From positions 50,206,073 through 50,270,072 of the forward strand of contig CM067360.1 in the NCBI GenBank assembly GCA_034401795.1: 64,000 nucleotides of DNA. Reading direction: 5' to 3'. The stretch is from Chaetoderma sp. LZ-2023a. Its lineage: Eukaryota > Mollusca > Caudofoveata > Chaetodermatida > Chaetodermatidae. Each line of letters starts with the position of its first letter. Position 1 is the stretch's first letter. The position numbers and the translations under genes were made by a program. Shown one piece after another: positions 1 to 64,000 of this stretch. The notes below the pieces were generated by a model. That model saw only the letters and a program-made list of their open reading frames with translations. It did no database searches and was not told the DNA's origin.

Positions 1-351
1 ATAGAGATCCAAGTTTGTTCAAAGAAAGGCGATCAGCCAATTTGGCTGGTGACCATCTTGGATTCTGGCCACTTTTTAACACATTTAAATATCTTCTCCG
101 AATCTACTTGGGGGATCGAGTCAAATCTCATGAATCATCATCCAGGACAAGAGCTGAACCAAGTTTGTTAAAGGGAAATTGATGTGTCAAATCGCCTGTA
201 AAGGCATGATAGTGTGGATTTCCAAAGCAAACTTGTCATGGTTCGTTGGTTCGTAATACACGTATTCAGTAAGGCACTGACAAACAAGTGTAACCAATGA
301 ATCATGGACAATTTTACCAAACTATGGATAGTCTGATCTTGAAATCTTTTT
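1..351 (+). repeat. AGCTCACC-family dispersed repeat, internal fragment
   Basis: It carries phrases that recur in the other copies (23577, 38810, 39850, 45890): CAAGTTTGTTCAAA, CCAATTTGGCTGGTG and GCCATCTTGGATT-like. The left terminus is outside the window. The right terminus of a related copy is at 1871-1912. Confidence 0.6.
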
Positions 352-1020
352 CTAAAGTGAAACTAGTAATGATGCAGATAGTACCCCTGCATAGTATACA
401 TCTCTGCTGTAAAATTGTGGGTTGATATCTGGTGAGGTATTAATGAGTGGTGCATAAAAAACTAACAAAAAAATATGAACAAAGTTCAAAGTCCAAAACC
501 TGTGAAAAAAGTAGTAAAACTTGCCCAAAAATATATCAGTAATGATGCAGATGCAGATTATATCCCTGTATTGCATAGAATACTTTTGTAAAGTTTCATT
601 GACATCACAATGACCATAGTTGAGGTAGATGGTCCATAAAGAACCGTAACCCAAAAATCATGAACAAAAATCAAAGTCCAAAACTGTGAAAAGGCAGAAG
701 AAATTTAACATGATGAAATTGGTAGTGATGTGGATAGCACCTCTGCATAGTATATAACACTGTTGTAAAATTGTGTTAATATCCGGTGAGCCAATGTTGA
801 AAAAGATGGGCCCATAAAAAACCTTAACCAGAAAGACATAAAAAAAGTTCAAAGTCCAAAACCATGGAAAAAAAGAAGGTAAAATGGGCCAAAATGAAAT
901 CTATAATTATGCAGATCACATCCCTGTATATTATAGATCACTTCTGTAAAGTTTCATTGAGATCGGATAAGCCATTGTCGTAAAAGAATTTGATTTAAAA
1001 ACCTTAACCAAAAGTGGTCA
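352..1020 (+). repeat. Four diverged tandem units, ~170-185 bp
   Basis: Each unit has a GATGCAGAT-like start (about 369, 539, 720 and 906), then CCCTGTAT/CCCCTGCATAG, CTGTAAAGTTTCATTGA and AAAAACCTTAACC with AAAGTCCAAAACC. Divergence between units is high, so the array is old. The minus-strand open frames here differ unit by unit and look like repeat translation rather than genes. Confidence 0.65.
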
Positions 1021-1914
1021 AATGACGGGCGCCGCCAATTCCGCCGCCAATGCCGCCACCGGAATTAGTGATCCCTGTGTCTCGCTTTCTGCTCAGGCAA
1101 GACAAAAACATGTTCGTCATGGACAAAATGCTCAAGCCTCCTTTTTCCCTGCCTGGGACTGGAAAAGAAATTTTTAGTAATGTCACTGGAATTGTTGCTT
1201 TCCTGTATAATTGTCCTGAAATTGAAACACTGGCATTTCATTGTTTAAATGCATGGTTAAGAAACTTGTTTGGAGTTATTTTTCAAAGTTTGTCATACAA
1301 TTCTATTACCGATTTGACTTCAAGCAGTAGAAATACATTATGATGAAGATCATAAACCTGGTGGTTGCTGGTACATTTCTAAAACCACTGGACACTGCTC
1401 AGTAATGAAACAGGTGGCTCAAAACATGATTTTCAATAACTACATCCTAAATATGTATGTTTTTTATTATAATATCAATTTATGGATATTGTGAGCTACT
1501 TTTGGTTGAAATATCTGCACATACAGAAAAGGGGGTGGCAGATAACAATGTTGTTGCAGATGTTTCAATGTTTTATGAACAATATGTATTCAAATGGAGC
1601 ATGGCATGCAGCAAGAATTAGGCATCTGATCTTAATAAACCGTAACTAATTTGTTCTATGCCATCATTGCAATCTGTTGCCAGTATAATGAAGCTGATTT
1701 TTCCCACATCTTTATGTGATTTGGACCTTTAAGTCATCAAGAGCTTATCCAATCTCAATAAAACCTTTCAGATTTGTACTGTGTCATCATTGCATCCTTG
1801 TTCTTATTGCAATTCTGGGCATAGCTTTAGGGTTCTACTTATAGTTGTTGACCTTCGTAGTTGTAATGCCTATATTCCAGGTGAGCGATACAGGCCTCTT
1901 GAGCCTCTTAAACA
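1021..1914 (+). repeat. Repeat-derived intron sequence ending in an AGCTCACC-family right end
   Basis: It begins with a GCCGCC-rich stretch (1028-1065) continuous with the preceding repeat. Positions 1877-1912 carry the family right terminus CCAGGTGAGCGATA with AGGCCTCTTGAGCCTCTT. A 97-codon frame at 1050-1343 is open but begins in the GCCGCC repeat and has no recognisable domain. Confidence 0.45.
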
Positions 1915-2055
1915 AATTTACCACTGGAATGGTTAACTTGATTGGTGAGACAGTCATTCCAATGTAAACTTTAAAAAAATAATATTCTCTTGGCTTGCAA
2001 ATGGACATTTCTCAAGACTTCTGTGGAGGCCGTGTTTGGCCGACTTGGCCATTGA
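1915..2055. repeat. Decayed palindromic MITE (family 3) beside the exon acceptor
   Basis: It has ACCACTGGAATG...CAGTCATTCCA and then ATATTCTCTTGG with GCAAATGGACATTTCTCAAG. These are the half-palindrome and tail of the family seen complete at 26184-26388. It ends about 45 bases before the acceptor of the exon at 2100. Confidence 0.55.
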
Positions 2056-2099
2056 AATTCTAACATAATATGTTGCTGTGTATTTGGCTTATTTTTCAG

Positions 2100-2201
2100 T
2101 AACCTGAGTGGGATTGTGTCAGGCCTCGGAGAGCTGATGGTGTTGCAGGCTACGGTCAAGCTGGACAGTGGACAGCCTTACCAGTGCCCATATACAATAA
2201 G
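2100..2201 (+). CDS. FOCAD: FOCAD (focadhesin) internal coding exon
   Basis: Seen: a pyrimidine-rich acceptor (TTATTTTTCAG, ending at 2099) and a donor (GTTAGT from 2202) bound 102 bp. The exon is one base, then 33 open codons from 2101, then two bases (AG). The translation contains GLGELMVLQA, ends in PYTI, and completes to PYTIR when spliced to 62995. Known: human focadhesin, a large HEAT/armadillo-like scaffold protein linked to focal adhesions and to RNA-decay (SKI complex) stability, has near its N-terminus a helix with LLQMQAL followed by YTIR and HPHPLITV. Inferred: this is the orthologous exon, and both its length and phase fit. Earlier exons lie outside the window. A decayed palindromic MITE ends about 50 bases before the acceptor. 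The residue match is from memory, so an exon of another HEAT-like protein is not excluded. Confidence 0.75.
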
Positions 2202-2319
2202 GTTAGTATTAATGCCCGCAAGAGGGAGTGTTCCCCCACCCCTCCGCTCCCACTGATGCAATGGGTCAGTAGACTAGCAAAGACAAACAAGTGATTTGTG
2301 TATCAAGTGAAGTGCCATA

Positions 2320-2596
2320 GTTGTTATTACACCACAAACATCCATTGCCGTTCAATCACTACTTGCTAAATCAAACTATCTGCATTTAGCACCAGAAAAA
2401 GATTTTTATGCTTGCTTTCATGCCCCCATATGCCTATACCAACCCAATGTTCCCTCAACCAGGCTTCTGGTAGAGTACACTCACCATACAGCCTGCATTA
2501 GACTGGCACCAGTCTATACTCACTCCTCTAAGACCTAGGTCAAAGTGGATGCGCAGAGGAGACTAAGAGTAACATAGAATCACTTTCAAATCTTTC
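2320..2596 (+). repeat. Left inverted terminal repeat of DIRS element 1
   Basis: From about 2350 (GTTCAATCACTACTTGCTAA) to CACTTTCAAAT it is the reverse complement of 10170-10410. The outermost about 30 bases (GTTGTTATTACACCACAAAC) are unique to the left end and recur only, inverted, in the internal complementary region. Confidence 0.85.
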
Positions 2597-3023
2597 TGCT
2601 AACCGAAAGGTTTGTTTTGCGCCGGTCAAAGTTTTTTGTGCTTGCCATCTGTGTCAGATATGTACTTAAGAGGATTACTTCTTAATATCATGCCTGCAAT
2701 GAAATCCCTATTATCTAAGTTACGTGGTAGAGTAACTTTATGGTTTTATATGTATTATTTGTGCTTTTGTTTCTTTGTTACCGGTTTTCGTGGTAGTCAA
2801 CTATGCCTTACCATTTATACACTCATAAACACGCTAAGTGGGATTGCTATAAATATCAATCCTAGGTACCCGTAACATGAAGAGTTCAAAGTTTATTTCT
2901 AAACGGTAACCTTTTACTTATACCTTTGCTAGCATGTGCTTTCTCTGCCTTTGTTAGGCGTTTGTTAGAGTTGGCTAGAGATTGCAGAAGCTGTATGCTT
3001 CATCTTTTCCTATTTTTTCGTTT

Positions 3024-4283
3024 ATAGGATTCTCTGAAACCAGCTGAAAAGGTGAAATGTTCATCATCTAAGTGTGATCGCCATCACCCACCTGAATTTG
3101 CTGGGCACGTGTGCCTTAAGTGTACTTCATGTACACCTAACGTTATGTGCGGTATTTGCAAGGGGTGGTCGCCTGCTTTACGAAAGATTTACTTCAAAGA
3201 TTTTGTTTCAAAAACACAGGTGGCCTCTGATAGCTTCCCTCCTATTGCTGCAAATGGAAAACATTCTAACCCTCCTAAATTAGAAAAACTCCTGCAGCAG
3301 TGGAAGGGGGCCCTCCATCTTCTAGTCAGAATAGCGATGCAGTTTTGGCTCTTCGCCGGTTTTGAGTCGTTTGCCACTATCTAAACTCAGTCTTTGGATG
3401 AATGTATTTCTTCAGAAATTTCAGCAGCGAAAGCGGGCAGTGACTGAGATGGTACCTTTTCCGAATCCTAAAGGCCATGTCCGTAATTGGGGGAAACCTG
3501 TGTCCCTCACCACGAGACAGGTGACGAGTCCTAAGGCGAAGAAAAAGGATAGCAGGAAGAGAATGGTGGGCTCGTGCAGATCACCAAATTCTCAAACCAA
3601 CGTAAATCTTGGGGCCAGCAACACCCTCAAGTGGTGGTTCTGAATGTGTCCGGTTCACAGCTTGCCAATGTCAAAGTATCGGTCGTTCCAGTCATGCACA
3701 ACGTTCGTAGGTCACCTGTTTTATTTTCTGCTGGTTGCGAGGATAGTTTGATTGTTTCTTCCGGTCCGTGTTCTTCTGGTTCCACCATTTCTTGGTATTC
3801 TGTTGCTCCGGTTCTGCAGGACTGGGTCAATTGCCAACTTCCGTTTCCAGTTACCGCTCTTCCGCTCCCAATCCAACTTCCGGTGTGGCTGCATTTCTGT
3901 GTCTTCATGATCTTGGTCAGCTTCTGCTTTGTGCTTCCGTTTCCGGTATGGCTTCGGGCTTGACTTCGGGATTTGCTGTTCATTCGGGTCTTTATGATCC
4001 TAGTCAGCTTCCGGTGTCAGCTTCCGCTTCCCGCTCGACTTCCGGTTTTATTGATCACTCAGGTTGGTATGAACCTGGTCAATTTCCGGTTCCAGCTTCC
4101 CCTCTTCGCACTTCCGTTTCCCATGTGACTTCTGGTCCAACTTATCTGCAAGGTCTGCAGGATCCTGGTCAGTTTCCGACTTCCGCTTCCGGTTCACGTA
4201 TTTCCGGTCTTTCCTTGACTTCCGGCTCATATTTCCGGTTCCAAGATTTTTTCCACTTCCGTTTTTCGTTCATCCGGGGATAG
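3024..4283 (+). pseudogene. DIRS element 1 ORF1 (Gag-like), frameshifted
   Basis: Not an intact gene. The first block (to 3384) is Cys/His-rich: CSSSKCDRHH, HVCLKCTSC and MCGICKGWSP. This is the CxxC cluster typical of DIRS ORF1 proteins, which are thought to bind nucleic acid. The frame continues upstream only to 3029, where CTATTTTTTCGTTTATAG looks like a splice acceptor, so ORF1 may have had a 5' intron. Later segments lie in other frames (3362-3643, 3574-3963, 3768-4283). The last carries an imperfect peptide repeat: GLYDPSQLPVSAS, GWYEPGQFPVPAS and GLQDPGQFPTSAS. The repeat is also visible at DNA level as recurrent CTTCCG/GGTTCC. Function is inferred from position and the Cys pattern. 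Confidence 0.6.
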
Positions 4284-5519
4284 GGTTGCTTACAGTTTCA
4301 GGGACATTTCCGTGTTCATTTTCTTAGGTCCTAGTCATCATCTGGCCTAAGAGTTAGTATTATTTGCGCAATTTGCTTTAAAGAATCAAACTATTCAATG
4401 GCTGAATATCTTCATACAGAGACATTGACAGTCTTTTGAATTTATACAGACATTCAGCATTTATTCTTTAGCAGTAACAGTATTTCAATGTAATTAAAGA
4501 CTCTTCTGACTGGTTTCCGTATGGGTTTTTTGGTTTAGCTTATTTTCATATGCACCTATTGTAGGTTTATATAGAACACTCGGCCAATAAGGCAGTTGTA
4601 GTCTTCCGTCAAGCGTGTATTTTCAGTTAGTCTTAACATTCCCATTCTTCATTATTTAATATTTCTTCTTTCAGATTTAATTTATTTATTGATTTATTTA
4701 TTTCTCTTTCTGACTAAGTTTCTGTGCATCATTTCTAGATATGTAATTTTTTTCTTTCATCCGCCATTAGATGGCCAGTTGTCTTCGGGCCATTCAGCCT
4801 TTTCTCTCGCTCCTTTCTCCTCTTATATTGGCAGGTTGACATATTTATATTAACCTAAGAGAGTTAATTCGTTGCCATTTTTCTCCCGTAATTTTTTATT
4901 CTAAATCAGCTTTTATTTCTTCTTTTCTTTTTATGGGTTATTTCTCCTTTCTTAGTGTCTTTTTATTCTTGTGGACATTGTTCTTGGTTCCATTCTCTTC
5001 TCGGGGTTCCCTCTCTTGATTCTATTCCTTTTCAGTGACTGTCAGTTTTTCTTCTCTGTCATCATGGTTACGGCGAGTCATTTCGCCCTGGGTTCATGTT
5101 GCCTCTGTGCCATTTCAGCACTTTTCTTCCCTTTCGCCATTATTTTTGCCTGACTAGTTTTATCTATTTACTTAAAGGTTTGTTCTTTCCTTACATCCCG
5201 GCGTCAGTTTTTCTCGGCTAGTAAATTTACATATTTTTTTTCTTTCCTCCTACCTCCGATAACTGTTGATCATCGTCTTATCTGTCAGTTTGATAGATTC
5301 CTTTCCCTTTTTTCATTTTCCCCTTTAATTCCTTTCATGATATTTTTCTATGTTTTTGTAGTTTTCTGGGGATTTTCTCCTAGATCAGAGTTTATTCTGC
5401 TGATCCTTGAAGTTGTCTTTATGCATGTTTATTTCATAGTTTTTTTCTATAGGCTTTTCTGTATTATTCACTTCCTTCTTGTCATTCTCAGTAGATTGTT
5501 TTCAATTGTTTTTTCTGTA
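4284..5519 (+). other. T-rich decayed internal sequence of DIRS element 1
   Basis: The + strand is strongly T-rich, with runs such as TTTTTTTCTTTC and frames rich in Phe, Leu and Ser. No frame longer than about 65 codons and no recognisable domain. By DIRS gene order the end of ORF1 and the start of the reverse transcriptase would be expected here and after the nested element, but I could not see the catalytic motif. Confidence 0.4.
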
Positions 5520-6623
5520 CCGTATTCCGCTTAATAGTAGCCTATGCTCTAATAGAAGCGCACCCCCTAACTTTGACATATGAGCTCCAATGATTTCTTA
5601 GCAGTTTCAAAACGGCAAAACTCTGTATTAGAAGCCAACCCTCTAACTCAGCAGACTGTATAGGAAAATTTTTCTTAATAGCAAATTTGTAAGAATAGCG
5701 TGTATAATAATAACAATCATGTCACAGGTGTGTCTACTTCAGACCGATATCTGCCCTGATACATTCCCGGCCCCTCTAGAAGTCAATACAGGCCTCGGAT
5801 TTGTAAATCTCGACCGCCTATTAGATAAATACTAGTAGTAGGCCACGTATGTTCAAGATATAATAAAGTTTATTCCACACTTTTGTTGTCAAAATGCACG
5901 TAAAACAGTCTTGGCGTGATTAAATACCTTCCTTATAAATATATTTTAAGACCAAATTTATGTACCAAACAACAAGCACGGGAGAAAATGTGCATCAATT
6001 TTGTAACGCCGATCAACATTAAATGATCCAAATTGAATTATTACGAACGACAATATAGCTGGCTTCTTAAGTTGGCGAGCCAGCGGTTCTTGAGATGGGA
6101 GGCATCATGTTCTCGTGAGATATTATACGCTAACGGGGGTTTATCAAACAGGTACCCATTTTTTAAGATCAGGATAATACTCAGTTCCTATCGCGCAATG
6201 ATAATATATAGATATTTCCGAGTTCCGAGTCCCCGATTCCAGAATATTTATATCTGAGTACTCGCTCTAAAATACTCTTCAATTGGAGGCGAATCACGTG
6301 ATTTGTATTTTTTCGCGACGCCATTTTATATCAAATTGTCGATTCATTTTGATGTAATAAACGAGCTTTATTAAAGGATACGCAATATTTAGGCGCTCAA
6401 ATCAAATAATTTCACTTCCCCAGTGATGTTTTGAGGTATACATTAAACGTAGGCGGTGGGAATTTTTACGGGAGAAAATACATTGAATCTCCGTGGTAAA
6501 AATTTTAGAACTTTTTTGGGAAAACTGTTATATAAGCCCACCCCCTTTCTCAGAGATGTTTGGTTGGAAATTGAACACCACTTGTCCTAATAGAAGCCTA
6601 GGCTATTATTAAGCGAAATACGG
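5520..6623. mobile_element. Nested 1.1-kb TIR element with TA target duplication
   Basis: Left end CCGTATTCCGCTTAATAGTA and right end TATTAAGCGAAATACGG are inverted copies (about 20 of 24 bases), flanked on both sides by TA (5518-5519 and 6624-6625). TA duplications and this size suggest a non-autonomous Tc1/mariner-type or related element. No transposase frame is visible. Its interior (about 6070-6440) is collinear, in reverse complement, with about 32650-33000 and the equivalent part of the second DIRS copy. Confidence 0.7.
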
Positions 6624-8120
6624 TACCTTGGTTTCTATCTTGTGGGGGTTGTGTGAGGCCAGGTTTTCTGTTCTGTAAGTTTAATATCTTCTTAATAGTC
6701 TTAAGTCTCTTATTTTTTCTTGTCTGATTAGTAGGTTCCTCAAATTATTTTTATATATATTTTTTTTTCCTTTTTTTCTTTTTTTTTAGTTGTTCTCATA
6801 GAAGTTCTTTACTAGGTGCTGAGTGGTTGCATACTCTAGTCCTCTATATCCACATTTTCTTCTCTGGCTCCTGGTAAACTGTGTGACCTCCGGTAATCAG
6901 GGGCATTTTATAATTAAATAATACATCCTGGTTTCTCCAGGCCTTATCCAATCTATTTTTAAAAAGCATTTAATCTGGGTGCATTAACTACATTGGTTGG
7001 CAGGTCATTCCAAATATTTACTATTCTAGATGGAAATGCTTTAAGTCTTATTTTCTTTTTTAGGTCTTTGCTTAATTTATGTTAATAGGCTGGATTTTTT
7101 GGTTGATAGCTTTAATTTAGGTGCTACTTCAGGATCATATATTATTAAGTAGTTTATATACTGCAATCATGTCTTCCCTATGTCTCTGGTTTGATAATGT
7201 TGGCAACTTTAACACTCTAAGTCTTCTTTCCTTTCCTTTTAGTTCTCCCTTTCAAGGCTGTGGTGGGAGGGGGGGGGGTGTTGTTGCTGATTTTTCATTT
7301 CATTCGATTACTCACTTTTTGACAGTTGATTTACATTCTGCATCATGCAAGACTATCTGAACACAATATTTTGGCTCAATTGTAATTTAGTCTTTGATGG
7401 TTATTACTTTCATCCAAGGAGAGCAATTAATAGCTCTCCTTTAATTTCAAATCTTTGATCAGGGTTTAGATATTCTACTTTTTACATCTAAGTGCAGATT
7501 TAATATCATACAAATGTATTTGCAAATTTTTCATTTTGCTAGAGGAGCGATCACTCGCCTATCCCTGATCCTGGAGAGCATCTTTTTTTAACTCGCCACA
7601 ATTTTCTAGTATTTAAGCCTGGGTTATTTCATGGAATGTAGATTTCATTTTATTCTTTCTTCTGTTGATAGAGTGGGAGTTCTTGCTCTATCGTTATTAT
7701 ATCTTTATTGATCTCGTTCTAACATCTATTTCTGGGTCTCTTTTATTATGTTGAAAGGAAGAGTTTATATCTAGAGTCATGTAGCTGTCTAGACAAATTT
7801 TTTATAAGGAAATTTAGATCCAGGATTTAATCCCGCTGCATAGTTTTCAGTTGCAGCAGGAATTCTTCATCATCTATCAATTCAGACAATTTATCCTTGG
7901 TCATCTATTTCCTTGAGTATATTTTCTACATTCATCTCTTTCAAGAATTATTGCAGGGGTATGCAGTTTGTCATGCAGGCTAGGTTGGATTATAAAACTT
8001 CTCAAAAAGTCATGCCTAGTCCTTTCAAGTTTTCACCCATCTCGGCGTCTCTTTCGACCTGCCACAGGGCTTAGTCTTTCCTCCAGAGGCAAGGTGTTCC
8101 ATTAGTCAAGACCTCTCCTT
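6624..8120 (+). other. Decayed pol-proximal DIRS sequence, reverse transcriptase not recognisable
   Basis: T-rich decayed sequence like 4284-5519, with a G run at about 7268-7278. From about 7960 the composition becomes coding-like and leads into the RNase H block. I see no reverse transcriptase catalytic box in any frame. Confidence 0.35.
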
Positions 8121-8124
8121 AGGC

Positions 8125-8520
8125 GATTATTTTGACAGACGCTTCCTAGGAGGGGTGGGGAGTAGTCTGGAACTCCCTGTCGATTTCCGGTCTTTGGGCC
8201 CTGGAGGAGTCAACTGCTTTTCATCATTATCTTGGAGTTGTGGGCTGTCAAGAAGGCTCTCCTCTCGTGGGCGGATTGAGTGAGAGGCCTCAAGATCTCG
8301 ATTCGATCAGCCAATTCCACGGTAGTTTCCTACGTCATCAGACAGGGAGGAACGAGGTTTTCACTTCTTTGTATGGAAATTTGGAATCATCTGTTGTGGT
8401 GCCGCAAGAAACAAAAATATTTTTCTAGTGGCCAGTCATGTCACAAGCAGACTGAACATTCTTGCGGACCAGTCGGTAAGACCCAATAAGTTTGTCCACT
8501 CCAAGTGGCGGTTAAAGAAT
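8125..8520 (+). pseudogene. DIRS element 1 RNase H domain, broken
   Basis: Motifs appear in order across two frames: ILTDAS then EGWG after a stop (about 8127-8160), LELWAVKKALLSWAD (about 8230-8275), VRGLKISIRS followed by NSTVVSYVIRQGGTR (about 8281-8355), and LNILADQSVRPNK (about 8455-8495). These match the RNase H and linker of DIRS polymerases: acidic residues in TDAS and LELWA, the DNTTVVSY-x-x-QGGT block, and the ADxLSRP end. The Asp usually present in the DNTTVV box reads Ala here. In-frame stops interrupt TDAS/EGWG and WAD/VRG. The product would degrade the RNA template during element replication, but this copy cannot encode it whole. Confidence 0.75.
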
Positions 8521-8629
8521 TCGGTTGTCTAAGTGATTTTTCAGCATCAGGGTTGTCCCCGCATAGCTCTCTGCGACGTCTGAATGCCCAGATCTCCTCT
8601 TTCATGTCTCCTTTTCCGGACAGTTAGGC

Positions 8630-9785
8630 TTTGGTGGTGGACACCCTGTCTCAGTCCTGGACACGAATGTTTGCCTATGTATTCCCACTAACAATTTTGA
8701 TTCCGTTGGTCCTGAAGAAGGTCAGGGACCAGATCTGCGAAAATCTTCTGGTAGCCCATTTTTGGCCAAAGAGAATCTTGTTCATAGACCTTCTTGATCT
8801 TCTGGTAGACTTTCCTTGTCTTCTTCCAGTATCCCCAGATCTTCTCTCTCAAGTAAGGGGCATGTGTCTAGATCCAAATCCAGAAATCTTCAGTTTGTGC
8901 GATTGGAGAATATCGAGTATCTGGTCCCTGAGATCAAGTTTTCTTCAAGATCTCAGGAAATCCTTGACTGCTAGGAGGGAGTTGACACGTCAAGTTTACA
9001 AGGGTCAACTTAAAATCTTTGGAGAATGGTGTTCAAACCATGGTGTCTTGCCCGATTTTTTTCTATTTCCCAGGTGTTAGATTTTTTATCGATTCTTTAC
9101 AACTATCAGCTAACGGCGTTAGGGTTTCAGATTTTCCATGGCTTCTTCCCTTCCGTGTTTTTTTAATGCCGTTATCAAGGATTCAAAGATTCTCAATGGT
9201 TTTATTAGAGGTTTGGGCAATATTCGTCCTCCAGTGGCTAAGCCTTTGCCTTCCTGGAATTTGGCCTTGATTATTCTAGTATTGGCAGGTCTCCATTTTG
9301 AACCAATTGGATCTATCAGTCTCAAAATGTTGACTCTTAAGGCTGTTTTTTTCCTGATGCCACCACTTCAGCTAGAAGATGCAAAATTCATGCTCTTTTC
9401 ACAGAAAAAGACAGATTTATCGAATCTGGGGATGGTCTAGTTTTATATCCCAGAAGGGATTTGTTATCGAAGACCTAATCTAACCGTTACCCAGCCAATT
9501 TTAAAAGATCTGATTTTTTGCACTTATGGGTCCCGTACATGGAGGAGGTAGCTAGACCAGTTTTAAGGCGTTGGTTGCCAGATGGATCTGTGAGCACATT
9601 AAATTATGCTATGAGATTGCCTCCCCTGTTGAGATCAATTTAGCCCATGTCAAGGTGCACGACTCGTGATATGGCTACCTCCGTTGCTCTTTTCTTCGGC
9701 TCATCATTGGACGACATCATGTAAGTTGCAGGTTGGAAATCTGAATCGACTTTTTCTCTTTCTATTTAAAGGATCAGAGCTCAGC
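8630..9785 (+). pseudogene. DIRS element 1 tyrosine recombinase, frameshifted
   Basis: Begins with the linker phrase DTLSQSWTRMFAYVFP and IPLVLKKVRDQ (8637-8740). Then comes the core-binding region SLTARRELTRQVYKGQLKIF (about 8960-9020). The catalytic domain follows: EPIGSISLKMLTLKAVFFL; then, after a shift near 9355, TTSARRCKIHALF with the first catalytic Arg; the H-x-x-R box at about 9657-9668, itself broken by a small deletion; ATSVALFFGSSLDDIM (about 9671-9721); and FYLKDQSSA with the nucleophile Tyr at 9763-9765. Known: DIRS recombinases integrate the circular cDNA. A TAA follows DDIM at 9722, a position shared with the other DIRS family in this window. At least four frame breaks are present. 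Confidence 0.8.
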
Positions 9786-9978
9786 GGCTTCCTTTTTTTT
9801 TGTAAATGTAATGATCTTAATAAAACAAGCCTAAGACCATTTACCAAGCACATCTCACCGATTTCGCTAGTCTGTATGTCTGTCAGAAATGGTGAGAATA
9901 TTCTCTTGTTTTGTTTATTTCAGTGAGTTGATAATTTTCCTTGTTTGATAATTACTGTGTGATTTGTTATGAATACAC

Positions 9979-10105
9979 TATTAGCAAGTAGAGATTGAAT
10001 AGTAATGGATGTTTGTGGTGTAATAACAACCCCAAACAGACCCGCCTTGTGGGTTATCTGTAGTTTTATTAACCACTATAAAGTTACTTACCATTCAATC
10101 ACTAC
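9979..10105 (-). repeat. Internal complementary region of DIRS element 1
   Basis: 9979-10030 is the reverse complement of the left outer end (2320-2372). About 10040-10105 is the reverse complement of the right outer end (about 10408-10476), including CTGTAGTTTTATTAACCACT. Known: in DIRS1 this region templates completion of the ends during circle formation. Confidence 0.85.
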
Positions 10106-10169
10106 AACCCAGCCTCAGCCACCCCACATGGAAATGATTTGAGAATCTCTTTATTCTTTCTTGCATCTA

Positions 10170-10476
10170 AATTTGGAAAGTGATTCTATGTTACTCGTAG
10201 TCTCCTCTGCACATGCGCGCGCATGCACTTTGACCTAGGTCTTAGAGGAGTGAGTATAGACTGGTGCCAGTCTAATGCAGGCTGTATGGTGAGAGTGTAG
10301 TCTACCAGAAGCCTGGTTGAGGGTACAATGAGTCGGTATAGGCATATGGGGGCATGAAAGCAAGCATAAAAATTTGTTTCTGGTGCTAAATGCAGATAGT
10401 TTGATTTAGCAAGTAGTGATTGAACGGTAAGTATCTTTATAGTGGTTAATAAAACTACAGACCAACCCATAAGGGG
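10170..10476 (-). repeat. Right inverted terminal repeat of DIRS element 1
   Basis: Inverted match to 2320-2596. It contains a CATGCGCGCGCATG palindrome (about 10205-10222) resembling overlapping NRF-1 sites, a plausible promoter for element transcripts. The outer end runs through ATAAAACTACAG to about AAGGGG at 10476. That terminus is only approximate, because the internal copy has about 12 extra bases at the junction. Confidence 0.8.
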
Positions 10477-10940
10477 TGATAAATTTTCAGAATTTGTCCT
10501 TTTTGACCTGCAAACTAACATTCCTGGTATGCTTGACCATAAATGAGTTACAATTTATTTTTATGGCTTTTTTTGATTAGCTTCATCTTAGATTATTGTA
10601 GAAAATATTTTATATTCAATAATTTATTTTACAAAACGATTATGGTAAATGCAAAAGTGGTTTCATGATATTGAACAATATCTGGGGAAATATCAGTAGC
10701 TAATCTCTGATCTTCAATGCCTGGGGGAAACCTGATTGCCAATATAAATATATCTATATCTAGTCGTCCAGAATTTGTGAGATGTACAACATCAGTTTGC
10801 GTATGCGCTATTCCCGATGTGTTCAGTAGCAGATTGCATCGTAAATTGATGATCTTGTTCTACTACTTTATTCTTGCTGGTTTAAGGTCATTGTTAGCAG
10901 CCCTTAACCCTAGTACACGCCCATATCTTCAAGAAAATTT
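10477..10940. other. No recognisable feature
   Basis: AT-rich intron sequence after the DIRS right end. I see no repeat structure or coding signal here. Confidence 0.3.
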
Positions 10941-11112
10941 CAATTTTCTCATAGGAAATATCAATTTACAGACCAAGATAATACTATTTTTGAAAATTTG
11001 TCGCTGGAATGACTGGCCCGGTCTGCTCTTGTTTTGCAAATGGACATTTCTCAAGACCACTGCAGAATCCGTTTTTGACCTGCTAGAGTGTTAACTGCTA
11101 GAGTGGTAAGGG
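10940..11112. repeat. Family 3 MITE copy lacking the loop
   Basis: ATTTACAGACCAAGATAATA...CTGGAATGACTGGC is followed by GCAAATGGACATTTCTCAAG and ends near AAGGGTTAA. The central inverted half present at 26184 is missing, leaving one arm and the tail. Confidence 0.6.
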
Positions 11113-11779
11113 TTAACGCAAATGTTCGCTTCCAATCACTTGGTCAATTGGGAATTTATGTAAAGCACTGAGCCAAGGGAGGAATACGAGCCCTTCCTGA
11201 TTCACTAACAACGTCTGTATGTGACTGTGTCACTGTCATATGTGTATCTGTTTTAGGTGGGTGGGGTTGGGAAGTGGTGAGGGCCATGTCCATTAATTTG
11301 ATAATATGGAATACTGGTATGGTAAAGTATTTCCTGTACTACTACGTAGATGCTTTCCTCTCGATGGTGTATATAGACTGTTACATCTTGAGGAAGGTAT
11401 ATATGTACCATGCTGTATATTTTAAGAACAACTTCACTATGCCACCAATAACTTCCAATCAAATTGGTTTTCAGCGTTCATCTGACTATTTTTTGCAGCA
11501 TCAATAATTTACGGTATTGTGTTTGTCAGCTTAAAGGTGTCTGTAATCTGATGCTGCTAATTTTTAGCTCACCTTTTCATCAAACAGCTAACGTTAGACT
11601 GGGCATATCACCTTTGGTGATGAGTTACAACTTTGCTATAGCTAAACTAACAGGCTGATTGTGACAAAATTTTATTGACAGCTTTATTATTGACGAAAAT
11701 TATAATTGTTGCCATTATTGCAATTTGCTCTGAATGTGTCTGTCTGTTTACCATTCAGACTGAGTGTCTGTGTATGTGT

Positions 11780-12570
11780 GTGTAATTGTAACACAACTCT
11801 TCTGAAACTGTCAGACTGAATTCAAGCAAATTTGGCCCCCAGTGGGAGAGGGTGAAAAGGTCAAATTTCAATGTGCGGAAATTGATTGTAGCGCATCTTC
11901 TCTGAAACCATTTGTCAGAATTCAAGCAAATTTGGTAGGTAAGTTACACCAATGATTGCAGAGTGTAAGAAGACATTTACATTATGCTCTGTCCCCATGG
12001 GGGTGGTAGATGGGGTCAAAATGTAAAGCAATTGATTGTAATGCAAATCTTCCAAAACCGTTGAATGAAATTCAACCAAATTTAGTATATGTGAGTTCCC
12101 CATTTGATGGCGTAGTACAAGAGTGCATTTACATTTGGCTCTACCCCCAGGGTATGTGTGAGGTTAAAAGATCAAGAAATTGATTGTAATGCAACTAACT
12201 CCTCCAAAACCGGTTGACGGAATTCAACCAAATTTGGTATATGAGTTACCCATAACAGTGTGAAGTGCAAGAGCACATTTATATTTGGACTCATTCCCTT
12301 TGTGGGATGTGTGGGGTCTTGTGTATTACCCATGTGATTCCGGAATGCAAAGGGACATTTACATTTGGCTCCGCCCCCAGGGGATAGGGTGGGGAAAAAA
12401 GGTCAAGAAATTGATTGTAACGCAACTCCTCCAAGACCAGTGGATGGAATTCAACCAAGTTTGGTATGTAAGGTACCCATATGATTCCAGAGTGCAAAAA
12501 GGTCATTGGCTCAGGTCCAAGCATGCTAGGGGTGGTCGGCCGAGGTGGGTCAAAAGGTCAAAGCGGTGAA
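11780..12570 (+). repeat. Tandem repeat, ~148-150 bp unit, about five copies
   Basis: The unit anchor AATTGATTGTAAnGCAA appears near 11880, 12028, 12177 and 12409, with a partial first unit near 11783. Each unit also has GAATTCAACCAAATTTGGTA and ACATTTACATTTGGCTC with a CCCCCAGGGG-type box. Spacing is 148, 149 and then 232, so one unit carries an extra partial copy. Confidence 0.75.
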
Positions 12571-12719
12571 CGTGTGAATTTGCGATGAGCGTCATCGATT
12601 GAGCAATCTAGTTGAATTTTATGTTTAGCTCGACATATTCTCTTATTGCTAAGAAAAATATTGTGTAGGACTCCAAAGTTGTGAGTTTTATGATGTTATT
12701 ATGTGTCAATGGTACTGTG

Positions 12720-12785
12720 TCCTCTTAAATTTCCATTTGCAGACCAAGAGATTATTTTTGAAAAGTAAAAAAAATTGTCTAACTT
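12720..12785. repeat. Family 3 MITE arm fragment
   Basis: ATTTCCATTTGCAGACCAAG with ATTATTTTTGAAAA is one arm of the family 3 palindrome, without its partner. Confidence 0.5.
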
Positions 12786-12974
12786 TTCTATTAGTCTCCA
12801 AATACCTCCCAAAGCATGTTGCGAATGCTGCAGCCTTAGTAAAGATTGGTTATCCCTACCCATGAAATGCCACAGTGGCATGCGTCATTGCTCAACCTCT
12901 GGCGACCTAATTCATACCACCAGTCTCTTCATTGGCAGGGGTGTTGCATCTCACTGTGGAGGTGCAAAAGATGG

Positions 12975-13140
12975 ACATCGTGTGTGCGTGCGTGCGTGCG
13001 TGCATGCGTGCACATGTGTGTGTGTGTGCACGCGTGTGTGGTGTGTGCTCTGCTGTGCGCATGCCTGAGTAGGCATGTGTGCGTGTGCCGCCGCGCACAT
13101 GCGTGTGTGTGTGTGTGAGCTCGCATGCGTGAGTGCTTCA
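12975..13140 (+). repeat. Alternating TG/CG/CA simple repeat
   Basis: GTGTGCGTGCGTGCG-type purine-pyrimidine alternation with GTGTGTGTGTGTG runs, potentially Z-DNA forming. All long frames across it on both strands are repeat artefacts. Confidence 0.85.
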
Positions 13141-13179
13141 GTGTGCGTGGGTGCGGGTGCCAAAAGCTACCAGCGCGAT

Positions 13180-13440
13180 TTGTCTCAAATTTTAGCACAA
13201 TGATTTTACTTGCCATGAAAGCGAATTTCCAGACTTTGGCCATGATCTGGATAAAAAGAACCCGGAACCATATCGGATCAAGTTCTGGATCTATAGATCT
13301 ATCTTGGAAACTACTGGTCTCATATGGCTTACATTTTAACACAAAAAGTGTGTGACTGTGTTCTAGGATTTCATAACTTTGAACGTGATCCGAAAAAATC
13401 TAGAAAATCCAGAAAAATCTTGACAATCTGAAAGCTTTTT
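13180..13440. repeat. Dispersed repeat shared with 22860-23040
   Basis: Shared phrases include GGCCATGATCTGGATAAAAA-like and GGATCA-x-TTCTGGAT, in the same order at both places. It follows the TG tract here, and a TGTGTGTTTG tract at the second place. Confidence 0.5.
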
Positions 13441-14089
13441 ACATTGTGTCAAAACCAGGAGGACTCTTGTTGATGTTTGTGATCCAATATGTGAGATATT
13501 CCTGTTCTAATGTAGGAGGCTCAGACCAGGACATGTAGAGGAGGTACCTGCTTTCCTAACATGGACGGTGAGACTCAGTGCTGCTACTTCTTAAATTTTA
13601 ATTATTGCTATCGCAAGTCGACATCTTGTCCTAAGTCCATTATTCTTGTAACTCAAATCTCATACTTAACTGACAGTTGATGGACATGTCTGATCCCATA
13701 TTTATTATTGGCAATTTTGCCCTGTGCTGTAAATGTCCAGGATTTCAGTAACTATAGTAATCTTGAATGCCGACTCTTGTCTATATTATTAATAGCTAAA
13801 TGTCAATACTTAGTGATGGGCGGATGTCATCCCGGTGAAACACAGTCACGATCAAGTTACTCATCAGTCTCTAGCTCTCGGTTTATCGATTTGCTCTGTG
13901 CACTAAGTTATTGAACCAAACTTATGTGATCTATTTTTATCTTTATATCTTAAAGAATTTATTTGACACCAGACGCTGACCAAGTTTTTATTGAGTCCAG
14001 GGTGCCATGCCTTTGTGGCTGCTTGCTTATACTGGCAAGCTTGAGTTGCTGCTGTGGTTACAAGTTGTCGGTGTTGCCTAGTTACATTC

Positions 14090-14640
14090 TAAAACAGTTG
14101 ACTCTTGTTGGCCCTTGATAGCCATTTGGTAGCCCTTGTTGGCCCTTGTGTTGGCCCTGATGGTAGTTGGCTGTGAATGTTGGCACTTTTGACCAGTAGA
14201 TCCATTAGATGTTGGCCCCAGCAGAATGTATGAAGTCAGGTTGTGTCCCTAGTGTTGGTCCTGCGGAAAGTATGATGTCTTTGATGTTGGCCTGGTTGGC
14301 CTGTATGGAATAGGTGATGTCATAATGTGTTCCGTTTTCAGCCCCTTATAATTGAAATGTCACACATGTTAGCCCTCATATGGCAATTGGTGCCATGTCA
14401 TGCCATGTGTGGTTGCTATGTCATGAAGCATTAGCCTCAGTTGGCCCATAGCGTTAGCATTTTTTGGCTCAGTGTGTCATCATATGGTTTTGGCCCTGAT
14501 GTTGGCCTCTGTGGGAAAAGTGATGTCATAATGTCTTCTTGTGTTGTCCCTTATGACCACCATCAGTCCTGTATCACACCATGTTTAGTTGTGACTTCAT
14601 GGGGTGTTGGCCGTTGTGTGAGCCTCCGTGTGGATTTCAT
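14090..14640 (+). repeat. Degenerate TTGGCCC-rich stretch
   Basis: TTGGCCC or close variants (GTTGGCCCTTG, GTTGGCCTG, TGTTGGCCCC) recur a dozen or more times with GATGTCATAATG between them. No clean period, so it is an old decayed satellite. Confidence 0.45.
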
Positions 14641-14929
14641 CTCAACTGATTTGCTAATCAGCTAAGCTACTGTGATAACCATCTTCAGATGCAAATTCAT
14701 GTGGATATGTCCTGCCCATCTGTTAAACATCAACTATTTTCATGACTATGACTTAGGAAAGAATTAAATATATTGCAATCAATCTGAAACAAGTGTAACA
14801 TGCTATAGTTGTGACACAGGCACGTCGGCCAGAAATAGCAAAAATTGTATGACAGACTGATAGACAAACCGGCCAATAGACAAACAGACTGAGAGACAAA
14901 CTTATATTATTTCACCCTTCCAGTGTATC

Positions 14930-15300
14930 CATCTAACATCTGACACCATATGACTTCATAATCAGCTAAGCAGCGTTTAGGATGATGTCATAATCATTAC
15001 ATCATAAATGATTCTATTTGGCCCGTCTTTCACTCTTAATAGTCTGACAAGTGGTACAAATTGTATGTCTACTATTTAATAAATATGCTGTTGAATATTT
15101 TGAAACTAATTTGACTGGACGATGTTGCTGCCATAGGCAGCAACAGCGCCCAGTCAAATTAGTTTCAAAATATTCAATAGCTTACCTGTATAGTTTTCTG
15201 GAAATTGATAGTCAGGGAGAGATCGATCGATCCCAACACGAGCGAGGTGTGGGTGGAGGTTAGCTATAGATGGGCGGGGCATGGCTAAAAATGGAAAGGT
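14930..15300 (+). mobile_element. CRE-hairpin MITE (about 370 bp)
   Basis: Left part with GATGTCATAATCATTACATC and TCTACTATTTAATAAA. Central palindrome 15085-15180 with arms TTTTGAAACTAATTTGACTGG and its inverse around GTTGCTGCC/GGCAGCAAC. Right part with GGAAATTGATAGTCAGGGA, GATCGATCGATCCCAACACG and GATGGGCGGGGC. Same consensus as 41095-41470. Confidence 0.75.
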
Positions 15301-15411
15301 CGGTTGCGAGTTTCAACGAAAGATAATACTTGAATGGCAGATGTCATGGGGTGGATGGCGGAGGCTATGGGGGTGGAGGAGGTAGTGGGTTGCCGTATAT
15401 TGTTACTTTAT

Positions 15412-15705
15412 TAGTTAAACGAGAACTTACCTGAAAGTGGAAGTTAGATGTTTGACTGTAATTCTAGCGAATCACCACTGGAAGCCGGAGTTACATGAGA
15501 GACGTGTCATGACTTGCTGAGATCAATTGAGTGCACAGCACAGTAATCCCATATTAGGGTGGATCAAGAAAAGTTCCCAAATTAAACCTCAAACTATAAC
15601 CTCTTTTCTAGAGGTGGGCATGTAACTCTGGCTTCCGGTGGTGATTGGCTAGAATTACAGTCAAGCATCTAACTGTGACTTTCAGGTAAGTTCTCGTTTT
15701 GAACT
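15412..15705. repeat. Foldback repeat, ~83-bp arms, ~130-bp loop
   Basis: The left arm, from ACGAGAACTTACCTGAAAGT to GCCGGAGTTACATG, is the reverse complement of the right arm, from CATGTAACTCTGGCTTCC to CTTTCAGGTAAGTTCTCGT, with few mismatches. A third partial arm follows at 15712-15757 and an inverted one lies at 20095-20165. Confidence 0.75.
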
Positions 15706-15789
15706 AATAAATTCTAGCCAATCACCACTCAGACTGTCAGCCGGAGTTCCACGAGACTTCAAAGCTGTGGGTGCACTCAATACTATAAA

Positions 15790-16915
15790 TTTCATGTAAT
15801 GAATCGTTCACAATTATGATAACATATGAACTGAACAATTAACAGATTTGATAATCATCCTTCTGAACACTGACATCTTTCTAATATATTCAGTAGTTTG
15901 TTATAAAATTTTTAAACACTCATCAACCTGTTGGACAGATTTAAGTTATGGAATTTTCAAACCATCTCAATGGACCGCAAAAATGGTCTACTGCCATTTC
16001 TGTCTATTGTATTGTCTATAGATATTTATATCTATCCATGCCAGTATCGTAGTTATTTTCAGCTTTCGATATATAGTGTCTCTACATACTGCCTTATCGT
16101 CGTCATGAATAATTTTGTGTTATTATCTTTCTTAGATTCTTAATTCTCTCTAAATATGATGGCAATGCATTGAAAATTATACACCTGGGCGAATTGATTT
16201 ATATGCAAGCAAAATAGTTGTGTTCTAATAATAATTGCTTAAAGTTCCTAAATTGATTCCTCAAGAGAATGCTGTATACAAATATCATGTATTTTACTCA
16301 AAACTTTACTGAAATGCCAAATATAATTCTGTCTGACCTTAGTTGCTATCTGAACAGTGATCCATTTTAAAAATCTTATCCTTAATTGACGACTCATAAA
16401 TGGCTTGGTGAAGCCAATTTAAACTCAGAAAATGCAACACTGATTAGGTCATTGGTAAAAATATCAATAACCCAAAAGATTTCAAAACTTAATCCGCATA
16501 GTAAGCATTATTTCTTTATTGAGTCTCTCCATGAATTAATAACCAAAATGTCTAGCCAGGAAGATCTTTATCATCTGAGGCTCTCTTGTATAAGAGGTTA
16601 TTAACTAACAATATTTTGCTAAGGCCTTATCAAGAAAAGAATATGTTTTTGATACCTGGACTGTTTGCAGTCATACCTGTAGGCATCTCTGTGGTAAGGC
16701 CTGATTTTAGGCCGCTTTACCCTGAATTCAAATGGCTTCCCCATTCAGGTGAAAGCGGGGCTCTGGTCTAAAAGACATATTTGCCTCAGTTAATCCTTTC
16801 ACCGGCCTTGAGGATGAAATGGTTAGAAATAGTAATTGCCAGGAACATTCAAACCAATTGTTTGCATACCTAGGCATGGATCTGCCTATAGGTCACTGGC
16901 TACTTATTGCTCTTA
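15790..16915. other. No recognisable feature
   Basis: AT-rich sequence with only short frames. No repeat family or coding signal recognised. Confidence 0.3.
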
Positions 16916-16918
16916 CGG

Positions 16919-16921
16919 TAT

Positions 16922-16960
<39 letters not shown>

Positions 16961-16963
16961 TTT
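16919..16963 (+). repeat. (TTTA)n microsatellite
   Basis: About eleven uninterrupted TTTA units. Confidence 0.95.
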
Positions 16964-17119
16964 GTTTCAATTTCAATTTCTTACTCAGATGACCAGCGTA
17001 TACAATTTGTGTTGCTAGTAGCAGCACATACCTAAGCTTTTGCAGGCCAGGTTAGAACCAGTCTCCTGACATTAAACTCCTGAATTTCAGTGTTTACCAA
17101 GCAAAACTCTCAACAAATT

Positions 17120-17720
17120 GTAGTTCGGATTGACCGGTCGGGTACCGGCCGTACCAGCTAAGCTGGGTACGCGCCGCCCGTCCTGGATTCGTGCCCTGAA
17201 CATGCCCCCCTGGGTAGAGCCATAAGCATATATGGGCCTATGGGAGAGATCGCGTTGTAAAAACGACTAAGTTCGTTAAAGCGCATAGTGCGCATGCGCA
17301 CGCTTGGATGCTATTTTTGATGGAGCACGTAGATAACGACCAAGATGGGATGAAGCTTTTAGTGTAACGAGATGGTACCCTGTAATCTTTTTTGATTACC
17401 TGTTCCCGTTGATTCTGGCATTAATCAAGACCAGAATTCGACGGGCTTTTTAAATCTGTAAACCATTTCAAAATCAGTTATGGAAAACCCTTCTTGATTA
17501 TCTTCAAAATATTGCCGTGACGTCATAACCACGTGGATGCAGAACTTCTAGAATGTTCTAGAACATTCGACTGCGCTATTATTAGCTACGCGCTGATTGG
17601 CTGTTGCTCGAACGATGATTGGTTGGAGCCTGCGCCTGTGATGTCACGAGGAGTATAAAAGGAGACGCGATCCAGAGATCGAGAGCATCCTGGCCGAACA
17701 GGTTGGACATATACTAGCTG
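17120..17720 (+). promoter_or_regulatory. CpG-rich stress-type promoter island
   Basis: Seen: a GC- and CpG-richer island inside an AT-rich intron. In order it has the perfect NRF-1 palindrome TGCGCATGCGCA (17289-17300), CRE TGACGTCA (17518-17525), E-box CACGTG (17530-17535), a five-unit heat shock element (17546-17568), inverted CCAAT boxes (ATTGG at 17596-17600 and 17618-17622), and TATAAAA (17654-17660). Transcription would start near 17685 on the + strand. Inferred: a heat-inducible RNA polymerase II promoter. No long reading frame follows: the best is a 25-codon frame from an ATG near 17960. It may drive a non-coding RNA, or be the U3 of a solo LTR or another element. I could not find matching LTR ends. 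Confidence 0.6.
17546..17568 (+). promoter_or_regulatory. Perfect five-unit heat shock element
   Basis: Five alternating pentamer cores, TTC-GAA-TTC-GAA-TTC, each separated by exactly two bases and with no mismatch. Three units suffice to bind an HSF trimer. It sits about 86 bases upstream of the TATA box, a normal distance. Confidence 0.85.
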
Positions 17721-17819
17721 CGATCATCAGATATTACGCATATAACTTCGCTTTCTGCCGGTTTTTCTCCCGTAGCTAGCAGTTGCCAACCCTCCACACT
17801 AAAACAATTTTGTAACTCC

Positions 17820-18350
17820 CTACTTGCGGGAGCAATTTGGAACTTTCTAATTATCGTTCATGAGTATCAATATCTACTTCGGAACACGAACTTGCGGTGA
17901 GGCCTTTACAGCCTGAATATGTGATTCTACAGATGTGGAGGCAGGATGTTCTTTGATGGATGACTCGCTGGATCTGCCAACCGTGCCTAAAAGTGGTATT
18001 TCAACTATCACTGCACTAATGTTGTGTAGGTTCTAACTTTCGACCGCAGCAAGTAAACTCTGCCCGGTGTGTCTTCAGAGCTGGCTGACGTACCCAGCAC
18101 CATTAAGCTTTGTTTTGTATCTTCGTTTGCATCTAACAGCCCCCCCGCTTGTGATCGGGTTGTTGACAATTCCATCCATGCCATCGATGTAGAGGAACTT
18201 TCTTCACAGCAGTAATGCTATTGTATCTCTTGCTGACTACTCGTTAGACATTCCATTAGGCTTACAGTGCTGAGCGATGTACTCCCGTCATGAGTAATCT
18301 TGCGGGAATCCTGTTGCGGAAATCAACTTGCGGGAACCAACCTGCGGGAA
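17820..18350 (+). repeat. Scattered TTGCGGGAA motifs after the promoter
   Basis: CTTGCGGGAGC lies near 17823. At about 18299-18350 four close copies follow: CTTGCGGGAATC, GTTGCGGAAATC, CTTGCGGGAACC and CCTGCGGGAAC. Each ends in a GGGAA-type core. Significance unknown. Confidence 0.5.
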
Positions 18351-18702
18351 CTTTCCAGCTTCCAGAGAATGCATCAACTCGCGTCACCTGAAGGATGACG
18401 TATCAATTTCAGTAACACGATAGCCTAACTTAGAATGGCTACCGAGTATTCACGTAACTATACTTCACATTTTAATTATTTCACTAAATGTACTTTTCTA
18501 ATTATATTGTATCCGTAAGAATGGTCCCGATGACTAAAAGGTACTGTAACGGTCTTAGGACCGCTAGTTATAATTTCTGTATATGTTTATAGTTATTCTC
18601 ATTTTCTGTAAGGTGTTTTCACTAACCGCACCATAGTAGGTTCGTTAACCTGTACTAAGATATATAATTCTGATCATTTGATACTGTATTAATTGTTCTG
18701 GT

Positions 18703-18706
<4 letters not shown>

Positions 18707-18794
<88 letters not shown>
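18707..18794. repeat. (AT)n microsatellite
   Basis: About 85 bases of AT with a single G interruption near 18763. Self-complementary and likely to form a cruciform. The minus-strand Ile-Tyr frame over it is an artefact. Confidence 0.95.
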
Positions 18795-18797
<3 letters not shown>

Positions 18798-18799
18798 CA

Positions 18800-20090
18800 G
18801 TAGCCATCAGTTCATATGTTTTGTTTATTTGTAGAAAATATAGGACTGCAGTGCACGTAGGAAACACTATACAGCAACACTTATATATACTGCACTTCCT
18901 CCCGCCACCAACAATTTTTCACTGAGGTCGCTGTCCATGCTCTAACTTTGTTTAGCCCGGCATGCTACCGACTAAACCGTTTCTATTCAGCTCGCTAGGA
19001 TAGGTTTAATATGATTAGAGACACTTTCTTCGTTGAGAAATCTGTAGTATACTCTTCTTTTCCGGCAGTGTGATAATCTAGCCCCGCACTCCGGTAGGAC
19101 TCATAACTCCAAGATTTTGTCTCTCTTCATACTCCACTCAGCCTTGTGGCTTCTTAATTGTTTGGATGTCCCTATCCGCGCCATGGGCTGATCCGGGAAA
19201 CTGTTGGGGTTTCCGAGCGGTGATGGCCAGGGTGTGGTATCACACACAGTCCCTCTGTATCTTCGAATACTTAGTAGTTAGCACCTTTGCCAATGTAGAA
19301 AAGCACTGCGAAAACATATAATAATTATTATTTTATTTGCTAAACCATGCTCCCGCACCGCAGTGCAAAACTGGGCAACTTGTATATAAATCTAACGACA
19401 GGTTAAACGGTTAGTTCCATAGGACCCGGTGATGGGCGAGATGCATATCCCCACCGAATTCCATAAGAATGTCTGGGCATGATATTTAGATCTGCCACGC
19501 CCTTACGGGAAAGACATTTACGGTGGGTATTCGTCTCTCTTACCACCACCATAACGATAGGACAATTGTCTAATAATGCTCTCGTGAAAAGTAACCTGTG
19601 TCCTGTAACGTTTTATGTTGTTACGGAGCGAGATGTTCGGATTCTTATCCAGTTCAGAGATCTTACCAAGTAACATGTATGAGCGCTGTCTTCAGTATTG
19701 ATGTCTTAGGGCATCTGTTCCTCCCCCATGCTCTGAAAAGCTCTGCATGTATAGATTGTATTGGGCTCATTGGTAGTTTACTTCATCACCCTTGCACTGA
19801 TAAGCTGGGTCAGCAATTTATTGCCAGCATATGACCCAAATCACTCTACCTGCTGCTCTGCATCTAAAATGGCAGCTAGTTCATGTCTATCAAGCATGTG
19901 CTAAAACTTAATTTACTCTAAAACACTTCAAATCTCACAAAACACTTAAAGCTTTTGACTTTAATTAACAACTTTCACAACTTGTTACCACTATCTTATT
20001 ATATATCACAAATTAATAACAGAAAATGCTGATTTTTCAGATTAATAGGCATTTTGTTAACAAATAACTGATCTGGTTAAAAGCCATAAG
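18800..20090. other. No recognisable feature
   Basis: Moderate GC sequence without a long frame or a recognised repeat. It may belong with the promoter island as one larger unit. Confidence 0.3.
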
Positions 20091-20094
20091 CACA

Positions 20095-20165
20095 ATGATC
20101 TCAGCAAGTCATGACTCGTCTCTCCTGGACTCCGGCTGACTGAGTGGTGATTGGCTATAATTCCA
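20095..20165 (-). repeat. Inverted copy of the foldback arm at 15460-15535
   Basis: AGCAAGTCATGACTCGTCTC...GGCTGACTGAGTGGTGATTGG is the inverse of the 15460-15535 and 15712-15757 arms, which carry AATCACCACT-x-GCCGGAGT. Two such arms in opposite orientation could be the ends of one larger element. Confidence 0.55.
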
Positions 20166-20192
20166 TCCATGACTCCAATCCCAGGCCAAAGA

Positions 20193-20610
20193 AACTTGGA
20201 TATTCATGAATATCCAAGTTATGTGGAGCTTGAATAAACCAGCTTATCCCAGCTAATCCAAGCTTTTAATAGCTTGGATTATCTTGCTGGTATTGGCCAC
20301 ATAAAATTCAAGATAATTCAAGAAAATCCAAGCAAGACCTAGTTAAGGTAAAATCCAAGAAAATCCCAGATAGCTTGAACATTCAAGAAAATCCGAGCTA
20401 ACTTGAACATTCAAGAAAATCTGAGCTAACTTGAACATTCAAGAAAATCCCATCTACCTTGAACATTCAAGATAATCCAAGCTAGCTTGCCGTTATTGGG
20501 CACTTAAAATCCAAGAATGTTCCACCTAGCTTGGATTTTATTCCAGAAAGTCCCAGCTATCTAGAACTTTAAGAAAATCCCAGCTAATCCTGGCTTTTGA
20601 AATAGGTTAG
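20193..20610. repeat. CAAGCTAGCTTG-type short repeat array, block 1
   Basis: Starts with a perfect 28-bp palindrome (20193-20220). It continues with units of about 28 bp containing TTCAAGAAAATCC and AGCTAACTTGAACA, clearest at 20370-20490. The unit is itself partly palindromic (CAAGCTAGCTTG). Confidence 0.75.
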
Positions 20611-21159
20611 ACATTAACATAAAATGCATGCACATACACATAAATGCTGCCACTAAGAGATTATATATAAATATATACTGGTATGCTTGAAAACCAAAAT
20701 CACCTTCATGGGAGTTGAGTTACATGTAATACTCAATAACAAATACAAGTTCAGCCAGACATTAACAATATATGAGTTTCTGACTGATTTGTCCGTTATT
20801 CTTATACAGAGATTGTTAATGTACCATATTATTTAGAAAGTTATGATCACTGCATTATTTCCATAGAACTGAAAAAGCTATACCAAAACTGGTAACTCTG
20901 AATAAATCTCTGGAAATCAATAGAATACATACCTCAAAATACAGTTCTGTTTCCATTTAAGGTTACTGATGCTAAGCATTCTATCTAACGGTACTGTCAG
21001 TGTTTCCAAACTATCATATTCTATATATACATAGCTGGTAATGATCAATGCAATGAATGTACTGTTTGCTTTTTTACAAAGGCTAGATTTCCCACCAATT
21101 TACCAGGTCAAGTTCACCTCTACATAGCTACAGAACCTGTTCTTGCCTTAGTGCAAGCT

Positions 21160-21520
21160 ATTTCAAGATAATCCAAGATAGCGTAAGTGAGTGTACAAAT
21201 TCAAGGATATCCAAGTAGCTGGGATTCTTTTATGTCTGACAAAACAAAGTTCTAGAAAATCCAAGCTAGCTTGCATTCTGCCAAATCAGAAAAGTCCAAG
21301 CAAATCCAAGAAGCTTGCACTTTTTCATGATGACATTCAAAAAGTCCTAGAAAATCCCAGCTAGCTTGAATTCTGAGAGGTGGGATTTTCAAGCCGCTAC
21401 ATACAGTCCAAGCTAATTCAAGGAAATCCAAGCTGGCATGGGTTGAATAATTTTCCAATAGCTTGGATATTCAAGAAAATACAATCTAATCCAAGTCAAC
21501 TTGAATTTTATTTCACACGG
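21160..21520. repeat. CAAGCTAGCTTG-type short repeat array, block 2
   Basis: Same AAATCCAAGCTAGCTTG-type units as block 1, less regular, separated from it by about 550 bp of sequence that lacks the motif. Confidence 0.7.
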
Positions 21521-21676
21521 GTAAGACCTTGATTTATTTGTAGTATTGGCTATTATAAGACCAGGAATTAAATGACCATGGTACTATAAAGAGGCCTTTT
21601 ATCTCTTAAGATCCATCCATCTACCGATCTCTTCTCATGTCTTATTTAATTTTTATGGTTCAAGGTGTGAGCTTAA

Positions 21677-21866
21677 CCCTTGGCAATATTCTATCTTTTA
21701 CCATGTCAATAGCAAAGAATCTGGTGTACATTTCTCAACAATTTTGATGGGCGATGTTGCTGTCTTTGACAGCACCATCTTCCACCAAATTTGTTGAAAA
21801 ATGTACACCAGTTTATCTTTTAATTTAATTTGAAAATTAAAAAATCTAACATAAGTTTGGTACGGG
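21677..21866. mobile_element. TTAA-flanked palindromic MITE, family 2
   Basis: TTAA at 21673-21676 and 21867-21870 flank CCCTTGGCAATATTC...GGTACGGG. The core palindrome has arms GTGTACATTT-x-TCAACAA and inverse around GCTGTC/GACAGC. TTAA duplications and CCCT ends are the piggyBac signature. Confidence 0.8.
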
Positions 21867-21870
21867 TTAA

Positions 21871-22690
21871 ATTATGTATTTTGTCTACGTGTGTCTTGGT
21901 AATGGTGCCCCTGGGATGTGTATTAGTGATGTACTTATTTAAGTAACTTACATTGTCCACCCGAGTCAGAATTTAGATTTGAAAGAAACTGCTGTGGGTG
22001 TTCAGAATATGGCATTGTAACATTTACTATTATACAGTTCCATTAGAGACTAAATCCTATTTGCTAATCGAATTGTCTGAAAGAATAAGAGGCATACTAA
22101 AAATGATTTTAATCATAGAAAGCTATTATTCTACGAGATTTAGGAAAACAAGCTGGTAATCCGTCATTGAGCGCTGGCTGAGCTCATTCATAAAGAGCGA
22201 ACTCCTGAGGGAATTGCTTACCCATTTACCATAAATCTAATAATACTGACTTTTATGACTGCATTTTGTGCTTTCTAATAGATTCTTCATACAGAAATGT
22301 CATGGGTTTTTAAGGTCAATCTATTTACAAAATTTACGGAAGAACACTCATTTTATAGATTTGTGTTATCATTTTAGACTGAAAATTCGGACAGGTATTC
22401 AGTGTTCCCGTTACAGCCTTAGGAAAGGTTGTGCTCTCGCACAATCTTTTTAGATAGATATTAGAGTGGAACTTTGCGAATGATATTCCAGATCTATAGA
22501 ATGAATCATTTATAGAGAAAATACAATTGCTTACTTGACCTTGTCGATGGCATGATCATCCGAGTCGGATCATAAACGCGATACCGTTTTCAGAAACTAA
22601 TAGATTACCCGTATGCTAGCTATCAGTAGCAAAATGGATGCTAGCTAATATAGGAATTCAGACCATTCCTGGTAAGATTGGCCCTGAATA
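21871..22690. other. No recognisable feature
   Basis: AT-rich sequence, only short frames, no recognised repeat. Confidence 0.3.
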
Positions 22691-22699
22691 ATTGACAAA

Positions 22700-23250
22700 C
22701 CAATTAACTTATTTTGTTTTTGTTGTGCGGAGGATAGCTCATCTTATTGATCCGAATGGTGCTTGGAGTTTTGGCATCTAAGTCAAAGTTTTTCAAAACG
22801 TCCCAAAGGCATATTCCTTTCTTATGCTTGTAAGTGTGCATGTGTGTGTTTGTGATCTTACTGCAAGGATTGCAATATTTTGGCTGTGATGCAGATAAAA
22901 AGACCTGCAACTGGATCAGATCAATTTCTGGATTTATTGATATTGCCTAAACTTCCAGTCCAATTTTCCGTGGTGTGACCATACACTAGGATTCCACTTT
23001 GGTCATGATCTGACAAATAAAGAAATACAGAAAATCAGTAAATATTTAGAATGTGATAAAAATGGATGATGAGGGTTTCACATTTCTGATTGCTTTTGTG
23101 TGTTACACGTTCTTTAATTTTAATTCAATTGCAAGACAAGTGTTGGGGTGGGTGGGAAATATATTTCAGTCGGTTCTGGTAATCTTGGGTTTTACTCCAG
23201 TCACTTGGCCGGGGATTTACTCTTGATAGTCAGTTTGATTATTTTTAAGG
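22700..23250. repeat. Dispersed repeat related to 13180-13440
   Basis: The shared segment is clearest at 22865-23040 (GATAAAAAGACC, GGATCAGATCAATTTCTGGAT and CTAGGATT). The rest of the interval has no other recognised feature. Confidence 0.45.
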
Positions 23251-23576
23251 AATTTATTGCCAAGGAGCAGAACGTAACAAAAGGATTAAGGTGAAATTTG
23301 TCTAGTTTGTGTATAAAGCGTCCATTGTGATCTAGACTCTTGGCCTTTCGTGCCCGTCTTTAGGCTATGCTCCTCAGAGGATTTTGATTCTATCATTAAT
23401 TGATGATAAGGGAATCCACAAGTTTTGTGGCTTTCTTCATGAAATTGGTCTAATGAAGATATATGTGGAAAGGTGAATTCTAATCTTGAGTTAAATATAT
23501 GAAAACAATGTCGGAGAAGAATCTTACCTTTAGGATAAGAATACCTTGGTGTTTAAACAGGTTTCAATCAGTTTTT

Positions 23577-24113
23577 ACCTCACCTGGCCTCAAAGGCCAA
23601 GTGAGCTTATCCCATGGTGACTGTCTGTCCATCCGTCTGTCCATCAACCTTTTCTTTAAGCGACTTCTCAAGAACTGCTGGGCTGATTTCAATTATATAT
23701 GGCAGGAAGCAGCCTTAGGGCATGGAGAACCGAGTTTGTTCAAACGAAAGCTATTGGCCAATTTGGCCAGTGGCCATCTCAGATTTTGGCCGATTTTTAG
23801 AAATGTCCTTTAAAATCTCCGAAACCGCTTGGGGAATCAATTCAAAACTCATAAAACATCATGCGGGCAAGAGCTAAACCAAGTTTGTTCAAGATAACTT
23901 GATTGACCAAATGGTTCTGTGGCCATCTTGGATGACCTAGTCTTTGTGGACCATTAAAATTTGATCAAGGGAAGTTAATGATATGTAAAGAAACATGGCC
24001 GCTGTGTTCCCATTACAATTCTTGTCAACTCCTTAAGGTCTACTTATAGCTGATGGCCTTTCTAGTTGAAGTACCTAAGTTCCAGGTGAGCGATATCGGC
24101 CCCTTGAGCCTCT
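23577..24113 (+). mobile_element. AGCTCACC-family element, both ends present
   Basis: Left end CCTCACCTGGCCTCAAAGG...AAGTGAGCTTATCCCATGG. Right end TTCCAGGTGAGCGATATCGG...CCCCTTGAGCCTCTT. The ends are inverted relative to each other (CTCACCTGG / CCAGGTGAG). Interior phrases include CAAGAACTGCTGGGCTGATT and TTGGCCAGTGGCCATCT. No coding frame. Confidence 0.65.
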
Positions 24114-24339
24114 TATTTAGACACCCAAGAGTATTTTTCTTACCCTACAGGAAACTAGTGTTTGATTTATACACAAAGCTGACTGCTACATACACACGCA
24201 CACATGCACGCACGCACACACTTCTCTGTTCTCCTCTGCACACCCAGATTCTAATAACAAAGCAAACCCATATGGGCAGCTACTCAGAATCAGAAGAATC
24301 TGCGGCAGAGAGGAAGACTTTCTCACACAAACACGTGAA

Positions 24340-25275
24340 ATAATGCACCATTACATCACTCATGGATACCCAGAGAACCATTTAGAAACAAGTCTCAACA
24401 GAGCTATAACAAGCAAACGGGAGACACTTCTGTCACCCAAACCACAGAACAAAACCTCCACATGCATCCCAGAGTACCACCCACATAGCAAACTAGCTAA
24501 ACAAGTAATCCTTCACCACTGGGATCCAATACAGAGTTGAGCCCAAAAGCCGCTCCACTGTTACAGAACTGACACTATTTGCCCACAGACGCAACCCGTC
24601 ATTGAAAGACACACTAGTAACGTCCAAATTGACAGATACAGAAGCATTTGGCATGCAAGGCAGACGCATTGCTTACCCTATATATCTCTGCGGCAAACAC
24701 AATTGCTTATTCTGTGAGAAGATGGACAGAAAACACACATTGATACATGAAAAAATGGACAAAAACAAACATTGATACATTCTCACACATGACTCAAATA
24801 TCATATTAAAACAAAAACATTTTGTCATTCAACCACTGTGAGTTATTTAATTACATGCAGTAAATATTCTAAATAATGTCGGTGAGACAAGACATGTATT
24901 TCAAATAAAAATTAAAGAACATTTAACCCTTAGCACTCTGATGTCAATATTCTATCTTTTACTATGTCAATATCACAGAAACCGGTGTACATTTTTCAAC
25001 AATTTTGGTGGAAGACGTTGCTGTCTATTTAATTTTAAGTTTTGACACCTAAGTGGGTACGGGTTAAGGGACTTTACAAATAGTAAAGCTACTCCAGTAG
25101 CATAACATTTCAATCTGCCAAGCTACTGGATGTCCTCCATCAAATATACAATCACTGAAGCCCTCCATCACGATCCAGATGACTTAGAAACTACTGCTTT
25201 CTGCAAGGAATCTGAGAAATTATGGATTCATCAACTGCATTGCATGGATCCAATGGACTTTTCCAAGTTTATCCA
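24340..25275 (+). pseudogene. Penelope-like element 3' relic with GIY-YIG endonuclease remnant
   Basis: Seen in order: HGYPENHLETSLNRA and PEYHPHSKLAKQVILHHWDP (24343-24540); LFAHRRNPSLKDTLVTSKLT (about 24577-24640); CGKHNCLFCEKM (about 24690-24725); VGETRHVFQIKIKEHL (about 24878-24925); then, beyond an inserted MITE, DFTNSKATPVA, a stop, HFNLP (about 25070-25120), and EKLWIHQLH (about 25215-25245). Known: Penelope-like reverse transcriptases end with an HP-rich/W thumb region, an AYRRxxxLKDxLV segment, a Cys-rich linker and a GIY-YIG nuclease with YVGET...R...H and HFN motifs. Several stops and an internal loss between CEKM and VGET make it non-functional. The polymerase core is absent (5' truncated). 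Confidence 0.75.
24927..25063. mobile_element. TTAA-flanked family 2 MITE inserted in the Penelope-like relic
   Basis: TTAA at 24923-24926 and 25064-25067. Removing it restores continuity between the KEHL and RDFTNSKA segments of the endonuclease remnant, which confirms insertion at TTAA. Only the left arm of the core palindrome (GTGTACATTTTTCAACAATT, GTTGCTGTC) is kept; the right half is deleted. Confidence 0.85.
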
Positions 25276-25475
25276 TCCATTATAAGATATCATATGACAT
25301 CATAATCAACTATGTGATGTGTATGATGATGTCATGAATGATGTCATATAGTCTGTCTTTAACGTTTAATAGTCTGACACATTGTATGAATTGTATGTCT
25401 TTACCATTTAATAAATATTCTGTTGTATATTTCGAAACTAATTTAACTGGGCGCTGTTGCTGATCCAGTCATATA
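25276..25475 (+). repeat. CRE-hairpin MITE, left half
   Basis: CATATGACATCATAATCAAC...TTTAATAAATATTCTGTTG...CTGGGCGCTGTTGCTG stops at the hairpin centre. The right arm is missing. Confidence 0.65.
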
Positions 25476-25699
25476 TATATCAAGTTAACTGTAAAACTTT
25501 GAAATTTCAGGGTCTCAATTTTAAGACATTTTTATGGGAGCTCGTAATCAAAGTAGTTTCAAAATCGCCAGCAACATATCCGCTGCATAAATAATTTGTT
25601 GTTTATGGTCTGTAAGGTTTAATGCTCAAATTATCTCCAAAACATTTCAAAATGTCCAATTGCAGGCCGAGATTCTTGACATATACTAGAGGAATCCAG

Positions 25700-25965
25700 T
25701 TTCTCAGTCAATCATATGATGTCATAATCAATTACGTCACATGTAGACTGACATTATAACCAATTACGTCATGAATGACATGATTTAGTCTGTCATAAAC
25801 GCTTAATACTAGTCTGTCAAGTTGTACAAATTCTATGTTTTTATTATTTAATAAACATGCTGTTGAATATTTTGAAACTAATTTGATCCCAACACGAGCA
25901 AAGCATTGATCACAACACAGGAAAAGCATTGGTGGAGCTTAGCTAGAGATAGGCGGGGCATAGCT
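25700..25965 (+). repeat. CRE-hairpin MITE with collapsed hairpin
   Basis: Left part with CAATCATATGATGTCATAAT and CTGTTGAATATTTTGAAACT. The sequence then jumps straight to GATCCCAACACGAGCAAAG of the right part: the palindrome centre and right arm are deleted. Confidence 0.65.
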
Positions 25966-26183
25966 AAAACTGGATTCCTTCATTGAGCTAGTTGTTTCAG
26001 TAGTAAACTTTCAGATGTTTTCACTTAGCCTGTGTAATGGACATTTCTCAAGATTACTGCAGAAGGTGTTATGGCTGGGTTTATCATTAAAACTGCTCAT
26101 TACATATTCTTCCCATGACACACAAATGAACATTTCCTGAAATTTATCTTTGCATAAGTTCAGAGCATTAATGTGTTATTTAA

Positions 26184-26388
26184 CCCTTTAATGAATAAAT
26201 TTATTAAAAAAATTAAAACATTTACTTATTGAATGTCCATTTGCAGGCCAAGAGAAGACTATTTTTTTTAATTTACCACTGAAATGACTGGCTCGGTTAT
26301 CGAGCCAGTCATTCCAGCATTAAATTTTCAAAATAGTCTTCTCTTGGCCTGCAAATGGACATTTCTCAAGACCCCTACAGAGAAATGG
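26184..26388. mobile_element. TTAA-flanked palindromic MITE, family 3 (best copy)
   Basis: TTAA at 26180-26183 and 26389-26392. Core palindrome about 26234-26361: GTCCATTTGCAGGCCAAGAG to its inverse CTCTTGGCCTGCAAATGGAC, with ATGACTGGCTCG/CGAGCCAGTCAT at the centre. The transcript would fold into a hairpin of about 60 bp. Confidence 0.85.
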
Positions 26389-26699
26389 TTAATCAATAAT
26401 GTTTCTGCTCCAATTCAAGATATGTGAGAGTCAAGTCCCCAATGGAAATACTTGGATGACATGAACATATCTAACAGCTTTGATTTTTTGATTGCTTTAA
26501 AATAAAAATTTGTTGTGTGGTAAAATATATTCCAAAAGCATTCTGATGATTGTATGATGCAGCAGATAGGTATTTGCATTTTGTGGCATGAATAATTTTT
26601 AATAGGAATTAATATTAATAATTAATATATTAAATTTTTCTTGCACTAGATAAGCCAAGTCAGTAATTATGTATTAATTTCTTAAAACTTAATATGTTA

Positions 26700-26960
26700 T
26701 ATAGGAGCAAAACCTGTCTATGATGATCACCCAGATTTAATTAATCTAGTGTACGGCCAACCTGTCTATAAGGACCACTCAGATTAAATATAGTTGTATA
26801 TGGGTAACCTGTCTATAATAGCTGACCAGATCAAGTCGGTCTACAGAACAACCTCTCTATTAAGGGCAACTTAGGCATATGATTGTACCAGGCTCATGGC
26901 CATAGGTAGTGCCTTTATGGGAGGTGGTCTTTAGAGAGATTACCTCATGGTCAGTGAGGC
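26700..26960. repeat. CCTGTCTATAA-type repeat
   Basis: ACCTGTCTATGATGATCACC, ACCTGTCTATAAGGACCACT and ACCTGTCTATAATAGCTGACC recur at about 60-bp intervals with CAGAT(T/C)AA between them. No ends recognised. Confidence 0.45.
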
Positions 26961-26998
26961 AGTAGTTACTTAATGGCAAATATTCCCCTTGGACAGAA

Positions 26999-27328
26999 CG
27001 ACCCAGACGTATATATACTGGTCTGGCGTTTTGTTAGCTTACTAAAATACTTACCACTCAATTCACTGTTTGCTATAAGTCACCTGACTTAGATATCTCA
27101 GAAAATTTTAACCTATTCATTCCCATGGTGTGGGTTCCCTTGAAACAAGGTTAGCAGAGATACATCCCTCCATTGGGTAGTCTTGATAGTATCTCTTTAA
27201 CTCTAAAGCAGTCATTGCTCTAGGGAACCGGTTCCTCTATTCCTATAGAGAACATATAAACGAGTCTGTGAGCATGCGCACTTATGCTACTATGCATGCG
27301 ACCGAGTCCAAGCCGTCATTAATTAATT
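26999..27328 (+). repeat. Low-coordinate terminal repeat of DIRS copy A
   Basis: Outer end CGACCCAGACGTATATATAC. From about 27054 (CCACTCAATTCACTG) it is the inverse of the far repeat. It carries GCATGCGCAC and CTATTCCTATAGAG. Confidence 0.85.
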
Positions 27329-27384
27329 CCACAAATTTTTAATGATTTGCAATTTAACGATGCGGGGTGGCCGAGATGGGCCAC

Positions 27385-27500
27385 AGTGAATTGAGTGGTA
27401 AGTATTTTAGTAAGCTAACAAAACGCCAGACCAGTATATATACGTCTGGGTCGTTTTGTAACACAACAAAAATACTAAGCCACTCAATTCACTGTTTGCT
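27385..27500. repeat. Internal complementary region of DIRS copy A
   Basis: 27385-27452 is the reverse complement of the low-coordinate outer end, and 27451-27500 is the reverse complement of the high-coordinate outer end, joined at GTCGTTTTG. It carries the same extra base (GGGTCG) as this copy's own terminus (CGACCC). Confidence 0.9.
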
Positions 27501-27583
27501 AAAACCTAGAATTGGTCAGAGCCCAAATACTAGGTGGGTTGGTAAATTGCAAATCAGGAATGAAAGGTTAATCACCAAAAATA

Positions 27584-29850
27584 CTAAAACCAACTAAATC
27601 GCTGAAGTGCTGAAATAGCACGAACAAACAAATGTTCGAAATAAAATACAATAATATAATGATAATTAGAAAATCTCAGCAAAGAGAATTTAAAAACAGC
27701 CGTGAGATGGTGAAGAAGACGGCTGACTAAAGAATCTAGGCAATTGAGCCTAGGTTTGAGTGGCGAAACGAGAAATGTCAGATTGTGAATTGAATCTGAT
27801 CTTTCAGATAAAAATAATGTAGAATCTGACATTTATACTGCAACTTACATAATGTCGTCCACTGATAGATCTGCATAGAATGCGAAGGAGAAGGCCATAC
27901 CACGAACATCGTGTGCCTTAACACAAACTGAGTGTCTCCTGGAGATACATTCTAGTGTCAATTAATGGTGTCTGTAATCCAGTTGATGAGATGCGCGCTT
28001 ACTAAACAAATTCGCATAAGTAATCTGAACGGTAGATCTGCATAGAATGCGAAGGAGAAGGCCATACCACGAACATCGTGTGCCTTAACACTTACTGAGT
28101 GTCTCCTGGAGATACATTCTAGTGTCGATTAATGGTGTCTGTAATCCAGTTGATGAGATGCGCGCTTACTAAACAAATTCGCATAAGTAATCTGAACGGT
28201 AGATCTGCATAGAATGCGAAGGAGAAGGCCATACCACGAACATCGTGTGCCTTAACACTTACTGAGTGTCTCCTGGAGATACATTCTAGTGTCGATTAAT
28301 GGTGTCTGTAATCCAGTTGATGAGATGCGCGCTTACTAAACAAATTCGCATAAGTAATCTGAACGGTAGATCTGCATAGAATGCGAAAGAGAAGGCCATA
28401 CCACGAACATCGTGTGCCTTAACGCTTACTGAGTGTCTCCTGGAGATACATTCTAGTGTCGATTAATGGTGTCTGTAATCCAGTTGATGAGATGCGCGCT
28501 TACTAAACAAATTTGCATAAGTAACCTGAACGGTGTTTCAAAAAGATCTTTTAAATTGGCATAGTTTTCGGAAAGGATTGAAAACAATTAATTAGGTTTT
28601 ATATATATAAGATCACTTCACGGGCAAAGAATGAGGCCAGATCTCCTACCACCTAGAAAAGATCATTCACAAAAAGAATATGAATATCAAAATGCCATCT
28701 AACAAACGCGGCCGCTAGTACAAAAAGAATGATTTCAGAGTTATACAATTAAACAGATGGACCCAAGAATGAATTAATAGAGGAATTTATTATAGGTATT
28801 TGCCTTTGTGCTATACCCAAAAATACCAGTACCATGGATAAATAATGTAAATACTTAATAACTCTCAAACCGGCTTCTAGAAAATAAAGAAGGATAGATG
28901 CTAGTGAATACAGGGATTTAAATCATCAAAAAATATCCCATGAATCTATGACTTGATGATGGGATGCAGAATCGGGCGAGATAATGTGCTGTTCTAACAA
29001 CCATTTGAAAACCTTAAATATACTCTGGTAAATTCTCCTGTAACAGATAGTTTGAATTGATTAAGAATACTAAAGTTCAGACAAAAAATCAATTTCTGAA
29101 AAACAGGTCTCTTGGAAAATACCATATATACATATTGAAGATTTGTGGAATGATGAACTGAAAGCTGCTGTTAAACGAGATAGAAAATCAGCAAAATTGG
29201 TAAGACGCTTTGGATTTCCACAAAGAGGACTACGAGATCCACTGAATAACTCATTGGGCCAAGCAGGAGTGATTAAAGGGATAATACATTCTGCTGACAA
29301 AAGTTCTTAAAGACAATTGTACTAGAAACCGCTGACAAAAGTTCTTAAATACAATTGCCACTAGAAAGTTAAATTGAAGACAATTAAACAAAATCTGAAG
29401 TTTATGACTGGGCCAGAGCATCTACCGCCAGAGCCTAGCCTGGAGGAAGAATATGAACATCAAATCTGGACACTATACTGAGTAGAAACTTAATGGGATG
29501 TAATAAATGAGCTACAAGGAAAATCATTCTACCTGGAATGTGAGCTGCTGAAAGTTTTCCTGACATCTCCACCGCAGGAGGAAGACCAAGACTCCAGACA
29601 AAATATGATAACCTCAACTGCCCTGCTTGTTGATGAAGGACACTACTATAGAAATGACTGCATGAGCAGATAGGTGCTTGTGAAAGAGACAATATCTCTT
29701 CATTCTCCAATATTCCAGAGTATTGAAGAGGAATACTAGAGTATTAGTTCCTGTTCTAGTTCCTGAAAAGGAAGAGAGTAGTAAGACTACTTTATCTGAT
29801 TCCATAGACACAAGAACGAGAGGAAATTCTATAGCGATCCCCTCCCCCAA
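27584..29850 (-). pseudogene. RNase H and tyrosine recombinase remnants of DIRS copy A
   Basis: Reading the minus strand from high to low coordinates: VVSFINKQGS (about 29614-29640), the RNase H substrate-handling box; LSAAHIPGRMIFLVAHLLHP (about 29500-29570), like the HIPGxxNxxADxLSRP end of RNase H; CIIPLITPAWPNELF (about 29240-29295), the linker typical before the recombinase; then the H-x-x-R boxes (27902-27913 and three more); and FYLKDQIQFT (about 27790-27820), which holds the catalytic Tyr. Frames change repeatedly and the longest open piece is 91 codons. In each unit the catalytic box is intact as a local frame, but a stop or shift separates it from WITDTINRH. Non-functional. Confidence 0.7.
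27867..28534 (-). repeat. Four 167-bp tandem units over the recombinase catalytic box (copy A)
   Basis: Units start at 27867, 28034, 28201 and 28368. Each contains, on the minus strand, the sequence for AHDVRGMAFSFAFYADL, the H-x-x-R box of DIRS recombinases, preceded by HLINWITDTINRH in another frame. 167 is not a multiple of three, so successive units shift frame. Copy B has two units. Confidence 0.9.
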
Positions 29851-32450
29851 ACACGTAACAAGACATCAAACTGAACCTGCAGATGGATAAACTGGTGAAT
29901 TGGTACCGATGACACCCAGCGAATGAAAATGCAGTGTATGCGGTCGTGGTGAGGGACAAAATTCTGAATTACCAGACTTGACCTTCGTACACAAAACTGA
30001 CTCCATTCGGCCCAAATTTTAACACAATTAAGCAACCTTCCAAGCCAGAGGAATCCCAGACTGGCTATGATGTAATTAAAAGAACCCAGATCCAGTTAGG
30101 ATCAATTCTGTATATATAGAAATATCAGAAAACACTGTCCCTTATCCTTGACGAGACCAGTGATGACTAGGCAAAATGACTCCATGTCCATATTATTCCT
30201 TTCATCGATGAACTCCATTTCTGAGACAACATAGCAGGAAAAGAGTTGAATATAAAACGATTGACTAAGTAATTTTTGTCTCAAACAGTATCAAAGCAGC
30301 CATGGGTTCCAGACAAAATAATTCCAAAATATACAACAGAATTAGTATTAAATCATGAAGTGTAAATTTTTTGGAAGTTGTCAGAAAAGGATAAATATAT
30401 GAGTTGAAGATAAGAGCCGAGACCCTATAAAAGATGATCTGCCAGCACCTCATAATCCTTAAAGTCTGGATTCTGCCATTCCTCCACTGTATCCTACTTG
30501 AAAAGAGCAGAAAATTATTGATCAGGAACAGAAGCAGGACTAATGTCAAAGGAGACCAACATGGTTTGATAGAAAAAAGGGGGATTCAATGACTACATTG
30601 ATTGTACCTTATATGTAGGAAATCTGCTACCTAAGACATGCATGAGGCTAGCTATACCCATCCCACCCCTGATAGAGTAGAGATTATATAGAAGCGCTTA
30701 AGCATGACAGCTAGGACCAGAATAAACCTGCAGAATCTTATTTTACAAATCTAATTTTAAAACAAAGCTAGTATGATATGAGCCCAATTGTTAATATCTT
30801 TATCAGATGATTAAACAGGAAAGAAGTCCATCAAACCTGTGACCAGATCAATGAAACTACACAGAAGGGTGAAAGGAAAAAACCCTATTCCACAATCCAT
30901 GCGAAGGCAATAATCCAATCATCTTGGTTAGGCCCCCTTGAGGAATTTATTTAATAATGCCTGGGAAAGTTAGAATTTAGAAGAATAAAAAATAGGCTTG
31001 AATAGATAAGGCTGAGAAGACATCTCCATATGACAATAATAGAAATAGACATATCCCTAGACAAATAAAAAGATCAAAATTTCTACTGAACTCGAGAAAG
31101 GAGCGGTGTAAATCTTGATAAGACAAAAAAGATTTTGTTATTGTGACAAGCTTACATTCACCCATAGATATGCTTCATCATGGCGAGGGATCCTACTGAT
31201 AGAAAAGAAAGACTGAAAAACTATGTTAAAAATAAATCAGGCCAGATATGATACTAAAAGATAGCAAACCACGCTTCACAATTAAAATAATAAAGTCTGA
31301 CGCACTTATTTGCAGATTGATATTAGGAGAATCGAAAGATGATTGATTCCAATTTTTTGAGAGAACAGGTCGAAAGATGGAGGCTGATAGGAAGAGAGTA
31401 ATACATGAGAAGATTCAGGAGCAAAATGAAATCTAGTGAAATCAAAACGACAAAAGCACTGCTAGGATCATAAGAAAAAATTAAATCATTCCTAGAAGAT
31501 AAATGCGAAGAGTTGGGTGTACACAAGGTTTCGAAGGATGAGGATAATTGGATGGTTCAGCCATTGCACTAAGAGCAACTAATAAAGAATTAAAGAATTA
31601 AAATTAAGAGCCCCTGAAATAGGGCATTTAAACTGTCAAGTGATTTAGAAACAAACAATACCAGCAAAACAACAGAAGTGATTTGATTTGGCATACCTAA
31701 ACCAGAAGTTTAATTATAATCAGTTGCTATGCCATAAAAATTGAGAGTTATAATCTAGGTAATAATACTGAGCACAGGACAATTAGGCCTTATGGTCATC
31801 TCTTCTTCATTTATCTCCATGCCTGTGCCGTCACTTCTAGTCATGGGTTGCGTGTACGGTGTAGTCATACATTGGCTTGACTATGCCAAAGCCAACCTAA
31901 ACCATTTTCGAATGTTTTAAGAGATGGTGTGGAAACAACATGTTAAGACCAACATTTCACAGTTTACACACCCCTTAGAGAGAAGATTTTTCTAACTAGG
32001 TTAGTTCTCCCCCTCTTCTGGTAGACTTTCAGATGATTTCCACGAGTAATAGTCCATTTGCAAGCAGAATGTTATATTTGACTATAACAATAATCGATTG
32101 AGAGCCGATAGAATGATCCATCATAGCCTGGGTACGTGCTCTATATATCCAATTTCACCCAAGTTAAGTACCCGCAGAAAGAATTTCCAAAATGATGAGA
32201 GATTAGATTATACATTAAGTAGGGAAAAACCCCATCTTAGGGCTAATAAAAGTGGCTGATAGTCAAGAACTTTCCTGATCCAAAGGCTATGCTTGCTACT
32301 AAAACACTGAGATCAATACACATCTCTGATATAGTAAAACTTGGTCATCAAGGTTTGTAGCGTTTACTATCAAAATATCAACCATTTATGATTTAACTCT
32401 CGAAGTTATTAGTCATAAGTTGCAACTGAAATAAGTTGAATCTGAATGAG
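29851..32450 (-). pseudogene. Decayed pol/ORF region of DIRS copy A
   Basis: Several minus-strand pieces of 60-94 codons (for example 30265-30549, 30977-31165 and 31323-31526), rich in Leu, Ile and Phe, are preserved almost unchanged in copy B. By gene order this is where the reverse transcriptase should lie, but I cannot point to its catalytic motif. Confidence 0.4.
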
Positions 32451-33540
32451 TACCAGCAAATATGGGAGTGGCGTATTTACTTAAAAATCCATAAATAGGT
32501 CGCACATTTATGCTCAATTTACATGTTCTAAAAATTTTGCGCGCACTATATACAAGGATAAAACTTATTTTCCTCTGAATTTTTAAACATCTTAACGTCT
32601 GAAGATACCACGAAAACCCCCTTCACAAATCTTGTCACCTCGCGACTATGCTTAATGTGTACCTCAAAACATCATTCGCAGAAGTGAAATTATTAAATTG
32701 AGCAGCCTAAATATTGCGTATCCTTTTATAAAGATTGTTTTTTCCATCAAAATTAATCCTAACTTGACATAAATGTAGTCTTTATAATATATAAATCAGA
32801 ATCACGTGATAATCACATGATATATAAATCACGTGATATTATCTGACCAGATCAGGTTAAAGCAAATTTTAATGAAGTAGCTTAAGCGAGTACTCGGATA
32901 TAGATATCCTGGAATCGGAAATTCGGCAATGAGATCTACGCTTCTCGTCAGCGCCTCCAAACGGAGATTTACTTTGCCACTGTCCGGCTCGCTAACAATA
33001 GACGCGGGCTACCCAGTTTAATTATCGGCCGTTCATGCAATTTTTCTAGAACATCGCATTACGTTTTAGATCATTTTATGTTGGTCACTCACATTACAAT
33101 ATAACCATGCAGTAATATATATGATAAATTTTATCGCTAGACTTAGAAATCAAGTGAACGCAAGTTTCTCGCTAGATTTACAAATCAAGTGAACCTGATA
33201 ATCTGGCACAGGCTTAATAGCCTATCTAACAAAAGAGGGTTATACGATTACGAGGATTCAAATCAGTATCGTAATTTTGAACATCCTGGCATTCCGAGAT
33301 CGTCCAACATTTGCCAATTTACGACAAACTAACGAGGATATCCCATAGCAACGCAATGTTTAAATTTTTCATGAAACTAAGGGCATAAAAAATACTTGCG
33401 TCGAATAACCCCGCCAGGTATTAGAAAACATAAATCTCAAGTAATTTTTATAAGATATTAAATAAATGGTAAAAAGGTTTCACGGCCCATTGCTAGTAAT
33501 GTTAAATTAGCCTGCAAAAACGCCGCCAATTGAAAGCGAA
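32450..33540. repeat. Interior module of DIRS family 2 shared with other repeats
   Basis: 32500-32600 matches 42760-42860 (GCTCAATTTACATGTTCTAA, GGATAAAACTT, TTTCCTCTGAATTTT). 32650-33000 matches, in inverse order and orientation, the interior of the 5520-6623 element (GAAGTGAAATTATT, AAATATTGCGTATCCTTT, GCGAGTACTCGGATATAGAT). It includes repeated AATCACGTGAT near 32810-32840. Confidence 0.65.
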
Positions 33541-33759
33541 CACCGAATCGCGAATTAATACTGATGGTCTCGTCTTTATTGTAATACGACTGACATGACT
33601 GATCATCATGAAGTAATTGCGAGTTTCATGTTAGTTGGTTAGCAACGGTCCTTAGAAGGACCACTCGCTTTTCTTCAGGGGATGATCGTGGAGTATCCTT
33701 GTGGTGTTCATCCGGTCCACCACGCCTGTTTGCACCACTGTCACATTCTTAATAGATCC

Positions 33760-33990
33760 AATAACTTCCCAACCGGTATATGACATAGTTATGTAGGATA
33801 CCTTATGTAGGATTCGATCCAAACCGGTATGTAGTATACCTTATGTAGGAAAGAATGACGCTCGGAAATACGTACCTAGTCAAAACTCTTAATTGATCCA
33901 CTAACTTCCCAACCGGTATGTTACATATGTTATGTAGGATACCTTTCGTAGGAGATGTTCCAAACCGGTATATAGTATACCTTTCGTAGG
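33760..33990 (-). pseudogene. Repeat-bearing ORF1 start region of DIRS copy A
   Basis: Two 130-bp units (33771 and 33901, CTTCCCAACCGGTAT), each containing two half-units AACCGGTAT...CCTTATGTAGG or CTTTCGTAGG. In copy B the same region is an open 86-codon frame. Here a one-base difference (GAACGAGCC against GAACGGAGCC) breaks that frame. Confidence 0.55.
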
Positions 33991-34265
33991 AACGAGCCTC
34001 GTGGCTAAAATAGGATCAGAGTTATTGACTCCACCTGGCTTGTAATGTGAAGCTGGCGCCATTTTCTTTCAACTTGGTCACAACGAACTTTCTGTTCATA
34101 TTCACGTAAATTATAAACATTTTACATAAGTACTATAACTTATTCAACAAAGACTGCTTGTACTGTGGTAGTCATGAAAAATCAAATGTGGATGTAGCTC
34201 CACAAGATTATGGAATGAATAGGATTTGTTGAGATAAAAGTTAGGTGTTTCCCGTAATACAGAAA

Positions 34266-34566
34266 ATTAATTAATGCCGGCTTGGACTCGGTCGCATGCA
34301 TAGTAGCATAAGTGCGCATGCTCACAGACTCGTTTATATGTTCTCTATAGGAATAGAGGAACCGGTTCCCTAGAGCAATGACTGCTTTAGAGTTAAAGAG
34401 ATACTATCAAGACTACCCAATGGAGGGATGTATCTCTGCTAACCTTGTTTCAAGGGAACCCACACCATGGGAATGAATAGGTTAAAATTTTCTGCGATAT
34501 CTAAGTCAGGTGACTTATAGCAAACAGTGAAATGAGTGGCTTAGTATTTTTGTTGTGTTACAAAAC
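34266..34566 (-). repeat. High-coordinate terminal repeat of DIRS copy A
   Basis: Inverse of 27054-27328, ending GTTGTGTTACAAAAC. As the 5' end of the element it is the likely promoter. It carries a CATGCTCACAG/GTGCGCATG stretch. Confidence 0.85.
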
Positions 34567-35160
34567 AAGAGAGTATTTACACCATCTTGTTCTCTGTGAC
34601 CAAACTATCCTGGACAAGTGCTTGTGAAATTCACATGTCAATGAGACTTCCTAAGCTTTAATGTGCATTACCTCCTAAATTGTTGTCAAATTATAATAAA
34701 ATATTTACACCGGTCTAGAAAATAAACTGCTCTTTGTTTTGATAATAGGCTGCCTGAAAGCTATTGCTGCTTATGACAGCAGGGACTTTCAGTTAAATTG
34801 TTTTCAAAATATTCAGTGGCTTTTAATGGTAGCTGACTGAATGTAAGACTCTGGGATTTTGGCAGAGGAGTCAATAATTATCAGCCCTGTGGTCCTGTAA
34901 GCTAACCCTCTATATGTGGTCAATCTGACTCCTTTTGCATGGAAAGGGCCTGAGAACTATAGTGAGAGATATATAATGACCAGTCTATAGTTGGCAGTTC
35001 AATGCTCGCTTAAACTTGTCAAGTTGACAAGGAAACGTAGGAATAACAGAGGGACAGATTTTATGTGCAATATTTTGTGATTCTGCAAAACGTAACTTGT
35101 TGAGGAGAGCAAATGTCAAAATATACCACAAAAAAATTATCCTTGTATTTCTCTTGTTGT
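34567..35160. other. Mostly unrecognised; a hairpin near 34750-34815
   Basis: AAAGCTATTGCTGCTTATGAC and the following CAGCAGGGACTTTCAGTTAA resemble the core of the GTTGCTG/CAGCAAC hairpins. Nothing else recognised. Confidence 0.3.
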
Positions 35161-35233
35161 TCCAGGTACATCCTCCACTTTAAGGCACACCATCTATTCG
35201 AAATATTCCTTCGGAAATTTCACCTATAGCTCT

Positions 35234-35427
35234 ACCAGAGTAGCAACCATTCTATCATCGCGATCCCCCCAGAGAAAGTTGTCGTTAAAATTGCCTTGAC
35301 ATTGAGCTTTTGATATTTGTACATGATGAGACCAGAGTAGCAACCATTCTATCATCGCGATCCCCCCAGAGAAAGTTGTCGTTAAAATTGCCTTGACATT
35401 GAGCTTTTGATATTTGTACATGATGAG
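35234..35427. repeat. Exact 97-bp tandem duplication
   Basis: ACCAGAGTAGCAACC... at 35234 restarts at 35331 with no visible difference over 97 bp, so the duplication is very recent or maintained. A good acceptor-like CTCTTGTTGTTCCAG lies just upstream (ending 35165), but no coding frame is convincing. Confidence 0.85.
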
Positions 35428-35624
35428 ACGGCTTAATAAAAATGCCAAGGCGATCTAGTTTCAATATTCACTTGGTAAGATGTTAGTTTCAAAAGCTGAA
35501 ATCTGCAGGAGGTCACTGTCATCATGGCTTTTTATCCACTGTGTCAGCGGAAGTGACTTACTTACATTCTCTGCTTTAACCTGTTTGCACTCAAGATGGC
35601 TAAAAACAGGTTCTGAGGTTGTTT

Positions 35625-36780
35625 AAGAAATGTCCATTTACAGACCAACAGATTATTTTTTTTAATTTGCTGTTAATAAACTGACGATAGTCTGATTCGA
35701 AGCTGCCACTAAATGAAAAACATAATTGACAATAAGCTGTAATGTTATGTCTATTGTCAGTATGACAGATATCGTAATATGCTGATTTTAATCTGTATAT
35801 AGACTAGCAACAAATGTTTGCATAATTACCCAGTCTGACAACAATCTGACAACAAAAAATTTGCTGCTTAGATAGAGCTATCAACAAACTGGCATGAAAA
35901 CATATCAACATCTTAACTGACATGATACTGGCAAAAAAGGACTGGCAAGTGACTGAAGTGAATAAGTCTGGCAAGAAATAATTGTAAATTTCCGTTTTTA
36001 AATTTAAGTCTAACAATTCCAGCGAGATGTGACATAAAATAATAAGCCTGACAATAGACTGGGAAGAAAATAGACTGTCAAGAAAGGAAAATATACATGT
36101 AACCCAGAAAAGTCAAGGGAAGTATATTTTTTAAAGTGTAAATTTCCCTAATTAATAATGTTAATTAATCAACTGCGCATAAATAATTTACAAAAGTAAT
36201 TAATTATATCAGAAACCTAGCACACATCCATTGAAACATTATTATTAAGTACTAAACCCTTGATTTACCTATGAATTGTGTCTTTAATTCAAATATGGTA
36301 CCTGCATTTAAACCATTTCTCTGTTAATGTCTTATGTTATGATGAGAAATTGATTCACAGAATTGTTTACATAGAAATGCAATTGCAGATGTCTCTTGGT
36401 CAAACTGTAATGGGATTGGAAAAGTAAATAAACTTAATGGCCAGGTCTTTGTTTCATTGTCCTCTTGGGGAAGCATATATATCTATATGTGACATAGCAC
36501 AGGAGGGCTAGATAATAGACTGATAATAGACTGGTAATAGACTGATAATAGGCTGGTAGCATACTGACAAGGATCTGATATTAGACTGGTAATAAAACAT
36601 AATACAGCTGATACATTTCTTGCTGATACATTTCGGACAATTTAGACTGGCAAGAAATCCTGCAATAGTCTGAAAACGCCCTCATACCGACATATTGTGA
36701 TATGATCAGACTATTGTCAGCGTGTTACTAGTTTATCGGCAGGTGTTAAATATTACCAGTTTATTGTCAGTCTGTTGTAA
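35625..36780. repeat. Family 3 arm fragment and degenerate AGACTG-type repeat
   Basis: AATGTCCATTTACAGACCAAC at 35633 is a family 3 arm. Through 35750-36090 and 36510-36780 the short phrases TCTGACAA, AGACTGGTAATA and AGACTGATAATA recur, densest at 36512-36600 where the spacing is about 11-12 bp. Confidence 0.5.
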
Positions 36781-37044
36781 ACCCATTTCCTTAAAGAAGA
36801 AATGTAAGATTTTTTAAAGGTATTTAGAGAAGATATGAGATTTTTGTATGTCTAATGTGGTTTACATTTAAGATTATATTACCGTATTTAAATTATTGCT
36901 ACTTAATTGGACATCTGACAATATTCTGGTAATTAATATATTGCCCGTTCATCTAGAAGTAGCATGACATCAGCCTCAGTTTCACACTTGGGTTACACAC
37001 TGCCAATAAGCAATAGACTGACAAGAGACTTAATACTAAGGTTT

Positions 37045-37562
37045 TAGCTCACATGTTGGCAGAATGGCCAAGTGAGCGTATGCCATGGCGACCATCCCTC
37101 ATCCATTCATCTGTCGTCCATCCATCCATTCGTCCATCAACTTTTGCTTTAAAATTCTATTCCTCATTAACCACTTTGCAGATTTCAACCTTAGATTTTG
37201 CTTAGTTATGATGGAGGCTTCAGAACTTGTACACAGAATTTTTATTGGTCAATTTTTTGGGTCAAAATCTTAGATTTTATGAAAAATTTACTGGAAATTG
37301 TCAAAACGCTACTCCTCATTAACCGCTTAGCAGATTTCAACCTAATTTGTCTGCCAAATTTTGATTGGTCAACTTTTTTTAAAAGTTTACTCAAAATTGT
37401 CAAAACACTACCCCTCATTAACTGCTTGGCATATTTCAGCTTAATTTGGCTGAAAGGACCCTATGGGGGATAAAGTTCAGAACTTTTTTGCATAATTTTG
37501 ATTGGTCAATTCTGTTGTTGAAAAAGATTTTATAAAAAATTTAAGGGAAATTGTTAAAATGG
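37045..37562 (+). repeat. AGCTCACC-family fragment with internal tandem units
   Basis: Left end TTTAGCTCACATGTTGGCAG...CAAGTGAGCGTATGCCATGG. Then repeated CTCCTCATTAACCGCTT and TTTGATTGGTCAA at about 130-bp spacing. The right end is absent, and a CRE-hairpin MITE follows directly. Confidence 0.65.
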
Positions 37563-37564
37563 TT

Positions 37565-37930
37565 CTCCTCTTGCCACGTGTATGATGTCATACTCAGTTA
37601 TGTGATATATCGGCTGATGTCACAAGAAATATGCATAATGAATGATATATATCTTTATCTGTCATGAACATTAATTGACTAGTTCGTCAAGTGTACGATT
37701 TGTATAACTACTATTTATTAAACATTCTGTTGAATATTTTGAAACTAGTTTGACTAGGCGCTGTTATGGCAGCAACAGTGCCCAGTCAAATTAGTTTCAA
37801 AATATTCAACAGGTTACATGTATAGTTACCTTGAAATTGGGATTGTGGGAATTCAGGATTCAAAGTACATAACTCGATTCCAACACGCGCAAAACAATGA
37901 CGGAGCTTAGCTAGAACTGAACGGGGCCTA
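37565..37930 (+). mobile_element. CRE-hairpin MITE
   Basis: Central palindrome 37727-37815 with TTGAATATTTTGAAACTAG/CAAATTAGTTTCAAAATATT arms around GCTGTTATGGCAGCAACAG. Right part with TTCCAACACGCGCAAA. Confidence 0.7.
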
Positions 37931-38022
37931 GTTTTAAATGGAGGGGGCCTAGCTTGAAATGGATTGGGCCTAGCTTTAAATGGATGGGGCCTAGCTTGAA
38001 ATGGATGGGGCCTAGCTTGAAA
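37921..38022 (+). repeat. Short minisatellite, 21-22 bp unit, five copies
   Basis: GGGGCCTAGCTTGAAATGGA or variants, five times in succession. It grew from the end of the CRE-hairpin MITE, whose tail is GGGGC-TAGCTAAAA. Confidence 0.85.
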
Positions 38023-38809
38023 TGGTTACCTCTATTATACAGATGGAAAAATCTTTGATATAAATCTGGCAAATGGACAATTCAAATACTGATGGGGCGA
38101 TGATGGTACTTATAGCAAATCAAAGTCACGAGTTGCCATATCTGTATAGTTGTTCTCCATGGCTAATAATGGTCTGATGACATATAATGGTTACCTGTGT
38201 GTGTCTAATGTCGGTATGATAAATGGTGGTGATTATCAGGAGACTATAAAGAACGTAGTTAAATACCATGGATGCTACATCAAATTTATACCCTTAATGA
38301 TTAAGCTAGGCAGAACCTGAACCTCAGCCGTGGTCTTGAGAATTTACAGGCCAGGAGAAGACTGTTTCTAGCGCAGCTGGATTGTCAGTCAGCTGAGCTA
38401 TAGCAATTGCTCACTGTCTGGCATCCGGCTGTATGTCTGTAAGTGTTGTCAACAATGGTGCCACATTTTGTTATTTCTCGACAGATTTAGATCAAACTGG
38501 CCAAATTATAGGTTACTCATCTAATTTACCCATTATGAAAATGACAAAGAACAGCATTATTCCCCTTCCAAACATTCTGCTGTATGGGATTGGAGAAAGA
38601 TATAACTTCTAACTTCACGGGTGGGTACCTATATGCATAAGATACTACTCGTATAAGAACTAGGTCTGTCTGGCCTAATTTATTATATAATATAGGTCAA
38701 AGATAAATGTTCCAATTGAACCAATGGTAAAATATTTGGGCTGTCATTTAGGTTTTTCGTATACAATAACCAAACTTGGTGTATGGTTGCATTGTATGCT
38801 TCGGGCTTG

Positions 38810-39110
38810 TGGCAATGGGCAAGTGACTATGTCTGTAGTCCGTCTGTCATCCGGTGGTAAACATTTTCTTTGAATGGGCTGTTTTCAAGTATATTTAGCA
38901 GGAAGCTTTCTTAACACATAAAGATCCAACTTTATTCAAAAGAAGTCGATTGACCTATTTGGCTGGTGGCCATCTTGGATTTTGTGCCAATTTTACAAAC
39001 TCTAAAGATCTCCGAAACCGCGTGACAGATTGATGCGAAACTTGAGAAACTTCATCTATGCCAATATTATTGGTTTTCTTTCAAGTTTTGTATGCATTGT
39101 TTGGAGACTG
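38810..39110 (+). repeat. AGCTCACC-family internal fragment
   Basis: GGGCAAGTGACTATG and then TTGACCTATTTGGCTGGTGG with CCATCTTGGATTTTG and TCTCCGAAACCGCGTGA, as in the 23577 copy. Confidence 0.55.
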
Positions 39111-39169
39111 CATTATTTGACGCAGATTAGGTCCAGGAGTGCGTCTCACTAAGTGCTGTGCAATGGATT

Positions 39170-39335
39170 AATCCAATCTGTCACTTAAGTGTATGATGTC
39201 ATAATCAATTATTCACAGGCTGATGTCACAATCAATATATGTAATGTATGACATAATTAATGATGTATCTAAGTCCATCATAAATGCTTATAGTCCGTCA
39301 AGTGTATGAATTGTATGTCTTTACAGTGTACTTTT
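39170..39335 (+). repeat. CRE-hairpin MITE, left part only
   Basis: GTATGATGTCATAATCAATT, GATGTCACAATC and AGTCCGTCAAGTGTATGAATT. It stops before the hairpin. Confidence 0.55.
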
Positions 39336-39849
39336 CTGGTGTACTGCTTGGTATGGAGCACGATTAACAAAGGTTAATTCCAAGTCCTGGCCAACCAGAA
39401 TCTCACTAATCATGGCAGTGTTGCCAGATTGATATAAGCACTGTTATGAATAGTAATTCGTGAGAGATCATATAATACGGAAATAGTGTGCCAGGACTGG
39501 GATTGGCACCCTGTCAGTTATGGATCTCAGGGATAATTCTTTGCTAGAATGCTTGAGTGACTTTGTTCTCGAACACTAAGTGATTTTATGCGGTGAGTAG
39601 ATAGATCTTAAAACGATAGACTTGCCACCCCTAAAGGTGTCATTCATTATCAACCATAAACAATAAAATTCATCAGAATGGTCTTGTCTGAACCAGCTTG
39701 CTAACAGGTTTCAAGCTACACTTGCAACTTGAAAGTTTCTTTAACGGATCAGATTTCGAAGAGTTTTGAACCTACACTTACAGTTCTTTTTCAGTGGATA
39801 TTAGGTGGAGATTCATTGTCAAGATTTCTTTCTGCGTTGTCTGATAGTT

Positions 39850-40927
39850 TTAGCTCACCTGGTCCGAAGATCCAAGTGAGCTTATGTCATGGTGTCCATC
39901 CGTCCGTCCATCCATCTGTCAAATCGCATCTCCTGGCTTATGCTTTGACTGAGTTCAACCAAATTTGGCTGGAAGGATCCTATTTAGGTACACTCCAGAC
40001 CTTCTTTTCAGAATTATGATTGCGCCATTTTTCTGGTGGCCATCTTGGATTTTCTGAAAACCTTCCGGAAATTGTTTGAAACGTACTCCTCCAATGTAAA
40101 TGGTCCGACTTCAACTAAACTTGGGTGGACTAATTCTATGCTGGTAGGCTTCAACACATCTAACGAGAATTCTGATTGGTCAATTAAAAACCTCGTTAAC
40201 CAATTGGCCAATTTGGTTGAGAGGACCCTTGACTAGTATGCTTCAGAATATGTAGACAGAATCTTGATTGGTCAATTTTTCCAGTGCCCATCTTGGATTT
40301 TCTGAAAGTTGGGAAATCAGTTAAAACTTGTGTACATAATTTGGATTGGTCTAGTCTTTCAGCGGCCATCTTGAATTTCCCCAAAAATGTCCGGAAATCG
40401 TTTAAAACGTTACTCCTCATTAACTGCTTGGCCAATTTCAACAAAACTTGGCTTGAAGGATACTAGGCTGGTAGGTTTCAGAACATGTAAACAGTAATTT
40501 GATTGGTTAATTTTTTTGGGCCCATCTTGCATTTTTTAAACATTTCTAAAAATCAGTTAAAACACTACTCCTCATTAACCACTTGCCCGATTTCAAGCAA
40601 ACTTGGTTAGAAGGACTTTGAATTTTGACTGATTGATTTTTTTTTATTGGTCATCTGCGGACTTTCCGCAAAATGGCGGGAACTTGTTTAAAATGCTACT
40701 CCTCATTAACCACTTGTTTTATTTGCTGGATGGAACCTAAGGTCCGATCTGTTTGTGTGGTCAGCATCCCTCATTAATTTTCCACAAAATATTGTTTGTA
40801 CTGAATTCCAATTTTATATTTTATGTCTTGTTACTGCTGAATTAAAAGTATTATGTCTGTTCAAATGCTAATGGTTCAAATGCTAATGGTCCAGGTGAGC
40901 GTTATGGCCCTTCTTTGGGCCTCTTGT
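39850..40927 (+). mobile_element. AGCTCACC-family element, full-length copy
   Basis: Left end TTTTAGCTCACCTGGTCCGA, with CCAAGTGAGCTTATGTCATGG and CCGTCCGTCCATCC following. Right end CCAGGTGAGCGTTATGGCCC followed by TTGGGCCTCTTGT. Interior built of repeated units: TACTCCTCATTAACTGCTTG, TTGATTGGTCAATTTTT, GGCCATCTTG. Ends inverted; no coding frame. Non-autonomous DNA element. Confidence 0.7.
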
Positions 40928-41094
40928 TGTCTAGAGTATGCTCATTTTCCATTGCTGATACCTGTGAGTCAACACTTAATGTGTGTTTATCTGAAATGTT
41001 TGGACCAGGCAGTGGATGTAGCACGTGGGTGGTGGAATATGCCATCTTTTAATGGCTCATGTTTTAATGATTAAAGCAAACAAATATATGGGAA

Positions 41095-41470
41095 TTCATG
41101 AATCCATTTCCTCAGTCAATCATATGACGTCATAGTCAACTAAGTGATGTGTAGAATGACGTCATGAATGACTCGATTTAATCCGTCTTAAACGCTTAAT
41201 AGTCCGTCAGGTTGTATGAATTCTACGTCTACTATTTAATAAACATGCTGTTGAATATTTTGAAACTAATTCGACTGGGCGCTGTTGCTGCCACAGGCAG
41301 CAACAGAACCCAGTCAAATTAGTTTCAAGATATTCAACAGCTTACCTGTACAGTTCTCTGGAAATTGATAGTTAGGAAGTGCAGGGATCGATCGATCCCA
41401 ACATGAGCAAAGTGTGTGTGGAGCTTAGCTGGAGATGGGTGGGGAATAGCTAAAGCCGGAAACGTCCATT
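41095..41470 (+). mobile_element. CRE-hairpin MITE, best full copy
   Basis: Left part with two TGACGTCA sites (about 41125 and 41157). Central palindrome 41248-41345 around GCTGTTGCTGCCACAGGCAG. Right part GATCGATCGATCCCAACATG and GATGGGTGGGGAATAGCTAA. Confidence 0.8.
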
Positions 41471-42116
41471 TGCAAAACATTAGCCATCCACCGATTCCTG
41501 ATTATTTGACTAACAGGAAGACTCATTTATAGCCCTTTCTTGTGAGCTTGTGAAATAATTTGGCATATACAACCTTTCTCTGTGTGGCAAAACATCCCAT
41601 GAGAGAATCCTCAAGTGAGCCAGTATGACAGTTTATTGTGACACTGATCAGATAAAGCAGAATGCACTCCAGCACAATGACCCTGCATGGCATTTATCCT
41701 CACATGGCTGGTCTCATTTTTCATGGCCAGGTCAGATCATGTGACAATCAGAAGGAAGCATATTGGCTGCAACCCTTCATACAGATAATCGCAGATGCCA
41801 CAAGACTCCAATAATTGAGAAATTTATAGACAGTTATTGGAAGAGAAAATTAAGTTTATAAAATGTTTTTATTGACATAACAGGTTCTTTGTCCCTGACT
41901 CCATTCACTGGTCTGTGCATCTGATGCGGGGTTTTTTTCTGAGCGTAGTTTTAGAATGCCTTTGAGGATTTGGATTACATTTGAATGTCCTGTAACATGA
42001 TTTGAATTGCATTTCAACAAGGTCATTAAAGTTTGTCCAAGGGAGAATAAAACATCTAAAACTATGTCCACAGTGGGCCAATCAAAATGTAGCATTAAGT
42101 GGCCGTATTTGATTTT

Positions 42117-42750
42117 TTAGCTCACCTGGCCAGAATGACCGAGTGAGCTTATGCCATGGCAACAGTCCATCATCTGTCCGTCAACTGTCCATACACTTTT
42201 ACTTTAAAATGTGTCTCCTAAACAGTTTGGCATCTTCTAACCAACTTTTGCTGGAATGTTTCTAGGCTCTAGAGCATATTTTCAGAATTTTAATTTGTGG
42301 ATTTTTTTGGGTGGCCATCCTTGATTTTGTTAAAATTTTCCGGAACACTACTGGAACGTTACTCCTCAGTGAAGCTCCCAATTTCAGCTAAACTTGGGTG
42401 GAATAATCCTTGTAATGACTGTTGGATTCAACATATTAGCCAAAAATTCCGATTTGTCAATTGTTTGATGGCCATCTTGGACATTCCAAAAATTATCAAG
42501 AAGTCCTTTAAAATGTATCCTAATAACCCGATTGGTGGCTTTTGATCAAATTTGGCAGGAAGGATAGGCTTCAGAATCTCTATTAGAATTTTGATGGATC
42601 CATTTGTCCGGCGGCCATGTTGTATTTTTGGAAAAATTTCCCCAAACGTTTAAAGCCCCACTACACCTAAATTGCGTAGCTGATAATACCATATTGTGTA
42701 GAAGCATCTTATGGTGGTAGGCTTCAGAACATCTGCTGTATTGACCCATA
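42117..42750 (+). repeat. AGCTCACC-family element, right end lost
   Basis: TTTTTTAGCTCACCTGGCCAG, CGAGTGAGCTTATGCCATGG and then repeated ACTCCTCA and CCATCTTGGA units. It passes into the repeat at 42755 without a recognisable right terminus. Confidence 0.65.
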
Positions 42751-42754
42751 GCAA

Positions 42755-42960
42755 GTCAGCACATTTCTGCTCAATTTACGTGTTCTAAAAATGTAGTGCG
42801 CACACCATCCAAGGATAAAACTTGGTCAAATATCTTTCCTCTGAATTTTGAAACATCACCATGGTGATCCACTTAATTTTAAAGGCTCAAAGCGAAATAG
42901 AAATTACTTTTATATCATAAAATATGCTAAATGTGTCGCTATGTATCCGTACATAGATAT
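42755..42960. repeat. Fragment related to the DIRS family 2 interior
   Basis: GCTCAATTTACGTGTTCTAA, GTGCGCAC and AAGGATAAAACTT with TTTCCTCTGAATTTT match 32500-32600 and the same part of copy B. Confidence 0.65.
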
Positions 42961-43003
42961 CATATCGAACACATTGATTGGCTACTGTCCTGTCCATACT
43001 TAA

Positions 43004-43171
43004 CTCTTTTACTGTGTCAATATCAAAGGAACTGGTGAATATTTTTCAACAATTTTGCTGGAAGATGTTGCTGTCTACAACAGCACCATCTCCCACCAAA
43101 TTTGTTGAAAAATGAACACCAGTTCATCATTTAAATTTAATTTGAAAATTTAACATTTTGACACGTAAGGG
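43004..43171. mobile_element. TTAA-flanked palindromic MITE, family 2
   Basis: TTAA at 43000-43003 and 43172-43175. Ends CTCTTTTACTGTG and CACGTAAGGG. Core palindrome 43030-43122 with TTTTTCAACAATTTTGCTGG/CACCAAATTTGTTGAAAAAT around GTTGCTGTC. Confidence 0.8.
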
Positions 43172-43539
43172 TTAAATGAGAAGGCAAATCATATAACAAC
43201 GATTAAAATAAAGAAAAAGATTAACACATGTATCCGGTAAATATTCGAAGGTTTCTCACAAGTCTCAATCTCATCGAGGCAAAACATATATGATAACAAG
43301 AATTATTAAAGTCGATTTGGGTGAAAGTTAGATGTACGGGCTATTCACGCTAGTTGATTATCATTGGGTCAATACAGTTCATAATTTGGATTGGTCCATA
43401 GTTCTGTCGGCCATCTTAGAGTTTATAAAAATATTTGAGGACATTTTTTGGAAGCCTTTAAAATGCTACTCCTTAATCAATGGCCTGATTTCAGTGAGAA
43501 ATAATTGCTATGCTTGCGTAGAAGTCTCCTATGTGAATC

Positions 43540-45672
43540 TGCTTGCAGGTGTCTGCAATTCTGGACTGAAAAGTGCGATGAATTCACACGGGCCTTTACG
43601 CCAGAAGACCTTGACTGATAAACGTGCTGAATGGTTTTCTGTTGATCTCTTGTCTTAGCGCAAACTCCTCAGAAAGCTTGAACATCAATGGATGGACTCA
43701 AAACTTGAGGTATACCGACAAATGTTCACGACTGCTCGAAAGGATTACAACAGGAAACTAGAAGATACAAAGGCATCTTTTCATCCTGGCAGAATTGAAG
43801 CAGCTGACACTAAAGAACTTTTCAGCATAGTAGATAGTAATTCTGGATCTAAGAAAGTTTCGGCCACTATTCTTCTGAATGTAGAAATTTCAAAATTACC
43901 ACATATTTTTGTGGCCTTTTTCAGTGAGAAAATTGTCAAAATTTGTGCTAAATTAGTGAATGAGCTACCATATGTTGAGGAGTTGGCTTCGCCTCAATGT
44001 GAGCACTTGGATTTTGATGCTATGTCATTGGATGAGGTCATATCTATTGTACGCAAAATGCCTTCAAAGTCTTATGAATTGGACCCCATGCCTACTCAGT
44101 TTGTGATGGACTGCCTCGATGTCTTGGCACCTGTGCTGTTACGCATCGTGAATGCATCGTTTGAGTTTGAGATTTTCCCAGCCAATGGCAAAGCTGCCAT
44201 TGTCCATCCCCTCATTAAGAAACTAGGTATATATCCCAATATCCTTATCAATTATTGTCCAGTCTCAAACTGTTGTTTCTTGGACAAGTTCCTTGAGAAG
44301 TGGGCTTTTTTCGTCTGCATCCATATTTTTCCTCTAATAGTCTTTATGGCAAATTTCAGTCTGCTTGTCGAGAGGGACATAGCACCGAGACAGCACTCTT
44401 TCGAGTCCTGAATGATGTTATGCTCGCTCTCGATAGGCAGCATGATGTCATACTTGTGTTACTTGACCTTTCTGCGGCCTTCTCATAAACAGATTGCGCT
44501 GTTGTTTCGGCGTCTGTGGACTAGCCTATGATTGAGTCCTTTCTTCCGGGTAGGATCCAGAGAGTGTCTTTGCAGTCGGTGGTGTCGGAGGACCATGTCC
44601 TAGAATTTGGAGTTCCCCAGGGCTCGGTCTTAGGCCCAGTGCTGTTTGCCCTATACATGACTCTGATTGAGGACCTCATCATCCGCCACAGTTTAAATGC
44701 TGTGATCTCTGCTGACGACTCCCAACTGTACATCGCCTGTGACTCTCGAACAGACGCTGCCACAGTCAGCCGTATTGAGGCCTGTGTTGATGAGACGTGA
44801 TTGGATGCAAGCAAATTTGCTCGCATTGAATGATGGTAAGACAGAAGTAGTCTGGTTCTCGTCACGCAGCAAGGAAGCGGGTCTGTGATGTGCGTGTTGG
44901 TGAGGTGTATGTTTCTCCATCAGCATCCGTTCGTGACTTGGGGATGATGATGGACTCGGCTGGACTCATGGATGAACAAATCAAGAAAGTATGTAACGGG
45001 GTGTCTCATTCACTATGGTGTATAGGAAAAATCTGTCATCTTTTGGATCAGGTCAGCACTGAGAAATTAGTGCATGGTTTTGTTACATCGAAGCTAGATT
45101 ACCGTAATAGCTTGTTCTATGGTCTTCCGGACTACAAGATCAAATAAAAATCAGCATATACAGAATTCTGCTGCTAGACTGGTCACCAGACGTAGGCTAG
45201 ATCATCATGCGGATATGACTCCGGTACTCAGAGCTTCACTGGTTCCCAGTCGAACAGCGGATTCTTTTCAAAATTGTGTCCATAATTTTCAAGGTTATAC
45301 GCCACGGTGAGTCAGAGCCTAGCTACCTCACTCATATCATTAAAGTTCAAAAACCTTCATACCGCACTAGGAGTAGCATTGAGATGAAGCTGACCCCCTT
45401 CTCTTATAAATCCCATGGCAACAAAACCTCGAAACAGTACGGTGACCGCGCCATGAGTGTAGCGGCACCGAAACTGTGGAACACTCTTACTTGAGTTGAG
45501 ATCTTTTACTAAATTTATCAATTTTAAATCAAACCTAAAAACATTTATTTTTAAACAACATTTTAGTTAATGTGTATGTATGTATGCATTTATATATTAT
45601 ATGATATGCCTGTTTTTAGTGTACATGTACAGACTGTTGAGATTTGCGTGTAATGGTCTTTAAAAATATAAA

Positions 45673-45714
<42 letters not shown>

Positions 45715-45718
45715 GCAA
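43540..45718 (+). pseudogene. 5'-truncated LINE (CR1/L2-like), broken reverse transcriptase
   Basis: Seen in order: KSAMNSHGPLRQKTLTDKRA (endonuclease-RT linker, about 43570-43630); VISIVRKMPSKS with DPMPTQFVMDCLDVLAPVLL (about 44037-44140); LIKKLGIYPN; FQSACREGHSTETALFRVLN (about 44354-44415); VILVLLDLSAAF (about 44448-44485); LEFGVPQGSVLGPVLFALYM (about 44600-44660); ADDSQLYIACDS (44711-44745); and the C-terminal NSAARLVTRRR (about 45160-45200). These are reverse transcriptase blocks of the Jockey/CR1/L2 assemblage. The aromatic residue of the F/YADD box is Ser. Five or more frame changes and stops. The 3' end is a (TTA)n tail at 45670-45713, as in L2/CR1-like elements. The N-terminal endonuclease is missing. 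Confidence 0.85.
45670..45713 (+). repeat. (TTA)n microsatellite, LINE tail
   Basis: About fourteen TTA units directly after AAAAATATAAATA at the LINE 3' end. Confidence 0.9.
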
Positions 45719-45889
45719 AACATGGCCACCATGCACCATTAAGAATGTAACATTTGACGCCATATTCGATTATTTTATTAAATGGATTTTGATGTAAAAA
45801 ATTGCTTTACATATCTTTACAGATATGGCAATATCAAATTTTACACTTTACCTTTTTTACAAAACCCTTATAGGAAAAGAATGTGACGC

Positions 45890-46432
45890 TTCAAATTGGA
45901 TTTTATGAAAAATCCCAAGAACCACTTGTCAGATTTCAAGACGATCTAGCTGGAAGCATCTTTAGGGGATAGGGATTCAAGATTGTTCAAACGAAGATGA
46001 TTGGCCGATTTGGTGCGGCGACACTCTTGTCCATGTTTTAATATCATCTCATAAACTGCTTGCTTGATTAATTTCAAACTCAAGAAACTTTATCTAAGTC
46101 AAGACCTGAACCAAGTTTGTACAAGTGAACCTAATTGTTCCATATGTCTTGTGGCTATCTAACCGGATGACGGTTTCGCAAAGCAGATTTTTGCTTCTAG
46201 AATCGCTGAAGTGATTGGGCCAAAATTGTGGAAATATTATTAGGGGCTAAGGGTTATTTAAGCTCGTTCAAGGAGTTAGTTAGTTGATCCATGAAAAAAT
46301 ATGTCGAACATTGACTAGTGAAAATTGAACCTCTTAGTTGATGAACTTTGACAGCATATTGCGATATATATGTAGGTTTTAATGACTGCTGAATGTGAAT
46401 TTGACAGATTCAAATCATATAGATCAGCCAAA
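45890..46432 (+). repeat. AGCTCACC-family fragment, left piece
   Basis: CACTTGTCAGATTTCAAG, TTGGCCGATTTGGT and CCAAGTTTGTACAAG are family interior phrases. The piece is split from its right end at 46930-47125 by two MITEs. Confidence 0.5.
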
Positions 46433-46439
46433 TTGTTAA

Positions 46440-46636
46440 CCCTTTCACTGATGAATTCCCCAGATCTCATTTTCAAGGGAAACACACAGGAAAACTGTTG
46501 AATATTCTGAAAATAATTTGACTAGTAGACAGACATAAGGCAGCAATGGCTTCCAGTCAAATTAATTTCAAAATATTCAACAGAATAAGTCATATTGTAA
46601 AGAATTTACTTTTTCAGGGATTTGTCAGTGAAAGGG
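46440..46636. mobile_element. TTAA-flanked palindromic MITE, family 1
   Basis: TTAA at 46436-46439 and 46637-46640. Ends CCCTTTCACTGATGAATTCC and GGATTTGTCAGTGAAAGGG are inverted. Core arms TGTTGAATATT...TTTGACT and AGTCAAATTAATTTC...AATATTCAACA. Confidence 0.85.
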
Positions 46637-46644
46637 TTAAACTG

Positions 46645-46935
46645 AAGCAGATTAGCTATGCCCCACCCATCTCTAACTAAGCTTCGCCCATGTTTTGCCC
46701 GTGTTGTGATCGATTGAACACTAAACTCCCTGAATCTCAATTTCTGGCCAGAAAATTATGCATGTAAGCTGTTGAATATTTTGAAACTAATTTGACTGGG
46801 TACTGTTGCCTATTGGTTTCAAAATATTCAGAATGTTTATTAAATAGTAAAGACAAAGAATTAATACAACTGACAGACTTAAATTTAGCCTACTTGATTA
46901 GCCTACATGTGACGCAATTGATTAGGACATATAAT
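46645..46935 (-). repeat. CRE-hairpin MITE, inverted orientation
   Basis: Starts with the family right part inverted (TTAGCTATGCCCCACCCATC, GTGTTGTGATCGATTG). Then the hairpin, with a shortened right arm, then ATTTAATAAAC/GTTTATTAAATAG and ACATGTGACGCAATTGATTA. Confidence 0.6.
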
Positions 46936-47125
46936 TGATCGAGAGATTGGATTCATCAATTTGTTTGGTAGCCATCTTTGATTCTGTGCTATACCGAAAG
47001 CATCCAAGAGGACGACTACTCATTAACCATTGTGTCTGGTGAATGTGTATAATACTATGTGTGTATAACCTGGCCGTCCTGCTTGAAATGAAGATATTAC
47101 AGGTGAGAGATATAGGTCCCTTGGG
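46936..47125 (+). repeat. AGCTCACC-family right end
   Basis: TGGTAGCCATCTTTGATT, CTACTCATTAACCATTGTG and the terminus TTACAGGTGAGAGATATAGG with TCCCTTGGGCC. Confidence 0.55.
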
Positions 47126-47584
47126 CCGCTCGTATTTTATCTATGTTAAAATACTACCATCTAATCCATATGTCCTATTACACGGAGAAATTATCTATGT
47201 ACTGCTTGGTCTGCAACACCTTATTGGCTGAATTAGCCATCATGCACATCCTGTCCATGAATCCGGCCCAGATCAAAATTCTAATTCTTTACCACACCTG
47301 GGCAAAATTTTGAGAAATGTGTGACTAAATAATATCAGTAAGAGATTCAAGAGAGGTAAATTTGTCTCCCAATATAAACTGTGATATGGTAGATAACTCC
47401 CTAACCAGCAACTTAAGAATATCTATAAAAAGTAGAACTTGGTAGCAAACACAGAACTTTAGAACAATGGAATTCTAACTTGCCCGATCAGATCCTAGCA
47501 AATTGTAAATTAACCATCACACAACACTTCAAATCTTTGAGAAAGATAGATAAAGAATGGCGACTCAGGTTTAAGTCACTAACA

Positions 47585-47655
47585 CGTACACACGCGGACA
47601 CACATGCATGCATGCGCGCACATACGCATGCATGCACGTATGCACACACACACCA
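47585..47655 (+). repeat. CA/GC alternating simple repeat
   Basis: ACACACATGCATGCATGCGC and CATGCATGCACGTATGCACA-type alternation, followed by (CA)n. Confidence 0.85.
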
Positions 47656-47734
47656 TTCCGAATCTTGCCCTTTTTATGTGTCCCACATAGCAGCACTATA
47701 TCTTAATGGAGAGACCTGATATGTCCCTCAAGTG

Positions 47735-48095
47735 TCTGACAAAATAATAAAATACGTCACATGTTAACTGACATCACAACCAGAATGACGGATAACCTCA
47801 TCACGAAAATCAAAATGTCTGTCACTATAGCGTATGAATTGTATATCTTTCATCCATTTACAATTTAATAATCAGTCTGTTGAATAGTTGGAAACTAATT
47901 TGACTGGCAGCAACAGCCCCAGTCAAATTAGTTTCAACGTAGTCAACTGCTTAGCTATAATGTATATAGTTTTTTTTACTATAGTAATTTGAAATTAAAA
48001 ATATTGTGAATTCATGTTTCAGTTTCAAATTGATACAACACGGATAAAAGGTGTGGGAAGTTTAGCTAGAATTGGCGTTGCATAGCTAGACACGA
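47735..48095 (+). mobile_element. CRE-hairpin MITE with shortened hairpin
   Basis: AAATACGTCACATGTTAACTG, TTTAATAATCAGTCTGTTGAA and GAAACTAATTTGACTGG/CCCAGTCAAATTAGTTTC around CAGCAACAG. Tail GTTTAGCTAGAATTGGCGTT. Confidence 0.65.
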
Positions 48096-48416
48096 ATCCC
48101 TGTCTTAGTCGACCTGTGTTTGTATGCACGTGCATACATCCGTGTATTAGGCTGCATGGTATGGCATAATATCAAACTGGTGACAATGGCAATTTTGAAA
48201 CCAATTTGAACCATATATCAGTTTTGTGAGGTTGGTGGCGGCCACAGAGGAGTGGGTAATCTCATTAATATTTTGTGATAAATGTGTAGCAAGTATACAT
48301 GTCTTTTCTGGACTGTTCAACACAAAATATGTACGCTCATGACCTTTAATTTCTTTATAAGCATCAGGAATAAAGTATATAATGATTGTTGATTGTTAAA
48401 ATGTAGATATTCAACC

Positions 48417-48647
48417 CTTTGACCCATATATTTATTAAAGAAATTTCAATTTTTTTCTTTAAAAAAGACCTATTTGCAGACCAAGAGAATACTGTTTTTG
48501 AAAATTTATCTCTGGAATGACTGACTTAGTTATTGAGCCAGTCCTTCCAGTGTTAAATTTTCCAAAAATAGTCTTCTTGGTCTGCAAATAGACATTTCTC
48601 AAGAACACTGCAGAAGTGATTTTGGCAGATATGAGTGTTAAATGGTT
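48417..48647. mobile_element. Palindromic MITE, family 3
   Basis: Ends CAACCCTTTGACCCATATAT and GAGTGTTAAATGGTTGA. Core with TTTGCAGACCAAGAGAATAC and its inverse, and ACTGACTTAGTTATTGAGCC at the centre. The TTAA target copies are mutated (TCAA/TTGA). Confidence 0.7.
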
Positions 48648-48659
48648 GATGACTAATAG

Positions 48660-49130
48660 TAATATGTTTTCAGTTTACAGTTGGTTAACTCTTTAGTGTG
48701 TGCGTAATAGTTTAATTGATGTTTGTTTATTCATTACGCGTTGAACGATGGGATATATAGACATTAAAGATCTATGTTAACGAGTTACATAATGTGCTAT
48801 TAATTTTAAGTTGCTTGTTGAAAACTGTTGCTGCAATGGACAGCAACAATTTTCAATCAATTAGTCTTATTTTAACATTCCGATGACAAGCTGTCATAAT
48901 TGAGGGGTATCGCAGGGATTGGTATATGAAGCATCAGTTAATGTTGATTTTGGAGGGATACAAAGTGGCCATTGGAAACAATGTATTGGCATGTTTAAAG
49001 CATATGCTTATGTAAATAAGGCTATTACATAACACAAACTGACCTCATTTGGTAAAGGCGGTCTTTAACTTGTGATCTTAGCTTTAATAATGACTTATCT
49101 AAACATAAGGGTGCTTACCTGGCTGTGTTG
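48660..49130. other. Unrecognised, with a short hairpin at 48830-48880
   Basis: TTGTTGAAAACTGTTGCTG and CAGCAACAATTTTCAATCAA form a hairpin resembling family 2 cores, and TTAACTCTTTAG at 48685 could be its left end. No matching right end seen. Confidence 0.35.
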
Positions 49131-49140
49131 TGATAACTAG

Positions 49141-49581
49141 GGGCCTGTTTTCACGACTGACGGAGCCAGTGAACCAGTTTTGGCGTTCCGGAAGTTGAAG
49201 ATTTACTGACTTGGTTTGTCGAACTAGTGGCTGAGTTTTGATCTCAGTTCATTGTTACCAGTGGTTACTGGTTCGTAAATTTCAAGATGGCGTTGGCCAG
49301 ATAAATTTTACAACTTATTTGAATGATGAAATCTCGTCAATATGGTTAGTGGATGTGATCGTCTGCGATTTACATAGACCAAAATTAAAGTCTAAATCGA
49401 AATACGATCAAACTAATTGCTACGGTTAACGCAATGTAGAATGCTTTTGGGTTCAGAACATTGCCACAAAATTAATCGGAAAACCTAGCCAATTTGCATA
49501 AATGCCGCTTTGGCGTTTCTGGTTCGTGGTTTAAACCAAGTCATCAAATTCACTGACTACGTTAGTAGCGAAAACAGGCCC
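49141..49581. mobile_element. Short TIR element (441 bp) with GGGCCTGTTTTC ends
   Basis: Left GGGCCTGTTTTCACGACTGA and right CGTTAGTAGCGAAAACAGGC form imperfect inverted repeats that extend inward about 100 bases (TTTACTGACTTGGTTTGTCG against GTTTAAACCAAGTCATCAAA). No clear target duplication. The ends resemble hAT-type MITEs, but this is uncertain. Confidence 0.55.
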
Positions 49582-49694
49582 TTGCTCTTGCAGAAATACA
49601 GCAACAAGAAACATGTTTATTTTGTATGGTTTATTGCGACAATTTGGCCCTTTAATGGTCATTCCGGCCAAAACCGGCCTCCGCTATGGTCTTG

Positions 49695-49880
49695 TGGAAT
49701 GTCCATTTACAGGTCAAAAGAATACAATTATTGAAAATTTACTACTGGAATCACTGGCTCAATAATGGAGCCAGTCATTCCAGCGATAAATTTTCAAAAA
49801 TTATATTCTCTTAGCCTGTAAATGGACACTCTATAAGAAAATGTTTAAATTTTCTTGACCAAATTTAACCATTAAAGGGT
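49695..49880. mobile_element. Palindromic MITE, family 3
   Basis: GAATGTCCATTTACAGGTCA...GCCTGTAAATGGACA with ACTGGCTCAATAATGGAGCC at the centre. Right end CCATTAAAGGGTTAAG intact; left end lost. Confidence 0.75.
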
Positions 49881-50094
49881 TAAGATCACTCATAGCTCAC
49901 AATTGGGACTAACTGTTTACAATAGCAGATGGTGCCAACAATTATATATCAATAATCACGTGATATTATGGAATTGTCAATCATGCGTACAAGAATTAGA
50001 GAATAAAATCATTTCATACGCAATTAGGTTCTGTTAACGCAATACGAGTGTCACTCATTTAAAATTTTTTTAATATTTTCGAGACAGTCGAGTA

Positions 50095-50190
50095 TGTTAA
50101 ATAATTTGAAACCTTTTTGACTGGGTTTTGGTGCCACATACAATAGCAGGGCATTGCAGTCACATTTGTTTCAAAATATCAGGTTTACAG
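50095..50190. repeat. Decayed GACTGG hairpin
   Basis: TTTGAAACCTTTTTGACTGG and CAGTCACATTTGTTTCAAAA flank a degenerate centre. A worn copy of the shared hairpin core. Confidence 0.5.
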
Positions 50191-50309
50191 ACAGAATGCT
50201 GAGTGCCATTAATTGTAAGCCATTTATTGGGAATAGAAAATAATGGAAATTGAAAGGGTCAGCATTTTAAGCCTTTCATATCTGGTCAATAAAATTAGAA
50301 TTTCATCAT

Positions 50310-50460
50310 GCAAAATATCAATTTGTAAGCTAAATGAATTCTTGAAAATTTATCACTGAAATAGTTGGTTCCGTCATCGAGCCAGTTATTTCATTGGTCA
50401 TTTTTCAAGAATAGTATTCTCTTGGTCTGAAAATTGAAAGTTCTCAAGATCAGTATAGAG
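50310..50460. repeat. Decayed palindromic MITE, family 3
   Basis: AAATTTATCACTGAAATAGTTGG, CCAGTTATTTCATTGGTCAT and TATTCTCTTGGTCTGAAAAT with AAGTTCTCAAGATC. Arms diverged from each other. Confidence 0.6.
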
Positions 50461-50691
50461 CCTGGAATTGGCAGAATTGGGCATCATTATTAATTTTAAA
50501 AATTTGATTCATCATTATTGGATAAGCGGAAAATTTTACTAAATTTGGTTTGTCGTTTTACAAACCATCACCAAATTGAAGCGGTTTACCTTGTGAGATC
50601 GCTATTTTATGCAGCTCTACATCCATCTCCACTCTTTTGTCAGGACCATCGTTTCAAGAATTTGTCACATGGTATTGTGGGTGTATCAGAC

Positions 50692-50853
50692 AAATATTTG
50701 CCTGACAATTAATCTATTATCAGTGTCTGAGGTAAATCCATTGTCAGAGAAATATCTGTCTGATAATCAGGAAGCGGATTATCAGACAGATATTTCTCTG
50801 ACAATGGATTTACCTCAGACACTGATAATAGATTAATTGTCAGGCAAATATTT
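50692..50853. repeat. Perfect palindrome, 77-bp arms, 8-bp spacer
   Basis: 50692-50768 and 50777-50853 are exact reverse complements around AGGAAGCG. Flanking bases continue as an imperfect match (ATCAGACAAA / ATTTCTCAGAT). The exactness contrasts with every other, diverged hairpin in the window. Confidence 0.95.
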
Positions 50854-51331
50854 CTCAGATGAGAACTTAGAATGAATTTACATGAAGGATGAATGAAACT
50901 AAACTTTCTAATAGTAGGCTATTGATATACCTTAAATCTTATCTGTGAGACGACTCTCTAGGCGTGGCTGAACTGGGATAAGGAATATGACTATTACTAC
51001 GTATCACATAGTTACATGTATTTAAGTCTAAAATCCATATTTTAACATTCAGCAAAGTTTAGAAGTAAACAAGCCACATCACAATGAGACAGCTTGTATC
51101 AGCTGTAAAGTATAGATCCACAGGATGTAATTGTGTGATGGACTGCAGGGAGACCTAGGCAAGCCTCTTCACATGAGTTTGTTCTGTGGCACTATAAACA
51201 TTAAATAACAATTAACCATTTCAGCTTTATGGCTGGAATGTCACATGTTAAAGCAATATTGCATTAAGCAGTGTTTGAAGTTTAAGGATGAAAGCGTACA
51301 GCCACATAGTCAAGAGTGACTATGTATAAAA

Positions 51332-51660
51332 CGACCAGACGTATATATACTGGTCTGGCGTTTTGTTAGCTTACTAAAATACTTACCACTCAATTCACTG
51401 TTTGCTAAAAGTCACCTGACTTAGATATCTCAGAAAATTTTAACCTATTCATTCCCATGGTGTAGGTTCCCTTGAAACAAGTTTAGCAGAGATACATCCC
51501 TCCATTGGGTAGTCTTGATAGTATCTCTTTAACTCTAAAGCAGTCATTGCTCTAGGGAACCGGTTCCTCTATTCCTATAGAGAACATATAAACGAGTCTG
51601 TGAGAATGCGCACTTATGCTACTATGCATGCGACCGAGTCCAAGCCGTCATTAATTAATT
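51332..51660 (+). repeat. Low-coordinate terminal repeat of DIRS copy B
   Basis: Outer end CGACCAGACGTATATATAC, one C fewer than copy A. The remainder is nearly identical to 26999-27328. Confidence 0.85.
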
Positions 51661-51716
51661 CCACAAATTTTTAATGATTTGCAATTTAACGATGCGGGGT
51701 GGCTGAGGTGGGCCCC

Positions 51717-51831
51717 AGTGAATTGAGTGGTAAGTATTTTAGTAAGCTAACAAAACGCCAGACCAGTATATATACGTCTGGTCGTTTTGTAACACAACAA
51801 AAATACTAAGCCACTCAATTCACTGTTTGCT
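51717..51831. repeat. Internal complementary region of DIRS copy B
   Basis: Reverse complements of both outer ends joined at GGTCGTTTTG. It has one G fewer than the copy A region, exactly as this copy's terminus has one C fewer. Confidence 0.9.
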
Positions 51832-51914
51832 AAAACACAGAATTGGTCAGAGCCCAAATACTAGGTGGGTTGGTAAATTGCAAATCAGGAATGAAAGGTT
51901 AATCACCAAAAATA

Positions 51915-53870
51915 CTAAAACCAACTAAATCGCTGAAGTGCTGAAATAGCACGAACAAACAAATGTTCGAAATAAAATACAATAATATAATGATAATTAT
52001 AAAATCTCAGCAAAGAGAATTTAAAAGCAGCCGTGAGATGGTGAAGAAGACGGCTGACTAAAGAATCTAGGCAATTGAGCCTAGGTTTGAGTGGCGAAAC
52101 GAGAAATGTCAGATTGTGAATTGAATCTGATCTTTCAGATAAAATTAATGTAGAATCTGACATTTATACTGCAACTTACATAATGTCGTCCACTGATAGA
52201 TCTGCATAGAATGCGAAGGAGAAGGCCATACCACGAACATCGTGTGCCTTAACACAAACTGAGTGTCTCCTGGAGATACATTCTAGTGTCAATTAATGGT
52301 GTCTGTAATCCAGTTGATGAGATGCGCGCTTACTAAACAAATTCGCATAAGTAATCTGAACGGTAGATCTGCATAGAATGCGAAGGAGAAGGCCATACCA
52401 CGAACATCGTGTGCCTTAACACTTACTGAGTGTCTCCTGGAGGTACATTCTAGTGTCGATTAATGGTGTCTGTAATCCAGTTGATGAGATGCGCGCTTAC
52501 TAAACAAATTTGCATAAGTAACCTGAACGGTGTTTCAAAAATATATTTTAAATTGGGCATAGTTTTCGGAAAGGATTGAAAACAATTAATTAGGTTTTAT
52601 ATATATATATAAGATCTCTTCAAGGGCAAAGAATGAGGCCAGCTCTCCTACCACCTAGAAAAGATCATTCCCAAAAAGAATATGAATATCAAAATGCCAT
52701 CTAACAAACGCGGCCGCGAATGATTTCAGAGTTATACAATTAAACAGATGGACCCAAGAATGAATTAATAGAGGAATTTATTATAGGTATTTGCCTTTGT
52801 GCTATACCCTAAAAATACCGGTACCATGGATAAATGATGTAAATACTTAATAACTCTCAAACCGGCTTCTAGAAAACAAAGAAGGATAGATGCTAGTGAA
52901 AACGATAACACCACCCCAGCATACAGGGATTTAAATCATCAAAAAATATGCCATGAATCTATGACTTGATGATGGGATGCAGAATCGGGCGAGATAATGT
53001 GCTGTTCTACAACCATTTGAAAACCTTAAATATACTCTGGTAAATTCTCCTGTAACAGATAGTTTGAATTGATTAAGAATACTAAAGTTCAGACAAAAAA
53101 TCAATTTCTGAAAAACAGGTCTCTTGGAAAATACCATATATACATATTGAAGATTTGTGGAATGATGAACTGAAAGCTGCTGTTAAACGAGATAGAAAAT
53201 CAGCAAAATTGGTAAGACGCTTTGGATTTCCACAAAGAGGACTACGAGATCCACTGAATAACTCTCATTGGGCCAAGCAGGAATGATTAAAGGGATAATA
53301 CATTCTGCTGACAAAAGTTCTTAAAGACAATTGTACTAGAAACCGCTGACAAAAGTTTTTAAATACAATTGGCACTAGAAAGTTAAATTGAAGATAATTT
53401 AAAAAAAAAAATGTGAAGTCTATGACTGGGCCAGAGCATCTACCGCCAGAGCCTAGCCTGGAGGAAGAATATGAACATCAAATCTGGACACTATACTGAG
53501 TAGAAACTTAATGGGATGTAATAAATGAGCTACAAGGAAAATCATTCTACCTGGAATGTGAGCTGCTGAAAGTTTTGCTGACATCTCCACCGCAGGAGGA
53601 AGACCAAGACTCCAGACAAAATATGATAACCTCAACTGCCCTGCTTGTTGATGAAGGTCACTACTATAGAAATGACTGCATGAGCAGATAGGTGCTTGTG
53701 AAAGAGACAATATCTCTTCATTCTCCAATATTCCTGAGTATTGAAGAGGAATACTAGAGTATTAGTTCCTGTTCTAGTTCCTGAAAAGGAAGAGAGTAGT
53801 AAGACTACTTTATCTGATTCCATAGACACAAGAACGAGATCCCCTCCCCCAAACACGTAAGAACAAGACA
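51915..53870 (-). pseudogene. RNase H and tyrosine recombinase remnants of DIRS copy B
   Basis: Carries the same pieces as copy A in the same order on the minus strand: VTFINKQGS (about 53632-53660), LSAAHIPGRMIFLVAHLLHP, the AHDVRGMAFSFAFYADL box in each 167-bp unit, and FYLKD near 52125-52145. Here a stop codon (TAA) lies just before FYLKD where copy A has TAT. The linker frame seen in copy A (PLITPAWPNELF) is broken by two extra bases near 53265 (AACTCTCATTGG). Non-functional. Confidence 0.7.
52198..52531 (-). repeat. Two 167-bp tandem units over the recombinase box (copy B)
   Basis: Units start at 52198 and 52365. The first carries the ACACAAACTGAG variant and the last the AAATTTGCATAAGTAACC variant, the same first and last variants as in copy A. 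The extra units of A are therefore interior duplications. Confidence 0.9.
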
Positions 53871-56450
53871 TCAAACTGGACCTGCAGATGGATTAACTGG
53901 TGAATTGGTACCGATGACACCCAACGAATGAAAATGCAGTGTATGCAGTCGTGGTGAGGGACAAAATTCTGAATTACCAGACTTGACCTTCGTACACAAA
54001 ACTGACTCCATTCGGCCCAAATTTTAACACAATTAAGCAACCTTCCAAGCCAGAGGAATCCCAGACTGGCTATGATGTAATTAAAAGAACCCAGATCCAG
54101 TTAGGACAAATTCTGTATATATAGAAATATCAGAAAACACTGTCCCTTATCCTTGACTAGACCAGTGATGACTAGGCAAAATGACTCCATGTCCATATTA
54201 TTCCTTTCATCGATGAACTCCATTTCTGAGACAACATAGTAGGAAAAGAGTTGAATATAAAACGATTGACTAAGTAATTTTTGTCTCAAACAGTATCAAA
54301 GCAGCCATGGGTTCCAGACAAAATAATTCCAAAATATACAACAGAATTAGTATTAAATCATGAAGTGTAAATTTTTTGGAAGTTGTCAGAAAAGGATAAA
54401 TATATGAGTTGAAGATAAGAGCCGAGACCCTATAAAAGATGATCTGCCAGCACCTCATAATCCTTAAAGTCTGGATTCTGCCATTCCTCCACTGTATCCT
54501 ACTTGAAAAGAGCAGAAAATTATTGATCAGGAACAGAAGCAGGACTAATGTCAAAGGAGACCAACATGGTTTGATAGAAAAAAGGGGGATTCAATGACTA
54601 CATTGATTGTACCTTATATGTAGGAAATCTGCTACCTAAGACATGCATGAGGCTAGCTATACCCATCCCACTCCTGATAGAGTAGAGATTATATAGAAGC
54701 GCTTAAGCATGACAGCTAGGACCAGAATAAACCTGCAGAATCTTATTTTACAAATCTAATTTTAAAACCAAGCTAGTATGATATGAGCCCAATTGTTAAT
54801 ATCTTTATCAGATGATTAAACAGGAAAGAAGTCCATCAAACCTGTGACCAGATCAATGATGGATAAGGACAAAGGACTGAAACTACACAGAAGGGTGAAA
54901 GGAAAAAACCATATTCCACAATCCATGCAAAGGCAATAATCCAATCATCTTGGTTAGGCCCCCTTGAGGAATTTATTTAATAATGCCTGGGAAATTTAGA
55001 ATTTAGAAGAATAAAAAATAGGCTTGAATAGATAAGGCTGAGAAGACCTCTCCATATGACAATAATAGAAATAGATATATCCCTAGACAAATAAAAAGAT
55101 CAAAATTTCTACTGAACTCGAGAAAGGAGCGGTGTAAATCTTGATAAGACAACAAAGATTTTGTTATTGTGACAAGCTTACATTCACCCATAGATATGCT
55201 TCATCATGGCGAGGGATCCTACTGACAGAAAAGAAAGACTGAAAAACTATGTTAAAAATAAATCAGGCCAGATATGATACTAAAAGATAGCAAACCACTA
55301 TTCACAATTAAAATAATAAAGTCTGACGCACTTATTTGCAGATTGATATTAGTCGAAAGATGGAGGCTGATAGTTAGAGTGTAATACATGAGAAGATTCA
55401 GGAGCAAAACGAAATCTAGTGAAATCAAAACGACAAAAGCACTGCTAGGATCATAAGAAAAAATTAAATTATTCCTAGAAGATAAATGCGAAGAGTTGGG
55501 TGTACACAAGGTTTCGAAGGATGAGGATAATTGGATGGTTCAGCCATTGCACTAAGAGCAACTAATAAAGAATTAAAGAATCCAAAATAAGAGCCCCTGA
55601 AATAGGGCATTTAAACTGTCAAGTGATTTAGAAACAAACAATACCAGCAAAACACCAGAAGTGATTTGATTTGGCATACCTAAACCAGAAGTTTAATTAT
55701 AATCAGTTGCTATGCCATAAAAATTGAGTTATAATCTAGGTAATAATACTGAGCACAGGACAATTAGGCCTCATGGTCATCTCTTCTTCATTTATCTCCA
55801 TGCCTGTGCCGTCACTTCTAGTCATGGGTTGCGTGTACGGTGTAGTCATACATTGGCTTGACTATGCCAAAGCCTACCTAAACCATTTTCGAATGTTTTA
55901 AGAGATGGTGTGGAAACAACATGTTCAGACCAACATTTCACAGTTTACACACCCCTTAGAGAGAAAATTTTTCTAACTAGGTTAGTTCTCCCCCTCTTCT
56001 AGACTTTCAGATGATTTCCACGAGTAATAGTCCATTTGCAAGCAGAATGTTATATTTGACTATAACAATTAATCGATTGAGAGCCGATAGAATGATCCCT
56101 CATAGCCTGGGTACGTGCTCTATATATCCAATTTCACCCAAGTTAAGTACCCACAGAAAGAATTTACAAAATGATGAGAGATTAGATTATACATTAAGTA
56201 GGGAAAAAACCCATCTTAGGGCTAATAAAAGTGGCTGATAGTCAAGAACTTTCCTGATCCAAAGGCTATGCTTGCTACTAAAACACTGAGATCAACACAC
56301 ATCTCTGATATAGTAAAACTTGGTCATCAAAGTTTGTAGCGTTTACTATCAAAATATCAACCATTTAACTCTCGAAGTTATTAGTCATAAGTTGCAACTG
56401 AAATAAGTTGAATCTGAATGAGTACCAGCAAATATGGGAGTGGCGTATTT
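53871..56450 (-). pseudogene. Decayed pol/ORF region of DIRS copy B
   Basis: Collinear with 29851-32450 of copy A. The 94-codon frame at 54270-54554 is identical in translation to 30265-30549. Shared breaks show that decay preceded the separation of the two copies. Confidence 0.45.
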
Positions 56451-57550
56451 ACTTAAAAATCCATAAATAGGTCGCACATTTATGCTCAATTTACATGTTC
56501 TAAAAAATTTGCGCGCACTATATACAAGGATAAAACTTATTTTCCTCTGAATTTTTAAACATCTTAACGTCTGAAGATACCACGAAAAAACCCTTCACAA
56601 ATCTTGTCACCTCGCGGCTATGCTTAATGTATACCTGAAAACATCATTAGCAGAAGTGAAATTATTAAATTGAGCAGCCTAAATATTGCGTATCCTTTAA
56701 TAAAGATTGTTTTTTCCATCAAAATTAATCCTAACCTGACATAAATGTCGTCTTTATAATATATAAATCAGAATCACGTGATAATCACATGATATATAAA
56801 TCACGTGATATTATCTGACCCGATTAGGTTAAAGCAAATTTTAATGAAGTAGGTTAAGCGAGTACTCGGATATAGATATCCTGGAATCGGAAATTCGGCA
56901 ATGAGATCTACGCTTCTCGTCAGCGCCTCCAAACGGAGATTTACTTTGCCACTGTACGGCTCGTTAACAATAGACGCTGGCTACCCAGTTTAATTATCGG
57001 CCGTTCATGCAATTTTTCTAGAACATCGCATTACGTTTTAGATCATTTTAGGTTCACATTACAATATAACCAGTAATATATATAATAAGTTTTAACGCTA
57101 GATTTAGAAATCAAGTGAACGCAAGTTTCTCCCTAGATTTACAAATCAAGTGAACCTGATAATCTGGCACAGGCTTAATAGCCTCTAACAAAAGCGGGTT
57201 ATGTGATTACGAGGATTCAATTCAGTATCGTAATTTTGAACATCCGGGCATTCCGAGATCGTCCAACATTTGCCAATTTACGACACACTAAAGAGGATAT
57301 CCCATAGCAACGCAATGTTTACATTTTTCATGAAACTACGGCCATAAAAAATACTTGCGTCGACTAACCCCGCCAGGTATTAGAAAACATAAAATCTCGA
57401 GTAATTTTTATAAGATATTAAATAAAAGGTAAAAAGGTTTCATGGCCCATTGCTAGTAATGTTAAATTAGCCTGCAAAAACGCCGCCAATTGAAAGCGAA
57501 CACCGAATCGCGAATTAATACGATGGTCTCGTCTTTATTGTAATACGACT
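56450..57550. repeat. Interior module of copy B shared with other repeats
   Basis: Equivalent of 32450-33540, with the same GCTCAATTTACATGTTCTAA and GCGAGTACTCGGATATAGAT phrases and AATCACGTGAT pair. Confidence 0.6.
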
Positions 57551-57765
57551 GACATGACTGACTGATCATCATGAAGTAATTGCGAGTTTCATGTTAGTTG
57601 GTTAGTAACGGTCCTTAGAAGGACCACTCGCTTTTCTTCAGGGGATGATCGTGGTGTATCCTTGTGGTGTTCATCCGGTCCACCACGCCTGTTTGCACCA
57701 CTGTCACATTCTTAATAGATCCAATAACTTCCCAACCGGTATATTACATAGTTATGTAGGATACC

Positions 57766-58026
57766 TTATGTAGGATTCGATCCAAACCGGTATGTAGTAT
57801 ACCTTATGTAGGAAAGAATGACGCTCGGAAATACGTACCTAGTCAAAACTCTTAATTGATCCGCTAACTTCCCAACCGGTATGTTACATATGTTATGTAG
57901 GATACCTTTCGTAGGAGATGTTCCAAACCGGTATATAGTATACCTTTCGTAGGAACGGAGCCTCGTGGCTAAAATAGGATCAGAGTTATTGACTTCACCT
58001 GGCTTGTAATGTGAAGCTGGCGCCAT
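57766..58026 (-). CDS. DIRS family 2 ORF1 N-terminal frame (86 codons, copy B)
   Basis: Open minus-strand frame just inside the 5' terminal repeat, where DIRS ORF1 (Gag-like) begins. The start ATG has a favourable context (AAAATGGCG). The protein starts MAPASHYKPGEV and contains a repeated motif, RYTIYRFGTSPT and RYTTYRFGSNPT, encoded by the 130-bp DNA repeat. No Cys cluster and no known domain recognised. The frame ends at a stop within the repeat, so it is truncated relative to a full ORF1. In copy A the frame is broken by one base. It may simply be a chance-preserved piece of a dead element. Confidence 0.4.
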   Translation of the reverse strand: MAPASHYKPGEVNNSDPILATRLRSYERYTIYRFGTSPTKGILHNICNIPVGKLADQLRVLTRYVFPSVILSYIRYTTYRFGSNPT

Positions 58027-58229
58027 TTTCTTTCAACTTGGTCACAACGAACTTTCTGCTCATATTCACGTAAATTATAACCATTTTACATAAGTACTAT
58101 GACTTATTCAACAAAGACCACTTGTACTGTGGTATTCATGAAAAGCAAATGTGGATGTAGCTCCACAAGATTATGGAATGAATAGGATTTGTTGAGATAA
58201 AAGTTAGGTGTTTCCCGTAATACAGAAAA

Positions 58230-58529
58230 TTAATTAATGACGGCTTGGACTCGGTCGCATGCATAGTAGCATAAGTGCGCATGCTCACAGACTCGTTTAT
58301 ATGTTCTCTATAGGAATAGAGGAACCGGTTCCCTAGAGCAATGACTGCTTTAGAGTTAAAGAGATACTATCAAGACTACCCAATGGAGGGATGTATCTCT
58401 GCTAAACTTGTTTCAAGGGAACCTACACCATGGGAATGAATAGGTTAAAATTTTCTGAGATATCTAAGTCAGGTGACTTTTAGCAAACAGTGAATTGAGT
58501 GGCTTAGTATTTTTGTTGTGTTACAAAAC
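58230..58529 (-). repeat. High-coordinate terminal repeat of DIRS copy B
   Basis: Inverse of 51385-51660, ending GTTGTGTTACAAAAC. Confidence 0.85.
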
Positions 58530-59550
58530 ATTGTAATACCAGGCCACATACAGCTTAATTGTAAGACACATGTGCTGATGCTTCTTAACCCAGAGTCCCA
58601 AATTATAACAGAGAAAGCCATCAAGTATGGGCTGGAATTGCATATTGGAAACAGGGTGTTGTAATCTGTTACTGTTAGTGACTACAACAGTTTTCAGCAA
58701 CACTGTGCTCAGAAAGCTATTCCACTCATAATAAAACGAGATAAGTAATACATTCTGGTAGTTAGTGTAAATAGGGTTAATGAGTGTCACACACTGTTAG
58801 GTGTGTGTTGGCTAAAAATGCCATGCTGAGAATCTAGTCAATACCAGCAAGCTGTGTGTTATACTATTACAATATAAGCGAGATAAGATTTGGACATTAG
58901 AGCAGGGACAGCGAGAGACAAAAGACAAGGCGTGTAGACCGTGTTAGCATTAGTCTGTCATAAGAATAAATGGTATTAAATTACAGCAAGTACTTATAAT
59001 CAGATGATCAATAGAAGATACAAAATAAACAGTCAGTGTCTTGAGTTTTATCCAGTGAGCATGATCATATCACAGATATCTATAGAACAGGGTCGATCCT
59101 AGACCTCACAGGCCAAGCTACCCCCAGGGTATTATTGTGACCATATGTCATCACAACACTGACATAGAACTCGGTGATAGATGCATCATATTCTAAGGTG
59201 GTGTCAGCATAATTTGTTTTAAATGTTTATCCATTCAAGAGTGTTTCGAAAGCAATAACAACTTTGTGTATGGATGCATCTTTGTGTAAAGGTATCTGTG
59301 TCAGGTGTTAAAAGTAGACCACTAAAGGTTATCATGACATTGTCCTAGATGATATTGCGATATATTGTGATAGAAAAATCGTGATATCTTGATATATCAT
59401 ATGTAATGACAGGTATTTGCCAACACGCACACAAAAAATGTTGTGTTTCCGGTAACCTGACCAGCCCTATCCGGGAAATGTTGTCCTGTCTATATTTTCA
59501 ACACCATCCATCCACCCATGGTCATAAAACCCGAAGCTCATGATGTCCCT
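58530..59550. other. No recognisable feature
   Basis: AT-rich unique-looking sequence, including GATATATTGTGATA-type phrases near 59355-59400. No repeat family or coding signal recognised. Confidence 0.3.
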
Positions 59551-59551
59551 C

Positions 59552-59672
59552 TCATGGGTCATGCAACAGTAACTCTTGACTCTTTCAATGACAAATCCCT
59601 GAGAAAATAAATTCTTTGCTGTATAAAACGTTGAAAATGAGATATGGGCAATTCACCAGTGAAAGGGCTAAT
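59552..59672. repeat. Family 1 MITE with hairpin deleted
   Basis: TTGACTCTTTCAATGACAAATCC...TAAATTCTTTGCTGTATAAAAC runs directly into GTTGAAAATGAGATATGGGC...CACCAGTGAAAGGGCTAA. Both termini remain and the central palindrome is missing. Confidence 0.65.
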
Positions 59673-59704
59673 GGTCAAGTTGGAATAAACAGGCGTTTGT
59701 AGTG

Positions 59705-59873
59705 GCCATGAGAAATGTCCATTGACAGACCAACAAAAGGCTATTTTAGAAATTAAACCAGTGGAATGACCGGCTCGATTATAGAGCCAGTCATTCCTGT
59801 TGTAAAATTTCTCTTGACCAGCAAATGGAATTTCACTAAGCAAAAATTCTAATTTAGCCCATTAAAGGATTAG
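59705..59873. mobile_element. Palindromic MITE, family 3
   Basis: AAATGTCCATTGACAGACCA...TTGACCAGCAAATGGA, centre ATGACCGGCTCGATTATAGA. Right end CCCATTAAAGGATTAG. Confidence 0.7.
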
Positions 59874-59924
59874 AGTGTATATATTTTATGTGGAGCAGGG
59901 TATCCTCTAAATGGCCTGCATGGA

Positions 59925-60505
59925 GGGATCAGATCTGTCACTCATTTATCTGATGTCATGTTTAACATACACAGATATATGGAAGGAACTGATCTGTCAC
60001 TCATGTATCTGACGTCATATTCAAAATATGCAGATGTATGGAGAGAACTGATCTGCCACTCATGTATCTGACGTCATATTCAAAATACACAGATATATGG
60101 AAGGAACTGATCTGTCACTCATGTATCGGACGTCATATTCAAAATATGCAGATGTATGGAGGGAACTGATCTGTCACTCATGTATCTGACGTCATATTCA
60201 AAATACACAGATATATGGAAGGAACTGATCTGTCACTCATGTATCTGACGTCATATTCAAAATATGCAGATGTATGGAGGGAACTGATCTGCCACTCATG
60301 TATCTGACGTCATATTCAAAATACACAGATATATGGAGGGAACTGATCTGTCACTCATGTAGCTGACGTCATATTCAAAATACACAGATATATGGAGGGA
60401 ACTGATCTGTCACTCATGTATCTGATGTCATATTCAAAATACACAGATACATGGAGGGAACTGATCTGTCACTCATGTATCTGACATCATATTCAAAATA
60501 CACCA
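59925..60505 (+). repeat. 59-bp tandem array (~10 copies), most with a CRE
   Basis: The unit runs from CTGATCTGTCACTCATGTAT through CTGACGTCATATTCAAAATA to an ACAGATATATGGAGGGAA-type end. Two unit types, AATACACAGATATATGG and AATATGCAGATGTATGG, alternate over the first half, so a 118-bp higher-order repeat exists. TGACGTCA is intact in most units. The array is continuous with the left end of the MITE at 60490. Confidence 0.9.
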
Positions 60506-60790
60506 CATAGCTCAGACACGAACATGAAAAGTCTGTCATGAAGTGTATAAATAGTGTATGTTTTTAATGAATTTACAATTTAAAAAACACATTCTATACT
60601 TTAACAACAGCACCCAGTCAAATTAGTTTCAAAATATTCACCAGTTTAGCTGTATAGTTACCCTAAAATTTAGATTCAATCAAATCAGATTTTAAAGTTT
60701 CAAAAATTGAATCCAACAGCTGTAAAAAGTTGGCAGAGATTAGCTCTAAATGAGCGTGGCCTAGTTAGAAGAGGAGCCCTTTAGCACTGC
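60490..60790 (+). repeat. CRE-hairpin MITE, right hairpin arm and tail
   Basis: GACATCATATTCAAAATACAC, TAATGAATTTACAATTTAAA, ACAACAGCACCCAGTCAAAT and TAGTTTCAAAATATTCACC. The left hairpin arm is deleted. The tail has GAATCCAACAGC and GATTAGCTCTAAATGAGCG. Confidence 0.65.
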
Positions 60791-61264
60791 TAATCCATTA
60801 ACAGATGATTATGTAACAAGGTCATAAGGTCAACACATGATTGACATGATCGCATATGACTGAAGAAACTAGGCTGCTTCCATCACATTTTTATACTGAG
60901 TCCTTTCCCATAGGATTATGTCAATGAAATTGGGTGCACTCTAATTGAAGTCTTATAGATGAAAGCGAAGGAAAACAATGCTAAGAGATAAATATTACAG
61001 ATATAGATTTTAAGATCTATAAATAGGAACCTGATGGGCTAAATATAGATTTTGAGACATAATTAGAACCATGGCAGGTTAAATATAGGAGAGGTGATGG
61101 CAGCTAGCCATGCTGAGCTTCTACTGTCACAGTCTCTGGATTGTCAGGAAAGTGTTTCCATCCACGCCACCGACCTTCCCACCAAGAACCACTCCATGAA
61201 TGGGTAGTTATGTAAATACTTGGAAAGTTACCCATAATACCCTGGAATAAAAGCAGTCTAGATA

Positions 61265-61605
61265 ATGGATAGATTTGATCTGTCACTCAAGTATCTGACA
61301 TGATAATTAATTAATTACGTCAGTAGTTAGTTGACGTCACAATCATAATGAGGTATACCTCTGAAAATCAAAGTGTGTCACTATAGTTTATCACCTTATA
61401 TATTGTAATGTTTTGTTTTGTGTGTAGGGGGTCCATCGACTCATAGGCTCTGCCTTTAATGGACTGCCCAATTGTAATGTCTGTATATTGTATATCAAGC
61501 ATGAAAAAAATAATCTTGAATCTTGAATTGTATGTATTTGATGGATTTATAATTTAACTAACATTCTGTGAAACTAATATGACTGGATGAGTATAGTTTA
61601 ATTAC
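61265..61605 (+). repeat. CRE-hairpin MITE, left part, interrupted
   Basis: ATCTGTCACTCAAGTATCTGA, GTTGACGTCACAATCATAAT and AGTGTGTCACTATAG; then an insertion (about 61386-61530); then GTATGTATTTGATGGATTTA, AATTTAACTAACATTCTGTG and CTAATATGACTGG. Confidence 0.6.
61386..61530 (+). mobile_element. LINE 3'-end fragment inserted in the MITE
   Basis: Ends AATAATCTTGAATCTTGAAT, a tandem TCTTGAA tail of the kind left by CR1/L2-like target-primed insertion. It interrupts an otherwise continuous MITE. No coding part. Confidence 0.45.
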
Positions 61606-61620
61606 GGTACACTGTATTAA

Positions 61621-61823
61621 CCCTTTCATGGACAAATCCCTGGAAAAGTAAATTCTTTACGATATAAAGCTTATTCTGTTGGATATTTTGAAATTGAGTT
61701 GACTGGAAGCCGTTGTTGCCTAAAGCAGCAATGGCTTCCAGTCAAATTAATTTCAAAATATTCAACGGTTTTCCTATATGGTTGGCTTGAAAATGAGATA
61801 TTCGGAAGTCATCTGTGAAAGGG
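61621..61823. mobile_element. TTAA-flanked palindromic MITE, family 1
   Basis: TTAA at 61617-61620 and 61824-61827. Ends CCCTTTCATGGACAAATCCC and CATCTGTGAAAGGG. Core palindrome 61675-61775 around GTTGTTGCCTAAAGCAGCAA. Confidence 0.85.
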
Positions 61824-61929
61824 TTAATCCTAATGAATCATTGACTATTAATGACTGACCTCTGACCTCTGAAATTTAATCCTCCATCCAAGCATGAATA
61901 TGTCCTAATTTCATGCAAAAAATTTTCAA

Positions 61930-62125
61930 TTGTCCCAGAAATTGTCCGTTTGTATATCAAGAGATTATTTTTGAGAATTTACCACTGAGATGACTGGCTC
62001 GGTTATCGAGCCAGTCATTCAAGTGGTAAGTTTAAAAAAAATACTCTTCTGGTCGACAAATGGACATTTATCAAGCCCATTGCTGAAGTCGTGTTTTGGT
62101 CAGCTTGGGGGTTAAAGGGTTAATC
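61930..62125. mobile_element. Palindromic MITE, family 3
   Basis: AAATTGTCCGTTTGTATATC...GTCGACAAATGGACATTTATC. Centre ATGACTGGCTCGGTTATCGA. Right end GGGGGTTAAAGGGTTAA. Confidence 0.75.
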
Positions 62126-62299
62126 GTCACATAGACAGTCATGGTTATTAGCGTTGTGGTGTATCTGAGAGGATGGAGAGATTCAGAGTAAAGGGAGTGC
62201 ACTCTGCGGCCACCTGAAATGGTTGCATTTGTAGATAGATTAGAGTTGTTTTTCTTGTAAGAGTATTAGGAGATGTGAGTAGGTGTACATGTATAAGGT

Positions 62300-62828
62300 T
62301 TAGCATGTGATGAGGATGAAAATGATTATGATCACGATGACGATGATCATGAGGAGGAGAATATGGATTAGGTGTCGTACAAGCAGGCAACAGATGATGA
62401 GAACGAGGATCAAGCAGATGAGTGGGAGTAACTGGGAGAGGTGGAGGAAGATGATCAGGAGTAGCTGGGAGAAGAGGAGGAGGAAGGTGATGAGTAGGAA
62501 GATGAGAAGTAGGAGGAGGAAGAGGAGCAATTGGAGGAGGAAAGAGAGGAGGAGGAGAATAAGGATAAGGTGTAATACAAGGAGAGGATGATGATAATGG
62601 GCTGGAGAGTATAAGAACAAAGACGACACATAGGTACCGTTTAGTACTAGGAAGAGAAGGATGAGTATAAAGAGGATGAGAATACAGGATGGAATAAGAA
62701 TTATGATAACATGAATGATGAGGAGGGAAAGAATGATGAATTGGAGAGAGAGAGAGGAGGATAAGAGAAAGGACGTTGAGAAAATTGAAAAGTGTAAATA
62801 GGAGAAGAACAAGGAGGAGGAGGAGGAC

Positions 62829-62874
<46 letters not shown>

Positions 62875-62890
62875 CGACGATGATGGAGAA
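62300..62890 (+). repeat. Purine-rich tract with (GAT)n upstream of the exon acceptor
   Basis: About 590 bases of mostly A and G on the + strand (GAGGAGGAAGAGGAG-type), ending in about sixteen GAT units at 62830-62880. It ends about 105 bases before the exon acceptor. The 250-codon minus-strand His/Pro/Leu frame over it is low complexity. Confidence 0.85.
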
Positions 62891-62994
62891 TGTGTTTCAT
62901 TAACCTAATGACTTAATTAAAAAATGATCATGTTTTATATTCATACTTCTATGTAAGATTCTACTCTCTAATGCTTGCTATTGTTCTGTTTCAG

Positions 62995-63102
62995 GCTACC
63001 CACTCATCCATTTATCACTGTGATAACCAATCGTCCAGCGGACAGCTGGCCTCATCTTCAGCAACAAGTGCTTACAATATGCTGTGCCCACGATAATGAG
63101 AA
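62995..63102 (+). CDS. FOCAD: FOCAD (focadhesin) next coding exon
   Basis: Seen: acceptor TTGTTCTGTTTCAG ends at 62994 and donor GTGAGT starts at 63103. The 108-bp exon is one base, 35 open codons from 62996, and two bases. The +1 frame starting at 62995 hits stops near the end, so a single frame spans it. The translation includes THPFITVITNRPADSWP and then LQQQVLTICCAHDNE. Known: human focadhesin has HPHPLITVLEHRPDCWP followed by LQQLT at the corresponding place. The HP-x-ITV, RP-x-x-W-P and LQQ positions agree. The one-base start completes the AG left by the exon at 2100-2201 as an arginine codon, giving the YTIR junction of the human protein. The acceptor lies about 100 bases after a long purine-rich tract with a GAT/ATG microsatellite. 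Downstream sequence to 64000 is intron. Confidence 0.8.
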
Positions 63103-63126
63103 GTGAGTACCATAGCCATAATGTTT

Positions 63127-63325
63127 GTCCCCTTCACTGATGAATTCCCCAAATCTCATTTTCAAGCTAACCATATGCGAAAACTGTTGACTATTTTGAA
63201 ATTAATTTGACTGGAAGCTGTTGCAGCAATAGCTTCCAGTCAAACTAATTTCAAAATATTCAATAGAATAAATTTTATATCATAAATAATATAAGTTTTC
63301 TGGGATTTGTTGTTGAAAGTGTTAA
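63127..63325. mobile_element. Palindromic MITE, family 1
   Basis: TCCCCTTCACTGATGAATTC...GGATTTGTTGTTGAAAGTG. Core arms TGTTGACTATTTTGAAATTA/CTAATTTCAAAATATTCAAT around AGCTGTTGCAGCAATAGCT. Terminal TTAA partly mutated. It sits about 25 bases after the FOCAD exon donor. Confidence 0.75.
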
Positions 63326-63329
63326 GATT

Positions 63330-64000
63330 GTGAATGTGTATGTGGATATGTGTATGCATATGTGCGATTGTGTTTGTGTGTGATCAAGTAAGTGATCGAG
63401 TGAAAGCGTGAGATAAATGCTGGATTCGGAAGCTGGTTGGAAAGCAAAAGTCTCTAGGGAAAAAGGTTGGGGTGCGTGGGGGGGGGACGAGTTGGGAAGA
63501 GAGATGTATTGTGGTCAGTGGTGAAGGAAGGGGTTGTCAGTAAGTTGGGGAGGGATAGTGTAAAATTGTGGTGGGTGGGTCGATCTGTGGGTCATCGGTT
63601 CGCTGGGTGGGTGGATGGGTCAGTTGGTGGTTTCTCGATCAGTCAGTTGGTCAGCCAGTTGGTTAGTACAGTGCACTTCAAGTCAAAGATTCAGCAGCAC
63701 ATTTCTGTAATCTGATTTCATTTGATGTATTTGCTTTGTGTGTGGGTGTCTACATAAGCTGTTAAAAGAACATATACATGAATCAAAATTGCGGCTTAAA
63801 ACCAATTCACTAAGTGATGTTGCTTCCCTAGCCAGCAAGGCAGAAATGTCTTTCAAAGAAATCTCTCAAATGAACTTATCTTTTAAATACTGAGCTTATT
63901 ATACCCATGTTTTTCGAAGAAAAGTGTGTATTATGCCGCCCCTCCCATGTGCGCGTGCGTGTTGTGAGCATGTGTGTATACATGCGTGTGTGCGTGCATG
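63330..64000. other. Intron sequence with TG- and GGTT-rich low complexity
   Basis: TGTGTATGTGGATATGTG at 63335-63400, GGTGGGTCG/GTTGGTCAGCC at 63560-63665, and (TG/CG)n from 63945 to the window end. No coding signal. Confidence 0.5.

Follow-up and report, generated by a model that had tools for sequence, protein, structure and literature searches.

What is a complete heat-shock-type promoter doing in a stretch of molluscan DNA where no gene appears to follow it? The locus lies in a 64,000-nucleotide segment of the Chaetoderma sp. LZ-2023a genome (the window), in which an initial annotation described an orphan stress promoter within a CpG island. We found all of the elements it had listed, an NRF-1 site, a CRE, an E-box, five heat-shock pentamers, two CCAAT boxes and a TATA box, and they stand in the order claimed (Table 1). 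The five-pentamer heat-shock element (HSE) and the NRF-1 palindrome each occur once in the 64-kb window and in none of 100 dinucleotide shuffles. The motif series is real and far above chance. We take the motifs to be sites for CREB/ATF, USF/Myc, NF-Y and NRF-1. Judging from the spacing of the TATA box, transcription would start at about 17684-17687.

Table 1. Coordinates of the LTR fragment, its promoter motifs and associated features in the window
Feature	Position	Strand	Evidence
3'-truncated LTR, Ty3/gypsy-type, starting TGTAGTTCGG	17119..19720	+	Alignment to 20 genomic copies
NRF-1-type palindrome TGCGCATGCGCA	17289..17300		Motif scan
CRE TGACGTCA	17518..17525		Motif scan
E-box CACGTG	17530..17535		Motif scan
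Heat-shock element TTCTAGAATGTTCTAGAACATTC, five contiguous pentamers in register	17546..17568		Shuffle test
Inverted CCAAT box 1 (ATTGG)	17596..17600	-	Motif scan and copy alignment
Inverted CCAAT box 2 (ATTGG)	17618..17622	-	Motif scan and copy alignment
Second CRE-like site, reading TGATGTCA in the window copy	17639..17646		Copy alignment
TATA box TATAAAA	17654..17660	+	Motif scan and copy alignment
Candidate splice donor GTGAGG, 3' of the predicted start	17897..17902	+	Splice-site score
14-bp tandem array CTTGCGGGAA..., ~3.7 copies	18299..18350	+	Tandem-repeat search
First AATAAA 3' of the promoter, beyond the LTR fragment	20233..20238	+	Sequence scan

One candidate owner of such a promoter is a nested coding gene. 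Stop-to-stop ORFs were scanned against Pfam in partly overlapping sets of 118, 101 and 55; the scan left out several ORFs, including those of a second inverted-repeat copy. Neither a heat-shock domain nor any other convincing cellular one turned up in the scanned ORFs. These ORFs gave RVT_1 in two members and otherwise weak matches (E 0.0077 or worse), and on this basis a nested coding gene was rejected. The earlier statement that no gene follows holds for the stop-to-stop ORFs scanned against Pfam, which are a part of the total. Rfam and tRNA scans of the window returned nothing. The initial annotation had also placed the promoter in an intron from which transcripts could read into FOCAD. No FOCAD family match was present among the window ORFs scanned against Pfam, and the PF12530 profile was silent in the whole source genome and likewise in 14 of 14 control genomes, so its silence carries no information on FOCAD.

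The promoter is not an orphan; its motifs belong to a repeated LTR. The 601-bp promoter stretch is a repeat in the source genome (2.44 Gb), in which the window occupies C2:50206073-50270072 and where a first look gave 6281 candidates. Forty were scored. Apart from the window, scoring gave one piece of 102 bp and 39 other long matches, 87-92% identical. We aligned to the window 20 genomic copies with their flanks, chosen among those most like the window promoter. These copies have a common 5' boundary, which corresponds to window position 17119. At the left end, 16 of the 20 read TGTAG at the aligned base, two have TGTAG in a shifted position, one reads CGTAG and one is different; the right ends read CTACA in 14 of 16. 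The complete LTR measures ~3.58 kb in copy L015, and the family LTR is ~3.6 kb long with the ends TGTAG...CTACA.

The flanks of the copies are those of a retrotransposon. A polypurine tract lies 5' of the LTR in four of the 20 copies (L024, L025, L027 and L028), whose left flanks have a shared stretch with the G-rich tract at its end; these four are therefore 3' LTRs. An AGTGG start resembling a primer-binding site (PBS) lies 3' of the LTR in four of 16 copies (L014, L016, L018 and L022). One element, L022/L031, combines a polypurine tract and a PBS-like start with LTRs at both ends and GAAC on either side, and its two LTRs diverge by K2P 0.066, or 0.039 outside CpG context. L018 and L029 were rejected as one element, with an LTR K2P of 0.149 against 0.163 between different copies. 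Among nine copies with neither a PBS nor a polypurine flank, an exact 4-bp target duplication surrounds four (L009, L011, L019 and L020) and is absent from the other five apparent solo copies (L010, L015, L017, L021 and L023). The initial annotation had proposed asking whether further copies exist and whether these have TG...CA termini flanked by short target duplications. For the family the answer is positive, both in the end counts and in the GAAC at L022/L031.

The internal region points to the class of the element. The four copies with a PBS-like start share ~3 kb of internal DNA, 83-87% identical in the main alignments. Five stop-to-stop pieces of it, extending only as far as the reverse transcriptase (RT), were scanned against Pfam. 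The scan detected a zf-CCHC zinc knuckle (L016), RVT_1 (L014) and, below the curated cut-off, a gag-asp_proteas match in a piece of L016; two of the five pieces matched no Pfam family. The best solved-structure matches of the RT piece were 4ol8 (RT/RNase H, E 1e-30), which we take to be a Ty3 enzyme, and Ty3 Gag-Pol 7q5b (E 6e-30). On these sequence features the family is a Ty3/gypsy-type LTR retrotransposon. It resembles the Ty3/gypsy elements (Metaviridae) in its TG...CA LTRs, 4-bp target duplications, PBS-like start and polypurine tract, as well as in its gag zinc knuckle, weak protease match and an RT close to Ty3. It differs from them in its long LTR of ~3.6 kb with what would be a very long R region. 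Two exact patterns scanned against viral contigs gave 0 matches each. We also observed a second LTR subfamily (L029 4906-8528 and L031 1-1469), in which the HSE contains ACGTTC (spacer CG) and is preceded by AAAGC; the L031 copy of this LTR sits in inverted orientation within the L022/L031 element.

Does the promoter belong to the family or to the window copy alone? We compared 25 copies, the window included, that are the most similar to the window promoter, a choice that biases motif retention upwards. Motifs were counted anywhere in a 662-bp promoter stretch in all 25, or at their place in 21 aligned copies. The five-unit HSE is intact in 20 of the 25 similarity-chosen copies and lost in five, and 24 keep at least three units; such retention of a heat-shock element across copies in an LTR promoter is one of the marks of an ONSEN-like LTR. 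The CRE TGACGTCA is exact at the first-CRE place in 15/21 and occurs anywhere in 22/25; the corresponding figures are 16/21 and 20/25 for CACGTG and 20/21 and 23/25 for TATAAA. The NRF-1 core GCGCATGCGC is found within the promoter stretch of 18/25 copies and two inverted CCAAT boxes in 20/25. The series five-unit HSE, then ATTGG, then TATAAA is preserved in 16/25. From the retention of the five-unit array in these copies, the promoter is a property of the family.

The HSE is among the better conserved parts of the promoter. Mean agreement with the majority letter reaches 0.987 over the 15 core letters of the HSE, 0.955 in the spacers and 0.976 across the HSE, compared with 0.919 overall. Of 639 overlapping windows of HSE length, 21, counting that of the HSE itself, reach its level of conservation, and a stretch near 17417 exceeds it in the 25-copy alignment. 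Downstream, 11 of 20 copies have a candidate splice donor (GCGGTGAG or GCGGTAAG) within LTR positions 778-811, and 19 of 20 have TTGCGG or TGCGGGA within 1.8 kb of the left LTR end. A TTGCGGGAA-type motif, presumably E2F-like, recurs 3' of the predicted start in 17823-18350, with four occurrences inside the 14-bp tandem array; 19 of 20 LTR copies have it.

The window copy is shorter than its relatives. All 17 copies that reach window position 19720 run on with shared sequence; the window copy does not, and ~1.03 kb is missing from the 3' end of its LTR. The element spans 17119-19720, rather than the 17120-17720 or 17100-18650 considered earlier. Among the origins the initial annotation had entertained was an unrecognised element in the form of a solo LTR. 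The LTR promoter is borne out; "solo" is undecided, with the copy ending at 19720, ~1 kb short of the 3' end. No polypurine tract is present in its left flank, and it is therefore a solo LTR or a 5' LTR remnant and not a 3' LTR. Four 5' LTR copies were compared with the window by their right flanks, which hold partial internal regions of 3.4-5.2 kb; these flanks match it only through an LTR piece that they themselves contain. A search for TG...CA ends with duplications within the window alone yielded only 4-bp pairs at chance level, because the window copy has no 3' end. A 9-bp duplication, GTTCGGATT, at 17123 and 19635 was likewise put down to chance, the true limits being 17119 and 19720.

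Truncation has also removed a poly(A) signal. On the + strand, neither AATAAA nor ATTAAA occurs between the TATA box and 19720 in the window copy. Of 14 family copies checked, 12 have an AATAAA in the LTR, at a distance of 641-2116 bp from its 3' end, and in 11 of the 14 it falls 111-115 bp beyond the point where the window copy ends. The exceptions among the 14 are L016, which has one elsewhere, and L021 and L022, which have none. Since the missing 3' part holds the family AATAAA, transcripts of the window copy should run into the flank.

Base composition follows the same limits. Two-state segmentation of the window delimits a CpG-rich block at 17126-19638, close to the limits of the LTR fragment. 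Across 17118-17700 GC is 0.475, and the CpG observed/expected (o/e) ratio reaches 1.19, compared with 0.39 and 0.29 for the two flanks. A CpG island is defined by a GC of at least 0.5 and a CpG o/e of at least 0.6. The promoter lies above this ratio but below this GC value, and the earlier label of CpG island does not apply in the strict sense. The first segmentation setting gave six other CpG-rich blocks in the window. Three sit in two long inverted-repeat elements and one (44369-45469) overlaps weak reverse-transcriptase matches; the remaining two match neither.

Our main reading, to which we assign a probability of about 0.85, is that 17119-19720 derives from an abundant Ty3/gypsy-type retrotransposon, as an LTR truncated at its 3' end, and that the motif cluster is the U3 promoter of this LTR, most likely a stress-responsive one. 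The sequence comparisons establish the identity of the LTR, the conservation of the promoter among the compared copies, the truncation and the AATAAA/ATTAAA gap. Heat induction of the LTR is what its motifs would predict. Under heat or other proteotoxic stress, HSF trimers would bind the five-pentamer array, helped at the LTR promoter by CREB/ATF, USF/Myc-type factors, NF-Y and NRF-1, and Pol II would initiate ~30 bp 3' of the TATA box, near 17685. A complete element could thereby produce its genomic RNA in time with stress, the strategy of plant ONSEN. The window copy, with no LTR poly(A) signal, may instead give read-through RNA into the downstream flank.

Heat-responsive transposons are known from other organisms. 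In Arabidopsis, ONSEN/COPIA78 carries a heat response element in its LTR, and its transcription under heat stress needs heat shock factors (PMC3907296). The Chaetoderma element shares with it the layout of an LTR retrotransposon carrying a heat response element in the LTR. ONSEN, however, is a plant Copia element, whereas the Chaetoderma element is Ty3/gypsy-type, combines five contiguous pentamers with a CRE, an E-box, NRF-1, CCAAT and TATA sites, and is predicted to be heat-induced. An animal parallel is Drosophila copia, a heat-responsive LTR retrotransposon whose promoter contains heat-shock consensus sequences. According to the same source, copia lacks at least three further nGAAn copies required for high-affinity HSF binding (PMC3907296), unlike the window-type LTR with its perfect five-unit array. 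Caenorhabditis Helitrons likewise show a transposon spreading HSF sites across an animal genome, 61.4% of C. elegans HSEs lying within Helitrons (PMC6927752). Helitrons are rolling-circle DNA transposons, whereas the Chaetoderma element is an LTR element with its own TATA promoter. Among the matches listed in the literature searched, which was covered in part, none described a five-unit HSE in the LTR of an animal Ty3/gypsy element. A literature search by the letters of the HSE gave no paper containing the full 18-base core among the matches listed.

How far is the promoter of the window copy still functional? The fragment may be an LTR whose promoter is now inert, either methylated or decayed, with motifs merely inherited from the source element, and we see about an even chance of this. 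Besides the truncation, the copy alignment reveals an 8-bp deletion near the predicted start. The position of the second CRE holds TGACGTCA in 13 of 21 aligned copies and TGATGTCA in the window copy, where this site has probably decayed. The copy stands at K2P 0.083 from L015 and 0.101 from L009, the two nearest copies compared, which also counts in favour of an inert promoter. However, its core motifs are intact, and the high CpG ratio of the promoter relative to the flanks indicates that CpG decay has been limited.

We consider two other explanations very improbable. A nested, unrecognised gene for a stress-induced non-coding RNA could explain the full promoter anatomy, the good splice donor at 17897 and the lack of a coding gene among the scanned ORFs. 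However, the sequence is repeated and has precise LTR ends, and the donor is common to 11 of 20 other copies. A single-copy promoter of this kind is ruled out by copy number; the window LTR may still have been co-opted as a non-coding RNA promoter. A mobile element might equally have captured the promoter of a host hsp70-type gene, as animal hsp promoters have an arrangement similar to the motif cluster of the LTR. Yet in two host hsp70 genes (L037 and L038) the ~670 bp 5' of the start codon gave only short matches with the LTR, at chance level, the best match (E 0.01 over 20 bp) lying outside the promoter, and the stretches compared look like 5'-UTR intron and not promoter. In both genes the apparent 5'-UTR intron ends just 5' of the start codon, and the DNA upstream of the two includes mutually similar repeats. 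The retrotransposon LTR is the reading we carry forward: what appeared to be an orphan heat-shock gene promoter has a general cause, a retrotransposon with a complete heat-shock-gene-like promoter.

This retrotransposon has scattered high-grade predicted HSF sites across a large genome. The exact five-unit HSE has 5071 matches in the source genome (2526 + 2545), against 17 (11 + 6) for a backwards-pattern control and ~10 expected from the base composition of the window; a six-unit array may count twice in the total, as at C1:24094893-24094920. The AGAAC flank of the window copy precedes 2026 of the matches (1043 + 983) and none in the control. For the other 3,045, which have no AGAAC, LTR membership is not proved; two examples (L029 and L031) lie in the same LTR with an AAAGC flank. 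A listing of 100 places, which all fall within the initial 49 Mb of a single contig, includes 99 that depart from the window site at no more than two of the eight spacer letters. One Ty3/gypsy LTR family might supply nearly all of the ~5,000 perfect five-pentamer HSEs of the genome, most of them near the TATA promoter of the LTR, a tentative proposal whose odds we put somewhat below even. If it is true, thousands of transcripts initiated in LTRs, together with new HSF sites close to genes, would form part of the host heat shock response, and the family would be to an animal what ONSEN is to Arabidopsis, with an impact similar to that of the Caenorhabditis Helitrons. If the LTRs are heat-responsive, warming or stress could activate thousands of loci, possibly with new transposition, and the effect of a transposon on stress regulation would be directly measurable within one species.

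The window contains several other elements. Two copies of a 7.2-7.6 kb element (26997-34567 and 51330-58530) are 95.6-98.6% identical in two main alignments; they carry terminal inverted repeats of ~300 bp and, internally, tandem repeats of 167 bp. Two short ORFs at 44297-44797 (+) match RVT_1 weakly, short of its curated cut-off (44525-44797, E 2.7e-06; 44297-44485, E 0.022). The adjoining 250-aa ORF at 43659-44411 has no Pfam match and what we take to be a LINE-like look. The ORF at 8628-9080 (+), with no Pfam or solved-structure match, presumably resembles a DIRS-type tyrosine recombinase. A 59-bp minisatellite of ~10 units (59920-60503) carries six exact CREs (TGACGTCA), and a 28-bp minisatellite at 20356-20489 has three units with a perfect three-pentamer HSE (GAACATTCAAGAA at 20377, 20405 and 20433).
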